50,924 nt of DNA from NCBI GenBank assembly GCA_025062245.1, contig JANXAD010000010.1, positions 1 to 50,924 of the forward strand, given 5' to 3'. Of this stretch, positions 1 through 50,924 are shown in pieces. This DNA comes from Thermodesulfobacteriaceae bacterium (GTDB lineage: Bacteria > Desulfobacterota > Thermodesulfobacteria > Thermodesulfobacteriales > Thermodesulfobacteriaceae). Each line of letters starts with the position of its first letter. The stretch's first letter is position 1. Under the pieces are notes generated by a model. That model was given only the letters and a program-made list of their open reading frames with translations, ran no database searches and was not told the origin of the DNA. The position numbers and the translations under genes are program-made.

Positions 1-510
1 TAGCATAAAGGTCATAGGGTTTTGTTTCAGCCACAAAAGGAAAGTATAAAAAAGATTTACTAAATAAGCAAGAGGGGGACTTTATTGAAACCCCCTAAGA
101 AAATTTTCTCTAAGCTTTCAACTTAGGATAGACCTACTGACCTTTTTCTTTATAGGACTTAGTTAGTAGGGGAGCTTATTCATCAGGACGGGTTTTATCG
201 CACTTTTTACCTAAGGCCCCCCTGCCCTTACCTCTATTTAACTTTCAAAGAACTATCAAAACTTAAACTCTTAGAAAGACCCCTGTAAATTTAATGGTTT
301 AAAAGAGATTTTAAACTAAAACAAAAAAACAAAAGAGGGGTATCTCAAGATTTAGGACTTGGTAAGGACGAAAAGGAGGAGTAAGAAAGGTATTGGCACA
401 TAAAAAGAAGCAAGGATCTGAAATGAGTGTGTGTAGGGGTTAAATTGAAAGCAAGAGATAGGAGATAAACAAGAGAAAAAGCTTAGGAAGTTAAATTGAA
501 CCAAATTTTT
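1..510. other. Gene-free stretch downstream of the rpsU-mutS2-polA-rsuA operon
   Basis: I see no open frame resembling a known protein and no tRNA, rRNA, tmRNA, RNase P or SRP RNA signature on either strand. The only clear local structure is a short G5/C5 inverted repeat near 75-96 with an AT-rich loop; no T-run follows it on either side, so I do not call it a terminator. The sequence has stops in all frames and could be decayed coding DNA or a long 3' region. Confidence 0.5.
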
Positions 511-1236
511 TTAGAGGTCCCTTAAAAGAATTTTTTTTAATTCTTTTTCTTCTTCTAAACTTAAAGCCTTAAGCTCTCCTTCTTTTAGATTTCCTATGGA
601 GATATTGCCTATAGCAATTCTTTTTAGATTTAGCACCTGATAGCTTAGTTTTCCGAACATTCTCTTAATAAGATGGTATCTTCCTTCATAGACTTCTATC
701 CTAATCTTGGTTCTTTCTGAATTTAAATACCAAAGTTTGGAAGGAGAAGTTTTACCTTCAGAAAGCTCTATGCCTTCTTCTAAACGAATTTTATCCTCCT
801 CTTTAAGAGCTTTAGACAACTCTACTTCGTAAATTTTAGGAATCTTCCATTTAGGATGAAGAATTCTATGAGCCAAAATTCCATCGTTAGTTAAGAGAAG
901 AAGCCCCTCGGCATCTTTATCTAATCTTCCTACTGGGAAAAGTTCTTTATATCCTGGTAAATTCTTAGGAATTAGCTCCATAATGGTTACCTGTTTAGGA
1001 TCCTTAGTTGAGGTAATATAATTCTTAGGCTTGTACATCTTATAATAAAATTTTGCTTTAGAAAGAACCTTTTGTTCTTCTACCTCTACTATATCTTTTT
1101 CTAAGTTTATTTTAAAACCGGGATCTTTTACCACTTGAGAATTCACTTTAACTTTTCCTTTTCTAATTAAATAGCTTACCGTTTTTCTTGAACCTAAGCC
1201 AGATAAAGAAAGAAACTTATCTAAACGAAGATACAT
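511..1236 (-). CDS. RsuA/RluB-family rRNA pseudouridine synthase
   Basis: This enzyme isomerises a uridine in rRNA to pseudouridine. The N-terminus (about residues 3-45) is an S4 RNA-binding domain. The catalytic domain follows, with the family motif GRLDKDAEGLLLLTND; D106 in GRLD is the expected catalytic aspartate. The length of 241 aa suits RsuA/RluB/RluE/RluF enzymes. Sequence reading alone cannot separate 16S U516 (RsuA) from 23S U2605 (RluB) specificity, so no symbol is given. It is the last gene of the rpsU-mutS2-polA operon, only 3 bases after polA. The partners suggest coupling of ribosome maturation with DNA maintenance, but this may be simple operon packing. Confidence 0.9.
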   Translation of the reverse strand: MYLRLDKFLSLSGLGSRKTVSYLIRKGKVKVNSQVVKDPGFKINLEKDIVEVEEQKVLSKAKFYYKMYKPKNYITSTKDPKQVTIMELIPKNLPGYKELFPVGRLDKDAEGLLLLTNDGILAHRILHPKWKIPKIYEVELSKALKEEDKIRLEEGIELSEGKTSPSKLWYLNSERTKIRIEVYEGRYHLIKRMFGKLSYQVLNLKRIAIGNISIGNLKEGELKALSLEEEKELKKILLRDL

Positions 1237-1239
1237 TTT

Positions 1240-3819
1240 TTACTTACATTCTGCCCAGTTTTTACCAAAATTCAAATGAACCTTAAGAGGCACTTTCAAT
1301 CTGTAAGGTAATTCTAAATATTCAAAAGGATTAGGCATAAGCTTAAAAAGAATTTCCTTTATAATTTCAACTTCATCTTCTGGAACCTCTAATACCAGTT
1401 CATCATGAACCTGTAAAATAATGGTAGTTTGGAGATTAAGCTTTTTAAGTTCTTTAAAAAGAGCTACCATAGCAGTTTTAATTAAATCAGCAGCAGAACC
1501 TTGAATAGGGGTATTTATAGCTATTCTTTGTCCTAACTCCCTTACACTTTTTTCAGAGCTAAAAATTTCTGGAATATATCTTTTTCTTCCTACTAAAGTT
1601 TTAACATACCCCTTTTCTTTAGCAAAAGTTATGGTTTTTTCAATATAATGTTTTATTTTAGGATATCTTTCGAAATACTTACTAATAAAAACCTCCGCTG
1701 ATTTAACATCTATTTTTAGTTCCTTACTTAATCCATAAGCACTCATTCCATAAGCTATACCAAAGTTTATAATTTTACTCATTCTTCTCATTTCAGGAGT
1801 TACTTTTTCTGAAGGAACTCCAAAAACTTCGCAAGCGGTATAGGTATGAATATCTTCTTCTTTTTCAAAAGCTTTTAATAGGTTTTCATCTTCAGAAAAG
1901 TGAGCTAAAATTCTTAGTTCAATTTGAGAATAATCCACACTACAAAGTAGAAAACCTTCTTCAGCTATAAAAGCCCTTCTGATAGCTAATCCTTCTTCAC
2001 CTTTTATAGGAATGTTTTGAAGATTTGGATTTTGAGAGCTAAGCCTTCCAGTGGCAGTGCCGGTTTGATTAAATTCTGTATGAATCCTATGGCTTAAGGG
2101 ATGGAGGTGTTTAAGAAAGGCCTCCAGATAGGTACTTTTTAATTTGTAAAGAGTGCGATATTGAAGAAGGAGTTCAGCAACGGGATGAAGGAGAGCTAAT
2201 TCTTCCAATACTTCAGCATCTGTAGAGGGGCTTAAACCCTTAGGAGTTGGTTTTATTTTAGGAAGTTTAAGTTTTTCAAAAAGAAGGTGAGCTACTTCTT
2301 GACTGGACCTGGGATTAAATCTAAATCCTACTTCTTGAAAAATTTTCTCCTCTAAATTTTTTAGTTTCTGTTGATATTCTTGATTTAAACTTCTTACATA
2401 ATCTAAGTCAATTTTAATTCCTCTTTTTTCCATCTCAGCTAATACCAAACTTAGAGGGGTCTCCACTACAATTAGCCATTCTTTAAGATTTTCCTCTTCT
2501 ATCTTTTTTTCAAGGGTCTCTCCCAAAAGAAAAAGGGCTGAGGTTTTCTTAGCTAACTCTTCTAAATTGTCTTTTTTAAAGGTATCCACTTTTAAATCTA
2601 AGTATTCTTGAAATAAAAACTCTAAGGAATAGTTCTTTAAAGAAGGATTTAAAAGATAGCTTGCAAGTTTAGTGTCCAAAACCTTTTTAAAAGAAAGATT
2701 CCACTTTTTAGCTAAACTTTTATAATCATATATCCAGAAAAGAGTTTCTAATTCTTCTAAAGCCTTTTTTAAAGTTGAAGAAAATTCCACTTGAAAAACT
2801 AAATCCTTACTAAGAGAAAGAAGTAAACCTTGAAAAGTATGAGAATTAAAAAGAGTTTCTTTAAATCCAAGGGGTAAAAGAGCTACTCTATGGAGAGCCT
2901 TTAATGGTTCTAAGTTTTCTAATTTTTTTAATTCAGGACTGAGTTCTAATTTAGGAAAAGGAAGTTCTGAGAGAAACTTTCTAAATTCAAGTTCTTTAAA
3001 AAGCTCTTTTAAATAGAGAAGGTTGGGTGATTTTTTTTGGTAAAAAGAAAGGTCTTTAGAGGGAAGGGGAGCTTGAGTATTTAGCTTGATTAAGCTTAAA
3101 TTGTTTAGGGTTTGTTCCTTATACTTTAAGAGTTTTTCTCGTAGTTTAAGAGGGACAGAACTTAAGTTTTCATAAAGGTTTTTCAAAGATCCAAATTTTG
3201 AGATTAATTCCTTAGCGGTTTTTTCTCCTATTCCTGGAATACCTGGAAGGTTGTCACTGGGATCTCCAATTAAAGCTTTAAATTCTGGGAAAAGAGAAGG
3301 AGAAAAACCGTATTTTTTAATAAATTCGTTTTCATCTAAAAAGTAGTCTCTTATGGGATCATAAAAGACTATCTGAGAAGTTATCAAGGAATAAAGGTCT
3401 TTGTCTGCAGTAATTAGGATAGCAGGCAAGGGAAAAGTTTTTAAAAAACTTGCCATTAGGTCATCTGCTTCATATCCAGGACATGAGACTATAGGAATTC
3501 CCAGGGAAGAAATTATTTTTTTAACATAGGGAATCTGTACTTTTAAATCATCAGGCATCTTAGGTCGTGTAGCTTTATAAGCTTCAAAAACATGATGTCT
3601 AAAGGTAGGAACTTCTTCGTCCATAAACCAAATAATATAGGGAGGATCCCACTGCTTAAGAATTTTTAAAAGCATTTGGGTAACTCCAAAAATAGCCTTA
3701 GTAGGAAATCCTTTAGAAGTAGCTAAATGACCTGGTATAGCAAAGTAAGCTCTATATATAAAGGAAGTTCCATCTATTAAAACTGTATAGTCCTTCTGAG
3801 TAAAGGGAACTTTTTTCAT
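1240..3819 (-). CDS. polA: DNA polymerase I with 5' nuclease domain; proofreading site degenerate
   Basis: Family A polymerase of 859 aa, for Okazaki-fragment processing and repair synthesis. Residues about 10-290 form the 5' nuclease/FEN domain (LIDGTSFIYRAYF, YEADDLMASF, GDPSDNLPGIPGIGEKTA). The middle region (about 300-430) keeps the fold of the 3'-5' exonuclease, including a DTKLASYLLNP segment, but the ExoI D-x-E motif is absent, so proofreading is probably lost. Polymerase motifs are intact: GTATGRLSSQNPNLQNIP, motif A DYSQIELR (about 628), motif B RRMSKIINFGIAYG (about 676) and motif C QVHDELVLE (about 801). The ATG overlaps the mutS2 stop codon (ATGA), indicating translational coupling. 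Confidence 0.97.
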   Translation of the reverse strand: MKKVPFTQKDYTVLIDGTSFIYRAYFAIPGHLATSKGFPTKAIFGVTQMLLKILKQWDPPYIIWFMDEEVPTFRHHVFEAYKATRPKMPDDLKVQIPYVKKIISSLGIPIVSCPGYEADDLMASFLKTFPLPAILITADKDLYSLITSQIVFYDPIRDYFLDENEFIKKYGFSPSLFPEFKALIGDPSDNLPGIPGIGEKTAKELISKFGSLKNLYENLSSVPLKLREKLLKYKEQTLNNLSLIKLNTQAPLPSKDLSFYQKKSPNLLYLKELFKELEFRKFLSELPFPKLELSPELKKLENLEPLKALHRVALLPLGFKETLFNSHTFQGLLLSLSKDLVFQVEFSSTLKKALEELETLFWIYDYKSLAKKWNLSFKKVLDTKLASYLLNPSLKNYSLEFLFQEYLDLKVDTFKKDNLEELAKKTSALFLLGETLEKKIEEENLKEWLIVVETPLSLVLAEMEKRGIKIDLDYVRSLNQEYQQKLKNLEEKIFQEVGFRFNPRSSQEVAHLLFEKLKLPKIKPTPKGLSPSTDAEVLEELALLHPVAELLLQYRTLYKLKSTYLEAFLKHLHPLSHRIHTEFNQTGTATGRLSSQNPNLQNIPIKGEEGLAIRRAFIAEEGFLLCSVDYSQIELRILAHFSEDENLLKAFEKEEDIHTYTACEVFGVPSEKVTPEMRRMSKIINFGIAYGMSAYGLSKELKIDVKSAEVFISKYFERYPKIKHYIEKTITFAKEKGYVKTLVGRKRYIPEIFSSEKSVRELGQRIAINTPIQGSAADLIKTAMVALFKELKKLNLQTTIILQVHDELVLEVPEDEVEIIKEILFKLMPNPFEYLELPYRLKVPLKVHLNFGKNWAECK

Positions 3820-6113
3820 AGGTAAACTATGGTAACTCCTTCCCCTCCTTCATGGGGAGGTGCTGGTTCAAAGAACTTTATTAAAGGATGTTTTTCTAAG
3901 TGCCCCCTTATAGCAGCTTTCAGCTTTCCTGAACCACTTCCATGGATAAAATAAATCACTTTGGTTTCTTCTAAAAGAGCTTTATTCAACACCTTTTCAA
4001 TCTCATTTATGGCTTCTTCAACCGATAAACCTCTAATATCAATCTTTAATCTTTCTTTCTTTAGCTTTTCTTGAAATCTTTCAAAGGTTTCTATTTTAAA
4101 CTCTTTTAAATTTTTATTTTCCTTGGGTGAGGAAATTTTTTTTACTTCTTCCTTAGGGATGTTTATTTTTAAATTTCCTATTTTTACTTCTAACATTTTA
4201 TCCTTTATTTTTAATACCTCTCCCTTCTTTTTAAAAGTTAGAGCATAGACCCAATCTCCTTCTTTAATCTCTTCTTCTTTAAATTTAGAATTTTCTAAAA
4301 TCTGATGTAAAAATTTTTGCCACCTATTAAAAAATTTGTTCTCTATTTTTTTAGAAAGACTTTCTTCCATTTGTTTTTCCTTTAGACTTTTTAACCAACT
4401 TTTAAATTCACTTTCCCACTTTTGGAATTGAGCCTCAAGTTTTTGATAGTAAAGTTCTTCAAGTTCTTTTTCTTTTTTTTCAAGAAATTTTTCCTTTTCT
4501 CTAATTTTTTCCAAATTTTCTTCATAAAGTTTTTCTTTTTGCTTCAAAAGGAGTCTTTCTTCTTTTAGAAGGTTTTCCCACTGCCAAAGTGGTTTCTCTT
4601 TTAGAAGATTTTTAGCTTTTTCTACAAGTTCCTTAGGAATTCCTAATTTTTCTGCTAAATCAAAAGCTAAGGAATCTCCCCACACTCCGTAGACTAACTT
4701 ATAAAGAGGTTTTAGGGTCTCTAAGTCGTAACTCATAGTAGAAATTTTTACCTGTTTAAGGTTTTTGGCTATAAGAGCCTTGAGAGATTGGGAATGGGTA
4801 GTAATTACTAATTTGGTTCCTCTTTTAAGAAGTTCTTCTACTATTACAGCAACAAGAGCAGAACCTTCTTCGGGATTAGTTCCTTTTCCAGGTTCATCTA
4901 AGAGAATTAAACTTTGATGATCGGCCCTTTCTAAAAATTCTTTTAGATTTTTTAAATGAGAAGAAAAGGAAGATTCTCCTTGAAGAAGGTCTTGGTCGTC
5001 TCCTAAGTCTACAAAAACCTTAGAGAAAACTGGAATTTCGGCAGCTTTAGCAGGTATGGGAAAACCACTTTGAGCCATAAGTACCAAAATTCCTATGGTT
5101 TTTAAAGAGACGGTTTTTCCTCCCAAATTAGGTCCTGAAATTAAAAGTCCTTCTTCTATAATAAAATCATTTTCTATTAGAGGATAAGAACCTTTTAAAA
5201 GTAACAGAGGATGAAAGGCTGAATAAATTTTTAAAGTTCCACTTTCTTTAAGAAGAGGGAAGGTTCCTTTACAGAGCCTTCCAAGTTTGGCTTTAGCTAA
5301 AGCTAATTCAAAATCTATCCATAACTTTTCTAGTTTCAGAAAATCTTCATAAAAATTAAAGATCCTTTCTGAAATTTTTTTTAAAACTATATTTACCTCT
5401 CTTTTTTCCTCCCAGTAAAGCTCTTCTAAGGTATTAGCTAAGGAAATCACACTTACCGGTTCAATAAAAGCAGTGGCTCCACTTTGAGATACTTCGTGTA
5501 AAATTCCTCTTACTTTATTTTTAAATTCAATTTTAACTGGAAGCACATATCTTTCCTGTCTCTGAGTAATTAAATTTTCCTGTAAGTAGCCCTTTTGATA
5601 AAAGTAATTTTTAAGAGTTTCTAAACGGGAAAGAAGAAGTTCCTTAGTTTCTTTTATATTTTTTCTTATATAAAATAAATTAGGGCTTGCTGAATCCTTA
5701 ATTTCTAATCTTTCGTAATCTAAGATTTCATCCATTTGGATTTCTATGAAAAGTAGCTTTTGGTAAGTTTGAAAAAGATTTAAAAAGGGAGACTCTATTA
5801 GAAAATTTTTAAAGCTTTTAAGGGTTAAAAACCACTCTTTTATTTTGGCAAGTTCTATAGGTAAAAAGGCACTTCTTTTTAAGGCTTTATTAAAGAGTTT
5901 TTCTAAGGAGGAAAGAGGGGGAGGTTCTAAAAGCTCACCTCTTTCCAAAAGTTTCCACAAAAAGAGAGTTTTTTCCTGAACCGTAACAGAGGAAGAATAA
6001 TCCCAGCAGGGACTTAAATTTTTTAAATAATCTTTAGCAGATTCAGAAAAAATAAAGGGTTCTAAATGATAAAGAAGTTTTTCCCAATCTAATTTACCTA
6101 AACTCTTAAGCAC
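3816..6113 (-). CDS. mutS2: MutS2 family protein (endonuclease MutS2 / ribosome rescue ATPase RqcU type)
   Basis: MutS2 of 765 aa, close to the roughly 785 aa of Bacillus MutS2. It lacks the mismatch-recognition N-domain and starts in the core/lever region. The ABC-type ATPase has Walker A GPNLGGKT (about 325) and Walker B LILLDEPGKGTNP (about 400). A long charged coiled coil (about 500-600) leads to a KOW-like stretch and a C-terminal Smr domain (about 690-765) with DIRGLSVEEA and HGSGSGKLKAAIR. Family members act on branched DNA and, in Firmicutes, sense collided ribosomes; the second role would fit its place beside rpsU. The gap from rpsU is 27 bases, so the two are probably cotranscribed. 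Confidence 0.95.
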   Translation of the reverse strand: MLKSLGKLDWEKLLYHLEPFIFSESAKDYLKNLSPCWDYSSSVTVQEKTLFLWKLLERGELLEPPPLSSLEKLFNKALKRSAFLPIELAKIKEWFLTLKSFKNFLIESPFLNLFQTYQKLLFIEIQMDEILDYERLEIKDSASPNLFYIRKNIKETKELLLSRLETLKNYFYQKGYLQENLITQRQERYVLPVKIEFKNKVRGILHEVSQSGATAFIEPVSVISLANTLEELYWEEKREVNIVLKKISERIFNFYEDFLKLEKLWIDFELALAKAKLGRLCKGTFPLLKESGTLKIYSAFHPLLLLKGSYPLIENDFIIEEGLLISGPNLGGKTVSLKTIGILVLMAQSGFPIPAKAAEIPVFSKVFVDLGDDQDLLQGESSFSSHLKNLKEFLERADHQSLILLDEPGKGTNPEEGSALVAVIVEELLKRGTKLVITTHSQSLKALIAKNLKQVKISTMSYDLETLKPLYKLVYGVWGDSLAFDLAEKLGIPKELVEKAKNLLKEKPLWQWENLLKEERLLLKQKEKLYEENLEKIREKEKFLEKKEKELEELYYQKLEAQFQKWESEFKSWLKSLKEKQMEESLSKKIENKFFNRWQKFLHQILENSKFKEEEIKEGDWVYALTFKKKGEVLKIKDKMLEVKIGNLKINIPKEEVKKISSPKENKNLKEFKIETFERFQEKLKKERLKIDIRGLSVEEAINEIEKVLNKALLEETKVIYFIHGSGSGKLKAAIRGHLEKHPLIKFFEPAPPHEGGEGVTIVYL

Positions 6114-6140
6114 TTAAAGAAAAAAAACTTATTTAAAAAC

Positions 6141-6350
6141 TTAACCTTCTATTTTTTGCTGGATTTTTTTTAGCTTTTTGATAAGTTTTTTGCGAGCAGC
6201 TTGCATTTTTTTTCTTCTTTTAACTCCAGGTTTTTCGTAAAATTCTCGCTTTTTTACCTCGGAAAGGATTTTAGTTTTTTCTACTAATCTTTTAAATCTT
6301 TTTAAAGCCTGTTCAAAGGATTCGCCGTCTTTAATCACTATACCAGCCAA
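6141..6350 (-). CDS. rpsU: 30S ribosomal protein bS21
   Basis: Small basic protein of 69 aa with the bS21 signature: [21 protein letters not shown], then [14 protein letters not shown] and a Lys/Arg-rich C-terminal helix. bS21 sits at the 30S platform near the anti-Shine-Dalgarno helix and helps initiation. It heads a four-gene leftward operon with mutS2, polA and the pseudouridine synthase. Start chosen because the ATG lies behind a G-rich ribosome-binding sequence at about 6356-6363 and the N-terminus matches the family. Confidence 0.95.
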
Positions 6351-6385
6351 AAGGAAATCCCCCCTTTTTAAAAATTTTAAGCCTT

Positions 6386-6414
6386 AAGCTAACATCTTTT
6401 CTCTGATTTGTCAA
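6386..6414 (-). promoter_or_regulatory. Putative promoter of the rpsU operon
   Basis: On the minus strand a perfect -35 TTGACA (6409-6414) is followed after 17 bases by TAGCTT (6386-6391). The -10 is weak, so the call rests mainly on the -35 and on location just upstream of rpsU. Confidence 0.45.
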
Positions 6415-6435
6415 GCAGTTGTAAAGGCTAAAATA

Positions 6436-6464
6436 TTGCTTAATATAATAAATTTCAATATAAT
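6436..6464 (+). promoter_or_regulatory. Putative promoter of rmuC
   Basis: TTGCTT (6436-6441), a 17-base spacer, then a perfect TATAAT (6459-6464), 48 bases ahead of the rmuC start. It is divergent from the rpsU promoter. Confidence 0.65.
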
Positions 6465-6512
6465 TTTTTTGAAAAAATATGGGTAGAATAAAAATCAAAA
6501 GGAGGTAGTTGA

Positions 6513-7739
6513 GTGTTTGAAGTTATAATGATAATAATTGTACTATTACTTATTAGTAATTTGATTATAATCTTTAAAGTTTTTACTCAATTTCGTCAAT
6601 CAGATTGGCAATATGTTTTAACTTCTTTATCTAATTTAGAAAAGGAATTAACTAAAATTGAATCTATTTTCCGTGAAGAATTAAGTAGAAATCGTGAAGA
6701 AATGAGTCGGGGTGCTAAAGATTTAAGAGAAGAATTGTTTAATAAACAAGCCCAATTTTTTCAAATAACCGAACAACGTCTTGAAAGAATGCGTGATACT
6801 ATAGATATTAAGCTTAAGGAAATTCAAGAGGATAATAATATTAAATTAGAAAAGATTCGCCAAACTGTTGAAGATAGATTACAAAGAACTTTAAACGAAA
6901 GGTTGGGGGAATCTTTTAAACTGGTAAGTGAAAGACTTGAGCAGGTTTACAAAGGTCTTGGTGAAATTCAATCCTTAGCAAGTGGAGTTAACGATTTGAA
7001 AAAGGTTCTTTCTAATGTAAAGATGCGGGGGTCCTTAGGTGAATATAGGTTAGAAATGCTTTTAGAACAAATTCTTACTTCGGAACAATATTTAAAAAAT
7101 GTGCCTATTAAATCTGGAAATCGGGAAAGGGTAGACTTTGCTATAAAAATACCTTCTAAAGATAATGAAAATGGATTTATACTTTTACCTATAGATTCAA
7201 AATTTCCTCAAGAAAGCTATCAAAGGCTTTTAGAAGCTTATGAATCAGGAGATCCCATTTTAATAGAAGAAGCTATAAAAGAACTTGAGAAAACTGTTAA
7301 AGGACTTGCTAAAACCATAAAGGAAAAGTATATCTACCCTCCTGAAACAACAGATTTTGCCATTATGTTTTTACCCTTTGAAGGTTTGTATGCGGAAGTG
7401 GTTAAAAGACCTGCTTTATTTGAAACTCTTCAAAGAGAATTTAAGGTCACTATTGTAGGACCTACTACTTTGTCGGCTTTCCTTCATAGTTTACAAATGG
7501 GATTTCGAACTTTAGCTATTCAAAAGCGTTCTCAAGAAGTATGGTCCTTACTTTCAACCGTGAAAACTGAATTTGGAAAGTTTGTTACCCTTCTTGAAAG
7601 TGTTAAATCTAATCTTAGGACAGCTACCCATAAGTTAGAAGAAGTTACCAAAAAAACTCAAGTGATTGAACAAAAACTTCAACATGTAGAAAGTTTACCT
7701 GATAATGAGACCATGAAGCTGCTGGAAAGTGAACCTTAA
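6513..7739 (+). CDS. rmuC: DNA recombination protein RmuC, membrane anchored
   Basis: Residues 1-24 form one hydrophobic helix (IMIIIVLLLISNLIIIF), an N-terminal anchor. A long charged coiled coil follows (about 35-140). The RmuC nuclease-like domain occupies about 160-370, with GSLGEYRLEMLLEQILTSEQY, IPIDSKFP-like LLPIDSKFPQESYQRLLEA and TTDFAIMFLPFEGLYAEV. RmuC limits inverted-repeat-driven rearrangement in E. coli; the exact reaction is not settled. The GTG start at 6513 is supported by a strong AAGGAGGT immediately upstream. Length (408 aa) is normal. The gene overlaps the end of the convergent TolB-like gene by 4 bases. Confidence 0.93.
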   Translation: MFEVIMIIIVLLLISNLIIIFKVFTQFRQSDWQYVLTSLSNLEKELTKIESIFREELSRNREEMSRGAKDLREELFNKQAQFFQITEQRLERMRDTIDIKLKEIQEDNNIKLEKIRQTVEDRLQRTLNERLGESFKLVSERLEQVYKGLGEIQSLASGVNDLKKVLSNVKMRGSLGEYRLEMLLEQILTSEQYLKNVPIKSGNRERVDFAIKIPSKDNENGFILLPIDSKFPQESYQRLLEAYESGDPILIEEAIKELEKTVKGLAKTIKEKYIYPPETTDFAIMFLPFEGLYAEVVKRPALFETLQREFKVTIVGPTTLSAFLHSLQMGFRTLAIQKRSQEVWSLLSTVKTEFGKFVTLLESVKSNLRTATHKLEEVTKKTQVIEQKLQHVESLPDNETMKLLESEP

Positions 7740-8986
7740 AAGGGAAGGTTACCCCAATCAGGGAAGAAAATATTACTGCCAGAAAGATAAAGATGGCTAA
7801 TTTGGGAATCTAAATGAATTAGATAAAAACCTGTTCCTTCTCTAAGTTTAGCTCGAACTAAAAGATATTCTCCTGTGGGGGAAAAAGAGGGTTCTTCTAT
7901 TAATCCCTTAAGGGAAATTTCTTTTTTGTTTTTATTTTTAAAAGGGTAAAGAATCAAACGGGTGGCACCTCCAGCTTGAGAAAGATAGATGAGATAGTCA
8001 TTTTTAGGAGAAAACCTGGGAGAGGTATTATACCTTCCTTCATAGGAAATTCTTTGTTTTTCATAGGTATGCAAATTTAAAAGGTAAATTTGGGGACCAT
8101 TTCCCTTATCCCATACATAAGCCAAATATTTTCCATCCTTGGAAATACTTCCTGCCTGCTTGATACCCCTTTCTGAAGTTAACAAAGTTAGATTAGAAGT
8201 TCCAATATCCAGAAGGTATAGGTTTACCTCCTCCTTTTTACTTAAGGTGAGAACTAATTTGGTTTCATCTGGGAACCAAATTGGGGCAGAAGATAATCCT
8301 TCTATATTAAAACGTTTTTTTTCTCCGGTATATAAATTTAAAATTTCTAAGGCATAATCTTTATTTTCGTAAACTAAATAGGCTAATTTTTTTCCTGAGG
8401 GAGAAAATTTAGGAAAAAGAATTAAAGGAGCCTGAGCCAAAAATTTAAGGTTCTCCTTAGAAAAATCCATAATATAAAGTTCGTCTCCCCTTTTAGTTCT
8501 TTTAATAAAGGAGATTTTAGAAAAAGCTAATCCTTTGTAGTTTGAAAGCTCTTCTATTAGTTTATTACAAAGAGTATAGATTAAGATTTCAGCCTTTTTA
8601 GAGGATCCTTCTAAAAGATAGGTTTTTAAAAGTTTGTTTTCAAAGGAATCCCAAAGGTCTGCTTTAAGAAAAAGTTTACCATTTTGATTACTTAAATATC
8701 CCTTTAAGTAATAATCCTTAGCTTTAAAACCCGGTAGAGGGGGATTTTCTAAGGATAGAATAAAAAGATGATTATTGATAAGCCGTCTTAAAAGAGAAGT
8801 AAGTTTAGAAGAAAGAAGAGATTCTCCTTCAAAGTTAGGAATTCTTATAGTTAATTTAGTAAACACTTGGGTTTCTATAGTAATTTTAGGAATTTCCTCT
8901 TGAGAAAGAGAGTATGGAGACCAACCCAAAATAAATATTATTAAAAATGTAAATAGCTTTAATTGATGTAGAAGATAGGGCATCAA
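7736..8986 (-). CDS. TolB-like periplasmic beta-propeller protein
   Basis: An N-terminal signal peptide (LKLFTFLIIFILGWSPYSLS, cleavage near residue 28) directs export. Residues about 35-160 form the alpha/beta domain seen in TolB. The C-terminal half (about 165-416) consists of WD40-like PD40 repeats, recognisable from KFSPSGKKLAYLVYE, DGKYLAYVW, RFSPKNDYLIYLS and SFSPTGEYLLVRA. In the Tol-Pal system TolB links Pal and the inner-membrane proteins during outer-membrane constriction. No tolQ, tolR, tolA or pal is nearby, so the role is inferred from architecture. Length (416 aa) matches TolB (about 430). Confidence 0.82.
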   Translation of the reverse strand: MMPYLLHQLKLFTFLIIFILGWSPYSLSQEEIPKITIETQVFTKLTIRIPNFEGESLLSSKLTSLLRRLINNHLFILSLENPPLPGFKAKDYYLKGYLSNQNGKLFLKADLWDSFENKLLKTYLLEGSSKKAEILIYTLCNKLIEELSNYKGLAFSKISFIKRTKRGDELYIMDFSKENLKFLAQAPLILFPKFSPSGKKLAYLVYENKDYALEILNLYTGEKKRFNIEGLSSAPIWFPDETKLVLTLSKKEEVNLYLLDIGTSNLTLLTSERGIKQAGSISKDGKYLAYVWDKGNGPQIYLLNLHTYEKQRISYEGRYNTSPRFSPKNDYLIYLSQAGGATRLILYPFKNKNKKEISLKGLIEEPSFSPTGEYLLVRAKLREGTGFYLIHLDSQISHLYLSGSNIFFPDWGNLPF

Positions 8987-9029
8987 AGGTTAACTATACC
9001 TTAAATACAAAAAAAAACAATTAACATAC

Positions 9030-9057
9030 TTGTTTTTTCTTTTAAGCTTAATAAAAT
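9030..9057 (+). promoter_or_regulatory. Putative promoter of aminotransferase-serA-rlmN operon
   Basis: TTGTTT (9030-9035), 16-base spacer, TAAAAT (9052-9057), about 40 bases ahead of the first gene. The -35 is imperfect. Confidence 0.45.
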
Positions 9058-9096
9058 AAATCCTAAACTTAAAAACCCTAAAGAAGGAGAGGGAAG

Positions 9097-10260
9097 ATGG
9101 ATTTTTTAGAAAAAAGGTATCTTTTTACTCCTGGTCCAGTTCCTGTAGCTTCTAAAGTTCTTTTGACTATGGCTCAACCTCTAATTCATCATAGATTGCC
9201 AGAATTTTCAAAAATTTTAGAAGAGATAAGGGAAAACTTGAGATACCTTTTTCAAACAGAAAAGGAAGTTTATTTTTTTGCTTCTTCGGGAACAGGGGCT
9301 ATGGAAGCTGCTATTGTAAATCTTTTTTCTCCAGGGGACAGTGTGATTGTGGTTTCAGCTGGCAAGTTCGGAGAGAGATGGTTAGAGTTAGCTATAAGCT
9401 TTGGGTTAAATCCTGTAGTCATAAGTGTGCCTTGGGGTAAGGCTGTAAAGCCAGAAGAAGTAGAGGAGACTCTTAAGAAGAATGCTCAAGTTAAGGGTAT
9501 TTTAGTTCAAGCTTGTGAAACCTCAACCGGGGTTAAACATCCCATTAAAGAGATTGCTGAGATAGTTAAAGAGCGAGAAGTTGTTTTAGTAGTAGATGCT
9601 ATTTCAGCTCTGGGGATATATGAACTTCCTATGGATGCTTGGGGAATTGATGTAATGATTGCAGGTTCTCAAAAGGCTTTAAGTTTACCTCCTGGGCTTT
9701 CCTTTATAGCTTTTTCTGAAAAGGCTTACACCTTAGCTCAAAAGGCTAAACTTCCTAAGTATTACTTTAATTTGTTTCAAGAAAAAAAGGCTTATGAAAA
9801 AAGGACCACCGCTTTTACTCCTGCAATTAGTTTACTTATAGGGCTTAGAGAGATGTTAAAAAGAATAAGAGAGCTTACTCTTGAGAAATTATTTGAGCAT
9901 TATAGAATATTGTCTTTAGCTTGTAGAAAAGCAGTAAAAGCTTTAGAACTTGAAATTTTTCCAGAAATACCCTCTGAATCTTTAACCGTAATTAAAACTC
10001 CAGAGAGCTTAAGAACAGGTGAACTTCTAAATTTTCTTAGAACTAAAATAGGAATTGTTTTTGCTGGAGGACAAGACCACCTAAAAGGAAAAATTATTCG
10101 TATCACCCATATGGGGGACCAAACCCTGTTAGATTTAGTAATAGCCCTTTCAGCTTTAGAACTTGGATTAAATCTTTTTGGATATAAAATAGAATTAGGA
10201 AGGGGAATTAAATCTGTTCAAGAAGTATTATATGAATACTATGAAAAAATTTTATCCTAA
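9097..10260 (+). CDS. Class V PLP aminotransferase (serine/alanine-glyoxylate family), likely serine biosynthesis
   Basis: Fold-type I, class V aminotransferase of 387 aa. It has the N-terminal LFTPGPVPV, the PLP-phosphate loop SSGTGAMEA (about 63-71), VVDAISALG with the pyridine-binding aspartate (D167), and the Schiff-base lysine K193 in AGSQKALSLPPG. Annotated relatives include serine-pyruvate, alanine-glyoxylate and serine-glyoxylate aminotransferases. It lies 17 bases upstream of serA, and no canonical serC or serB is in the window. A plausible job is phosphohydroxypyruvate to phosphoserine transamination, as described for the class V enzyme that pairs with SerA in methanococci. That role is inference; glyoxylate-linked transamination is the alternative. 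Confidence 0.85.
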   Translation: MDFLEKRYLFTPGPVPVASKVLLTMAQPLIHHRLPEFSKILEEIRENLRYLFQTEKEVYFFASSGTGAMEAAIVNLFSPGDSVIVVSAGKFGERWLELAISFGLNPVVISVPWGKAVKPEEVEETLKKNAQVKGILVQACETSTGVKHPIKEIAEIVKEREVVLVVDAISALGIYELPMDAWGIDVMIAGSQKALSLPPGLSFIAFSEKAYTLAQKAKLPKYYFNLFQEKKAYEKRTTAFTPAISLLIGLREMLKRIRELTLEKLFEHYRILSLACRKAVKALELEIFPEIPSESLTVIKTPESLRTGELLNFLRTKIGIVFAGGQDHLKGKIIRITHMGDQTLLDLVIALSALELGLNLFGYKIELGRGIKSVQEVLYEYYEKILS

Positions 10261-10277
10261 AAAAGGAGGTATTAAAG

Positions 10278-11858
10278 ATGAAAGTTTTAATTTCTGATTC
10301 TCTTTCTGAAGAGGGTATAAGAATTTTGGAGGACGCTGGTTTAGAGGTGATTTATAAACCTGGAATTTCAAAAGAAAATCTTTTAGAAATTATTTCTGAA
10401 GTAGAGGCTTTGATTATTAGAAGTGGAACTAAGGTTAGTCGTGAAGTCATAGAGAGGGCTAAGAATCTGAAAGTAATAGGAAGAGCAGGGACAGGACTTG
10501 ATAATGTGGATTTACAGAGTGCTAATGAAAAGGGTATAGTGGTGATGAATGTTCCAGGAGGAAATGCCTTATCTGCAGCTGAACATACCATAGGATTAAT
10601 TTTTGCCTTAGCTCGAAATATTCCTCAGGCTTGTTATTCTTTAAAATCTGGTAAATGGGAAAGAAAAGAGTTTATGGGAGTAGAACTTAATAATAAAGTA
10701 TTAGGTATCATAGGACTAGGAAGAATTGGAAGTATAGTAGCTGAAAGGGCTTTAGCACTTAAAATGAAAATTATAGCCTATGACCCCTATGTTTCCCCTG
10801 AGAGTGCAGAGAGAAAAGGAGTTTATTTAGTAAGTATGGAAGAGTTATTTAGACAAGCTGATTTTATAACTATACACACCCCTTTAACTAAGGAGACCTA
10901 TCATTTAATTGACGAAAAAGCTTTTAGTAAAATGAAAGACGGAGTTTATATTATTAACTGTGCCAGAGGAGGTATAGTAGATGAAATGGCTCTTTATAAG
11001 GCTATGGTTTCAGGTAAAGTCGCAGGAGCAGCTTTAGACGTATTTGAACAAGAACCTCCCCCTTCTGACCATCCTCTTTTTAGTTTAAAAAATTTTATAG
11101 GAACTCCCCATTTAGGTGCTTCAACTGTTGAAGCTCAACAAATTGTAGCCTGTGAAATTGCTAAGCAAGTAGTGGATTACTTACTTAAAGGTGAAATCAG
11201 AAATGCCGTTAATGTGCCTTCTATTAGTGCAGAAACTTTAAAAGTCTTAGGTCCGGTTTTAACATTGGCAGAAAAGGTTGGTCTGTTAATTTCTCAAATT
11301 GCTGAAGGAGCCGTTCAACAAGTTGAGGTTACCTATAAGGGAGAATTAGCTAAGTTGGATACTAAACCTGTGACTATCTCTTTGGTGAGAGGGCTCCTCT
11401 ATAAGTTTTTAAAGGAAGATATTAATTATGTAAATGCTCTTTTTAGAGCTAAGGAAAGAGACATTAAAATAGTTGAAGCAACCACTGAAATAAGTGAAGA
11501 CTTTACTTCATTGATTAGCGTTAAGGTTAAACATACCAAAGGAGAGGATTTGGTTGAAGGAACCCTTTTTGGTAAAAAGGAACCTCGTATTGTTAGAATA
11601 AATGACTTTAGATTGGATGCTTTACCTGAAGGACATATGCTTTATATTTTTAACGAAGATAAACCTGGAGTTATAGGAAAAATAGGAACTACCTTAGGAA
11701 ATCATAACTTAAATATTTCCAGGATGCATGTAGGTCAAGATCCTAAAAGAAAAATGAACATCATTCTTTTATCCTTAGATACTCCTCCTACTGAAGAATC
11801 TTTAAAAGATTTAAGAGCTATTCCTACAGTATACTTAGTAAAACCCTTAGAGCTATGA
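10278..11858 (+). CDS. serA: D-3-phosphoglycerate dehydrogenase, long form with ACT domain
   Basis: Oxidises 3-phosphoglycerate to 3-phosphohydroxypyruvate, the first step of serine synthesis. Its 526 aa suit the long SerA class: split substrate domain (GRAGTGLDNVDLQSANEKGI), NAD domain with GLGRIGS (about 146-152), catalytic segment NCARGGIVDE and the histidine of TPHLGAST. An allosteric substrate-binding domain (about 320-445) follows, then a C-terminal ACT domain (about 452-526; LYIFNEDKPGVIGKIGTTLG, NISRMHVG) that probably senses serine. A strong AAAGGAGGT precedes the ATG. The stop overlaps the rlmN start (ATGA), so these genes are translationally coupled. Confidence 0.96.
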   Translation: MKVLISDSLSEEGIRILEDAGLEVIYKPGISKENLLEIISEVEALIIRSGTKVSREVIERAKNLKVIGRAGTGLDNVDLQSANEKGIVVMNVPGGNALSAAEHTIGLIFALARNIPQACYSLKSGKWERKEFMGVELNNKVLGIIGLGRIGSIVAERALALKMKIIAYDPYVSPESAERKGVYLVSMEELFRQADFITIHTPLTKETYHLIDEKAFSKMKDGVYIINCARGGIVDEMALYKAMVSGKVAGAALDVFEQEPPPSDHPLFSLKNFIGTPHLGASTVEAQQIVACEIAKQVVDYLLKGEIRNAVNVPSISAETLKVLGPVLTLAEKVGLLISQIAEGAVQQVEVTYKGELAKLDTKPVTISLVRGLLYKFLKEDINYVNALFRAKERDIKIVEATTEISEDFTSLISVKVKHTKGEDLVEGTLFGKKEPRIVRINDFRLDALPEGHMLYIFNEDKPGVIGKIGTTLGNHNLNISRMHVGQDPKRKMNIILLSLDTPPTEESLKDLRAIPTVYLVKPLEL

Positions 11859-12937
11859 AAAATATAAGAGATTTTACTTTGGAAGAACTTGAAATCTTAG
11901 TAAAGGATTTAGGTGAGCCTCCTTACAGGGCTCATCAGATTTTTCACTGGATAACCTGCAAAGGAGCTCAAAGTTTTCACGAAATGACTAATCTACCTAA
12001 TGCTTTGCGAAAAAAGCTCTCAGAAAATTTTTCCTTAAGTTTACCTGAAGTATTAGAAATTAAAGAAGATTTAGATGGAACTATCAAATTAGCTTTTTTG
12101 TTAGAAGATGAGGAAGTTATAGAGAGTGTAATCCTTCCTGAAAGAGATCATTTTACTCTTTGTGTTTCTACTCAAGTAGGATGCGCTATGGGTTGTAAAT
12201 TTTGTTTAACAGGTAAAATGGGTTTTAAAAGAAACTTAAAAGTTTTTGAAATAATTTCTCAAGTAGTATGGGCTAAAAGGTTTCTCAAAAACAGGGGAGA
12301 AGAACTTCCTTTAAGAAATATAGTTTTTATGGGTATGGGAGAACCTTTGGCTAATTTGAGAAATCTTATTAAAGCTTTAAAAATTTTAGCCCATCCTATG
12401 GGTTTTAACTTTTCTCGCAAAAGACTTACAGTTTCTACGGTAGGATTAATAAAAGAAATAGAAATTTTGGGTAGAGAATTTCCGGTAGCTTTAGCAGTCT
12501 CTTTACACGCACCTACAGATGAAATAAGAAAAACTCTTATACCTATAGCCTATAAATACTCCATTAAAGAAATTTTACAAGTAGTAAAAAGATTTCCCAG
12601 AATCAAAAATGGAAGAACCACCATAGAGTATTTACTTCTTAAAGATTTAACCGATACTTCTTTTTGTGCTGAAAAATTGGTAGAACTTTTTAAAGGTTTA
12701 CCTATAAAGATCAATTTAATTCCTTTTAATCCTCATCCTGAACTCCCCTTTGAAAGACCTTCTGAAAAAAGAATGGAAGAATTTCAAAAATTTTTACTTT
12801 CCCATGGTATTTTAACTACCATAAGAAAAAGTAAGGGCTTAAAGATATCGGCAGCTTGTGGGCACCTAAGGGCTGAAATTCAAAAATATTTATTTCCAAA
12901 CTCCATGAATAAAAAAACCACAATTAGGACAGGTTGA
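11855..12937 (+). CDS. rlmN: Dual-specificity 23S rRNA/tRNA adenine-C2 methyltransferase RlmN
   Basis: Radical SAM enzyme that methylates C2 of A2503 in 23S rRNA and A37 of some tRNAs. The cluster motif CX3CX2C is C110-AMG-C114-KF-C117. The two mechanistic cysteines are present: C103 in TLCVSTQ (methyl-carrier/resolving position) and C335 in SAACGHLRA. Further family blocks are FMGMGEPLAN and SLHAPTDEIRKTLIPI. Length (360 aa) is typical. Its last 48 bases overlap the convergent amrS gene; the tail after GHLRAEIQKYLF is probably dispensable. Confidence 0.96.
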   Translation: MKNIRDFTLEELEILVKDLGEPPYRAHQIFHWITCKGAQSFHEMTNLPNALRKKLSENFSLSLPEVLEIKEDLDGTIKLAFLLEDEEVIESVILPERDHFTLCVSTQVGCAMGCKFCLTGKMGFKRNLKVFEIISQVVWAKRFLKNRGEELPLRNIVFMGMGEPLANLRNLIKALKILAHPMGFNFSRKRLTVSTVGLIKEIEILGREFPVALAVSLHAPTDEIRKTLIPIAYKYSIKEILQVVKRFPRIKNGRTTIEYLLLKDLTDTSFCAEKLVELFKGLPIKINLIPFNPHPELPFERPSEKRMEEFQKFLLSHGILTTIRKSKGLKISAACGHLRAEIQKYLFPNSMNKKTTIRTG

Positions 12938-13906
12938 ATCTTCCTTAAGGTCTATCTTAAGAACCCTAAATCCGTATCTTTCAATTAGTAAATAATTGCA
13001 GTTGGGACAATAGGTATTTTCCTGAGTATTACCAGGTAAATTTCCTATATAAATATAGTAAAGTCCTACCTCTTTACCTATAAAATAGGCTCTTTGTAAG
13101 GTTTCTACAGGAGTTATTTCTTTATTCAAAAGCTTGTAAGCAGGATAAAAACGGCTTACATGCCAGGGAATTTCAGGACCAAGCTCGTTTTTAATAAACT
13201 GAGCTAATTCTCTTAATTCCTGAGGATTATCGTTTTCGCCAGGAATTAGAAGAGTAGTAATCTCAATCCATATGCCTAATTCTTTAAGATATTTTAAGTT
13301 GTCAAGGACTGGTTGAAGTTTAGCCTTACAGAATTTCTTATAAAAATTTTCATTAAAAGCTTTTAAATCAACATTTATACCATGAAGATAGGGTTTAATG
13401 TAATCTAAGGCTTGTTTACTCATATAGCCATTAGATACAAAAACATTTTTTAAGCCATATTTTACAGCTTCTTTAGCACAATCGTAAGCAAATTCAAAAA
13501 AAATTGTAGGCTCGGTATAGGTATAAGAAATACTTTTAGCTCCCTCTTCTAAGGAGATGGAAACAATTTCTTTGGGAGATACTGATCTTCCCATAATATT
13601 TTCATATAGATGGGGAGCTTGAGAAATTTCAAAATTTTGACAAAAGTCACACTTAAAATTACACCCTACCGTGGAAAAAGAATAGCTCCAGCTCTTAGGT
13701 AAAAAATGGTAAAGAGGTTTTTTCTCTATAGGATCTAAATGCTGAGCAACTACTTTTCCATAAACTAAGGAATAAAGCACTCCTTCTTCATTTTTTCTAA
13801 CTCCACAAATTCCAGTTTTATTAGAGGGAATAATACAGAAATGATTACAAAGGAAACAACGAACTTTTTTATCTTCTAAAGTTTCATAAAAGAGTGCAGT
13901 TTTCAT
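12890..13906 (-). CDS. amrS: AmrS-like radical SAM protein of the AmmeMemoRadiSam family
   Basis: Radical SAM protein of 338 aa. It opens with a cysteine-rich leader (CFLCNHFCIIPSNKTGICGVRKN) followed by the cluster motif C82-NFK-C86-DF-C89. Family-typical blocks are LDPIEKKPLYHFLPKSWSYSFSTVGCNF, YTEPTIFFEF, GINVDLKAF and PWHVSRFYPAYKL. The C-terminus has a zinc-ribbon-like pair of CPNC motifs. Relatives occur with MEMO and AMMECR1 homologues; neither partner is in this window. The substrate is unknown, and the match to pyruvate-formate-lyase activators is only at domain level. Confidence 0.9.
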   Translation of the reverse strand: MKTALFYETLEDKKVRCFLCNHFCIIPSNKTGICGVRKNEEGVLYSLVYGKVVAQHLDPIEKKPLYHFLPKSWSYSFSTVGCNFKCDFCQNFEISQAPHLYENIMGRSVSPKEIVSISLEEGAKSISYTYTEPTIFFEFAYDCAKEAVKYGLKNVFVSNGYMSKQALDYIKPYLHGINVDLKAFNENFYKKFCKAKLQPVLDNLKYLKELGIWIEITTLLIPGENDNPQELRELAQFIKNELGPEIPWHVSRFYPAYKLLNKEITPVETLQRAYFIGKEVGLYYIYIGNLPGNTQENTYCPNCNYLLIERYGFRVLKIDLKEDSTCPNCGFFIHGVWK

Positions 13907-13945
13907 AGCTTTCTTATCCTTTATAAAAATTTTTCTCTTCTAAAA

Positions 13946-13974
13946 AATTTAGTAAATCTTTAAAAATAAGTCAA
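13946..13974 (-). promoter_or_regulatory. Putative promoter of amrS
   Basis: Minus-strand TTGACT (13969-13974), 17-base spacer, TAAATT (13946-13951), about 40 bases upstream of the start codon. Confidence 0.5.
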
Positions 13975-14485
13975 GTTAATGTGAGACTTTTGGAAAATTA
14001 TTTTAGTGACTATAAAAGTGACCCTTTTAAGTAAGAGTGTCTTCATAGACAACCTTTAAAATATACAACTTAAAAAAGCTCCTGCAAAGAGCCTCCTTGT
14101 CATCTCTACCTTTATCTTCTCAAAATAACTACCCCTCACAAACGCTTTCCTTATTTTCCCTCTGTCTTAATTTATTACTTTTATATAATCTAACAGGAAA
14201 ACCTAAGGACTATCTTAACTCTTTTTAACAAGCTAAACTTCTTTAAGGATTCATCACCAAGACTTTGATTAACAAGTTAAGTATTGAATTCTTGTAACCG
14301 CTTTAAGGGAAAAGCTTTTAATTGCTCGACACTATTTTGCCTTACTTAAAACCTCTAATTTACGACAGGAGAACGGGACCTATGTCATTATACCCTTAAT
14401 TAGGGTTTCATTTTTTAATTAAAATATAAATATACTCACTTAATAAAATAATTTTCCAAGGTCAGTCTCAGTTTAAGGTGACTTC
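13975..14485. other. Gene-free interval between amrS and the trmN6-like gene
   Basis: No recognisable gene or RNA. On the minus strand near 14180-14310 there are fairly long stretches open apart from single stops, which could be a decayed gene, but I cannot name a family. A 5-bp perfect inverted repeat ACCCT-TAATT-AGGGT lies at 14392-14406 with a T-rich flank on the plus side; it is too short to call a terminator. Confidence 0.45.
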
Positions 14486-15232
14486 TTAAGAGGGGAATAA
14501 AAAATTTTTAATCTCCTCTGTATAATCACCCTTAGGTTCTTGATAAATATAAAGGGGTGGGAAAATCCTTAACTCTTGGCCTCCATTTTTAACAGCTCTT
14601 ATCAGGACTAAGCGAGCTTCTTCACCGGGGTAGGAATGAACCAATCTTAAAGTTTTAGGCTCCAGTCTGTATTTCTTTAAAAGGTAGATTAATTCAGCCA
14701 TACGATAGGCTGTAAAAACTAAAAATAAGTTTCCTCTATTTTTTAAAAGTTGAGAGGTTTTTTTGATAAAACCTTCTAAGTCAAGATTTTTTTCACGGCA
14801 GGCTCTATTTTTTTCTTCATAGGGACTTTCTCGGCCTCTCCCAGCCTCAAAATAGGGAGGATTGCTAAAAAGCACATCAAAGCTTTCAAACTTAAAAGGA
14901 GGAAGGGAGAAATCTCCAGTGATAATAAAAAATCTTTCCTTAAAGTTATTTAGAAGAACATTCTTTTTCAGACACTCTATAAAAATAGGTTCCCTTTCTA
15001 AAGCCCAAATTTTACATCGAGAAAATCGGGTCAAAGCTATAAGACTTATGATTCCAGAACCTGCTCCAACTTCTAAAATTTTTTGAAAGGGTTTTAATTT
15101 TAAAAAATAAGCTAAAATCACCGAATCTATTCCAAAGCGAAAGCCTTTTTTGGGTTGATAAACTTTAAGTTTACCACCTAAAAAGGGAGTTAATTCTATG
15201 TTCATAGAAGGTTTAAAAACTTTTAAATCCAA
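14486..15232 (-). CDS. TrmN6-like tRNA adenine-N6 methyltransferase
   Basis: Class I SAM methyltransferase of 248 aa. The N-terminal segment KVYQPKKGFRFGIDSVILAYF is characteristic of the TrmN6/YfiC family, which methylates A37 of tRNA1(Val). Motif I is ILEVGAGSGIISL and the catalytic amino-methylase motif is SNPPYF (about 122-127). It overlaps the next gene start by 10 bases and closes a three-gene operon with a tRNA-thiolation-like PP-loop protein, which supports a tRNA role. The exact substrate is inferred. Confidence 0.85.
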   Translation of the reverse strand: MDLKVFKPSMNIELTPFLGGKLKVYQPKKGFRFGIDSVILAYFLKLKPFQKILEVGAGSGIISLIALTRFSRCKIWALEREPIFIECLKKNVLLNNFKERFFIITGDFSLPPFKFESFDVLFSNPPYFEAGRGRESPYEEKNRACREKNLDLEGFIKKTSQLLKNRGNLFLVFTAYRMAELIYLLKKYRLEPKTLRLVHSYPGEEARLVLIRAVKNGGQELRIFPPLYIYQEPKGDYTEEIKNFLFPS

Positions 15233-16008
15233 ATAATTTTTATTTCTATTTCTTCAGGAATACTAAAAAGGTCATAGGCTGAACCTTGGTTTACTGCAAT
15301 CTCTAAAAGCCCTTCGCTTCCAAAAAGAGCTATTAATTCTCCTTTTTTAGCATATCCATAACTTTTAACTAAGGGAACCTCCCTTTGGTTGACCAATACC
15401 TTAAACGGTTTAGTAGCCTTTTCTTTAGAAAAATTGGTAACTAAATTTCCAAAGCGATCTACATACCATATGGAAACTTTATATCCATAAGCAGTTCTTT
15501 GGGGCCAGGGAAATTCTATTCTAATTAAGGATTCTTTGGAGACGGGTTTAGTAAAAGTTGATAGATCTTTTTCTAAAAGTAAAAGAGACACCACAGGAGC
15601 AAAAAGATCCCTTCCATGAAAGGTGGTACTAAAAGGAGGCTTTAAAGTTTTTTCCAAAAGAATTTCATAAGCTTCAAAATCAGGAAAAGTTTCATAAATT
15701 AAAGAAAATATTCCGTTATCTGGTCCTACAAAAACATAGTCGGAAGTTTTAATGATTAGAGCTCTTCTTTCAGTACCCACACCAGGATCTACAATACACA
15801 AAAAAATAGTGCCTTGAGGAAAATATTTATAAGAAAAATAAATTAAAAGAGAAGCCTTTCTAATATCCTGAGGAGGTATTTCGTGGGTTAAATCAATAAA
15901 ATTTACTGAAAAAACTTGATTTATCTCTTTTAAAATTCTTCCTTTCATTACACCTACATAGTGGTCTTGGGTTCCAAAATCAGTAAGTAAAGCTATAGTT
16001 CTATTCAT
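15223..16008 (-). CDS. SAM hydroxide adenosyltransferase (DUF62/chlorinase-fluorinase family)
   Basis: A 261-aa member of the fluorinase/chlorinase fold. Known family members without halogenase activity hydrolyse S-adenosylmethionine to adenosine and methionine. Diagnostic motifs are IALLTDFGTQDHYVGVMKG at the N-terminus, DLTHEIPPQDIRKA, VDPGVGTERRALI and VGPDNGIFS. The long loop of halogenating members cannot be judged by eye; with no secondary-metabolite genes nearby, SAM hydrolysis is the likelier reaction. It overlaps the upstream PP-loop gene by 8 bases. The physiological role is unclear; it may limit SAM beside SAM-using enzymes. Confidence 0.9.
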   Translation of the reverse strand: MNRTIALLTDFGTQDHYVGVMKGRILKEINQVFSVNFIDLTHEIPPQDIRKASLLIYFSYKYFPQGTIFLCIVDPGVGTERRALIIKTSDYVFVGPDNGIFSLIYETFPDFEAYEILLEKTLKPPFSTTFHGRDLFAPVVSLLLLEKDLSTFTKPVSKESLIRIEFPWPQRTAYGYKVSIWYVDRFGNLVTNFSKEKATKPFKVLVNQREVPLVKSYGYAKKGELIALFGSEGLLEIAVNQGSAYDLFSIPEEIEIKIIWI

Positions 16009-16924
16009 AAAAGATTACCTCTATTTCTATAGGCTGATTTTGAGCTTTTTTAGAATACCTCATTAAGAGAGACCTTAATTCCTCTAAGGAAGGATTTCCC
16101 TCTACTAAAACTCCTAAGGGAGAGGGGATATTCAAGGTAAAAAGAGGATATTTACCTTGAACTATTTTTTTTAATCTTTCGTTTTCCTTTTCATTTCTTC
16201 CCAAAACTAACCAATAGTGCTTTTCTATAAAATGTCTTCCCAGGGTAAGAATTTGAGAAGTTTCATAATTAAGAGGTCTTTTTTCTTTTAAGATTTTTAA
16301 AATTCTATTTCCTATTTGGGGATCACAAAGAAGGCATCCTCCTGCAGGATTAGGAATTTCTTTCAAATCAAAGTTTTTAGCTAATTCAATTTGTCTTTGT
16401 CTTTTTCTTCCCCAAAGGTCTAAAAGTTTTTCCCGCTTAATTAAGCCTTTTTTTTCAGGTTCAGAGGGGGTAAGAAGTTTGGCAGAAAGAGGCCTAACTA
16501 AAATTCCTTGAGTTTCTGACTCCTTTTCTATTATTTCTAAAGCCCACTTGTTTTGACTCATAGGCCTTTGTTTTAAAACCTCTCCAGTAGCTAAAAAATC
16601 TGCTTTAACTTGAGGCAGGAGACTTTTAGCTTCTTTTAACATAAGAATTTTACAATCTATACAGGGATTGGCATAGGAACCAAAACCATGGCGAGGATTT
16701 TTAAGAATTTCAAGAAACTTTTCTGTTAAATCTATTAAAATTCCCTTTTCAAAACCTAATTCTTCAATCCTTTTGTAAAAATTGGAAGGATTTTCCCAAT
16801 CTTTAAATCCAAAAAAGGGAGTTATGAACTTTAAAGCTATAACTTTAACCTCTTGCTTTTTTAATAGAAGTCCTGCTAAAATACTGTCTAATCCACCAGA
16901 GTATAGAAGTAAAGCGGTAGCCAT
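16001..16924 (-). CDS. PP-loop tRNA thiouridine synthase-like protein with C-terminal NFACT-R-like domain
   Basis: Residues 9-14 (SGGLDS) form the PP-loop that adenylates a tRNA uridine in MnmA/ThiI/TtuA-type enzymes. Cysteine pairs C88/C91 (NPCIDC) and C197/C200 (GGCLLC) could carry persulfide or bind a cluster. NPAGGCLLCDPQIGNRILK and the downstream TLGRHF, WLVLGRNEKENERLKK match the ThiI-like plus NFACT-R (DUF814-type) fusion known from comparative genomics. The precise nucleotide and sulfur donor are unknown. It heads a leftward operon with a SAM hydrolase and a TrmN6-like enzyme. Confidence 0.8.
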   Translation of the reverse strand: MATALLLYSGGLDSILAGLLLKKQEVKVIALKFITPFFGFKDWENPSNFYKRIEELGFEKGILIDLTEKFLEILKNPRHGFGSYANPCIDCKILMLKEAKSLLPQVKADFLATGEVLKQRPMSQNKWALEIIEKESETQGILVRPLSAKLLTPSEPEKKGLIKREKLLDLWGRKRQRQIELAKNFDLKEIPNPAGGCLLCDPQIGNRILKILKEKRPLNYETSQILTLGRHFIEKHYWLVLGRNEKENERLKKIVQGKYPLFTLNIPSPLGVLVEGNPSLEELRSLLMRYSKKAQNQPIEIEVIFYE

Positions 16925-16938
16925 ATTTATTTTAAAAG

Positions 16939-16966
16939 ATTATAAAAAAGAAAAAAGCTTAGACAA
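16939..16966 (-). promoter_or_regulatory. Putative promoter of PP-loop/SAM hydrolase/TrmN6 operon
   Basis: Minus-strand TTGTCT (16961-16966), 16-base spacer, perfect TATAAT (16939-16944). The -35 box overlaps that of the divergent uvrB promoter. Confidence 0.55.
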
Positions 16967-16987
16967 GATTCTTGTTAAATTTAAAAT
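16960..16987 (+). promoter_or_regulatory. Putative promoter of uvrB-rsmB
   Basis: TAGACA (16960-16965), 16-base spacer, TAAAAT (16982-16987), 23 bases before the annotated ATG, leaving a very short leader. Confidence 0.4.
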
Positions 16988-17010
16988 TTAACTTACTTTT
17001 TTAAGAAGCT

Positions 17011-19026
17011 ATGGAGGTATTTCTTAAAAAAGAAGCAGAGTTTAAGTTAAAAGCTGAAATTGAGCCCCGTGGGGATCAACCTAAAGCTATCTCCGAGTTA
17101 GTTGAAGGTGTTAAAAGGGGTCTTAAGCATCAAGTTCTTTTGGGGGTTACAGGGTCAGGAAAAACCTTTACTATGGCTAATGTTATTGCTCAAGTGAAAA
17201 AGCCCACCTTAGTTATTGCTCCAAATAAAACTTTAGCTGCTCAGCTTTATAACGAATTTAAAAAACTTTTTCCTGAGAATGCTGTAGAGTATTTTGTTTC
17301 CTATTATGATTACTATCAACCTGAAGCCTATGTTCCTTTGACAGATACCTATATTGAGAAGGACGCCTCTATTAACGACTTCATAGATAGACTTCGCCAT
17401 TCTGCTACTGCAGCAGTTCTTTCAAGAAGAGATGTAATAGTTGTAGCCAGTGTGTCTTGTATTTACGGACTTGGATCTCCTCAAGAATACTTTCAAAAAC
17501 ATCTTTATTTAGCTCAAGGAGCTAAAATTAAAAGAGATGAACTCCTAAGAGCCTTAGTAAAAATGCACTACGAAAGAACTGAAATAGATTTTACCAGAGC
17601 TACCTTTAGAGTGAGAGGAGACCTTATAGAAATTTTTCCTTCTAATGAAGAAAAAAGAGCTTTAAGAATTAGTCTTTGGGGAGATGAGATTGAAGAAATT
17701 AAGGTTATAGATCCTTTTCGTGGAAAGGTATTAGGCAAAATAAGAGAAGTGGTCATTTTTCCAGCTACTCACTATGTAACCTCAGAGGATCATCTTCTTC
17801 GAGCTATCCAAGAAATAAAGATGGAACTTCAAGAAAGGGTAGAATATTTTAAATCTCAAGGGCTTTATCTCTATGCGGAACGTTTAGAGAAAAGAACCCT
17901 GTATGATCTTGAACTTTTAGAAGAGATAGGATACTGTAAGGGTATTGAAAACTATAGCAGATATTTAGATAGAAGAAGACCGGGAGAGCCTCCTTATACT
18001 CTTTTGGATTACTTTCCAGAGGATTTTTTACTTTTTATTGATGAGAGTCATATTACTATTCCTCAACTGAAGGGAATGTATAGAGGAGACCGTAGTAGAA
18101 AGGAAACCTTGGTAGAATATGGCTTTAGACTCCCTTCAGCTTTAGATAATCGTCCTCTTTTTTTCGAAGAATTTGAAGAAAGAGTAAATCAAGTTATATA
18201 TGTTTCTGCAACTCCCGGAGAATACGAAATAGAAAAAGCAGAAGGACGGATAGTGGAACAAATTATAAGACCAACCGGTCTTTTAGATCCCAAGATAGAA
18301 ATCAAATCCTCTGAGAATCAAGTAGAAGATCTATTTTTTGAGATCAAAAAGAGGGCTGAAAAAAAGGAAAGGGTTCTGGTTTGCACCCTTACTAAAAGAA
18401 TGGCTGAAGAACTAACCGATTATTATAAAGAACTGGGCTTAAAGGCTTGTTATATGCATTCTGATTTGAAAACCTTAGAGAGAGCAAGAATAATAAGAGA
18501 TTTAAGAAGGGGAATTTATGAAGTTTTAATTGGGATTAATCTTTTAAGAGAGGGACTTGACCTTCCAGAGGTTTCTCTTATAGCTATTTTAGATGCAGAT
18601 AAAGAGGGTTTTTTGCGTTCAGAAAGAAGTTTAATTCAGATGATAGGAAGGGCTGCTAGAAATATAAATGGAACAGCTATTATGTATGCCCAATCCCTAA
18701 CTCCAGCTCTTAAAAAAGCTATAGAGGAAACAGAGAGAAGAAGAAAAATTCAAGAGGAATACAACGAACTTCATGGAATAACTCCTCAAAGTATTGTAAA
18801 ATCTTTAGAAGATCCTCTTATGAAAATGGTGGAAGCTGATTTTGTGGATTTGGAGAAGGTAATAGAAATTAGCGAAGTATTTGAAAGTTTAGAAGCTTTA
18901 AGGTTAGAAATTGAGAGAGTGGAAAAGGAAATGAGGGAAGCAGCCAAAAGGTATGAGTTTGAAAAGGCAGCTATTTTAAGAGACCGTCTCTTTTCTTTAA
19001 AACAATTAGCCCTTCAATGGGAATAA
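17011..19026 (+). CDS. uvrB: Excinuclease ABC subunit B
   Basis: DNA-damage verification helicase of nucleotide excision repair, partner of UvrA and UvrC. Walker A GVTGSGKT lies at about residues 46-53, the damage-probing beta-hairpin [21 protein letters not shown] at about 93-113, and the Walker B-type DESH at about 338. RPTGLLDP, then helicase motifs V/VI ([35 protein letters not shown]) follow. A C-terminal UVR motif (about 632-668) binds UvrC. At 671 aa it is full length. No strong ribosome-binding site precedes the ATG at 17011; the N-terminus ([17 protein letters not shown] from residue 10) aligns with the family from there. rsmB follows 16 bases later. Confidence 0.97.
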
Positions 19027-19042
19027 GAGAGAATAGCTTCTT

Positions 19043-20440
19043 ATGCCACGTCTTCCAAAGACTAATCCTAGAGCAGTAGCCCTTAAGGTTCTTCTTCGTT
19101 GGGAAAAGGATAAGCCTCTTTTAGATGAAGTTCTATCTCAAACCCTTACTAAAAGTGTTTTACCTGATGAAAGAGATCGAGCTTTAGTGGGAGAATTGGT
19201 AAACGGGGTGGTAAGAAACTTATATTATCTCGACTTCATTTTACAGAGATTTTCTTATACACCCTTAGAAAAGATGGACTTAGAAGTAAAAAATGCCTTA
19301 AGACTTGGAATTTATCAACTTTTATATACCAGAATTCCTGAAAGAGTATCCATAGCAGAAACACTTAAAATTCTTGCTCACCGCCGAAGAGGAGAATGGA
19401 TAAGAGGTTTGGTAAATGCTATTTTACATCAAATTTTGGAGCATAAAAATCAACTTCCAGAACCTCCAAATTTTAATCCTATAATTTATCTTGCTATAAA
19501 GTATTCCTTTCCAGAATGGTTGGTTAAGAGATGGCTTATCCGTTTAGGTTTTGAAGAAACCAAAGCTTTGCTTGAGGTTTCTAACGAAAGACCCCCCTTA
19601 GTTTTAAGGGTTAACACTTTAAAGGTAAGTCGAGACAACTTTCTTACTTTTTTGCAAAAAGAAGAAGTTCCTTTGGCTAAGGCCTGTCCTTTTAGTCCCT
19701 CAGGAATAATTTTAGATGGATTTAGAGGTAAAATTCAAGAACTTAAGGCCTATCATACAGGATGGATAAGTGTACAAGACTCGGCAAGTCAATTAGTAAC
19801 TTTTCTTTTAAATCCTAAGCCAGGAGAAAGAATATTAGATGCTTGTGCAGGGGTAGGAGGAAAAACTACCCATATAGCTGAACTTACGGAAAATAAAAGT
19901 CTAATTTGGGCTTTTGACCTTTATGAGTGGAGACTTCAAAAATTAAAGGAAAATTTTCGTAGATTAAACTTAAAAGAGCCTAAGGTTTTTAAAGGAGATG
20001 TAATAGAAGAGCTTCCTAAATTGAAACCACTCCTTTTTGACAAAATCCTTATAGATGCTCCTTGCACTGGAACAGGTATCATAAGAAGGCATCCTGATAT
20101 CAAGTGGGCTCGTAAAGAAGAGGATTTACTTAAAGTCCCTGAAAAACAGCTTAGACTTTTAGAAGGCTTAGCTCCTTTTTTAAGAAAGGGAGGGGTTATG
20201 GTTTATGCTACCTGTAGTCTGGAACCAGAAGAAAATGAAGAAGTTATAAGAAACTTTTTAGAGAAACATCCAGAATTTATCATTGAAAATCCTTTAGAAA
20301 CTTTAGAAAAATTTTGTGGAAGTAAAATAAAAGAATTGGTAGTAGAAGATAAATATGTAAAAACCTATCCCCATAGGCATAATCTGGATGGATTTTATAT
20401 GGTAAGGCTAAAAAAACATTTCTTAGGGACCAAGTTCTAA
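19043..20440 (+). CDS. rsmB: 16S rRNA cytosine-C5 methyltransferase RsmB
   Basis: Methylates C967 of 16S rRNA in the E. coli numbering. The N-terminal NusB-like RNA-binding domain covers about residues 6-145 (NPRAVALKVLLRWEKDKPLLDEVL, RALVGELVNGVVRNL). The SAM domain has motif I ILDACAGVGGKTTHIAEL, motif IV DAPCTGTGIIRRHPD with a catalytic-pair cysteine, and motif VI ATCSLEPEENE with the nucleophilic cysteine. Length (465 aa) is slightly longer than E. coli RsmB (429 aa). It follows uvrB closely, probably in one transcript. Confidence 0.94.
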   Translation: MPRLPKTNPRAVALKVLLRWEKDKPLLDEVLSQTLTKSVLPDERDRALVGELVNGVVRNLYYLDFILQRFSYTPLEKMDLEVKNALRLGIYQLLYTRIPERVSIAETLKILAHRRRGEWIRGLVNAILHQILEHKNQLPEPPNFNPIIYLAIKYSFPEWLVKRWLIRLGFEETKALLEVSNERPPLVLRVNTLKVSRDNFLTFLQKEEVPLAKACPFSPSGIILDGFRGKIQELKAYHTGWISVQDSASQLVTFLLNPKPGERILDACAGVGGKTTHIAELTENKSLIWAFDLYEWRLQKLKENFRRLNLKEPKVFKGDVIEELPKLKPLLFDKILIDAPCTGTGIIRRHPDIKWARKEEDLLKVPEKQLRLLEGLAPFLRKGGVMVYATCSLEPEENEEVIRNFLEKHPEFIIENPLETLEKFCGSKIKELVVEDKYVKTYPHRHNLDGFYMVRLKKHFLGTKF

Positions 20441-20631
20441 AAACTTTAAACCTAAATAGGTATTCCAACCACTGCTACTCTTTTAATCCATATGGAGCTC
20501 AATTTTTAGACAATTTAGGGATAATAAATCCAGCTAAGATAGCTTCTATGTTTGAAATTACTTAATTATTAAGACTTCTTTAAATAAAACTAAAGAACTA
20601 AAACCTTATGGCCTCTTACCTTCCTCAAATC
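20441..20631. other. Intergenic region with a short cryptic frame
   Basis: Convergent gap between rsmB and the ferredoxin subunit. One frame, read from inside the end of rsmB, stays open to a TAA at 20563-20565 and contains the protein-like segment NPYGAQFLDNLGIINPAKIAS. I do not recognise it and see no start or ribosome-binding site for it. No clear terminator is visible. Confidence 0.35.
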
Positions 20632-21081
20632 TTAAAGAAGATTAACCCATTTTAAGGCATGGGTGGTACATTTAGTAACACACGCAGGTTCAAGTCCTTG
20701 GTCTACTCTATCCTTACAGTAATCGCATTTTACAACCTTTTTGGTTGTTGGATTAAACTGAGGAATTTTCCAAGGACAAGCCTCTATACATTCTTTACAT
20801 CCATTGCACAAACTACTTTCTATAAAAACTATTCCGTCTTTCTCTCTTTTTTTAATAGCTTCAGTAGGACAGGCTTTTACACACCAAGGATCTTTACAAT
20901 GAAAACAGGTCTTAAAAGTAAATTTTTGAACTGGTTTTCCCTCAACCAAGGTTATTTTTCCTGGAATAATTCGACAAAGTCTTGGACCAGGAGGAAGATT
21001 TTTATTAGTTTTACAGTGAATTTCACAGGCAAAACAACCTATACATCGTTTGTGGTCTTGAGAAATACGATATTTATTCAT
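20632..21081 (-). CDS. Four-cluster 4Fe-4S electron-transfer subunit (DmsB/PsrB-like)
   Basis: A 149-aa polyferredoxin. It has four cysteine groups: CIGCFACEIHC near the N-terminus, CFHCKDPWCVKAC, CNGCKECIEAC, and CDYC followed by CVTKC. The 16 cysteines suit four [4Fe-4S] clusters, as in the B subunits of DMSO/polysulfide/thiosulfate reductases. It passes electrons to or from the adjacent molybdopterin subunit, whose stop overlaps its start by 4 bases. It is smaller than typical DmsB (about 205 aa), so insertions between clusters are minimal. No membrane C subunit follows. Confidence 0.9.
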   Translation of the reverse strand: MNKYRISQDHKRCIGCFACEIHCKTNKNLPPGPRLCRIIPGKITLVEGKPVQKFTFKTCFHCKDPWCVKACPTEAIKKREKDGIVFIESSLCNGCKECIEACPWKIPQFNPTTKKVVKCDYCKDRVDQGLEPACVTKCTTHALKWVNLL

Positions 21082-23168
21082 GACTTCTTTCTCACCCTTA
21101 CAAAGGTTTCAAAAAGAGCTCCTGTATGGCTTCCAAGAGCAAATTTGTCAAAAACACCTTTAAGAAGTCTTCCCTCATTTAATCCCTTTCCGTAAATTCT
21201 TGAGAGCCATGGAATATCGTTTTGGTATCCCCTTATCATAAAAACCGCTTCGGGATGGATAAAGGGTGTAACCTTAGCTCTAATAGTTCCAGTATAATCT
21301 TCCGAAGAGACTTCTATTATTTCTCTGTCTTTGATACCTAAGCTTTCAGCAATTTCGGAATTTATCCAAAGTTCATTTTCAGGTTTTATCTCATTTAAAA
21401 GAGGATTATTTTGGGTTCTGGCATGGGTATGCATAGCTGCTCTTCCAAAAAGGAGTCTAAATTCACCCTTTTCAATTTCAGGTCTTTTGGGAGTTTGATA
21501 GGGTATAAACTCTGGCACTTCTCTTTCTTGCATTAAAGAGGAAGTCAATTCTATCTTTCCTGAAGGGGTTTTAAATTTAAGATTGTTTCTCTCATATAAA
21601 AGTGGTTCATCCCAAAGGAAAACCAACCCTTTTTTATCAAAGTCCTTTATATCTACTCCAGTTCCTTCCAACTGATAATACCAAATCTCTTCTATTGTCT
21701 CATAGGGTACATACTTTTCTAATCCCATTTTTCTACAAAGTTCAGTAAAAATCCACCATCTTGGTTTAGTCTCATAAAGTGGTTCTATGGCTTTTTTTCT
21801 TACTATAAAAGCCGGTCTAGCTCCTCTTTGTAATCCTATTATGTCGTCTCTTTCAAGATAGGTGGACTCCGGAAGAATTATGTCTGCAAACCAACTAGTA
21901 GTTCCAAAATCTACAGGTATGTGTACCAAAAGTTCTAAATGGTTTATAATAGACTTTATACTTTCTAAAGGCATACCTGCAAAGGGATCATATCTATAGA
22001 CGAAAAGAGCTTTAATGGGATAGGGGTTGCCAGTTTTTATAGCTTTCCAAAGATAAAGAAGGTGGCCAGCATCATCGTATAAAAAACCTTTATTTAATTC
22101 AGCTTCTATTCTCTTATCCTGGGGAGAAGGAATAGGTTCTAACAGACTTTTTAAGGGTTGAGCTCTTACTTCTTTTGGAGATTTAGCTAAAATTAAACCT
22201 CCTTTTTGTTCTAAATTACCTAAGAGAAAATTTAAGATCCATATAGCTCTTGCACAATAAAAGGAATCCCTATATCTTGCCCCAAACCAATAAGGATAAA
22301 TTATTACCTGAGGTTTAGCTTTTCCCAATTCTCTGGATAGTTTTACTATTTCATCTGCTGGAACTCCCGATTCAACTTCTGCCCACTTAGGACTATAAGG
22401 CTTAATAAAGTTTTCAAGTTCAGAAAGTCCTAAAAAATATTTTTCAACAAACTCTTGATCAAAAAGTTCTTCCTTAAGCACCTGATGAATAAGAGCTAAA
22501 ACTACAGCATAATCTGTCCCTGGTCTTATTCTAAAGTATTTAGTTGCTTTAGTGGCAGTAACATTAACTCTTGGATCAAAATAGGTAAGTTTAGCTCCCT
22601 TTTCTAAAGCTCTTAAAACGTTATTAGCTTCCCTTACCACTACGGCATCAAAAAAGGCCCTTCCAAAGGAAACTATATGTTTAGCATTGGTAAAGTCATA
22701 ACTAATATCCCCTCTGGGAATTCCTATTAAACTTTGAACTGCAAGATCCACATTTTTTCTACATAAATCATCATGATTAAAATAATTAGGAGAACCTATA
22801 GCCTTAATAAAGACTCTTTGCATTTCTCCAAAAAGTCCTGCTCCTCTGTCAAGAAAAGCTACAGACTTAACTCCATATCGACCTATTATTTCTGAAAGCT
22901 TATTTACTACATAACTTAAAGCTTCATCCCAAGTTAATTTTTTCCAATTTCCTGAACCTCTTTCTCCTGTTCTTATCATGGGATATCGAGGTCTTTCAGA
23001 ATCATATAGATGAACAAGCCCTGCCGATCCTCTGGCACAAAGAGATTTTTCAATTCCAAAAACATAAGGGTTCCCTTCTATCCAGGTTATTTGACCATTT
23101 ACTATTTCTACTTTTATCGGACAACGAGCTGAACACATTCCACATACTGAAAACACTTCTCTTTTCAT
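21078..23168 (-). CDS. Molybdopterin (Mo/W) oxidoreductase catalytic subunit, polysulfide/thiosulfate reductase-like
   Basis: DMSO-reductase-family catalytic subunit of 696 aa. An N-terminal [4Fe-4S] site is formed by C9, C12, C16 and C44 (CGMCSARC, SLCARG). The metal-ligand position is probably the cysteine in GSPNYFNHDDLCRKN. Later blocks include HIPVDFGTTSWFADIILPESTYLER cut by ordinary linkers, and the C-terminal pterin-binding region RLLFGRAAMHTHARTQNNP. Relatives act on polysulfide, thiosulfate, tetrathionate or arsenate; the substrate cannot be fixed here. There is no twin-arginine or Sec signal: the protein begins directly at MKREVFSVCGMC. No membrane anchor gene follows the ferredoxin subunit, so a soluble cytoplasmic enzyme is likely. 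Confidence 0.85.
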   Translation of the reverse strand: MKREVFSVCGMCSARCPIKVEIVNGQITWIEGNPYVFGIEKSLCARGSAGLVHLYDSERPRYPMIRTGERGSGNWKKLTWDEALSYVVNKLSEIIGRYGVKSVAFLDRGAGLFGEMQRVFIKAIGSPNYFNHDDLCRKNVDLAVQSLIGIPRGDISYDFTNAKHIVSFGRAFFDAVVVREANNVLRALEKGAKLTYFDPRVNVTATKATKYFRIRPGTDYAVVLALIHQVLKEELFDQEFVEKYFLGLSELENFIKPYSPKWAEVESGVPADEIVKLSRELGKAKPQVIIYPYWFGARYRDSFYCARAIWILNFLLGNLEQKGGLILAKSPKEVRAQPLKSLLEPIPSPQDKRIEAELNKGFLYDDAGHLLYLWKAIKTGNPYPIKALFVYRYDPFAGMPLESIKSIINHLELLVHIPVDFGTTSWFADIILPESTYLERDDIIGLQRGARPAFIVRKKAIEPLYETKPRWWIFTELCRKMGLEKYVPYETIEEIWYYQLEGTGVDIKDFDKKGLVFLWDEPLLYERNNLKFKTPSGKIELTSSLMQEREVPEFIPYQTPKRPEIEKGEFRLLFGRAAMHTHARTQNNPLLNEIKPENELWINSEIAESLGIKDREIIEVSSEDYTGTIRAKVTPFIHPEAVFMIRGYQNDIPWLSRIYGKGLNEGRLLKGVFDKFALGSHTGALFETFVRVRKKS

Positions 23169-23193
23169 GGTTTACCTTCTAAAGAATTTTTTT

Positions 23194-23222
23194 ATATAAA
23201 CTTAAATCAAAAAATATGTCAA
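23194..23222 (-). promoter_or_regulatory. Putative promoter of the molybdopterin oxidoreductase operon
   Basis: Minus-strand perfect TTGACA (23217-23222), 17-base spacer, TTATAT (23194-23199), about 26 bases upstream of the start codon. Confidence 0.6.
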
Positions 23223-23259
23223 TACATCTTCATAATTATTTTTAAACTTTGTTCCAAAA

Positions 23260-23648
23260 GGGTATAACTTTAGTCTAACTAAGTTCCTCTTAGGCCTAAA
23301 GTAAAGAATTGACCACTCACAAGGAAAGGCTGATGCTTTGAAGGTAATAAAAACTTTTAAGAAAGGTTTGATTTAGTTTTAAAGTAAATTTAGTAGTTAT
23401 GGAAAAACAAAGGAGAGAATAGGGAGAAGATAAGACTTTATCCTTCTTAATTTAATCTGGTAAGTTTTTTTTGCGTAAGTTCCGTCTCTTTCGGGAAAAT
23501 AAAGAGTATAAAAATTCATGTTTTTTCTATCTCTCCTAATCTTACCAAAGAGGCTAAAGGTTAAAAAGGCTAAAACTCTATAAAAAAATTTTTTCCCAAG
23601 AAAGAAGTTTGCTTTAGGCTTAAAAGTCATAGAGTTTTACGATAAATA
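23260..23648. other. Decayed DNA, possibly the 5' part of the neighbouring IS remnant
   Basis: No intact gene. On the plus strand short protein-like pieces (for example KERLM, ADALKVIKTFKKGLI) read towards the transposase remnant at 23649 and may be its eroded N-terminal part. A 77-codon minus-strand frame at 23397-23630 has no good ribosome-binding site or recognisable homology and is not called. Confidence 0.35.
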
Positions 23649-23910
23649 TGGCGCTGAATTAAGAGAATATACCAAGGGGGAAAGTTAGGTGAAAAGTTAG
23701 AGAGGGCCTTGGAAAAGGACTTTATAAAGTATAGGGAGGAGAAGTTATTTGAGGGGATTAAGAAGTTTTAAACCAGGGATTGATAGATTATTTGATATAG
23801 TATAATTTGATATAGTATAATGGGGAGATGAGGCTCCATGGGTTAAATAATAAGTCATCATTAAGATAATATTGTGAAAAATTTATAAAGAATAATACTT
23901 GGTTTCAAAT
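23649..23910 (+). pseudogene. Decayed integrase-type (IS481/IS3-like) transposase C-terminus, copy 1
   Basis: In one frame the sequence reads ERALEKDFIKYREEKLFEGIKKF, then a stop, then NQGLIDYLI, a stop, YNGE and HGLNNKS. This is the classic DDE-integrase C-terminal pattern (residues after the catalytic Glu, then a YLIWYNxxRPH-like block). Frame breaks and stops show it is dead. A 15-base perfect tandem duplication at 23791-23820 interrupts the block. A closely related inverted copy lies at 39800-40022. It sits immediately upstream of the promoter of the AAA+/GTPase operon. Confidence 0.75.
23791..23820 (+). repeat. 15-bp tandem duplication inside IS remnant copy 1
   Basis: The unit TTTGATATAGTATAA occurs twice back to back (23791-23805 and 23806-23820). 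The duplication is absent at this place in the related copy at 39.8-40.0 kb, so it arose after the copies diverged. Confidence 0.9.
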
Positions 23911-23932
23911 CACACGCTCTCATACAAATAAT

Positions 23933-23959
23933 TTGACAATTTAACAAATGTGTTATAAT
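23933..23959 (+). promoter_or_regulatory. Strong promoter of the eight-gene AAA+/GTPase operon
   Basis: Perfect TTGACA (23933-23938) and perfect TATAAT (23954-23959) with a short 15-base spacer. The -10 is extended (TGTTATAAT), which can compensate for spacing. The expected transcript has an unusually long leader of about 160 bases before the first gene. Confidence 0.75.
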
Positions 23960-23985
23960 TGAAATCAAGGGGGGTGAAATTTTTC

Positions 23986-24027
23986 ATGAATACTGAAGAA
24001 TTTCAGAATTTTTGTTTCCTTCTCTAA
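23986..24027 (+). CDS. Putative 13-residue leader peptide
   Basis: ATG at 23986 sits 8-9 bases after an almost ideal Shine-Dalgarno, AAGGGGGGTGA (about 23968-23977). The product would be MNTEEFQNFCFLL. It lies between the promoter and the first operon gene, followed by overlapping hairpins. It has Phe at 3 of 13 positions, but no run long enough to name an amino-acid signal. It could be a translated regulatory uORF; no homology is known. Confidence 0.4.
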   Translation: MNTEEFQNFCFLL

Positions 24028-24038
24028 ACCAAGATATA

Positions 24039-24079
24039 CCAAACAGAAAATAGTTTTTCTTTGGTTTCTTCTGTTTTTT
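24039..24079 (+). promoter_or_regulatory. Competing leader hairpins, possible attenuator
   Basis: Two stems share bases. H1 pairs CCAAA..GAAAA (24039-24050, with a CA bulge) with TTTTCTTTGG (24055-24064) around a 4-base loop. H2 pairs AAACAGAA (24041-24048) with TTCTGTTT (24069-24076) and is followed by T residues. They cannot form together. The stems are AU-rich, so stability at high temperature is doubtful. Confidence 0.35.
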
Positions 24080-24128
24080 CTGAAGATTAAATTTTGTAGG
24101 AGATTAATTTTGTAAGGAGGTTATAATT

Positions 24129-25073
24129 ATGAGTGGTTTAAAATATTCTGAATATCAATTGGAAAGGGAAAAAGAAGAAAAGATTCAACTTCTTCAAGAA
24201 ATAGCAAATTTCAAGAATGAAATAGAGCTTATTAAGGATTATCTTGAAGATTTACTTCACCATACTTCCGAAGGACTAAAGTTAACTTTTTTTCAGGAAG
24301 TAAAGGAAGCTCAAAAATGGTTAGATACTTTAGAGATTCCTAAAATTGAGGATTTGAGCATGGATACTGAACTTTCAATTTTAAGAAAAACCCATTCTCA
24401 ACTTAAAGAGATAGTTGAAAAGGGTCGAAAGATTCAAGAAGTTTTAACCTTTGCTTTTACTCAAAAGGCAGATGAAATGGGTAAAACCTTAACTAAAAAA
24501 TTAAACGATTTAAAACAGTTTTATTTTGAAAATTATAGAGTTTTAAAACTTTGGTGGGATGAAAAAAGTATAAATTACTGGAAGACAAAGATAGAAGAGG
24601 GTTATCAACTTTTAGAGGAAGAAAAATATGGAATTCTTTCTTTACTCCTTGATAAGCTATATGAAGAGTTAAAGGCTAAGGTTGAGTTTTCTAAACTTCA
24701 AGAGGAAAAACATCAAAAGAGGCTTTATCTTCTTAAAGCTTTAAGACAGGTTTGTAAAGATATGGGATTTGAAGAGATAGTGTCCCCACATTATGAAAAA
24801 GAGGGAGATCGGGGAAGTAGAATTTTATTTACTGTAGATACCTTTGATCGAGGAAAAATTGAATTTGCTATTTCTTTGGATAGTATAAATACCTTTTCAG
24901 AGGCTTCTGAAGATAAGTGTTTTGAAGAATTTGATCAGCTTTCTCAATTTTTAGAAGAGGAGTATGGGATCCGAACTGAATTTAAGTATGAAGATGGATT
25001 GAGACCTCCTAAGCTTATCAAAAAAGGAGAAATGGAACTCCCAGGAGATGCAGTAATAAAAATAGAGAAGTAA
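24129..25073 (+). CDS. Coiled-coil protein, first gene of the AAA+/GTPase system (function unknown)
   Basis: I do not recognise a named family. The 314-aa protein is largely helical: a heptad-rich, Glu/Lys-rich N-terminus (about 8-50), more helices to about 210, then a compact alpha/beta C-terminal domain (about 225-300) containing RILFTVDTFDRGKIEFAISLD and FSEASEDKCFEEFDQL. No membrane segment or signal is present. A strong AAGGAGG precedes the ATG. The next gene begins 18 bases later. By position it could be an adaptor or nucleotide-exchange-like partner (superficially GrpE-like in its coiled-coil plus small-domain layout) for the AAA+ protein; this is inference only. Confidence 0.75.
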   Translation: MSGLKYSEYQLEREKEEKIQLLQEIANFKNEIELIKDYLEDLLHHTSEGLKLTFFQEVKEAQKWLDTLEIPKIEDLSMDTELSILRKTHSQLKEIVEKGRKIQEVLTFAFTQKADEMGKTLTKKLNDLKQFYFENYRVLKLWWDEKSINYWKTKIEEGYQLLEEEKYGILSLLLDKLYEELKAKVEFSKLQEEKHQKRLYLLKALRQVCKDMGFEEIVSPHYEKEGDRGSRILFTVDTFDRGKIEFAISLDSINTFSEASEDKCFEEFDQLSQFLEEEYGIRTEFKYEDGLRPPKLIKKGEMELPGDAVIKIEK

Positions 25074-25091
25074 AAGTTAGGAGAAGTAGGT

Positions 25092-26948
25092 GTGGCGGTT
25101 TGGATTCGCAATTTAATTAGTAATTTAGAAAAAAAACCAGTTTTAATTTTACATGGAAATGTTCGTGATAAATATATTGATGAATATAAACGGGTTTATG
25201 ATAACCTAACCAGTCTGTTGAGAGAAGTCGCCCGTCAACTACCTATAAATTTTTATGAAATTTTATTTTATGATGCTGTTTCTAAGGAGCGTCGTGAAAC
25301 TTGGACTTCTAATTTTAAAATTCCTTCTCCCGATCCTAATCCAGATAGTGAACTTATGGAAACTGAACCTAAGATAGAAAAGAGTCCTTCAGAAAAAGAA
25401 AGAGGACTTCTTCGGCAAATAGAGCCTCCTTCCAGAGTTTTTTCAAAATGGAAACGTGAACTTTCCAGTTCAGATCAAAGCAAATTCGTGGTAGTCTTTT
25501 ACTTAGATAAATTAGTAACTTATAAACAAACTGGTTATACGGATGAGGAAAAACAAGTTCTTCTTTGGATGGAAAAGGTTATTGAAAATATTACTCCCAA
25601 TCATAGATTAATTTTAGTTGCTCTGCAAGATACTATGGTTCCTGTTGAACTTTACCTCAATTCACCTAAAACTTGTATTCTCTCTATTCCTATGCCAAAT
25701 AAATCTGATAGAATAGCCTATTTAAAGCACTGTTTGGGAGATAGTTATGAACACTTAGAACTTATTGCTGATCTAACAGATGGTCTTTTTCTTAGAGATT
25801 TAGATAACATTGCTAATGAAATAAAAAGTTATCCCAAATTAAGTACTCGTGAAGTAAGAAGGTTAGTAAATAAATATCGTCTTGGTGAGCAAGAAGACTA
25901 TTGGAGTCAATTAAGCATAGAAAAACTTAACAATGCGCTTCGTTGGTTTGTGGAAGAAGAAGGGGTTAAGGGTCAAGAAGAAGCTATAAGCAAAGTAATA
26001 GATGTGCTTTGTCTTGCTCGGGCAGGTTTATCGGGAGTTGCAAGTAATACAACTTCTAAACCTAAAGGAGTTCTATTCTTTGCAGGTTTAACAGGGGTGG
26101 GCAAAACTTTGGTAGCTAAAAAGCTGGCTAAATTTTTATTTGGAACAGAAGAAGCTTTTTTAAGATTTGACATGAGCGAATTTAAAGAAGAACACACGGT
26201 TTCTAAATTTATAGGCTCTCCTCCAGGATACGTAGGATATGAAAAAGGAGGTATGCTCACCAATGCTGTTCGTGAAAAGCCTTTTTCAGTTATCCTTTTT
26301 GATGAAATCGAAAAGGCCCATCCTAAGATTATGGATATTTTCTTACAAATTTTAGATGATGGACGTTTAACTGATAGTAGAGGACAAACGGTTTTCTTTA
26401 CAGAAACGGTTATTATTTTTACCTCTAATATAGGTACTCGAACTACAGACTCTCGTGGAGCACCTATAGATGAGCGGGAAAGGTTGGAAAAAATTATAAA
26501 TTCTAACTTAAAGGATGAAGAAAAAAAACAAAAAATTAGAGAACATTTTATAAGAGCAGTAGAACAATTTTTTATTTTCGAGATTTCCCGCCCAGAACTT
26601 TTAAACAGAATTGGAAATAACATAGTTCCCTTTAATTACATTCATACTCCTGAAGTTCAAATTCAAATTGTAGAAACCCATTTAAAAAGAATTAAAGAGG
26701 AATTTGAAGATAAATATCGCACTGCCTGCTATAAAGTAAATTTTGAAGAAAGCGTAGCTAAGTGGCTCGTAGAGAAATATGGAGAACAAATAACCATGTA
26801 TGGTGGACGGGGTATTACTAATGCCATAGAAAGTGAAATAATGATACCTTTAGCTAAAGCAGTACTTAGAGCCGAACATAATAATGAACGAAATTTAAGA
26901 TTTGTAGTAACTGTTTTTAACCAAGGAATAAAAGTAGTTTTAAAATAA
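25092..26948 (+). CDS. ClpB/ClpA-like AAA+ ATPase with a degenerate first module
   Basis: A 618-aa protein. The C-terminal half is a Clp D2-type AAA+ module: Walker A GLTGVGKT (about 332-339), pore-loop region GSPPGYVGYEKGG, Walker B SVILFDEIEKAHP (about 398-410), sensor-1 IIFTSNIG, arginine-finger segment SRPELLNRI (about 498), and a sensor-2-like GGRGI in the D2-small domain. The N-terminal half (about 1-270) resembles an AAA module (KPVLILHGNVRDKY, FVVVFYLDKL, RLILVALQDTM) but lacks a Walker A. There is no ClpB N-domain or M-domain. A GTG start follows TTAGGAGA. It is likely the energy-dependent remodeller of the system; a proteolytic partner is not encoded nearby. Confidence 0.88.
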   Translation: MAVWIRNLISNLEKKPVLILHGNVRDKYIDEYKRVYDNLTSLLREVARQLPINFYEILFYDAVSKERRETWTSNFKIPSPDPNPDSELMETEPKIEKSPSEKERGLLRQIEPPSRVFSKWKRELSSSDQSKFVVVFYLDKLVTYKQTGYTDEEKQVLLWMEKVIENITPNHRLILVALQDTMVPVELYLNSPKTCILSIPMPNKSDRIAYLKHCLGDSYEHLELIADLTDGLFLRDLDNIANEIKSYPKLSTREVRRLVNKYRLGEQEDYWSQLSIEKLNNALRWFVEEEGVKGQEEAISKVIDVLCLARAGLSGVASNTTSKPKGVLFFAGLTGVGKTLVAKKLAKFLFGTEEAFLRFDMSEFKEEHTVSKFIGSPPGYVGYEKGGMLTNAVREKPFSVILFDEIEKAHPKIMDIFLQILDDGRLTDSRGQTVFFTETVIIFTSNIGTRTTDSRGAPIDERERLEKIINSNLKDEEKKQKIREHFIRAVEQFFIFEISRPELLNRIGNNIVPFNYIHTPEVQIQIVETHLKRIKEEFEDKYRTACYKVNFEESVAKWLVEKYGEQITMYGGRGITNAIESEIMIPLAKAVLRAEHNNERNLRFVVTVFNQGIKVVLK

Positions 26949-26954
26949 TTTAAC

Positions 26955-28073
26955 ATGGCTCTTATCCAAATAAAAGGAAAACTTGAGATAAAAGGAATCA
27001 AAAAAGTTATTTTTATTTTAGATACTTCTGAAAGTGCTTATTCATATTGGAACGAAATTGCTTCTCTTACCAGTCAGTTAATTGCTCTCTTGCCTAAGGA
27101 TATGGAAGGCGAACTCTATTTTTTAGGGAATTCTAATCCAATTGAAATTTCACAATTTGATAAATTAACTTCTCAATTTTTTGAAGAAAATCTTAATCGC
27201 ATAAGCCTTATTACTCCCATTTTTGAAAAACTTTCACAAAAAGAAGATATTTTTAATATTTTAATCATAGGTTCTGGGAAAATTTTCGATCTTGAGGACT
27301 GGGCAGACTCTCATTTATTAAAACAAACCCTTTTGATAAGTGTAAAAGATTCTTTACAGGGTGAATTATCCTTAGCAGATGAAATTTCCTATCCGACAGC
27401 TCAACAGATTTATACCTACCTATATGATCCTATTATTGAGGTGGAAATTTCTGGAAAAGGTTTTATGCCGCTTAAATGGTCAAATGGAGGATATTCTTTA
27501 AATATAATAGAAGGAAAGGCTTACTTAACAGCCAGCAAATTAGACAATTATTTTATTAATTTAGAATATTTGATAACTTCGGATTTTTCCCCTCAAGCCA
27601 AGCTTACCTATGCCAGTGGCCAAAAAATTATAAAACCCATTCAAAATCTTGAGATAGTTGAGATGAAAGAGGAAGATTTAAATTTAATCTCTTTAACTTC
27701 AGAGGAGGAGGAAATATTCAAAAAAGCTATTTTTAAAAAACCCTTCCTTTGTATCCACTGTAAAAAAACTCATGAGTGGAATACCCTTTATTGTTTGAAT
27801 ACTTCTTCTATCCTGGGAGAACCTATCTATCCTTCTTTAAATAATTATAAAATAAGTGGTTTCGTTCTTTTTTATCAGAAAGATGAAAAAGTGTACTTTC
27901 AAGATTACCCCTTTAATCTTTTAAAGATTGATGAAAATACTGTAGCTTTTCGAGAGGGAAGAAGAGCTGTATTATATAAATATAGCGAAAAAGAAGATAT
28001 GTGGATAGCTACTTCTCACACTTTAGACCCTTACTCTAAAATAAAGGAAGGGGTTTATGCAGTGGTTTTTTGA
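26955..28073 (+). CDS. vWA-like protein with zinc-knuckle segment
   Basis: A 372-aa protein. The N-terminal part (about 14-150) has a Rossmann-like pattern beginning VIFILDTSESAYSYW; D23-T-S25-E-S27 fits the DxSxS of a metal-ion-dependent adhesion site, followed by helix/strand alternation (IFNILIIGSGKIFD). I therefore call it von Willebrand A-like. The middle is beta-rich. C266-IH-C269, H273 and C280 could bind zinc. The C-terminus is another beta-rich domain. vWA proteins commonly partner AAA+ ATPases, which fits the preceding gene. Its last 17 bases overlap the next gene. No secretion signal is present. Confidence 0.62.
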   Translation: MALIQIKGKLEIKGIKKVIFILDTSESAYSYWNEIASLTSQLIALLPKDMEGELYFLGNSNPIEISQFDKLTSQFFEENLNRISLITPIFEKLSQKEDIFNILIIGSGKIFDLEDWADSHLLKQTLLISVKDSLQGELSLADEISYPTAQQIYTYLYDPIIEVEISGKGFMPLKWSNGGYSLNIIEGKAYLTASKLDNYFINLEYLITSDFSPQAKLTYASGQKIIKPIQNLEIVEMKEEDLNLISLTSEEEEIFKKAIFKKPFLCIHCKKTHEWNTLYCLNTSSILGEPIYPSLNNYKISGFVLFYQKDEKVYFQDYPFNLLKIDENTVAFREGRRAVLYKYSEKEDMWIATSHTLDPYSKIKEGVYAVVF

Positions 28074-28695
28074 TAAAACGGGGTTTCCTCTTTTCTATGT
28101 TTCTGGAATACAAGTTCAACTTTTACCCATTACTAAGGTGCAATTTGAGAAATTCTTAGTTGAATCTAAGGAATTTGGAGATAGTTGGTATGCGAATCTC
28201 TTAAATATTAATCCAAGAGTTTCTTATAAAACCTTTACTTCTGAAAATCGGGAAGGAATATTTATCACAGGGCTTTTGCCTTCAGAAATTAATTTTTTTA
28301 TAAAGTGGATGGGAAACGGTTTTAGATTAGCTAATCTTAGAGAGTGGAGAAAAATTTATCATGAATTAAAGAAAATTCCTTTAAAAAGAGAGAGGTTAGA
28401 AAATCTTCTTTTCCAAGTTAAATCTAAACCAGCTAAAACGATTATAGAAAGACTATTAGAGCAACTTAACTATGAAATACTTTATAGGGAAGCTCGGAGA
28501 GAATTAAATTGGGCTGATATAACCCTTATGCATTATGGTTTAGTGGAATGGGTAAAAGAAGAAGGAAGTTATGTTGGGGTGGGTGCCCCTCGTCCTTCTT
28601 TTTATCCTAATCTGTGGGAACCTCTAAAAGATATGGTTAAACCTTTAAAGGAAAATGAAAGATTGTTTTACTTTGGTTTTAGGTTAATAAGATAA
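28057..28695 (+). CDS. FGE-sulfatase/C-type-lectin-like domain protein, cysteine-free
   Basis: A 212-aa protein whose landmarks follow the formylglycine-generating-enzyme fold: LLPITKVQFEKFL (usually PVTxxxYxxF), GLLPSEINFFIKWMGNGFRLANLREWRK (usually VSWxDAxxYCxWLGKRLPTEAEWE), YGLVEWVKE (usually GNVWEW), and the terminal FYFGFRLIR (usually GFRLVR). The protein contains no cysteine at all, so FGE-type oxidation is excluded. It is probably a ligand- or protein-binding version, as in many FGE-like domains of conflict systems. It starts inside the vWA-like gene. Confidence 0.72.
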   Translation: MQWFFDKTGFPLFYVSGIQVQLLPITKVQFEKFLVESKEFGDSWYANLLNINPRVSYKTFTSENREGIFITGLLPSEINFFIKWMGNGFRLANLREWRKIYHELKKIPLKRERLENLLFQVKSKPAKTIIERLLEQLNYEILYREARRELNWADITLMHYGLVEWVKEEGSYVGVGAPRPSFYPNLWEPLKDMVKPLKENERLFYFGFRLIR

Positions 28696-28716
28696 TTTTT
28701 GAGGAGGTTAGAAAGG

Positions 28717-30369
28717 GTGAGTAAAATTGTAGTAGGGCAGCAGATTTATGCTAATGTAGAGAAAGAACAATCTCCCCAAAGGATAGCAGGTTTTCAAACC
28801 CTCTTTTACTCTCGTTCCTTTCTTTCAGAAGAGGAAGTAGAAGAAATAGAGCGAAGATTGGTTTACTTTCCCTCAGAAAAGGATTATCTTAAAAGAATTT
28901 TTTTTGTGACCTCCACAAACAAATATGTTTTAGCTCAAATTGTACCTTTGCCTGAACCAGATCAGTTAGGAAGAAAGGGAAGATATTTAGCTCATGTCTT
29001 AATTCTTAAGGAAGAAGATTTTCTCAACCATAAATTAAATCCTTGGGTAATATTTCAAAAATTTTATTTTGTAAAAACCTTAGAGGAAGCTTTAAAGTTA
29101 GGAAACTTTGAAACAGGGGATCTTCCCAGTATGACTATTGATTTAGTTGAGTTTTCTGAGAATTTAAAAATAGACTTTTCTCTGTTTGAAGGCGAAAATT
29201 TTAAAAAATTAGCCTTACTTGCCTTTCGTGGAAAAGAACTTATGAATCAACGTAAAACAGTGGTCTTTTTAGGAGAACCTCAAGAGGTAGAACTTGCTCT
29301 TAAATTAGCTACCTTTGTGGTTCCTACTCCACTTCTGAAATATTGTACTTTTGACACCTATTTTTATCGCTGTAATCTCGTATCTACCTATTACTGGGGT
29401 ATAGGGCTTTTTGATTCCCCCAGTAAACCTAATCTCATAATAGTAAAAGTAAACTCTGGAGAAGTTCTAAGTGAATTAGAGCGAAATCCTGAAAATGCTT
29501 ATGAAAGATGGATTCTAAAAGAACTGGATCGGAGAAACTTCCATACTATAGGTTCTTATAAAGATTCTGCCTTTATTTTAACAGAATGGCTTGATGGAAA
29601 GATACCCACTTCTCCCTCACTTAATCAGATTTCTCCAGAAATCATTCCTTCCATTTTTGAAGCTAACTCCGAAAAAGTTTGGTCTAAGATATCAGATAAA
29701 ATTTTAGAAAAATTTCCTTCTCCTTTAGCCAGCAAAGTAGTTACTCCTCTTTTTAAAAGTTACTCTTCTTTAAAACTTTTCAAGAAATTGCAAGAGGGCT
29801 TTTCTTATGAAGAAATACTAGACCTACTTCTTGAAATCTATGCCTCTCAAAATTACACTTCTCCACCTCAGTCAGAACTTAAAACCTTAGGAGAAGTTTT
29901 AAATACAGTGGATTACCATTTACTAAAGTTATTTTATCTATGTTGGAAAAAGGAATATAAAGAACTAAGTAAATTCTTAGAAAAATTAGAAGATAGTGAA
30001 TACACCAAATTTTTAGAAAGAGCCTTAAAATACGACTTAATTAACCCGGCCTATCTTGTAGTTCCTAAGAAGGGTAAACTATTTTTAAAACTTTATCTTT
30101 CTGAAGAGATTCCCCAAAAAAGAGATTGGCTATCCTTAGTTAAAGCCTTATTAGAAGCTAAGGAAGGAGAGACTCTTGATTTATTAACTCCTTACATTGG
30201 TCAGTGGTCTCCTCAGGTAATAAAAAAGGTTAAAGATTTGATAATAGAGAAACCGGAAGTTCCCCCCTCTTTTAGAGAGGCTATTAATAAAGTAGCTGCT
30301 CGTATACACCTTGAAGAAGAAAGAGGAATAAAGGGGTGGTTAAAATCCATCTTAGAAAAAATTAGGTAA
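28717..30369 (+). CDS. GAP1-like GTPase-associated protein (GAP1-N2 type N-terminal domain)
   Basis: About 550 aa. The N-terminal hundred residues (VVGQQIYANVEKEQSPQRIAGFQTLFYSRSF, then LGRKGRYLAHVLIL) match the pattern of the GAP1-N2 domain, defined computationally in proteins linked to predicted GTPases. The rest is helical and probably a repeat or middle domain; it contains no obvious catalytic motif. The GTG at 28717 is chosen as start because GAGGAGG lies at 28701-28707; an in-frame TTG at 28699 precedes that ribosome-binding site and is rejected. In the wider family GAP1 proteins are thought to pair with the system GTPase, here three genes downstream of this position in order GAP1, radical SAM, GTPase. 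Confidence 0.72.
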   Translation: MSKIVVGQQIYANVEKEQSPQRIAGFQTLFYSRSFLSEEEVEEIERRLVYFPSEKDYLKRIFFVTSTNKYVLAQIVPLPEPDQLGRKGRYLAHVLILKEEDFLNHKLNPWVIFQKFYFVKTLEEALKLGNFETGDLPSMTIDLVEFSENLKIDFSLFEGENFKKLALLAFRGKELMNQRKTVVFLGEPQEVELALKLATFVVPTPLLKYCTFDTYFYRCNLVSTYYWGIGLFDSPSKPNLIIVKVNSGEVLSELERNPENAYERWILKELDRRNFHTIGSYKDSAFILTEWLDGKIPTSPSLNQISPEIIPSIFEANSEKVWSKISDKILEKFPSPLASKVVTPLFKSYSSLKLFKKLQEGFSYEEILDLLLEIYASQNYTSPPQSELKTLGEVLNTVDYHLLKLFYLCWKKEYKELSKFLEKLEDSEYTKFLERALKYDLINPAYLVVPKKGKLFLKLYLSEEIPQKRDWLSLVKALLEAKEGETLDLLTPYIGQWSPQVIKKVKDLIIEKPEVPPSFREAINKVAARIHLEEERGIKGWLKSILEKIR

Positions 30370-30377
30370 AAAATTTT

Positions 30378-30986
30378 ATGTTAGAAGAAAGGGTTTACCT
30401 TAATATAGGTGCTATTCAAGAGCGTTCTATAGCTAATGGTCCTGGGGAAAGGTTTGTATTATGGCTTCAAGGATGCCTTCTAAATTGTCCTGGATGCATA
30501 AATCCTGAGTTTCAACCCTTAGTAAAGAGAGTGATTTTAAGCGTAGAAGAGGTGTTTGAAAGGATAACCAAGGTTAAGGGAATTGAAGGAGTTACTTTTA
30601 CCGGTGGAGAACCTATGCTTCAAGCTAAAGCTTTAGCTTTACTAAGTGAAAAACTCAAAAAAACAGGTCTAACCCTTATGTGTTATACCGGATACACCTT
30701 AGAGGAACTAAAAACTTTCAACAATTACTGGATTGAAAAACTCTTATCTAATTTAGATATTTTAATAGATGGTCCTTTTATTTTGGAGAAAAAGGCTTCC
30801 TTGCCTTGGAGAGGAAGTAGTAATCAAAGGGTTTATTTTTTGACTCCCACCTATCAACATCTTCAAAAATTTGTAGAATCTCCCCTAAGGGAAATAGAAT
30901 TTATAGTAGATAGTAAGGGTTTTTTAGTTACAGGGGTAAGCTTTGAAGAATTACTTCTTAAATTAAGAGAAACTTTAAAGAGGTGA
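30378..30986 (+). CDS. NrdG-like radical SAM activase-type protein
   Basis: A 202-aa minimal radical SAM protein. GPGERFVLWLQGC leads into the cluster motif C33-LLN-C37-PG-C40; FTGGEPMLQ (about 73-81) is the SAM-binding GGE region. The layout resembles activating enzymes of anaerobic ribonucleotide reductase. No glycyl-radical enzyme lies in the window, so an NrdG role is unlikely here; modification of a protein or small molecule within this operon is the natural inference. The gene lies 8 bases after the GAP1-like gene and abuts the GTPase gene. Confidence 0.85.
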   Translation: MLEERVYLNIGAIQERSIANGPGERFVLWLQGCLLNCPGCINPEFQPLVKRVILSVEEVFERITKVKGIEGVTFTGGEPMLQAKALALLSEKLKKTGLTLMCYTGYTLEELKTFNNYWIEKLLSNLDILIDGPFILEKKASLPWRGSSNQRVYFLTPTYQHLQKFVESPLREIEFIVDSKGFLVTGVSFEELLLKLRETLKR

Positions 30987-30994
30987 TTAAAGGC

Positions 30995-31957
30995 ATGCTT
31001 TGTCCTTTTTGTTTATTAGAAGTAGTGTTTCAAGAAAATATAGAGGGAAGTAAAGTATCTTACATCTGTCCAGAGTGTAAAGAAGCTATACCAGTTTTAT
31101 ATGTTCAAGAATATAAAAGATATCCTCCTGTAGTAGTTAATGCTATAGGGTTTCGTGGACATGGGAAGACTGTTTATTTTGCGACTCTTTTTTACGCATT
31201 GAGAAAACAACAGCTAAGTAGATTTTGGAAAGGATTCCACACTATGTGTCTTAATGAAGAAAGTTTAGAGATCGTTCAAAATAATGTAAATATGTTGGAA
31301 GAGGGATTCCTTCCTGAGTCAACTCCTAAAAATTTTCCTCGTCCTACTATCGTAAGATTACAAGGAATACCTACCTATCCTAATCGCACCTTATTATTTT
31401 ATGATACCAGTGGGGAAGCCTTTGAAAAGGCTTCTCAATTAGTTCAATTTGCAAGTTTTGTTAAAAGAGCTCAAAAGGTTTTATTTTTATTAAGTATAAG
31501 TGATATGGAAGATATTGGAATGGAAATGCATAATTTACTTAATACCTATATTATTGGAATGAGCGATCTTGGAGGGCAGACTAAAAATCAGGAATTAGTG
31601 GTAGTTTATACTAAAGCAGATAAAATTAGCAACTATTTAAGTAAGTTTTCCAATATTCTGGAGTATTTAAGAGAAGGCACCGTGGATGGACTTTCAAATA
31701 TTAAGGACTATCATAAAAAAATGCGAGAAATCTCTGAAGAACTCTATAACTTTACTCGAAAGGTTTTAAATGCTCACGAATTTCTAAATGCAGCGGAGGT
31801 TCATTTTAAGGCCGTAAATTTTTGTATTATTTCAGCTCTTGGGGCTAATCCTCAAGGAGATAGGTTAGCTGTGGCTATTACTCCCAGAAGAATTTTTGAT
31901 CCCCTTTTTTGGCTAATGGGAGGAGTTACTCCTTGGTGGAAAAAATTGTGGAGGTAA
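30995..31957 (+). CDS. Zinc-ribbon P-loop GTPase (DO-GTPase-like)
   Basis: About 320 aa from the ATG at 30995. An N-terminal zinc ribbon uses C3/C6 and C25/C28. The GTPase domain has P-loop GFRGHGKT (52-59), a DTSGE switch-II-type motif (137-141), TKAD (206-209) as the NKxD equivalent, and ISALG as a possible G5. The end, RRIFDPLFWLMGGVTPWWKKLW, is amphipathic or membrane-leaning. It resembles the double-GTPase-associated families described with GAP1. The upstream in-frame GTG at 30983 lies within the likely Shine-Dalgarno AGAGGTGA (about 30979-30986), so the ATG is preferred. Probably the central switch of the system. Confidence 0.8.
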   Translation: MLCPFCLLEVVFQENIEGSKVSYICPECKEAIPVLYVQEYKRYPPVVVNAIGFRGHGKTVYFATLFYALRKQQLSRFWKGFHTMCLNEESLEIVQNNVNMLEEGFLPESTPKNFPRPTIVRLQGIPTYPNRTLLFYDTSGEAFEKASQLVQFASFVKRAQKVLFLLSISDMEDIGMEMHNLLNTYIIGMSDLGGQTKNQELVVVYTKADKISNYLSKFSNILEYLREGTVDGLSNIKDYHKKMREISEELYNFTRKVLNAHEFLNAAEVHFKAVNFCIISALGANPQGDRLAVAITPRRIFDPLFWLMGGVTPWWKKLWR

Positions 31958-31960
31958 AGG

Positions 31961-33505
31961 TTGGTTTTCTTAGGTAAGATAGATGACTCGTGGGAAAATA
32001 TTATTTGGAGAGAATGGAGAAACTGTGAAGACAGAATTTATGCTCAAAAACTCTTTGAATTGGTAGCAGAAAAACCCGTTAAAGTTCCCCTCATGTTTAT
32101 CTTGATAATCATAATAGGTTTCTATTTTGGCTTAATAGGTGGCCTTCTCACAGGAAATTTGGTAATCAACAGTAAACTTCTTTTTTATCCAGAGAAGTGG
32201 CAATTAGTGTGGGATATAAAATTTATTTTAGGAGGTATATTAACAGGAATAGGTTTAGGACTTTTGCTTTGGGTTTTAACTCTTAATCTTTGGACTTGGA
32301 GACATTTTCTATCCTTTATGATTCCTAAGGTTGACCCCTCAGTTCTTTTTATAGGACCTATTATAGTTGGAATTATTTATGCTTTTTTTTACGGACCCTT
32401 TATTAAAATAGAAACCAATTTTTTAAACCTTTTTAATTTTAATTTGGCTAATCCTCTTTTAGGAAGTTTATTTGGTGGACTCTTTGGGGTGTTAATGGGA
32501 GGAATGGTTATTGGACTGGTTTATGGAACTTTGGGAGGTCTATGTGGGGGAATTATTATAGAACTATTTTCTTCCCTTTCAGGATACACACCTTTTAGTA
32601 AAATTTCAGAAGAACTAAGGGGAGGTTTAGTTTTAGGAGTAGTCTTTGAATTCTTTTTTGGTCTTACCTTAGGAGTTTTTTATCTTCTTTGGACTTGGAT
32701 TAGTAAAGGGGAAAACCTTAAGTGGATAGACTATGGTAGAAGTTTATGGGTGTGGTGGAGAAAAAGACCCATGCTTTCTGAAGTAGAAAAGGCTCTTCAT
32801 AGGGCTTGGAGTAAAGAATGGATTCAAACCCTTTTTTTACTTGAAAAAAATAAAAGGGAGTTTTTAACCCCAGAACTTCTTATCTCTAATTTGGAAAGTG
32901 AAAATTGGCAAGAAAGATTTATGGCTAGACATTTACTTTTATACTTGGGAGGAGAAGGAATAAATTTGTTGGTAAAAAGATTATCCCATCCATCCTCGGT
33001 TAAAAATACTATTCTTCATCTTTTAAAAAGTATTGCCTATGAAACAGAAGAAAGGCTTGCTTCTAAGGCTAACTGGTTAATATGTCCCAAGTGTATGGTT
33101 CATTTAGGAGCTAATCAAATTAGATTAGACAAAAAGGTTGTTATAACCTTTTATGGATGTCGTTCCTGTTATCAAAGTAGAAATTTCTATAACTTTAGAG
33201 ATAATAAAATTGTTATGATACTTGATCGTGAATTAGAAGAAGAAAAAATTTTAGAAGATAAAATTTTAAGGATTAACTGGTTTAAACATAAAGAATTGTT
33301 TGATTTTGATTGGATTGAAATTTTTCAAGCCTCCGATGAAGAGGTGGAACGTTTTTGTATACACATAGGGAATGACGGAGATTTAATAAGAAGAAAAAAG
33401 TATAAAAAAATACCCTGTTTTATTAGAAAGGAGTGTGAACTTAAAGAGGAAACCATTAATATGCTAAGAAATATTTTTAAAGAAGTAGTATTTAAGGAAT
33501 TTTAA
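31961..33505 (+). CDS. Multispanning membrane protein with helical repeats and C-terminal zinc ribbon
   Basis: A 514-aa protein of no family I can name. About six to seven hydrophobic, glycine-rich segments lie between residues 45 and 245 (for example MFILIIIIGFYFGLIGGLL, LFGGLFGVLMGGMVIGLVYG). A cytosolic region follows, with a HEAT-like helical pair (NWQERFMARHLLLYLGGEGINLLVKRL, about 320-350). CPKC and CRSC form a zinc ribbon at about 377-407. The C-terminal domain (about 415-514) is alpha/beta. The TTG start at 31961 is supported by GGAGGT at 31950-31955. As last gene of the operon and the only integral membrane protein, it is the best effector or receptor candidate. Its end overlaps the convergent permease gene by 4 bases. 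Confidence 0.72.
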   Translation: MVFLGKIDDSWENIIWREWRNCEDRIYAQKLFELVAEKPVKVPLMFILIIIIGFYFGLIGGLLTGNLVINSKLLFYPEKWQLVWDIKFILGGILTGIGLGLLLWVLTLNLWTWRHFLSFMIPKVDPSVLFIGPIIVGIIYAFFYGPFIKIETNFLNLFNFNLANPLLGSLFGGLFGVLMGGMVIGLVYGTLGGLCGGIIIELFSSLSGYTPFSKISEELRGGLVLGVVFEFFFGLTLGVFYLLWTWISKGENLKWIDYGRSLWVWWRKRPMLSEVEKALHRAWSKEWIQTLFLLEKNKREFLTPELLISNLESENWQERFMARHLLLYLGGEGINLLVKRLSHPSSVKNTILHLLKSIAYETEERLASKANWLICPKCMVHLGANQIRLDKKVVITFYGCRSCYQSRNFYNFRDNKIVMILDRELEEEKILEDKILRINWFKHKELFDFDWIEIFQASDEEVERFCIHIGNDGDLIRRKKYKKIPCFIRKECELKEETINMLRNIFKEVVFKEF

Positions 33506-34710
33506 TGGGACCTTAATAGGATAATCGGTTCTATTTTAGTAGCTCTGTAAGCTGGATAAATTCCAGCAACTATCCCAAAAAATATTGTCAAAAGAGAAGA
33601 AGAGAAGATAGGAATCCAAGGAAAAACTAAGGGATATTTAAAAAGGGGAAGTAAAATCAAAGCTCCTAAAATGCCAATTAGGATACCTATAATTCCTCCT
33701 GAAAGGGTTATCAATACACTTTCAACTAAAAATTGTAAAAGAATAATTTTGTTTTCTGCTCCCAGAGCTTTTCTAATTCCGATTTCTTTTTTTCTTTCAT
33801 TTACAGCTAAAGTCATGATAGCAGTAACTCCCAGGGCTCCTACTAAAAGGCATAAAATAGAAATACTTTTTACTAAAATAGAAAATAGTTCTGTGGTCTG
33901 TGTTTTGGTTTTTAAGATATCTTCAGCCTTTACTATCTCAAAATCTTTATTTTTTTCCCCTACTTTGTGCCTTCTTATAAGAAGCTCATTTATTTGTTTT
34001 TCAGCTAAGGATATTTGGGTTATACTTTCTAAACTTAGGTAGATACTCCTTATATAATCCACATTATATACTGCTGAAAGAGCCACAGTGTAGGGAATCA
34101 AAATCTGGTCATCTTGGTCAGCATTGCTGGCATCAATTCCTATGGGAGCTAAAACTCCCACCACCCTAAAAGGAAGTCTGTTAAGAAGAATAATTTTTCC
34201 CACTGGATCTTCATTTTCAAAGAGTTGAGTTTTAATTTTTTGCCCTAAAATAGCTACCTTTTTATAACCTATTATTTCATCTTTTAAAAAGTTTCTTCCC
34301 TCAGCTAAGGGGAATTTTCTCAAAGGGATATACTCTTCATTTACTCCATTTACTATGGTAGTAAGAACTTTACCCGAGTATCTTAGAATTCCGTCTCCAT
34401 TAAAAACTGGAGAGATATATCTCACTGCGGCAATCTTTCTTAAAGCTTCAGCATCATCTGGTTTCAAAGTAGTGGTAATCTCGGTTTGAATGGCTCTTCC
34501 TCCATGAACTCTTACGCTTCCAGCCACTACCATCATGACTTCCGGACCGAAGGTTTCAATTTCCTTTATAGTTTTTATTTTAGCCGCCTCTCCAAAGGCA
34601 TTCATAAGAAGAAGAGAAGTAACTCCTATAATAATTCCTATTACAGACAAAATGAGTCTTAGTTTTTTGTAAAAAAGTCCCCCAAAAAGAAGTCTGTATT
34701 TTAAAATCAT
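33502..34710 (-). CDS. MacB-like ABC transporter permease, second copy
   Basis: A 402-aa MacB/FtsX-type permease: an N-terminal transmembrane helix (about 13-35), a large periplasmic MacB core domain (about 45-250), and three C-terminal helices (about 275-395) with GVTAIMTLAVNERKKEIGIRKALGA, the coupling-helix signature. It is the last gene of the efflux operon and overlaps the first permease by 4 bases. With its partner it probably forms a heterodimeric permease driven by the adjacent ATPase. Confidence 0.9.
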   Translation of the reverse strand: MILKYRLLFGGLFYKKLRLILSVIGIIIGVTSLLLMNAFGEAAKIKTIKEIETFGPEVMMVVAGSVRVHGGRAIQTEITTTLKPDDAEALRKIAAVRYISPVFNGDGILRYSGKVLTTIVNGVNEEYIPLRKFPLAEGRNFLKDEIIGYKKVAILGQKIKTQLFENEDPVGKIILLNRLPFRVVGVLAPIGIDASNADQDDQILIPYTVALSAVYNVDYIRSIYLSLESITQISLAEKQINELLIRRHKVGEKNKDFEIVKAEDILKTKTQTTELFSILVKSISILCLLVGALGVTAIMTLAVNERKKEIGIRKALGAENKIILLQFLVESVLITLSGGIIGILIGILGALILLPLFKYPLVFPWIPIFSSSLLTIFFGIVAGIYPAYRATKIEPIILLRSH

Positions 34711-35921
34711 AGACTTTTAAGTAAAATAGAAGGTTCTATTTGAGTAGCTTTAAGAGCTGGAATAAGACCAAAGACTACACAGGTAATGGTAGCAAAGGCT
34801 AAACTTATAAGAAAGGTTACCCAAGAAAACAAGGGTTTTAAGGGAGTAAAAAGGGAAATAGCCTGCATAAGAATTATACTAAGAAACCATCCAATAACTC
34901 CGCTTAAAAGGGCTATTAAGAGGCACATAGTTAAGTAGTGTTTTATTAGTATTTTAGAAGTTGCTCCCAAGGCAATTCTTAAAGCAATAATAGGAGCTTT
35001 CTCTTCAATATTAGCATACATAAGATTCATAATAATTACTCCGCTTATGATTAAACTTATCAAAGAAATAGCTAAAAGAAAAATATTAATAGTGCGGGAA
35101 GCTTCAGTAAATCTTTGAATACTCATCTCAGGAGTAATTAGTCTAAAGTCATCAGGTTGAACTCCATAGAGGTTGTGTCTTTTTCTTAGAATTTGTCTAA
35201 TAGTTTGGGTAGCCATTTTCATATCCGTATCAGGATAAAATAAAAGTTTTACTGCATCAATATAGTCCTTGTTAAAAACCCTTCTTTGAGCTGTGGTAAA
35301 GGGAATTAAAACTCTCTCATCAGCTCTAAAATGCCCAAAAAAGGTTTTAGGTTCTAAAACTCCTATAATTTCAAAGTACTCTCCTCTTATTTTGATTTTT
35401 TCTCCTATAGGATTTTTTATTTTAAATTTTTTAGGTAAATCGGCACCCACCACACAGACCTTAGCTAAGGATTCCATATCTTGCTGATTGAAAAATCTCC
35501 CTGAAGAGGTGTACCAATTATTGGCTAAAGAGTAATTTAAGTCAACTCCATCAACCCTTAATTTTTCAGCCTCTCCTTGATAGGAGACTTCCAAAATTCC
35601 TCTGGACCAAGAAGAGGCAAGCTTAACAAAACTTAACCTTTTAATTTCCTCTACATCTTCTAATTTTAAAGTGTCTGTTCTTGTGGTAGTAAGTCCTATA
35701 ATTCTTCCTCCCCCTGCTATAATAAGCAAAGCATCTTTTCCAAACTGCAAATTAGCAAGGGCTTCTAAAACTTGCCTCTTAGCAGATTCTCCCAAGGAAT
35801 AAATGGTGTTAAGAGCTGTTAAACTTATCACTAAGGCTAAGACCATAAAAAACAGATTTCCTTTGTTAGAAAATAATTCCCGAACAATATCTTTTAAAAA
35901 ATTCAAATTTAAAAGCTTCAT
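34707..35921 (-). CDS. MacB-like ABC transporter permease, first copy
   Basis: A 404-aa permease with the same layout as its neighbour: an N-terminal helix, MacB periplasmic core and three C-terminal helices, with MNLMYANIEEKAPIIALRIALGA as coupling segment. Most MacB systems use one permease fused to the ATPase; here two separate, diverged permeases accompany a stand-alone ATPase, as in LolCDE-like or heterodimeric exporters. Overlaps of 4 bases on both sides indicate translational coupling. Confidence 0.9.
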   Translation of the reverse strand: MKLLNLNFLKDIVRELFSNKGNLFFMVLALVISLTALNTIYSLGESAKRQVLEALANLQFGKDALLIIAGGGRIIGLTTTRTDTLKLEDVEEIKRLSFVKLASSWSRGILEVSYQGEAEKLRVDGVDLNYSLANNWYTSSGRFFNQQDMESLAKVCVVGADLPKKFKIKNPIGEKIKIRGEYFEIIGVLEPKTFFGHFRADERVLIPFTTAQRRVFNKDYIDAVKLLFYPDTDMKMATQTIRQILRKRHNLYGVQPDDFRLITPEMSIQRFTEASRTINIFLLAISLISLIISGVIIMNLMYANIEEKAPIIALRIALGATSKILIKHYLTMCLLIALLSGVIGWFLSIILMQAISLFTPLKPLFSWVTFLISLAFATITCVVFGLIPALKATQIEPSILLKSL

Positions 35922-36598
35922 TTTTCTACAAAAACTCCATCCACTATTATTTTAATTTCTTTAGCATTTTTAGCAATTTCTGGATCGTGGGTAACCAGGA
36001 TTATGGTTAATCCTTCTTGATTAAGTTCTTTAAAAATTTTCATAACCTCTGAACTACTTTGGGTATCAAGATTTCCTGTAGGTTCATCAGCTAAAAGAAG
36101 TTTAGGCTTATTAATTAAAGCTCTGGCTATAGCTACTCTTTGTTGTTGTCCACCTGAAAGTTCAGAAGGTTTGGCATGAATTTTATCTATTAAACCTAAT
36201 CTTTCTAATAATTTTACAGCTTCTTTTTCGTCTTCTTTAGTAAATCCTTCTTTTCTATAAAGCAGGGGAAGAAGGACATTTTCCAAGGTGGTGGCCCAGG
36301 GAATTAGATGAAAGGCTTGAAAAATAAAACCGATTTTTTTATTTCTTATAAAAGCTATTTCTTTACTATTTAATTTACTTACGTCCTGTCCATCAAAGAT
36401 ATAAGTTCCTGAAGTAGGCTTATCAAGAAGTCCTATGATATTTAGAAGGGTAGTTTTTCCACTTCCAGAAACCCCCATTATAGCTAAAAAATCTCCTTCT
36501 TTAACCTCTAAGTTTATTCCTTTAAGAACTTGATGTTCTATATTTCCAGTTTGATAGGTTTTGACAATGTTTTGAAGAAGGACTAACTTTTTTACCAC
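35918..36598 (-). CDS. ABC transporter ATPase, MacB/LolD type
   Basis: A 226-aa ATPase with all motifs: Walker A GVSGSGKTT (about 42-50), Q-loop GFIFQAFHLIP, signature LSGGQQQRVAIARAL, Walker B LLLADEPTGNLD and the H-loop histidine in LVTHD. The DEPTGNLD and LIPWATTLENVLLPL blocks are typical of the lipoprotein/antimicrobial-peptide/macrolide exporter subfamily. It powers the two permeases encoded downstream and overlaps the membrane-fusion protein gene. Confidence 0.94.
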   Translation of the reverse strand: MVKKLVLLQNIVKTYQTGNIEHQVLKGINLEVKEGDFLAIMGVSGSGKTTLLNIIGLLDKPTSGTYIFDGQDVSKLNSKEIAFIRNKKIGFIFQAFHLIPWATTLENVLLPLLYRKEGFTKEDEKEAVKLLERLGLIDKIHAKPSELSGGQQQRVAIARALINKPKLLLADEPTGNLDTQSSSEVMKIFKELNQEGLTIILVTHDPEIAKNAKEIKIIVDGVFVEK

Positions 36599-37779
36599 AA
36601 ACCCACTTCCTCACCTTCCTTTAAACCAGAGATAATTTCAGTTTTACCTCGGGATTCCCAGCCAACTTTAATTAATCTCTTTTCCCATTTTTCTCCTACT
36701 TTAACCATAACATAATGACTACCTTGGGGGTCAATTTTTACAGCACGAGAAGGTATCACTAAAACATTTTCTTTTTTACCAGCAGTAATAATTACTTGAG
36801 CAGTCATTTCAGGACGAAGAATTCCTTCATAGGGATCTAAAATATCTAAGACCACATCGTAAAAAACGACGTTGTTTTTAATTATAGCTCCAGGATAAAT
36901 AGTTCTTACTTTAGCCTTGAAAACCTTTTCAGGGTAGGCATCAACTGTAAAAGTAGCAGATTGCCCTGGAGAAATTTTTCCAATATCCGTTTCGTCCACA
37001 TAACACTCAACTTGAAGTTTTGAAAGATCGATCACAGTAATAAAAGTAGGAGCGTTAAGTCCTGCTACTACCGTTTCTCCCTGCTGAGTGGTTACCTCTG
37101 AAACTACCCCTGAAATAGGGGTATAAACAAAAGCATAATTAAGTTTCACTTTAGCCTCTTCCCAGGCATTTTTAGTTGAAGATACCTGAGCCTTAGTTCT
37201 TTCAAGTTCCTTTTCATATTCTTCAAGTAAGGCTGAAAGGGTTGAATCTTCGGAATCAAGTTGAGCTTTTCTTACCTCATAATCCCGTTTTAATCTTTCT
37301 AAATCAGTCAGAGAAATTAAACCCTCCTTATAAAGAGTTTCATATCTTTTAAGTTCTCTCTCAATCTGTTTTAATTCAATTGATAAAGCTTCTATTTTTT
37401 TCTTCTGAGCTTGAATCCGAGGAGGATAGGTTTTTTTAACCTTTTCCATATTGGCTAAAGCTTCTTGATAATTAGCATAAGTTCGGTTAACTCCTTCTTG
37501 TAATTCCCGATGTTCAATTATCGCTATAAGTTGTCCTGCCTTAACTCTATCTCCTTGTTTTACAAAGAGTTTTTCTACCCTTCCAGAAATTCTTGCTCCC
37601 ACCTTGACTTGAGCTCCTACTTGAGGTTTTATAGCCCCAGTTACCGTAACTTCTAAAAAAATGTCTCCCCTTTCTACCTTGGTAGTTTCCTTAGGAAAAT
37701 TTTCAGGATTTTTTGGTTCCTTTTTACATCCTGAAAGAAAAAAAACTATTACTAAAAGGTATAGAAAAAAACCTTTCAT
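36592..37779 (-). CDS. Membrane-fusion (HlyD/MacA-like) lipoprotein of an efflux pump
   Basis: A 395-aa periplasmic adaptor. The signal peptide ends in a lipobox LSGC (C18), so it is lipid-anchored. The biotinyl-lipoyl halves (KVGARISGRVEKLFVKQGDRVKAGQLIAIIE and YTPISGVVSEVTTQQGETV) flank a long helical hairpin (about 85-205). Beta-barrel and membrane-proximal domains follow. It bridges the inner-membrane ABC permeases to the TolC-like channel encoded immediately upstream. Confidence 0.92.
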   Translation of the reverse strand: MKGFFLYLLVIVFFLSGCKKEPKNPENFPKETTKVERGDIFLEVTVTGAIKPQVGAQVKVGARISGRVEKLFVKQGDRVKAGQLIAIIEHRELQEGVNRTYANYQEALANMEKVKKTYPPRIQAQKKKIEALSIELKQIERELKRYETLYKEGLISLTDLERLKRDYEVRKAQLDSEDSTLSALLEEYEKELERTKAQVSSTKNAWEEAKVKLNYAFVYTPISGVVSEVTTQQGETVVAGLNAPTFITVIDLSKLQVECYVDETDIGKISPGQSATFTVDAYPEKVFKAKVRTIYPGAIIKNNVVFYDVVLDILDPYEGILRPEMTAQVIITAGKKENVLVIPSRAVKIDPQGSHYVMVKVGEKWEKRLIKVGWESRGKTEIISGLKEGEEVGLW

Positions 37780-39062
37780 TCCTCAAGACCAGGAATAAGT
37801 CCTGTGGCTTTAATTAAACTATAATAGGTAAAAATCAAATCATACTTAGAAGTTACCATTTGGGCTCTGGCAGCAGAAAGTCTTGCTAAAACTGTGGTTA
37901 CATCTACGATGCTGGCTAATCCTATTTCGTACTTCTTTTGAATTATTCGATAATTTTCTTCCATACTTTTTAACAAGGCTTGAGCACTCTTATAACTTTC
38001 ATCAGCTGTTTGCCAGTTCTTATATACCGTAAAAATCTCCTGTTTAATTAAAAGCTCTACATTATTTTTTTCCCAAGTTTTTCTCTCTAAAGCTCTTTTA
38101 GCTTGGGAAAGCTTAGCCCAAGTGGAAAAACCCGTAAATAGGGGGAAACTTATTTTAACTCCTGCCAAAAATTCATAATCCTGTTCCGGAAAAAACTTAG
38201 AATCTTCTTTATAGTAAGTGGCAAAAAGGTCTACTGTAGGATAAAATTCTCCCTTTACACTATTTACCTTTTCCTTTTGAGCTAAAACTTCCTTTTCTTT
38301 ACTTTTTAATTCTGGCCTTTTAACTAAGCCTAACTTTAAACTTTCTTCTAAAGTCTTAGGCTTTAGATGGGTTTCTTCTATAGGAAGAAACTCAACCTCT
38401 TCTATTTTAAGGAGATCGTAATTTATTAAGGTTAAAACCTTAGCCTTAGCAATTTCTGAAGTATATTTATAATTAATAACTTTAAATTCAGCTTCTTTTA
38501 CTCTGGCTTCGGCATCTAAAACATCTGCATAGGGAGAAAGCCCAACTTCATATTTTTTTTGAGCTAACCTAAGAAGGGTTTTAGCATCTTCTAAGTCAGC
38601 CAAAGCTGCTTCATAAAGAGCCTTTTGTTTAAAATAATCCAAGTAGGCTCTAACAATTTCTAAGACTACTTCTAAAGTTTTAGTTTTAATATTTTCATCT
38701 TGGGCTAAAACTAAAAGTAGGGCCTCTCTATAAGCATGCCAAGTTGAAAAACCAGAAAAGATATTCCAATTTAAAGTAGGACCAAGGGAATGTAAATTTA
38801 AAATGGGTTTATTTTTACCCATATCATATCTTTGGTAATTATAATTCACATAAAGTTTAGGAAAAAACTCTGCTCTAATCAGGTTTTTTTGATAGAAATA
38901 TTCCTCTTTAATTTTTTCTGAAATTTTTATTTCAGGATTATTTTTAATACCTGCCAAAATAACCTCTTGAAGGGTAAAAGTTTGAATAGAATATCCGAGG
39001 TTTGTAAAGTAAAGAAAAAAGGAAAATCCTGAAAGAAGAAGAAAATAGAATTTGAATTTCAT
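37776..39062 (-). CDS. TolC-like outer-membrane efflux channel
   Basis: A 428-aa outer membrane efflux protein with an N-terminal signal peptide (KFYFLLLSGFSFFLYF). It has two structurally repeated OEP domains, each with long helices (QKKYEVGLSPYADVLDAEARV and QKKYEIGLASIVDVTTVLARL are the internal repeat signatures). It forms the trimeric exit duct for the MacAB-like pump. It is the first gene of a five-gene leftward operon, overlapping the adaptor gene by 4 bases. Confidence 0.93.
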   Translation of the reverse strand: MKFKFYFLLLSGFSFFLYFTNLGYSIQTFTLQEVILAGIKNNPEIKISEKIKEEYFYQKNLIRAEFFPKLYVNYNYQRYDMGKNKPILNLHSLGPTLNWNIFSGFSTWHAYREALLLVLAQDENIKTKTLEVVLEIVRAYLDYFKQKALYEAALADLEDAKTLLRLAQKKYEVGLSPYADVLDAEARVKEAEFKVINYKYTSEIAKAKVLTLINYDLLKIEEVEFLPIEETHLKPKTLEESLKLGLVKRPELKSKEKEVLAQKEKVNSVKGEFYPTVDLFATYYKEDSKFFPEQDYEFLAGVKISFPLFTGFSTWAKLSQAKRALERKTWEKNNVELLIKQEIFTVYKNWQTADESYKSAQALLKSMEENYRIIQKKYEIGLASIVDVTTVLARLSAARAQMVTSKYDLIFTYYSLIKATGLIPGLEE

Positions 39063-39094
39063 TTAAGGCTCATTTATGTAAGTGCTTGCTAATA

Positions 39095-39122
39095 ATACTA
39101 ATAAAGTTCTAAGAAATGTCAA
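39095..39122 (-). promoter_or_regulatory. Putative promoter of the efflux operon
   Basis: Minus-strand perfect TTGACA (39117-39122), then TAGTAT (39095-39100) at 16 bases, or TATTAT three bases further on. The spacing is uncertain, the -35 is clear. Confidence 0.5.
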
Positions 39123-39161
39123 GTATTTATGAGAGGGTTTTATATTGGTGAAGAAAGTTAT

Positions 39162-39698
39162 CTACCAACAGGGATAATACCACCAAGGCCACCAATAAGG
39201 AGGCCCCCAATAACAGCGAGTATAAATAGGTGTCTCAAGCTGAATTCTAAGTTCTTCCCTCCATAACTTGAAAGCCTTTCCCTCAATTAAAGGAAATTTA
39301 TAAGACTTTTCTCCAATTTTTCCTTCTTTTAATTCCCTGAAGGTTCCCGCAACAGTTATTAATCTTCCTGGATGATAAATAGCACAGTCTAAAAATTTAG
39401 AGGTTTTAACTTGAAATCTCCCCTCTGAAAAGGTATCAATCTTTGGCTTACTTTCTATGTCCAAAGGAAATTGAACTATTTCTAAAATGGTAAAATCTTC
39501 TTGATTTAAACAATTAACAATTTTTCCTCCCCAAAGCACATTAGTGCCTTCATACTCTTGAGGAGATTCTAAAATCTGAGAAAAACCAACTTTTTTATCT
39601 AAGGGAATTTCTTGAAATTCCTTAGGAAGAGGTGCGCATCCTTTAATAATAAAACTTAAAATAAATATTAATATTAAAAAATTTAATAAATTAAACAT
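39162..39698 (-). CDS. Slp-family outer-membrane lipoprotein
   Basis: A 178-aa protein. The signal peptide ends in a lipobox IIKGC (C21). The body follows the Slp pattern: FSQILESPQEYEGTNVLWGGKIVNC, EIVQFPLD, SEGRFQVKTSKFLDCAIYHPGRLITVAGTF, GKIGEKSYKFPLIEG and FKLW. Slp proteins are stationary-phase or carbon-starvation outer-membrane lipoproteins of unknown mechanism. The C-terminus is unusual: after the domain comes an aromatic tail with eight Trp/Tyr clusters between two cysteines (RCYWGPPYWWPWWYYPCW). It lies just upstream of the efflux operon but has its own promoter. Confidence 0.85.
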   Translation of the reverse strand: MFNLLNFLILIFILSFIIKGCAPLPKEFQEIPLDKKVGFSQILESPQEYEGTNVLWGGKIVNCLNQEDFTILEIVQFPLDIESKPKIDTFSEGRFQVKTSKFLDCAIYHPGRLITVAGTFRELKEGKIGEKSYKFPLIEGKAFKLWREELRIQLETPIYTRCYWGPPYWWPWWYYPCW

Positions 39699-39749
39699 TT
39701 TTTGTCAAAAAAAAGTAAATCTTAATAAATTTTTAAAATTCTTTTTTTA

Positions 39750-39777
39750 AAGATAATACAAAAAACTTTTTTTTCAA
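39750..39777 (-). promoter_or_regulatory. Putative promoter of the Slp-like gene
   Basis: Minus-strand TTGAAA (39772-39777), 16-base spacer, TATCTT (39750-39755). Confidence 0.4.
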
Positions 39778-39799
39778 TAGCTCTCTTTATGAGACCATA

Positions 39800-40022
39800 G
39801 GATTTTGGACTGCCTGTTATTTAAGTCATGGGACTCCCTCTCCCCATTATACCATCTCAAATAATCTATCAATCCCTGGTTTAGAGTTTCTAAATCCCTT
39901 CATTTCTAAATCCCTTCAAATAACTTTTCCTCCCTATACTTTATAAAATCCTCTTCTAAAGCCTCCTTTTTGACTTTTTACCTAACCTTTCCCTTGGAAT
40001 ACTTTTTTAATTAAGCGCCAGA
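39800..40022 (-). pseudogene. Decayed integrase-type transposase C-terminus, copy 2 (inverted)
   Basis: On the minus strand it reads KEALEEDFIKYREEKLFEGI, then stops, then a frame with LNQGLIDYLRWYNGE-like content and HDLNNRQS. It is clearly related to copy 1 at 23649-23910: a stretch around the LIDYL block is identical over about 27 bases. It carries its own 16-base tandem duplication at 39887-39918. The two dead copies face each other, bracketing the AAA+/GTPase system, the efflux operon and the Slp gene. The interval 40023-40131 up to the receptor gene holds nothing recognisable. Confidence 0.75.
39887..39918 (-). repeat. 16-bp tandem duplication inside IS remnant copy 2
   Basis: The plus-strand unit TTTCTAAATCCCTTCA occurs twice without a gap (39887-39902 and 39903-39918). 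The related copy near 23.76 kb has a single version. Confidence 0.9.
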
Positions 40023-40131
40023 AAAATTTTTTGACTCTTACTATTTTTTATTTTTTTCAAAGAGACCAAACTTATGCCTTTATCCTTTTAAAAATTTATA
40101 ATTTTAAGCTCTAAAGATTCTCATCTAGAAA

Positions 40132-42231
40132 TTATTTCGTTATTGGATTGAATAAATATCTAAGTTGCAAATTAGCTTGAATACTTCTTCCTGGATGAAT
40201 CCAAATAAATTCTGTTTCATATTTTCGGTCAAAAAGATTGTCTACACTTAGAGAAAGGGTCATAAGAAGATTAGGAGAAAGTTTAAAGTCCTTCCAAACT
40301 TTAGCATTTAAGACTTGATAAGAATCCATGTGATAGTAAGGAAGTTTAGTATTGTCATCATCGTAAAATCTACTTCCAGAAAACCGGTAAGAAATATAAG
40401 CATTAAACCAACGAGGATTATCATAAACTAAGCCTACACTTCCCCAATAATCAGGAGAATTTCTTAACTGATTTCCCTCTCTTGTTGGATCATCAGTAAT
40501 TCTGGCACGATTTAAAGTTAGACTTCCAAAGAGATTGAGACCTTTCCCTAAAGCTTTCTTAATCATAAATTCTACGCCATAAATCTTAGCTCCTCCGAGA
40601 TTTTCAGTTCTAACTATATTAACTCCAGGAAGGGTAGGGTGGGGATCATATCTATAGGATACAGTATCCTTTATCTTACCATAGTAGGGTGTAATAGAAA
40701 GAAAGGTATCCCATTTTTTCAAATTAAGTTCTATTCCAAAATCAATCATCCAAGTCTTTTCAGGTTTTAAATTAGGATTAGCTTCTCTCCAAGTTTTTCC
40801 ACTTCTCACATTTTGAAAAAACCAAATAGGTAATCCTGGCCAAAAACCTGTTCCAGCAGAGGCTTTAAAGGAAACTTTTTCAGAAAACTTATATCTAACA
40901 CCGCCTCTATAGGTAGTTTTTTCCTTAGTGATACTTTTGGGTCTCTGAGGAGTAGAAATGAGGTCAAAGATGTTATGATACCTCCAGTGATCATATCTTA
41001 GGCCTGCTAAAAAAATTAGTTTTTCATTTAAAAGAAACCACTGATCTTGTAAATAAAAGGAAGTTTGGTCTGTGGTGTATTTGCTCTCACTGGTTGCCCT
41101 TCCTGTAGCCTCGCTAATGGTTTTTCTTTCCTCCCGGTCTCTTAACCAGGATAATCCCAAGGTAGTAAGGTGATTTTTTAAAAAAGTTAAGTCAGCTTGT
41201 AATTCCAGAGGAAATCTTTCCTGTTTCCACTCTGATCTGGTAAAGGGAGTTTTATCCCATCTTAGGGTTCCATTAACCAATTGAGGCCCTCTGTCTTCTT
41301 TGCCAGGGCGATTAAGATGTTGATATCCTAAATACCCTGTAAGTTTTACCTTATCAAATAAGGTGGTATACAATCTTAAGTTTAAAACTCCTTCTTCTCC
41401 ATCATCTATCCAAACTCTATTAGGTCTTCCTCCATAAAGATAAAGACCCTGATAATGGTAACCTATCCAAGCTCCTGTCCCTTTTTTATCGTCATATCCT
41501 ACCTTGGTGTTAAAAAAGTTTTGTCTGTAATGATTATCTCGCAAAGAGGCATAACTTAACCAACCAGTTTTTCCTGCTTGATAGAGAGTCCAGACCACAT
41601 TAAAAGGATTCATTTTATATCCATCTGAAAAATCTCCAGAATAGGAGATATAGTAATGAAAGTTTTTAAATTCATTTCCTATCTCTATATGAGGACGAAA
41701 GGTATTCCTTGAACCATATCCGAGATCCAGTTTTATTCCAGTGTCCTTAGTTCCTTTTTTGGTTATAATGTTTACTACCCCTCCCATAGCATTAGGACCA
41801 TAGAGAGCTGAAGAGGGTCCAAGTAAAACTTCTATCCTTTCTATGTCATTAGGATGAACAGGAGTTGAAAGAAAGGGGGTTACAGGTATGCTATCTACTA
41901 AATAAAGGGTTCTTCCTATAAAGTATCCTGTTCCTCTTAAGTGAATCCAAGAGGGTCCCCATGGAAAGTACTGCCCCACATGAACTCCAGGTAAATCTTT
42001 TATAAGTTCTCCTAAGTTTTGAATAAAGTAGGTAGGTTGTTTTTCAATTTCTTTTTTTTCCACAATATGAACAGTTACAGGCAGATTTTCAGCTTTACTT
42101 TCCGTTCGGGTTCCTGTGACTACAACTTCTTTTATCTCTTCTTGATTTTCTTTGGCAAGGGTAAGGTCAGTGGTTAATAAAGCTAAAAAATTAAAAAAGA
42201 CTAAAGATTTGACCAAAAGATCCTTTTTCAT
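40132..42231 (-). CDS. TonB-dependent outer-membrane receptor 1
   Basis: A 699-aa receptor with signal peptide (LVFFNFLALLTTDLTLA), a TonB-box-like EEIKEVVVTGTR (about 30-41), and a plug domain (about 45-160) with IERIEVLLGPSSALYGPNAMGGVVNIITKKG. A 22-strand-type barrel follows and ends near NLFDRKYETEFIWIHPGRSIQANLQLRYLF. It imports a metal complex or other large ligand using TonB energy; specificity cannot be read directly. It is divergent from receptor 2 across a 180-base promoter region. The plug is rich in aromatic residues (GQYFPWGPSWIHLRGTGYF). Confidence 0.93.
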   Translation of the reverse strand: MKKDLLVKSLVFFNFLALLTTDLTLAKENQEEIKEVVVTGTRTESKAENLPVTVHIVEKKEIEKQPTYFIQNLGELIKDLPGVHVGQYFPWGPSWIHLRGTGYFIGRTLYLVDSIPVTPFLSTPVHPNDIERIEVLLGPSSALYGPNAMGGVVNIITKKGTKDTGIKLDLGYGSRNTFRPHIEIGNEFKNFHYYISYSGDFSDGYKMNPFNVVWTLYQAGKTGWLSYASLRDNHYRQNFFNTKVGYDDKKGTGAWIGYHYQGLYLYGGRPNRVWIDDGEEGVLNLRLYTTLFDKVKLTGYLGYQHLNRPGKEDRGPQLVNGTLRWDKTPFTRSEWKQERFPLELQADLTFLKNHLTTLGLSWLRDREERKTISEATGRATSESKYTTDQTSFYLQDQWFLLNEKLIFLAGLRYDHWRYHNIFDLISTPQRPKSITKEKTTYRGGVRYKFSEKVSFKASAGTGFWPGLPIWFFQNVRSGKTWREANPNLKPEKTWMIDFGIELNLKKWDTFLSITPYYGKIKDTVSYRYDPHPTLPGVNIVRTENLGGAKIYGVEFMIKKALGKGLNLFGSLTLNRARITDDPTREGNQLRNSPDYWGSVGLVYDNPRWFNAYISYRFSGSRFYDDDNTKLPYYHMDSYQVLNAKVWKDFKLSPNLLMTLSLSVDNLFDRKYETEFIWIHPGRSIQANLQLRYLFNPITK

Positions 42232-42277
42232 AATGGACTCCCTTTTTAAATAATACTTTTTAAATTTTTGATTTTTG

Positions 42278-42305
42278 ATTATATAATAAAAATATAAAAA
42301 GTCAA
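42278..42305 (-). promoter_or_regulatory. Promoter of receptor 1
   Basis: Minus-strand TTGACT (42300-42305), 16-base spacer, perfect TATAAT (42278-42283), 46 bases upstream of the start codon. No Fur-like or NikR-like palindrome was recognised near it. Confidence 0.65.
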
Positions 42306-42354
42306 TACTTTTAATTTAATTTTTTTAAATTTTTAAAAACAAATTATAACTCTA

Positions 42355-42382
42355 TTGACAAAATTAAATTTTTAAGTTATAA
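42355..42382 (+). promoter_or_regulatory. Promoter of receptor 2, sharing sequence with the receptor 3 promoter
   Basis: Perfect TTGACA (42355-42360), 16-base spacer, TTATAA (42377-42382). From -35 through -10 and a few bases beyond it differs from the receptor 3 promoter (46209-46236) at only a few positions. Confidence 0.65.
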
Positions 42383-42413
42383 AAATAAAAAAAATAATAT
42401 TAAAGGAGGAGAG

Positions 42414-44381
42414 ATGTTTAAAAAGTCTTTTAAAAAAATTATAATTTTAAAAATGGTAATAAATTCAATCTTAATAAATTCTATTTCTGCTGAGGAGATT
42501 AAAACAGAACTTGAAGAAGTAGTAGTATCAGCTACTAAAACGGAAAGAGAAGTAAGGGAGGTTCCTACTAACATTACAATTTTAACAGAGGAAGAGATTA
42601 AAAAATATGATGCCAAGGATATTTCTGAGTTATTAAGACAGATTCCAGGATTTAATATTTTAGCTTTTGGCAGTATTCATGCAGATAATCAAGTGAGTAG
42701 TAGAGGTAATCGCCCAGTAGCCGTAAATGTTCAAGTTTTAGTTAATGGAGTTGAATATAATAATCCAACAGGATATTTTAATGTTTTAGCTATTCCTATA
42801 GGAGATATTGAAAGGATTGAAATAATTAAAAGTCCTGTCTCTTCTCTTTATGGGAATTTTGCTACAGATGGTGTAATTAACATAGTTACTAAAAAACCCA
42901 AAAAACCTATAGAATGTATAGTAAATCTTTCTTATGGAATTTTTGATACTCAAAGGCATGCTGTAGTGGTAAAGGGCCTTTTAAATAAGGTGGAATTCTA
43001 TGGAGAAGGTAGATTTTATAAAACTCAGGGATGGCAAGATAATAGTTGGGAAGAAAATAAGCTATTTAATACTATGCTTAAGTATTATTTAGACAATTCA
43101 AGTATCTTAGGATTACACTTTAACTATGCACCTATAAAGAATGGTTACCCTGGTCCTTTAACAAAAGTTCAATTTAAAGAGCATCCAAGACAAACAACCC
43201 AACCTTGGGGAGAAGCTAAATCCTATACTTGGTTTTTAGCACCCTATTTTGAAAAAAATTTTAAAAACTCTAAACTGCTCTTAAAAGCAAGATACGCATT
43301 TCAAGATGGATGGGTTATAGATCCAGATTATTTTGAATTACGTAATACTCTAGTTACACCCGAAATAAATTATTATATTTTGCACAAATTTGGAAATATT
43401 GAGGGGATATTCCTTGTGGGTGCAGATTATCGTTATATAAATTCTTCTAGATTGAGAATGTATACATATAATCCAGAAAGAAGACAAAGAGAAAGTTTAT
43501 TATTGAATAGAAAAATAAAAGACCGATTTACTGGTTTATTTATTCAAGAGGAGTTAAAACCATTAAAAACTATAAATTTTAATATAGGATTGAGATATGA
43601 TGAAATTAAAACAGAGGTTAAGGATTTAATTAATCCTGCTCGTAATTTTGACAAGAAATACTCTATTCTAAGTCCCAGAGTAGGATTAACCTATAGTTTT
43701 AAAGATAGGTATAACCTATTTATGAGTTATTCACGAGGTTTTAGAACACCTCCACGTGGCTTTGTAAGAAATCCAGATTTAAAACCTGAAAAAATTCACT
43801 CCTACGAAATAGGAATAAGAGGATATGCAAATTTTTGGTTAAATTACAACATAGCCTTATTTCTTATAGATACTACTGATGAAATAATAGCGATAGGTGG
43901 TCCAAGGGCACGTGAAAATGCAGGTAAGAGTCGTTCTAAGGGTATTGAAGTAGATTTAAGCTTTACTTTCCGAAACGGTTTTTATGGTTCATTAAATTAT
44001 ACCTATCAAGAATCTAAGTTTAAAAAATATAAAACCTTAGCTGGTATCTCCTATAAAGATAAAGAGATTCCCTTGGTACCTAAACATTTATTGGGTATAG
44101 GTTTAGGATATAAAGCAAACTGGTTTGGTAACTTTATTGTAACGGCCAATTATTCAAGTAAGAGATATACTGACAGAGAAAATACTGGAGTACTTGGGGA
44201 CTATTTAATAATTGATGCCAAATATACCAAACAGATAGGAAAAAATTTTGAAATCTTTTTTTCAGGCAAAAATTTAACAGATAAGAGATATGCCGAAGTA
44301 GGGTTTGGTAGTGGGGAAGATGTCATACTTTATCCTATGCCTGGATTTAGTGTTTTAGGTGGAGTTAATTTCTATTTTTAA
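42414..44381 (+). CDS. TonB-dependent outer-membrane receptor 2
   Basis: A 655-aa receptor. A short signal-like N-terminus (IILKMVINSILINSISA) precedes the TonB-box-like TELEEVVVSATKTE. The plug (about 35-150) has IGDIERIEIIKSPVSSLYGNFATDGVINIVTKKP. The barrel ends with GKNLTDKRYAEVGFG and the terminal aromatic F. A downstream DUF4198 protein starts 25 bases after its stop, so they probably share a transcript. DUF4198 proteins are linked to nickel/cobalt uptake, which makes a metal or metallophore a plausible ligand. AAAGGAGG precedes the ATG. Confidence 0.92.
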   Translation: MFKKSFKKIIILKMVINSILINSISAEEIKTELEEVVVSATKTEREVREVPTNITILTEEEIKKYDAKDISELLRQIPGFNILAFGSIHADNQVSSRGNRPVAVNVQVLVNGVEYNNPTGYFNVLAIPIGDIERIEIIKSPVSSLYGNFATDGVINIVTKKPKKPIECIVNLSYGIFDTQRHAVVVKGLLNKVEFYGEGRFYKTQGWQDNSWEENKLFNTMLKYYLDNSSILGLHFNYAPIKNGYPGPLTKVQFKEHPRQTTQPWGEAKSYTWFLAPYFEKNFKNSKLLLKARYAFQDGWVIDPDYFELRNTLVTPEINYYILHKFGNIEGIFLVGADYRYINSSRLRMYTYNPERRQRESLLLNRKIKDRFTGLFIQEELKPLKTINFNIGLRYDEIKTEVKDLINPARNFDKKYSILSPRVGLTYSFKDRYNLFMSYSRGFRTPPRGFVRNPDLKPEKIHSYEIGIRGYANFWLNYNIALFLIDTTDEIIAIGGPRARENAGKSRSKGIEVDLSFTFRNGFYGSLNYTYQESKFKKYKTLAGISYKDKEIPLVPKHLLGIGLGYKANWFGNFIVTANYSSKRYTDRENTGVLGDYLIIDAKYTKQIGKNFEIFFSGKNLTDKRYAEVGFGSGEDVILYPMPGFSVLGGVNFYF

Positions 44382-44406
44382 AACTTTTAGAGCTGGAGGT
44401 TCTATT

Positions 44407-45258
44407 ATGAAGAGATTTAAAAATTTATTTTTGTTTTTGATAGTTATTATATTTTTATGCCTTAACAATAACTCTTCTGCTCACGATAGATGGTTAGTCC
44501 CTTCTAAACCTCTGATTAAAATAGGAGAGGAGGCAAGGATTGAATTTTGTGTAGGTCATGGTTTTGAAAGTGAAGCAGCTCCAAGTGAATGGTGGTTAAC
44601 TAAATTTTATTCCATAGATCCTCAGGGAAATATAAAGGAAATTAATTTTACCTATGATAAAGAAAAACAAAAAAGTGCAGTAGGAAGTTTTAAACCAAAT
44701 AAAAAAGGAACTTACATGGTTTATTCAGTTGCTGAAAAGATTTATTGGGTTAAAACGAAAGACGGAAGATATCTTCAATTTAAAGACCAAATTGACTTGG
44801 ATCCTTCTTTAATAAAGAGAACTTACATAGGATGGCAATATAGTAAGACCTATTTTAAAGTGAACCGCTCAGGTGGAGAAGGTTATAAGAAGTTAATGAA
44901 TAGCCTTATAGAGTTGGTTCCTCTTAATGACCCCACAGATTTAAAAGTAGGAGACTATCTAACTTTGAAGATTTTAACTGAAGGTAAAGTTCCCAAGTGG
45001 AATATAGGGATAATAGCCTTATATAAAGGATATCCCGGAGGTTTGTGGTCCTATAATTACTTTATGGAGTATCCTGGAGAGTTTTATGCTAAAGAAGGAA
45101 TAGATAAGGAACCTGTGGTTAAAATTCCTATAACTCACCGAGGCTATTGGTTTATCAAAGCCTTTAGATTGATGGACAAAGAAATTCTTTGCGAAGGAAA
45201 ATACGGAAATCATGATGCCTATTTTTTTGAATTTACCCTAACTTTTTATGTTCCTTGA
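44407..45258 (+). CDS. Secreted DUF4198-family protein, metal-uptake associated
   Basis: A 283-aa periplasmic protein. The signal peptide (RFKNLFLFLIVIIFLCLNNNSSA) would be cleaved to leave an N-terminal HDRW, a conserved feature of DUF4198 and a possible metal ligand. The body is two beta-sandwich-like halves (PLIKIGEEARIEFCVGHGFESEA; DLKVGDYLTLKILTEGKVPKW) and ends with a region containing GYWFIKAFRLMDKE. The family is found with nickel/cobalt ECF-type and TonB systems. The ATG at 44407 is chosen because GGAGGT lies at 44395-44400; an upstream in-frame ATG at 44359 overlaps receptor 2 and would bury the signal peptide. Confidence 0.82.
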   Translation: MKRFKNLFLFLIVIIFLCLNNNSSAHDRWLVPSKPLIKIGEEARIEFCVGHGFESEAAPSEWWLTKFYSIDPQGNIKEINFTYDKEKQKSAVGSFKPNKKGTYMVYSVAEKIYWVKTKDGRYLQFKDQIDLDPSLIKRTYIGWQYSKTYFKVNRSGGEGYKKLMNSLIELVPLNDPTDLKVGDYLTLKILTEGKVPKWNIGIIALYKGYPGGLWSYNYFMEYPGEFYAKEGIDKEPVVKIPITHRGYWFIKAFRLMDKEILCEGKYGNHDAYFFEFTLTFYVP

Positions 45259-45261
45259 GGT

Positions 45262-45541
45262 ATTTTTTAATAAAGCTAAAGATTTAGCCTATTTTGAAGA
45301 AACAAACAAAAAGGTGGCTCTAATAAGAAACTATAAAAAATGGCTTCCAAGTGTTTGAATCAGGTAGAGAAACCGATATTTTTAAATGCTTTACTTAAGG
45401 AAAGTTTAAGAACAGATAAGGAAGGATTGGCTCAAATATCTATTAAAACTACTAAGTAGAACTATTAAGGTCCATCTTGAAAATGACCCCGAAGGGAAGG
45501 TCCTTTATCTTAGAGCTTCCTTAAGTTTTATCAAAAATTAA
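45262..45541 (+). pseudogene. Remnant of a second DUF4198-type protein
   Basis: Broken frames keep recognisable DUF4198 C-terminal text: SLRTDKEGLAQISIK, stops, then IKVHLENDPEGKVLYLRASLSFIKN ending in a TAA at 45539-45541. The family pattern is TDxxGxAxxxxxxAGxWxxxVxH...YxxxLTF. The N-terminal half is missing or unrecognisable. Confidence 0.7.
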
Positions 45542-45966
45542 GGTTTCAACTTTGAAAGTAAAGATAAAAAGGGGAGGTTATTTAAAAATTAAAAATTTAA
45601 ATCCCAATTTCGAAACCTTTGCTCATGAAGTAAACTATCAAGTTATAAAGTCTCAAGGAATTATGAGCTATGCAGAAGTGGAAGTCTATTTTTTTGAGGA
45701 AAAATAGTTTTTCAGAAGGCCAAAACAGATAAAAATGGAATATTTTGCTTTATGCCGGATAAACCGGGAGTTTGGAAAGTAATAGCTAAGGGAGAAACAG
45801 AACACGGACTTCACGGAACAGAGGTAGAAATTAAGTTGGAAAAAGATATGAGGGTTGAGGGTTTTAAAAAACCTTTAGTTGCAAGGTATACCAAAATTTT
45901 TATAGCCTTAGGAGTCTGAGATGGGTTTTAGGTCTTACAGGCATTTATCTTTATTTTAGAAAATAG
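45542..45966 (+). pseudogene. Frameshifted NikL-like periplasmic/membrane protein remnant
   Basis: The frame reads KSQGIMSYAEVEVYFFEEK then a stop; shifting by one base continues IVFQKAKTDKNGIFCF, MPDKPGVWKVIAKGETEHGLH and VARYTKIFIALGV; a second one-base loss near 45919 precedes WVLGLTGIYLYFRK and a TAG at 45964. This is a carboxypeptidase-regulatory-like domain plus one C-terminal helix, the layout of NikL-type nickel-uptake components. Two single-base deletions, one in an A-run, would account for the breaks. Confidence 0.6.
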
Positions 45967-46208
45967 TTGAGGTTTTAAGACTTTTTAAAATTTGTGTAAA
46001 ACTTTTTTCAAGGAGCACTCAAAAGGTTTAATTATTTTTTCGCTTGAAAATTAAAAAAGTTTCAACAAAAAGGGAAAAAATTTGGGAAGTGCCTCTTTAA
46101 GTTTTCTAATTGTTTTTTTTAAAGTTCTCAAAATTTCTTATTGATTTTTTAAATTGAAGAGAAGCTTTGATATCAATGTTTTCATAGGCTTTAAATGGTA
46201 AAAAAATG
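45967..46208. other. Upstream region of receptor 3
   Basis: AT-rich non-coding DNA without a recognisable gene. A 10-base perfect palindrome TTGATATCAA lies at 46167-46176, about 35 bases upstream of the -35 box; it could be an operator but nothing more supports this. Confidence 0.35.
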
Positions 46209-46236
46209 TTGACAAAATTTAGTTTTTAAGTTATAA
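46209..46236 (+). promoter_or_regulatory. Promoter of receptor 3-binding protein-methyltransferase operon
   Basis: Perfect TTGACA (46209-46214), 16-base spacer, TTATAA (46231-46236), 35 bases before the start codon. It is closely similar to the promoter of receptor 2. Confidence 0.7.
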
Positions 46237-46271
46237 AAATTTTTTAAAAGTATTATTAAGGAGGTAAAAAA

Positions 46272-48335
46272 ATGAAAAAAAGAATTTTTTCAATTTTGGG
46301 GCTGACAATAGGTTTAGTAACTGTTAGAGAGATAGGTTATGCTATGGAGAATAAATCTTTAGAGGTTCTTCCAGAAGTTGTAGTTACAGCTACCAGAACT
46401 GAGGTTCCCTTAGAAAATATTCCTGGAAGAGTAATCATTCTTAAAGAGGATGAAATAGAGAAGATTTCCTCTGCTATTTCCAAAGTAGATGAAATTCTTC
46501 AATATGTTTCAGGATTAAACAGTGTAAGGGGTCTTGGGATATATAGTTTAGTTAGTAGAGCGACTCTAAGAGGTCTATCAGATGAACAATCAAGAACCCT
46601 GGTATTAGTAGATGGAGTTCCTATAAATAAATCAGACACAGGAGAGGTTAATTTCAACCGAATAAACTTAAATGAGATAGAAAGAATAGAAATTTTTAAA
46701 GGGCCAGCTTCTTCTATATATGGAAATAATGCTATGGGTGGGGTAATAAATATTATAACTAAGAAACCCTTAAAACCTATTTCTGGCTTTGCTTCTGCTT
46801 TTTATGGAACTTATGATACTTTCGGTGGAAATTTTGAAATTTCTGGCAGAACTTCTAAGGATAAAGGAATATTTTACAGACTCTCAGGACATTATCTAAA
46901 TAGTGACGGATACATTTCTAAACCTCCTGAAAAACGAGATAGATATACTGTTGAAAGATTTGCCAAAGAATTTATAGGAGGCTTTACTTTAGGATACGAT
47001 TTCAATAAAAATACTTCCTTAACCTTTAGAGCAGAATTTTTTGATGATAAGAGAGGAGAGGGAACTAAAATTTATGCTAAAGATGGAGTAAGTAGAGATT
47101 TTGATACCCAATTTTACTTTTTGAATTACAAAGGAGAACTGGGGAAATTTAAATGGCAAACCTTAGCTTTCTATCAATTTGAAAATTATAAGAGAATAAG
47201 CGAAAGTATTAGAAGAGTTAGAGGTATAGATAGATACACCAGATTTGATGTAGATTCAGAAAGAAAAGATCTTGGGGGAAGCATTATTTTATCCTACTCT
47301 TTAAATCCTAAAAATTTAATTACTGTTGGATTAGACCTTAAAGAGGGTAGTGTTGAGGCTTGGGATATTTATAAGACCTCTCCAGATAGGGCTTATAATA
47401 AAGGAAAGTTAAGACTAATAGGGTTTTGGATTCAAGATGAGATAGAGTTATTAAATGGAAAGTTGTATCTTCTTCCCAGTTTAAGATTTGATTATGCCAA
47501 ATTTTATGATGGCAACTTTTTTTCAACCATTTCTCCCTTCAATCGTTTAAGTGGAAATTTAGAGCCTAACTCTTGGACTCACCTATCTCCACGAATGGGG
47601 ATAAAGTATAAATTTAATAAAAATTTTGATACCTATCTTTCCTATGGGAGAGGTTTTCGTGCTTCTATATTAGATGACCTTTGTAGATCTGGTATTTTGT
47701 GGGGAATATATAAAATAGCTAATCCAGATTTAAAACCAGAAAAAATAGATAGTTTTGAATTAGGATTTAATTATTTTCCTTCCCAAAAAATATCTATTAG
47801 CACTTCCCTTTATTACTCTGTGGGAAAAGACTTTTTGTACTTTATTCCTACTGGAGAAATTTTAGATGGTAGACCCCTTTACAGGCGGGAAAATATAGGA
47901 AAAGTCAAGTCCTATGGAGGAGAAGTGGACATTAATTTTAAACTTTCACCAAATTTCAAAGTCTTTGTTAATTATACTCACACCAAAGCTTATATTTCTG
48001 AATTTAAAAAACAAAAAGCCTTTGAAGGTCAAGACTTAACGAGAACACCGAGACATCAGCTTAAAGCTGGATTGTTTCATGTAACTCCCTTTTTTAATTA
48101 TAGCCTCTTTGGAATTTATAAAAGTAAACAGTATGTGTATACTAATGAACCAAGGGGTGAAATAGGAAAAGTTGACGGATATACTGCAATCAATGGAAAA
48201 GTATGGAAAGAAATTTTTAAAAATGCTCTATTATCTGTTAATGTGGAAAATATTTTTAATAAACGTTATATGGAAAGTGCAGATGAAAGAGCACCTGGAA
48301 GATTTATAACTGTTAATTTTATGTATAAATTTTAA
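46272..48335 (+). CDS. TonB-dependent outer-membrane receptor 3
   Basis: A 687-aa receptor with a signal peptide (RIFSILGLTIGLVTVREIGYA), TonB-box-like EVLPEVVVTATRTE, and a plug with TLRGLSDEQSRTLVLVDGVPINK and IERIEIFKGPASSIYGNNAMGGVINIITKKP. The barrel ends at NVENIFNKRYMESADERAPGRFITVNFMYKF with the terminal phenylalanine. AAGGAGG precedes the ATG. A periplasmic binding protein starts 11 bases after its stop, so its ligand is probably handed to an ABC importer, most likely an iron-chelate, cobalamin-like or other metal complex. Confidence 0.93.
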   Translation: MKKRIFSILGLTIGLVTVREIGYAMENKSLEVLPEVVVTATRTEVPLENIPGRVIILKEDEIEKISSAISKVDEILQYVSGLNSVRGLGIYSLVSRATLRGLSDEQSRTLVLVDGVPINKSDTGEVNFNRINLNEIERIEIFKGPASSIYGNNAMGGVINIITKKPLKPISGFASAFYGTYDTFGGNFEISGRTSKDKGIFYRLSGHYLNSDGYISKPPEKRDRYTVERFAKEFIGGFTLGYDFNKNTSLTFRAEFFDDKRGEGTKIYAKDGVSRDFDTQFYFLNYKGELGKFKWQTLAFYQFENYKRISESIRRVRGIDRYTRFDVDSERKDLGGSIILSYSLNPKNLITVGLDLKEGSVEAWDIYKTSPDRAYNKGKLRLIGFWIQDEIELLNGKLYLLPSLRFDYAKFYDGNFFSTISPFNRLSGNLEPNSWTHLSPRMGIKYKFNKNFDTYLSYGRGFRASILDDLCRSGILWGIYKIANPDLKPEKIDSFELGFNYFPSQKISISTSLYYSVGKDFLYFIPTGEILDGRPLYRRENIGKVKSYGGEVDINFKLSPNFKVFVNYTHTKAYISEFKKQKAFEGQDLTRTPRHQLKAGLFHVTPFFNYSLFGIYKSKQYVYTNEPRGEIGKVDGYTAINGKVWKEIFKNALLSVNVENIFNKRYMESADERAPGRFITVNFMYKF

Positions 48336-48346
48336 AGTTTTTCAAA

Positions 48347-49339
48347 ATGAATTTCATTCTAAAGATTCTTTTTTTACTCTCTTTTTTCTCTAACTTAGGG
48401 TTCAGTAAGGATTATAGATTAATCATAGACACTGAGGGAAGGAAAGTTAAAGTTCCCCAAAAGGTAGAAAGGATTGTAGTTCTTACAGGTACTTGTATTG
48501 AAACTATTTACATTCTGGGAGAAATTAATAAGGTGGTTGGAATAAGTAAACCTATAGCAGATAGTCCCTTTATTTCTAAACTAATAAAGGATTTAAAAAA
48601 AATTCCTGTGGTAGCTCAGGATTTAAGAAATGTTGATCTTGAAAAAATCTTAGCCTTAAAACCAGATTTAATAATTGGAATAGGACCAGAACATCCTTAT
48701 GGGATGAGTGCTGAGTTAGTAAAAAGAATTGAAAATTTTAATCTTCCTCTTATTTTGTTAAATTTAGAAAATCTAAATGAAAATTATTACTCTATAGAGC
48801 TTTTAGGTCAAATTTTTAATCAAGAAAGGAAAGCTAAGGAATTAGTTAACTATATGAAAAGTATAGAAAAAGAAATAGTTTTTAAGGTAAGCCAAATTCC
48901 TATTGAAAAGCGTGTTAAAGCCCTTATGCTTTCTCAAAAGCCAACCTTAGTTTTAGGAGGTTACTGGAAAAACCAAGACCCTATTTTTATGGCAGGAGGT
49001 TTTAATGTAGCCTTTGAAATAAAAGACTTTGTAGCAGAAGTTTCTATAGAAAGGATCATCGCCTGGAATCCAGAAGTTATTACTATTGTAGGTTCAGCTC
49101 CCTATGAGCCTAAGGATTTACTAAATAATCCCCTATGGAAAAATATCAAAGCAGTGAGAGAAGGTAAGGTCTATAAATATCCTCTTCAGATCACCGGACT
49201 TTTTACTCCAAGAGTTGTTTTACTTCTTGCCTGGCATGCTTCTAAATTTTATCCTGAATTGAAACTTGATTGGATTAAAATAACTGACAATTTTTTTAAA
49301 AAGTTTTATGGTATCTCTTATGATGGACCGAGAAATTAA
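48347..49339 (+). CDS. Periplasmic metal-complex binding protein (BtuF/FhuD/FepB type)
   Basis: A 330-aa class III substrate-binding protein. The signal peptide is residues 1-20 (FLLSFFSNLGFS); no lipobox cysteine is seen. The family blocks are TEGRKVKVPQKVERIVVLTGTCIETIYILGE cut into the two typical segments, DLEKILALKPDLIIGIG, and IIAWNPEVITIVG, followed by PLWKNIKAVREGKVYK. It would pass a metal chelate from receptor 3 to an inner-membrane ABC importer. The matching permease and ATPase genes are not in the window; they must be elsewhere or lost. Confidence 0.9.
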   Translation: MNFILKILFLLSFFSNLGFSKDYRLIIDTEGRKVKVPQKVERIVVLTGTCIETIYILGEINKVVGISKPIADSPFISKLIKDLKKIPVVAQDLRNVDLEKILALKPDLIIGIGPEHPYGMSAELVKRIENFNLPLILLNLENLNENYYSIELLGQIFNQERKAKELVNYMKSIEKEIVFKVSQIPIEKRVKALMLSQKPTLVLGGYWKNQDPIFMAGGFNVAFEIKDFVAEVSIERIIAWNPEVITIVGSAPYEPKDLLNNPLWKNIKAVREGKVYKYPLQITGLFTPRVVLLLAWHASKFYPELKLDWIKITDNFFKKFYGISYDGPRN

Positions 49340-49365
49340 ATATTGTAATTTTTAAAAGTTTAAAA

Positions 49366-50211
49366 ATGGCAGAAAGTAAGATACTAAGGGAAGTATTTTG
49401 GGAAAAAGTATGGCAAGAGGGACGAAAATTTTCTACCGCAAAGATTAAGACCTCTAACTATAAGAAGTGGATAAAATTTTGGAATTTAATGAGTGAATTT
49501 TATGATGAGATTGAAAAAGATTTACAAATACTGGTAAAAGAAGTGATAGAGGTTTTGAAAAAGGAGGGACTAATTTTTGACAAAAGTGTAGTATTAGAGA
49601 TAGGTTGTGGACCAGGAACTTTTACTATACCCCTTTCCTATGAGGTAGAAAAAGTAGTTGCCTTAGATCCTGCTCCCAAAATGTTAGATAAACTAAGAAG
49701 TAAGATAGATACTTTAAAAGTATCAAACATAGAGTTGATTCAAGAAAGATGGGAAACAACCTCCTTTGACCAAAAATTTGACTTAGTTTTAGCTGCCTTT
49801 TGCCCAGCTATCAATAACTCTAAAAATTTGCTAAAAATGAAAGAAATTTCACAAGGCTATGCCTGTTTAATTAACTATGCTAAACTTGACAACTTTACAA
49901 TTGAAATAAGAAATAAACTTTGGAAACTTCTTACGGGAAAGGATTTTATTTCTCAAGGTTTTCATATAATTTATCCTTTTGGAGTTCTTTATGCCAAAGG
50001 ATTTCGACCTCAGTTAAAAGTTATTAAAACTTCCTATGTTATAGAACGAAAAGTAGAAACTCTTATTAAACAGTACGAAAATTACTTTGAGATTTTTACA
50101 CCCTTAAATAAAAAGAAAAAACTTTTAATAAAGAGATTTTTTCAGGAAAAAGCAACTAATGATAAATTAGTTTTTAACAATCACCTAGAAGTTTATGTAA
50201 TGTGGTGGTAG
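49366..50211 (+). CDS. Class I SAM-dependent methyltransferase linked to metal uptake
   Basis: A 281-aa Rossmann methyltransferase: motif I VLEIGCGPGTFTIP (about 76-89), acidic ribose-binding DPAPKMLDKL, and DLVLAAFCPAI at motif IV. Substrate unknown. Methyltransferases of this kind recur next to iron-complex/metal ABC uptake genes in anaerobes. It follows the binding-protein gene by 26 bases, so it is probably in the receptor 3 operon. A role in processing the imported chelate is inferred. No signal peptide: cytoplasmic. Confidence 0.82.
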   Translation: MAESKILREVFWEKVWQEGRKFSTAKIKTSNYKKWIKFWNLMSEFYDEIEKDLQILVKEVIEVLKKEGLIFDKSVVLEIGCGPGTFTIPLSYEVEKVVALDPAPKMLDKLRSKIDTLKVSNIELIQERWETTSFDQKFDLVLAAFCPAINNSKNLLKMKEISQGYACLINYAKLDNFTIEIRNKLWKLLTGKDFISQGFHIIYPFGVLYAKGFRPQLKVIKTSYVIERKVETLIKQYENYFEIFTPLNKKKKLLIKRFFQEKATNDKLVFNNHLEVYVMWW

Positions 50212-50249
50212 AAACTTGTTGGTTTAAGTTTTTGTAAAGAGAACTTTTA

Positions 50250-50267
50250 AGGGCTTTTGAAAGCCCT
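50250..50267 (+). terminator. Hairpin terminator after the methyltransferase gene
   Basis: AGGGCTTT-TG-AAAGCCCT is a perfect 8-bp inverted repeat followed by ATTTTCCC on the plus strand. It overlaps the stop codon of the convergent SMR gene by two bases, so it probably separates the two transcripts. Confidence 0.7.
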
Positions 50268-50586
50268 ATTTTCCCTCCATAAGATGTAAGCCCACCACTC
50301 CTAATATGATTAGCCCTATAGAAATTAACTTTAAAACTGTAATACTTTCTTTAAACAGAACAATTCCCACTATGGTTACCAAGGCTGTTCCAACACCAGA
50401 CCATATGGCATAGGCTATACTCATATCAATCTTTTTTAAAGCTAAGGTCAAAAAAGCAAAACTTAACCCATAAAAAACAAACATTAAAATTGAAGGTAAG
50501 ATTTTGGTAAAACCTTGAGATAACTTCATATTAGTAGTTCCTAAGACTTCTAAGATTATGGCTATAATTAAACAGATAAAGTGCAT
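50266..50586 (-). CDS. Small multidrug resistance (EmrE/QacC-type) exporter
   Basis: A 106-aa protein with four transmembrane helices. The proton/substrate-coupling glutamate is E13 in IIAIILEVLGTTNMKLS. SFAFLTLALKKIDMSIAYAIWSGVGTALVTIVG is the TM2-TM3 signature cut at the loop. IAYAIWSGVGTA favours the Qac/EmrE branch over the guanidinium-exporting Gdx/SugE branch. It works as an antiparallel or parallel dimer exporting cationic compounds by proton exchange. It is encoded alone; QacC-type SMRs act as homodimers. Confidence 0.92.
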   Translation of the reverse strand: MHFICLIIAIILEVLGTTNMKLSQGFTKILPSILMFVFYGLSFAFLTLALKKIDMSIAYAIWSGVGTALVTIVGIVLFKESITVLKLISIGLIILGVVGLHLMEGK

Positions 50587-50612
50587 GGCCTACCTCTATT
50601 TTACTTTTTACA

Positions 50613-50641
50613 AATATATCATCCAAAAATTTTAATTTCAA
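50613..50641 (-). promoter_or_regulatory. Putative promoter of the SMR gene
   Basis: Minus-strand TTGAAA (50636-50641), 17-base spacer, TATATT (50613-50618), about 27 bases upstream of the start codon. Confidence 0.5.
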
Positions 50642-50689
50642 ACTTCTTTTTTAGTGAAAGAAGCATAAAGTGAGGGAAGTAAAAAAATA

Positions 50690-50924
50690 GGATTGCTCCC
50701 CATTTTTCTGGACACCTTAAATGTTAGGGTAAAATTAGCTGAAGCACCTAATAATTCTCTGGTGGCTTTCGCAAGAAAATATAGCCTCTCAGAACAAAGG
50801 ATCTACCACAAATCTTATCTCTTAGTAAAGCTTATTCCCCTAAAGGCTTATCTCTTAGAGCTATCCTTAAGAGATTCTCTCTTGCATCTTCAACTTTTTA
50901 TTATAGCCTCAAAAAGACCAAAAA
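50690..50924 (+). mobile_element. Decayed IS3-like element, truncated by the window end
   Basis: One frame reads VKLAEAPNNSLVAFARKYSLSEQRIYHK, the helix-turn-helix of an IS3 OrfA-like protein (ARKYGIS-type). A later frame gives LRAILKRFSLASSTFYYSLKKTK, the usual start of the OrfB transposase (SRSTYYYRLKR-type). The missing middle of OrfA and the frame change show decay. The rest of the element would lie beyond the window. Confidence 0.6.

What the first reader, a model, noticed from the sequence alone, without database searches (positions are those of the whole stretch)
30378..30986. NrdG-like radical SAM enzyme placed inside a GTPase/AAA+ operon without a glycyl-radical partner
The CX3CX2C motif and GGEP are intact, so the enzyme looks active. 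No NrdD, PFL or similar target is encoded here. Its overlap with the GTPase gene suggests that the target is a component of this system or a nucleotide-like signal.
Basis: inference. Interest (0 to 1): 0.65.

Follow-up and report, generated by a model that had tools for sequence, protein, structure and literature searches.

The report
Radical-SAM enzyme in a bacterial conflict system
The gene makes a small radical-chemistry enzyme of the family that normally switches on anaerobic ribonucleotide reductase, but here it belongs to a mobile three-gene set (coiled-coil protein, protein-unfolding motor, radical enzyme) that bacteria plug into several different defence-like systems; it probably modifies one of its own partner proteins.

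Summary
In detail: 30378-30986 encodes an intact NrdG-like radical SAM protein (CX3CX2C, GGEP, confident fold) inside an eight-gene GTPase/AAA+ operon. The claimed overlap with the GTPase gene is probably a start-codon artefact. The enzyme recurs beside DO-GTPase genes in other phyla, but its constant partners are not the GTPase. It belongs to a conserved triad: a coiled-coil protein (24129-25073), a ClpB-D2-like AAA+ (25092-26948) and this enzyme. I found the triad in 25 loci with four partner sets: DO-GTPase (5), Mokosh-like helicase plus PIN nuclease (13), FHA/PP2C/kinase (4), kinase-helicase (3). Seven of 13 triad genomes tested outside the genus encode neither NrdD nor any Gly_radical protein, so glycyl-radical activation is not the general function. 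In the window's genus NrdD is common; its absence from this draft genome may be incompleteness, and that route stays open for one relative (G005). All 25 coiled-coil proteins carry a cysteine at the start of their last C-terminal-domain helix, though register shifts. Best model: the enzyme modifies the coiled-coil partner there, with the AAA+ presenting it. The substrate is inferred, not shown. I found no description of the triad in the papers searched.

The parts
24129..25073 (+). CC: coiled-coil protein (314 aa) with a small alpha/beta C-terminal domain carrying Cys264 (codon 24918-24920); constant partner in the triad
   Evidence: No Pfam family above cut-off; alignments A2/A6 with CC proteins of other triads; Cys motif in 25/25; AlphaFold model low to moderate, pLDDT 64, C-terminal domain about 70-79
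25092..26948 (+). ClpB-D2-like AAA+ ATPase (618 aa) with Walker A/B, GYVG pore loop, arginine-finger region and GGRG sensor 2, plus an N-terminal half that may be an inactive AAA domain; constant partner
   Evidence: PF07724 E=1.5e-52; 34-41% identity to AAA+ proteins directly 5' of radical SAM homologues on plasmids; motifs
26955..28073 (+). vWA-like protein with a DTSES MIDAS-type motif; variable component, seen only here and in relative G005
   Evidence: No Pfam match at E<=0.1; motif; no HMM match in other loci; assignment by motif only
28057..28695 (+). 212-aa protein of unknown family; variable component, seen only here and in G005
   Evidence: No Pfam family above cut-off; no HMM match elsewhere
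28699..30369 (+). GAP1-N2-like protein (556 aa)
   Evidence: PF20013 E=1.7e-4, 22.0 bits, just under the 24-bit cut-off; aligns with the L053 and L056 proteins, which score 62.5 and 53.5 bits
30378..30986 (+). NrdG-like radical SAM enzyme (the finding), 202 aa, with a 52-aa C-terminal tail after the GSxNQ motif that the four NrdG references lack
30995..31957 (+). DO-GTPase2-type GTPase with N-terminal zinc ribbon; start more likely ATG 30995 than GTG 30983
   Evidence: PF19993 35.3 bits against a 27-bit cut-off; P-loop GFRGHGKT, Walker B DTSGE, TKAD, two CXXC; start codon
31961..33505 (+). Membrane protein (514 aa) with several hydrophobic segments and a zinc-ribbon-like region; variable component
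   Evidence: Weak Pfam Zn_ribbon_10 only; ortholog only in G005; hydrophobic segments by eye

Best explanation
The gene is the radical SAM member of a conserved, mobile triad: a coiled-coil protein (CC), a ClpB-D2-like AAA+ and an NrdG-like radical SAM enzyme. The triad is attached to different sensor/effector modules of bacterial conflict systems, here a DO-GTPase/GAP1-N2 module with vWA-like and membrane proteins. Most likely mechanism: the AAA+ remodels or threads CC, and the radical SAM enzyme abstracts a hydrogen from a peptide of the C-terminal domain of CC, at or near the cysteine that starts its last helix (Cys264 here). The resulting modification or stored radical sets the adaptor so that it gates the switch (GTPase or kinase) and the effector. 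Shown: the enzyme's sequence is intact; the triad is conserved across phyla; CC and AAA+ are its only constant partners; known glycyl-radical targets are missing in about half of the triad genomes tested; the cysteine motif is in all 25 CC proteins. Inferred: that CC is the substrate, that the cysteine is the site, the role of the AAA+, and the defence function.
For: Triads found with the enzyme as query. Reciprocal test: searching with the AAA+ instead gave three new loci in Desulfobacterota and four inspected new plasmid loci. All seven hold the radical SAM gene, one (L150) only as a short frame. Partner modules are nucleic-acid or signalling proteins: Mokosh MkoA-like SF1 helicase with PIN, DUF4011 helicase-nuclease PDC-S37 with FHA, PP2C and kinases, DO-GTPase with or without GAP1. 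Seven triad genomes lack NrdD and Gly_radical. The tail after GSxNQ is 42-79 aa in the triad, Ycf46-type and DUF1257-type enzymes, 52 here, against 8-29 in true NrdG. The cysteine motif is in 25/25 CC proteins and 11/11 lineage representatives; random placement of each protein's own cysteines gives a mean of 5 and never more than 13 of 25 in 2000 trials, and four CC proteins have no other cysteine. The AAA+ has no invariant cysteine. At least 42 of the 80 sampled radical SAM loci have a AAA+ gene of one of two families nearby.
Against: No direct evidence of modification. With cysteines masked the aligner puts only 15 of 25 in one column; the cysteine-glycine distance varies. The motif pattern was drawn up after seeing the sequences, so the random trial overstates it. 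Calothrix has a CC-like domain without the cysteine, though with a different AAA+ type. The triad enzymes are not one clade (AU p=8e-5), so the enzyme was exchanged or recruited repeatedly. The CC fold gave no significant structural match.
Confidence: 0.4

Rival explanations
1. The enzyme modifies the AAA+ itself rather than CC.
For: The AAA+ is the other constant partner; NrdG-like enzymes of this family also sit beside a different AAA+ family (Ycf46-like) in about 33 of 80 sampled loci, so a AAA+ is the widest common denominator.
Against: The AAA+ has no invariant cysteine; its invariant residues are mostly the usual ATPase motifs.
Confidence: 0.17
2. The enzyme makes a nucleotide-like signal or chain terminator, as viperins do.
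For: Weak PADLOC pVip matches (E=2.8e-6); QueE and viperin follow PFL-activating enzyme in the fold search; the setting is a conflict system.
Against: PFL-activating enzyme is much nearer (E=1.1e-9 against 4.5e-3 for a viperin-like enzyme); the viperin NCBIfam score is 18 bits against a cut-off of 180; no nucleotide kinase or signal sensor is a constant partner.
Confidence: 0.13
3. The enzyme modifies a variable peptide or effector of each system, as eLife 2020 (PMC7159879) proposes for the radical SAM gene of FtsH ternary systems.
For: Precedent in related systems.
Against: No small peptide gene was seen to be shared by the triad loci, and the variable components differ between the four contexts. 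Short ORFs under 60 aa were not compared systematically.
Confidence: 0.13
4. It is simply an NrdG that serves class III ribonucleotide reductase.
For: Family resemblance. Grouping window and G005 copies with true NrdGs is not rejected and even fits better (AU p=0.85, lnL +25.7). NrdD is in 13 of 14 genus genomes. G005 has NrdD, this operon and no NrdG2 over the cut-off.
Against: Twelve of the 13 NrdD-bearing genus genomes have NrdG2, and none of those 12 has a close copy of this enzyme. Triads occur in genomes without NrdD. Score under the NrdG cut-off; extra tail; conserved operon with CC and AAA+ genes, not nrdD.
Confidence: 0.08
5. The radical SAM gene is a passenger without a role in the system.
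For: Triad enzymes are polyphyletic.
Against: Intact motifs in nearly all copies, repeated tight spacing or overlap with the AAA+ gene in other triads, and presence in every inspected locus found through the AAA+.
Confidence: 0.04

Closest known systems
GTPase-centric conflict systems, GAP1-N2 type (Kaur et al., eLife 2020, PMC7159879)
   Same: DO-GTPase2 with zinc ribbon and Walker B glutamate, GAP1-N2-like protein, vWA-like and membrane components in one operon
   Different: The paper's text on these systems mentions no radical SAM, ClpB-like AAA+ or CC protein; no FNIII-repeat protein was found here; GAP1-N2 scores just under the Pfam cut-off
FtsH ternary systems (same paper)
   Same: A radical SAM gene beside a AAA+ protein whose N-terminal AAA domain is inactive (here only suspected), in a conflict system
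   Different: There the AAA+ is FtsH-type with MoxR and vWA, and the radical SAM is called Memo/Ammecr1-type; here the AAA+ is ClpB-D2-like and the radical SAM NrdG-like
NrdG, class III ribonucleotide reductase activase (TIGR02491)
   Same: Family, CX3CX2C, GGEP, DGxF and WRGSxNQ motifs
   Different: Under the curated cut-off, 52-aa tail after the NQ motif, no NrdD partner in the operon; triad relatives occur in genomes without any NrdD
Mokosh anti-phage defence (MkoA/MkoB)
   Same: In other genomes the triad lies next to MkoA-like SF1 helicases
   Different: No helicase or kinase in the window's operon; in most triad loci the helicase pairs with a PIN protein
Ycf46-type AAA+ / DUF1257 (Ycf35) / NrdG-like gene clusters
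   Same: NrdG-like radical SAM of the same subfamily beside a AAA+ gene
   Different: Different AAA+ family; DUF1257 could not be linked to the CC C-terminal domain (hhalign probability under 1%)

Membership tests
NrdG (class III RNR activase) | Curated score cut-off of TIGR02491 (126.1 bits) | tested here: not met
   109.3 bits; a true NrdG scores 154.2
NrdG (class III RNR activase) | Cluster motif CX3CX2C and GGE/DP | tested here: met
   C33, C37, C40; GGEP 76-79
NrdG (class III RNR activase) | Partner NrdD encoded in the same genome | tested here: inconclusive
   None in this 93%-complete MAG, but present in 13 of 14 genus genomes including G005; absent from 8 of 13 triad genomes elsewhere
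NrdG (class III RNR activase) | Short chain ending soon after the GSxNQ motif | tested here: not met
   52 aa after NQ against 8-29 in four NrdGs encoded with NrdD
NrdG (class III RNR activase) | Installs a glycyl radical in NrdD | not testable with these tools
   Needs biochemistry
DO-GTPase2 (GAP1-N2 type conflict systems) | Pfam PF19993 over its gathering score | tested here: met
   35.3 bits against 27
DO-GTPase2 (GAP1-N2 type conflict systems) | Glutamate in Walker B and N-terminal zinc ribbon | tested here: met
   DTSGE; CPFC/CPEC
GAP1-N2 protein | Pfam PF20013 over its gathering score | tested here: inconclusive
   22.0 bits against 24; aligns with the L053/L056 proteins that pass it
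GAP1-N2 type conflict systems | FNIII-repeat protein in the operon | tested here: not met
   No fn3 family at E<=0.1 among the eight proteins
Viperin-like antiviral radical SAM | Curated cut-off of NF038283 (180 bits) | tested here: not met
   18.0 bits
Mokosh | MkoA helicase and MkoB in the operon | tested here: not met
   None among the five operon proteins scanned against PADLOC, and no helicase or kinase family above cut-off in any of the eight
ClpB disaggregase | Two active AAA domains and curated cut-off TIGR03346 (1232 bits) | tested here: not met
   258 bits, match confined to the D2 region

The most novel reading that the evidence does not exclude
A family of radical SAM enzymes related to glycyl-radical activases arms a AAA+/coiled-coil adaptor by placing a radical-derived modification or a stored, possibly oxygen-sensitive, radical on a conserved peptide around one cysteine. 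Bacteria use this as an interchangeable trigger in several immune systems (GTPase-, helicase/nuclease- and kinase-based).
Probability: 0.22. Interest if true: 0.88.

Novelty: new variant of a known kind. Interest (0 to 1): 0.6.

Why it matters
NrdG-like proteins are usually read as ribonucleotide reductase activators. Showing that a set of them travels with a AAA+ motor and a coiled-coil adaptor across phyla and between unrelated defence-like systems would point to a shared, untested activation chemistry. It also names one partner protein and one residue to examine.

Tried and rejected
1) Overlap with the GTPase gene as evidence of coupling: rejected (start codon). 2) CC C-terminal domain as a DUF1257/Ycf35 domain, which would unify the triad with the Ycf46 clusters: hhalign probability under 1%. 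3) Fold of CC: model pLDDT 64, best PDB match E=0.17, no conclusion. 4) Triad enzymes as one clade: rejected by AU test, p=8e-5. 5) Absence of NrdD from the genome as proof: withdrawn after finding NrdD in 13 of 14 genus genomes. 6) Viral contigs: no relative of the enzyme. 7) GAP1-N2 on plasmids: no match. 8) FGE-sulfatase-like nature of the 212-aa protein and vWA nature of the 372-aa protein: no Pfam support; the second is kept only as a motif-level guess.

Full report
OBSERVATION. It is a Fer4_12/Radical_SAM protein whose best NCBIfam match is NrdG, below the curated cut-off. The cluster motif, GGEP and the NrdG-type DGxF...WRGSxNQ stretch are intact. A 46-sequence AlphaFold model is confident, and Foldseek puts PFL-activating enzyme first, then QueE. 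The gene sits between a GAP1-N2-like gene and a DO-GTPase2 gene in an eight-gene co-directional run, 24129-33505. The four-base overlap with the GTPase gene is probably not real: the ATG at 30995 has a good ribosome-binding site, and the same start is used in the relative G005.

OWN GENOME AND GENUS. The genome is a 1.63-Mb draft, 93% complete. It has no NrdD, no Gly_radical protein, a ribonucleotide reductase of another class (PF02867) and one NrdG2-type activase elsewhere. In the genus only G005 was found to share the operon, gene for gene, at 76% identity for this enzyme, in a different chromosomal setting. However, NrdD occurs in 13 of 14 genus genomes including G005, so its absence here may be a gap in the assembly. 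NrdG2 is in 13 of 14 but not found in G005. The genus pattern therefore does not by itself exclude an NrdD role in G005; the wider comparison does the work.

THE TRIAD. Homologues of the enzyme on proteobacterial plasmids lie directly after a AAA+ gene that matches the window's AAA+ at 34-41% identity (E about 1e-100), and before it lies a gene related to the window's first ORF. In the last two the neighbours include DO-GTPase2 and GAP1-N2 proteins over their Pfam cut-offs; in Geminocystis a DO-GTPase2 gene follows the enzyme on the same plasmid. Searching in the other direction, with the AAA+ profile in 395 Desulfobacterota genomes, only four matches stood above the ClpB background, G000 and three others; all three others carry the enzyme in the same operon, with FHA, PP2C and (in two) kinase genes. 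With the AAA+ on plasmids, four newly inspected loci (Rhizobium C104, Rhizobium Ta9k, Caballeronia, Aristaeella) all carry the enzyme gene, in C104 only as a short 126-aa frame. By contrast, three Desulfobacterota GAP1-N2/DO-GTPase loci have no triad. The constant unit is thus CC, AAA+ and the enzyme; the GTPase module is one of four settings: DO-GTPase 5, helicase+PIN 13, FHA/PP2C/kinase 4, kinase-helicase 3 (tallied). These counts are of inspected loci and include near relatives.

NOT A GLYCYL-RADICAL ACTIVASE IN GENERAL. Of 13 triad genomes outside the window's genus, eight lack NrdD and seven lack both NrdD and Gly_radical; several are drafts. The triad, Ycf46-type and DUF1257-type enzymes have 42-79 residues after the GSxNQ motif (52 here); four NrdGs encoded with NrdD have 8-29. 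The tree of the 200-residue domain is too weak to separate the window's copy from true NrdG (AU p=0.85), but it rejects one clade for all triad enzymes (p=8e-5). This suggests repeated exchange of the enzyme within a stable CC/AAA+ framework, or repeated origins.

CANDIDATE SUBSTRATE. CC proteins are very divergent (13-21% identity between the window's and the other groups). Two features are nearly universal: a glycine after the helix that leads into the sheet, and a cysteine at the start of the last helix. The cysteine motif occurs in all 25 proteins and 11 of 11 lineage representatives; it is the only cysteine in four of them. Shuffling each protein's own cysteines gives a mean of 5 hits and a maximum of 13 of 25 in 2000 trials, but the pattern was chosen after inspection, and with cysteines masked the aligner unites only 15 of 25 in one column because the helix length varies. 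One CC-like protein that goes with another AAA+ type (Calothrix) lacks it. I therefore treat the cysteine as a lead and not as a demonstrated site.

MECHANISM. From established knowledge of the families: PFL-activating enzyme and NrdG use a 5'-deoxyadenosyl radical to take a hydrogen from a peptide of a large partner protein; ClpB-type D2 domains thread or remodel proteins; DO-GTPase/GAP1 systems are proposed conflict switches (PMC7159879). Putting these together with the constant triad, I propose that the enzyme modifies CC, helped by the AAA+, to set a switch. The rivals (AAA+ as target, nucleotide product, variable effector as target, NrdD, passenger) are listed with their probabilities.

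NOVELTY. PMC7159879 describes DO-GTPase/GAP1 systems and, separately, a radical SAM gene in FtsH ternary systems, but its text on GAP1-N2 systems does not mention a radical SAM gene. Ten literature searches gave no description of the CC/AAA+/NrdG-like triad; most subscription papers and preprints are outside that library. I rate it a new variant of a known kind.

Noticed in passing
L162 4745-7019 (-); L159 4172-6420 (+); genus genomes: Class III ribonucleotide reductase looks split in this genus: the NrdD ORF (686-699 aa) ends without the glycyl-radical domain, and a separate ORF of about 58 aa with its own ribosome-binding site carries the RVVGY loop. Most genus members show the same separate PF13597 533-560 match.
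   Followed up: partly
G001, G004, G007, G008, G013: NrdD open frames of 1033-1205 aa with a break in the PF13597 match (near position 157 in several), suggesting in-frame inserts such as inteins.
   Followed up: no
L049, L052, L054, L060, L075, L084, L085 and others: A second large group: NrdG-like radical SAM of the same subfamily beside a Ycf46-like AAA+, usually with a protein with a helix-hairpin-helix-like C-terminus and a DUF1257-related protein, in Bacillota, Gastranaerophilales and others.
   Followed up: partly
window 12890-13906 (-): A second radical SAM protein in the window, by eye an AmmeMemoRadiSam-type enzyme, well outside the operon.
   Followed up: no
window 40132-50211: Cluster of three TonB-dependent-receptor-like genes with a periplasmic-binding-protein-like gene and a methyltransferase-like gene, by eye a metal or cofactor uptake locus.
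   Followed up: no
L150 10809-11186: The radical SAM reading frame of the Rhizobium sp. C104 triad is short (126 aa), so this copy may be broken while CC and AAA+ remain.
   Followed up: no
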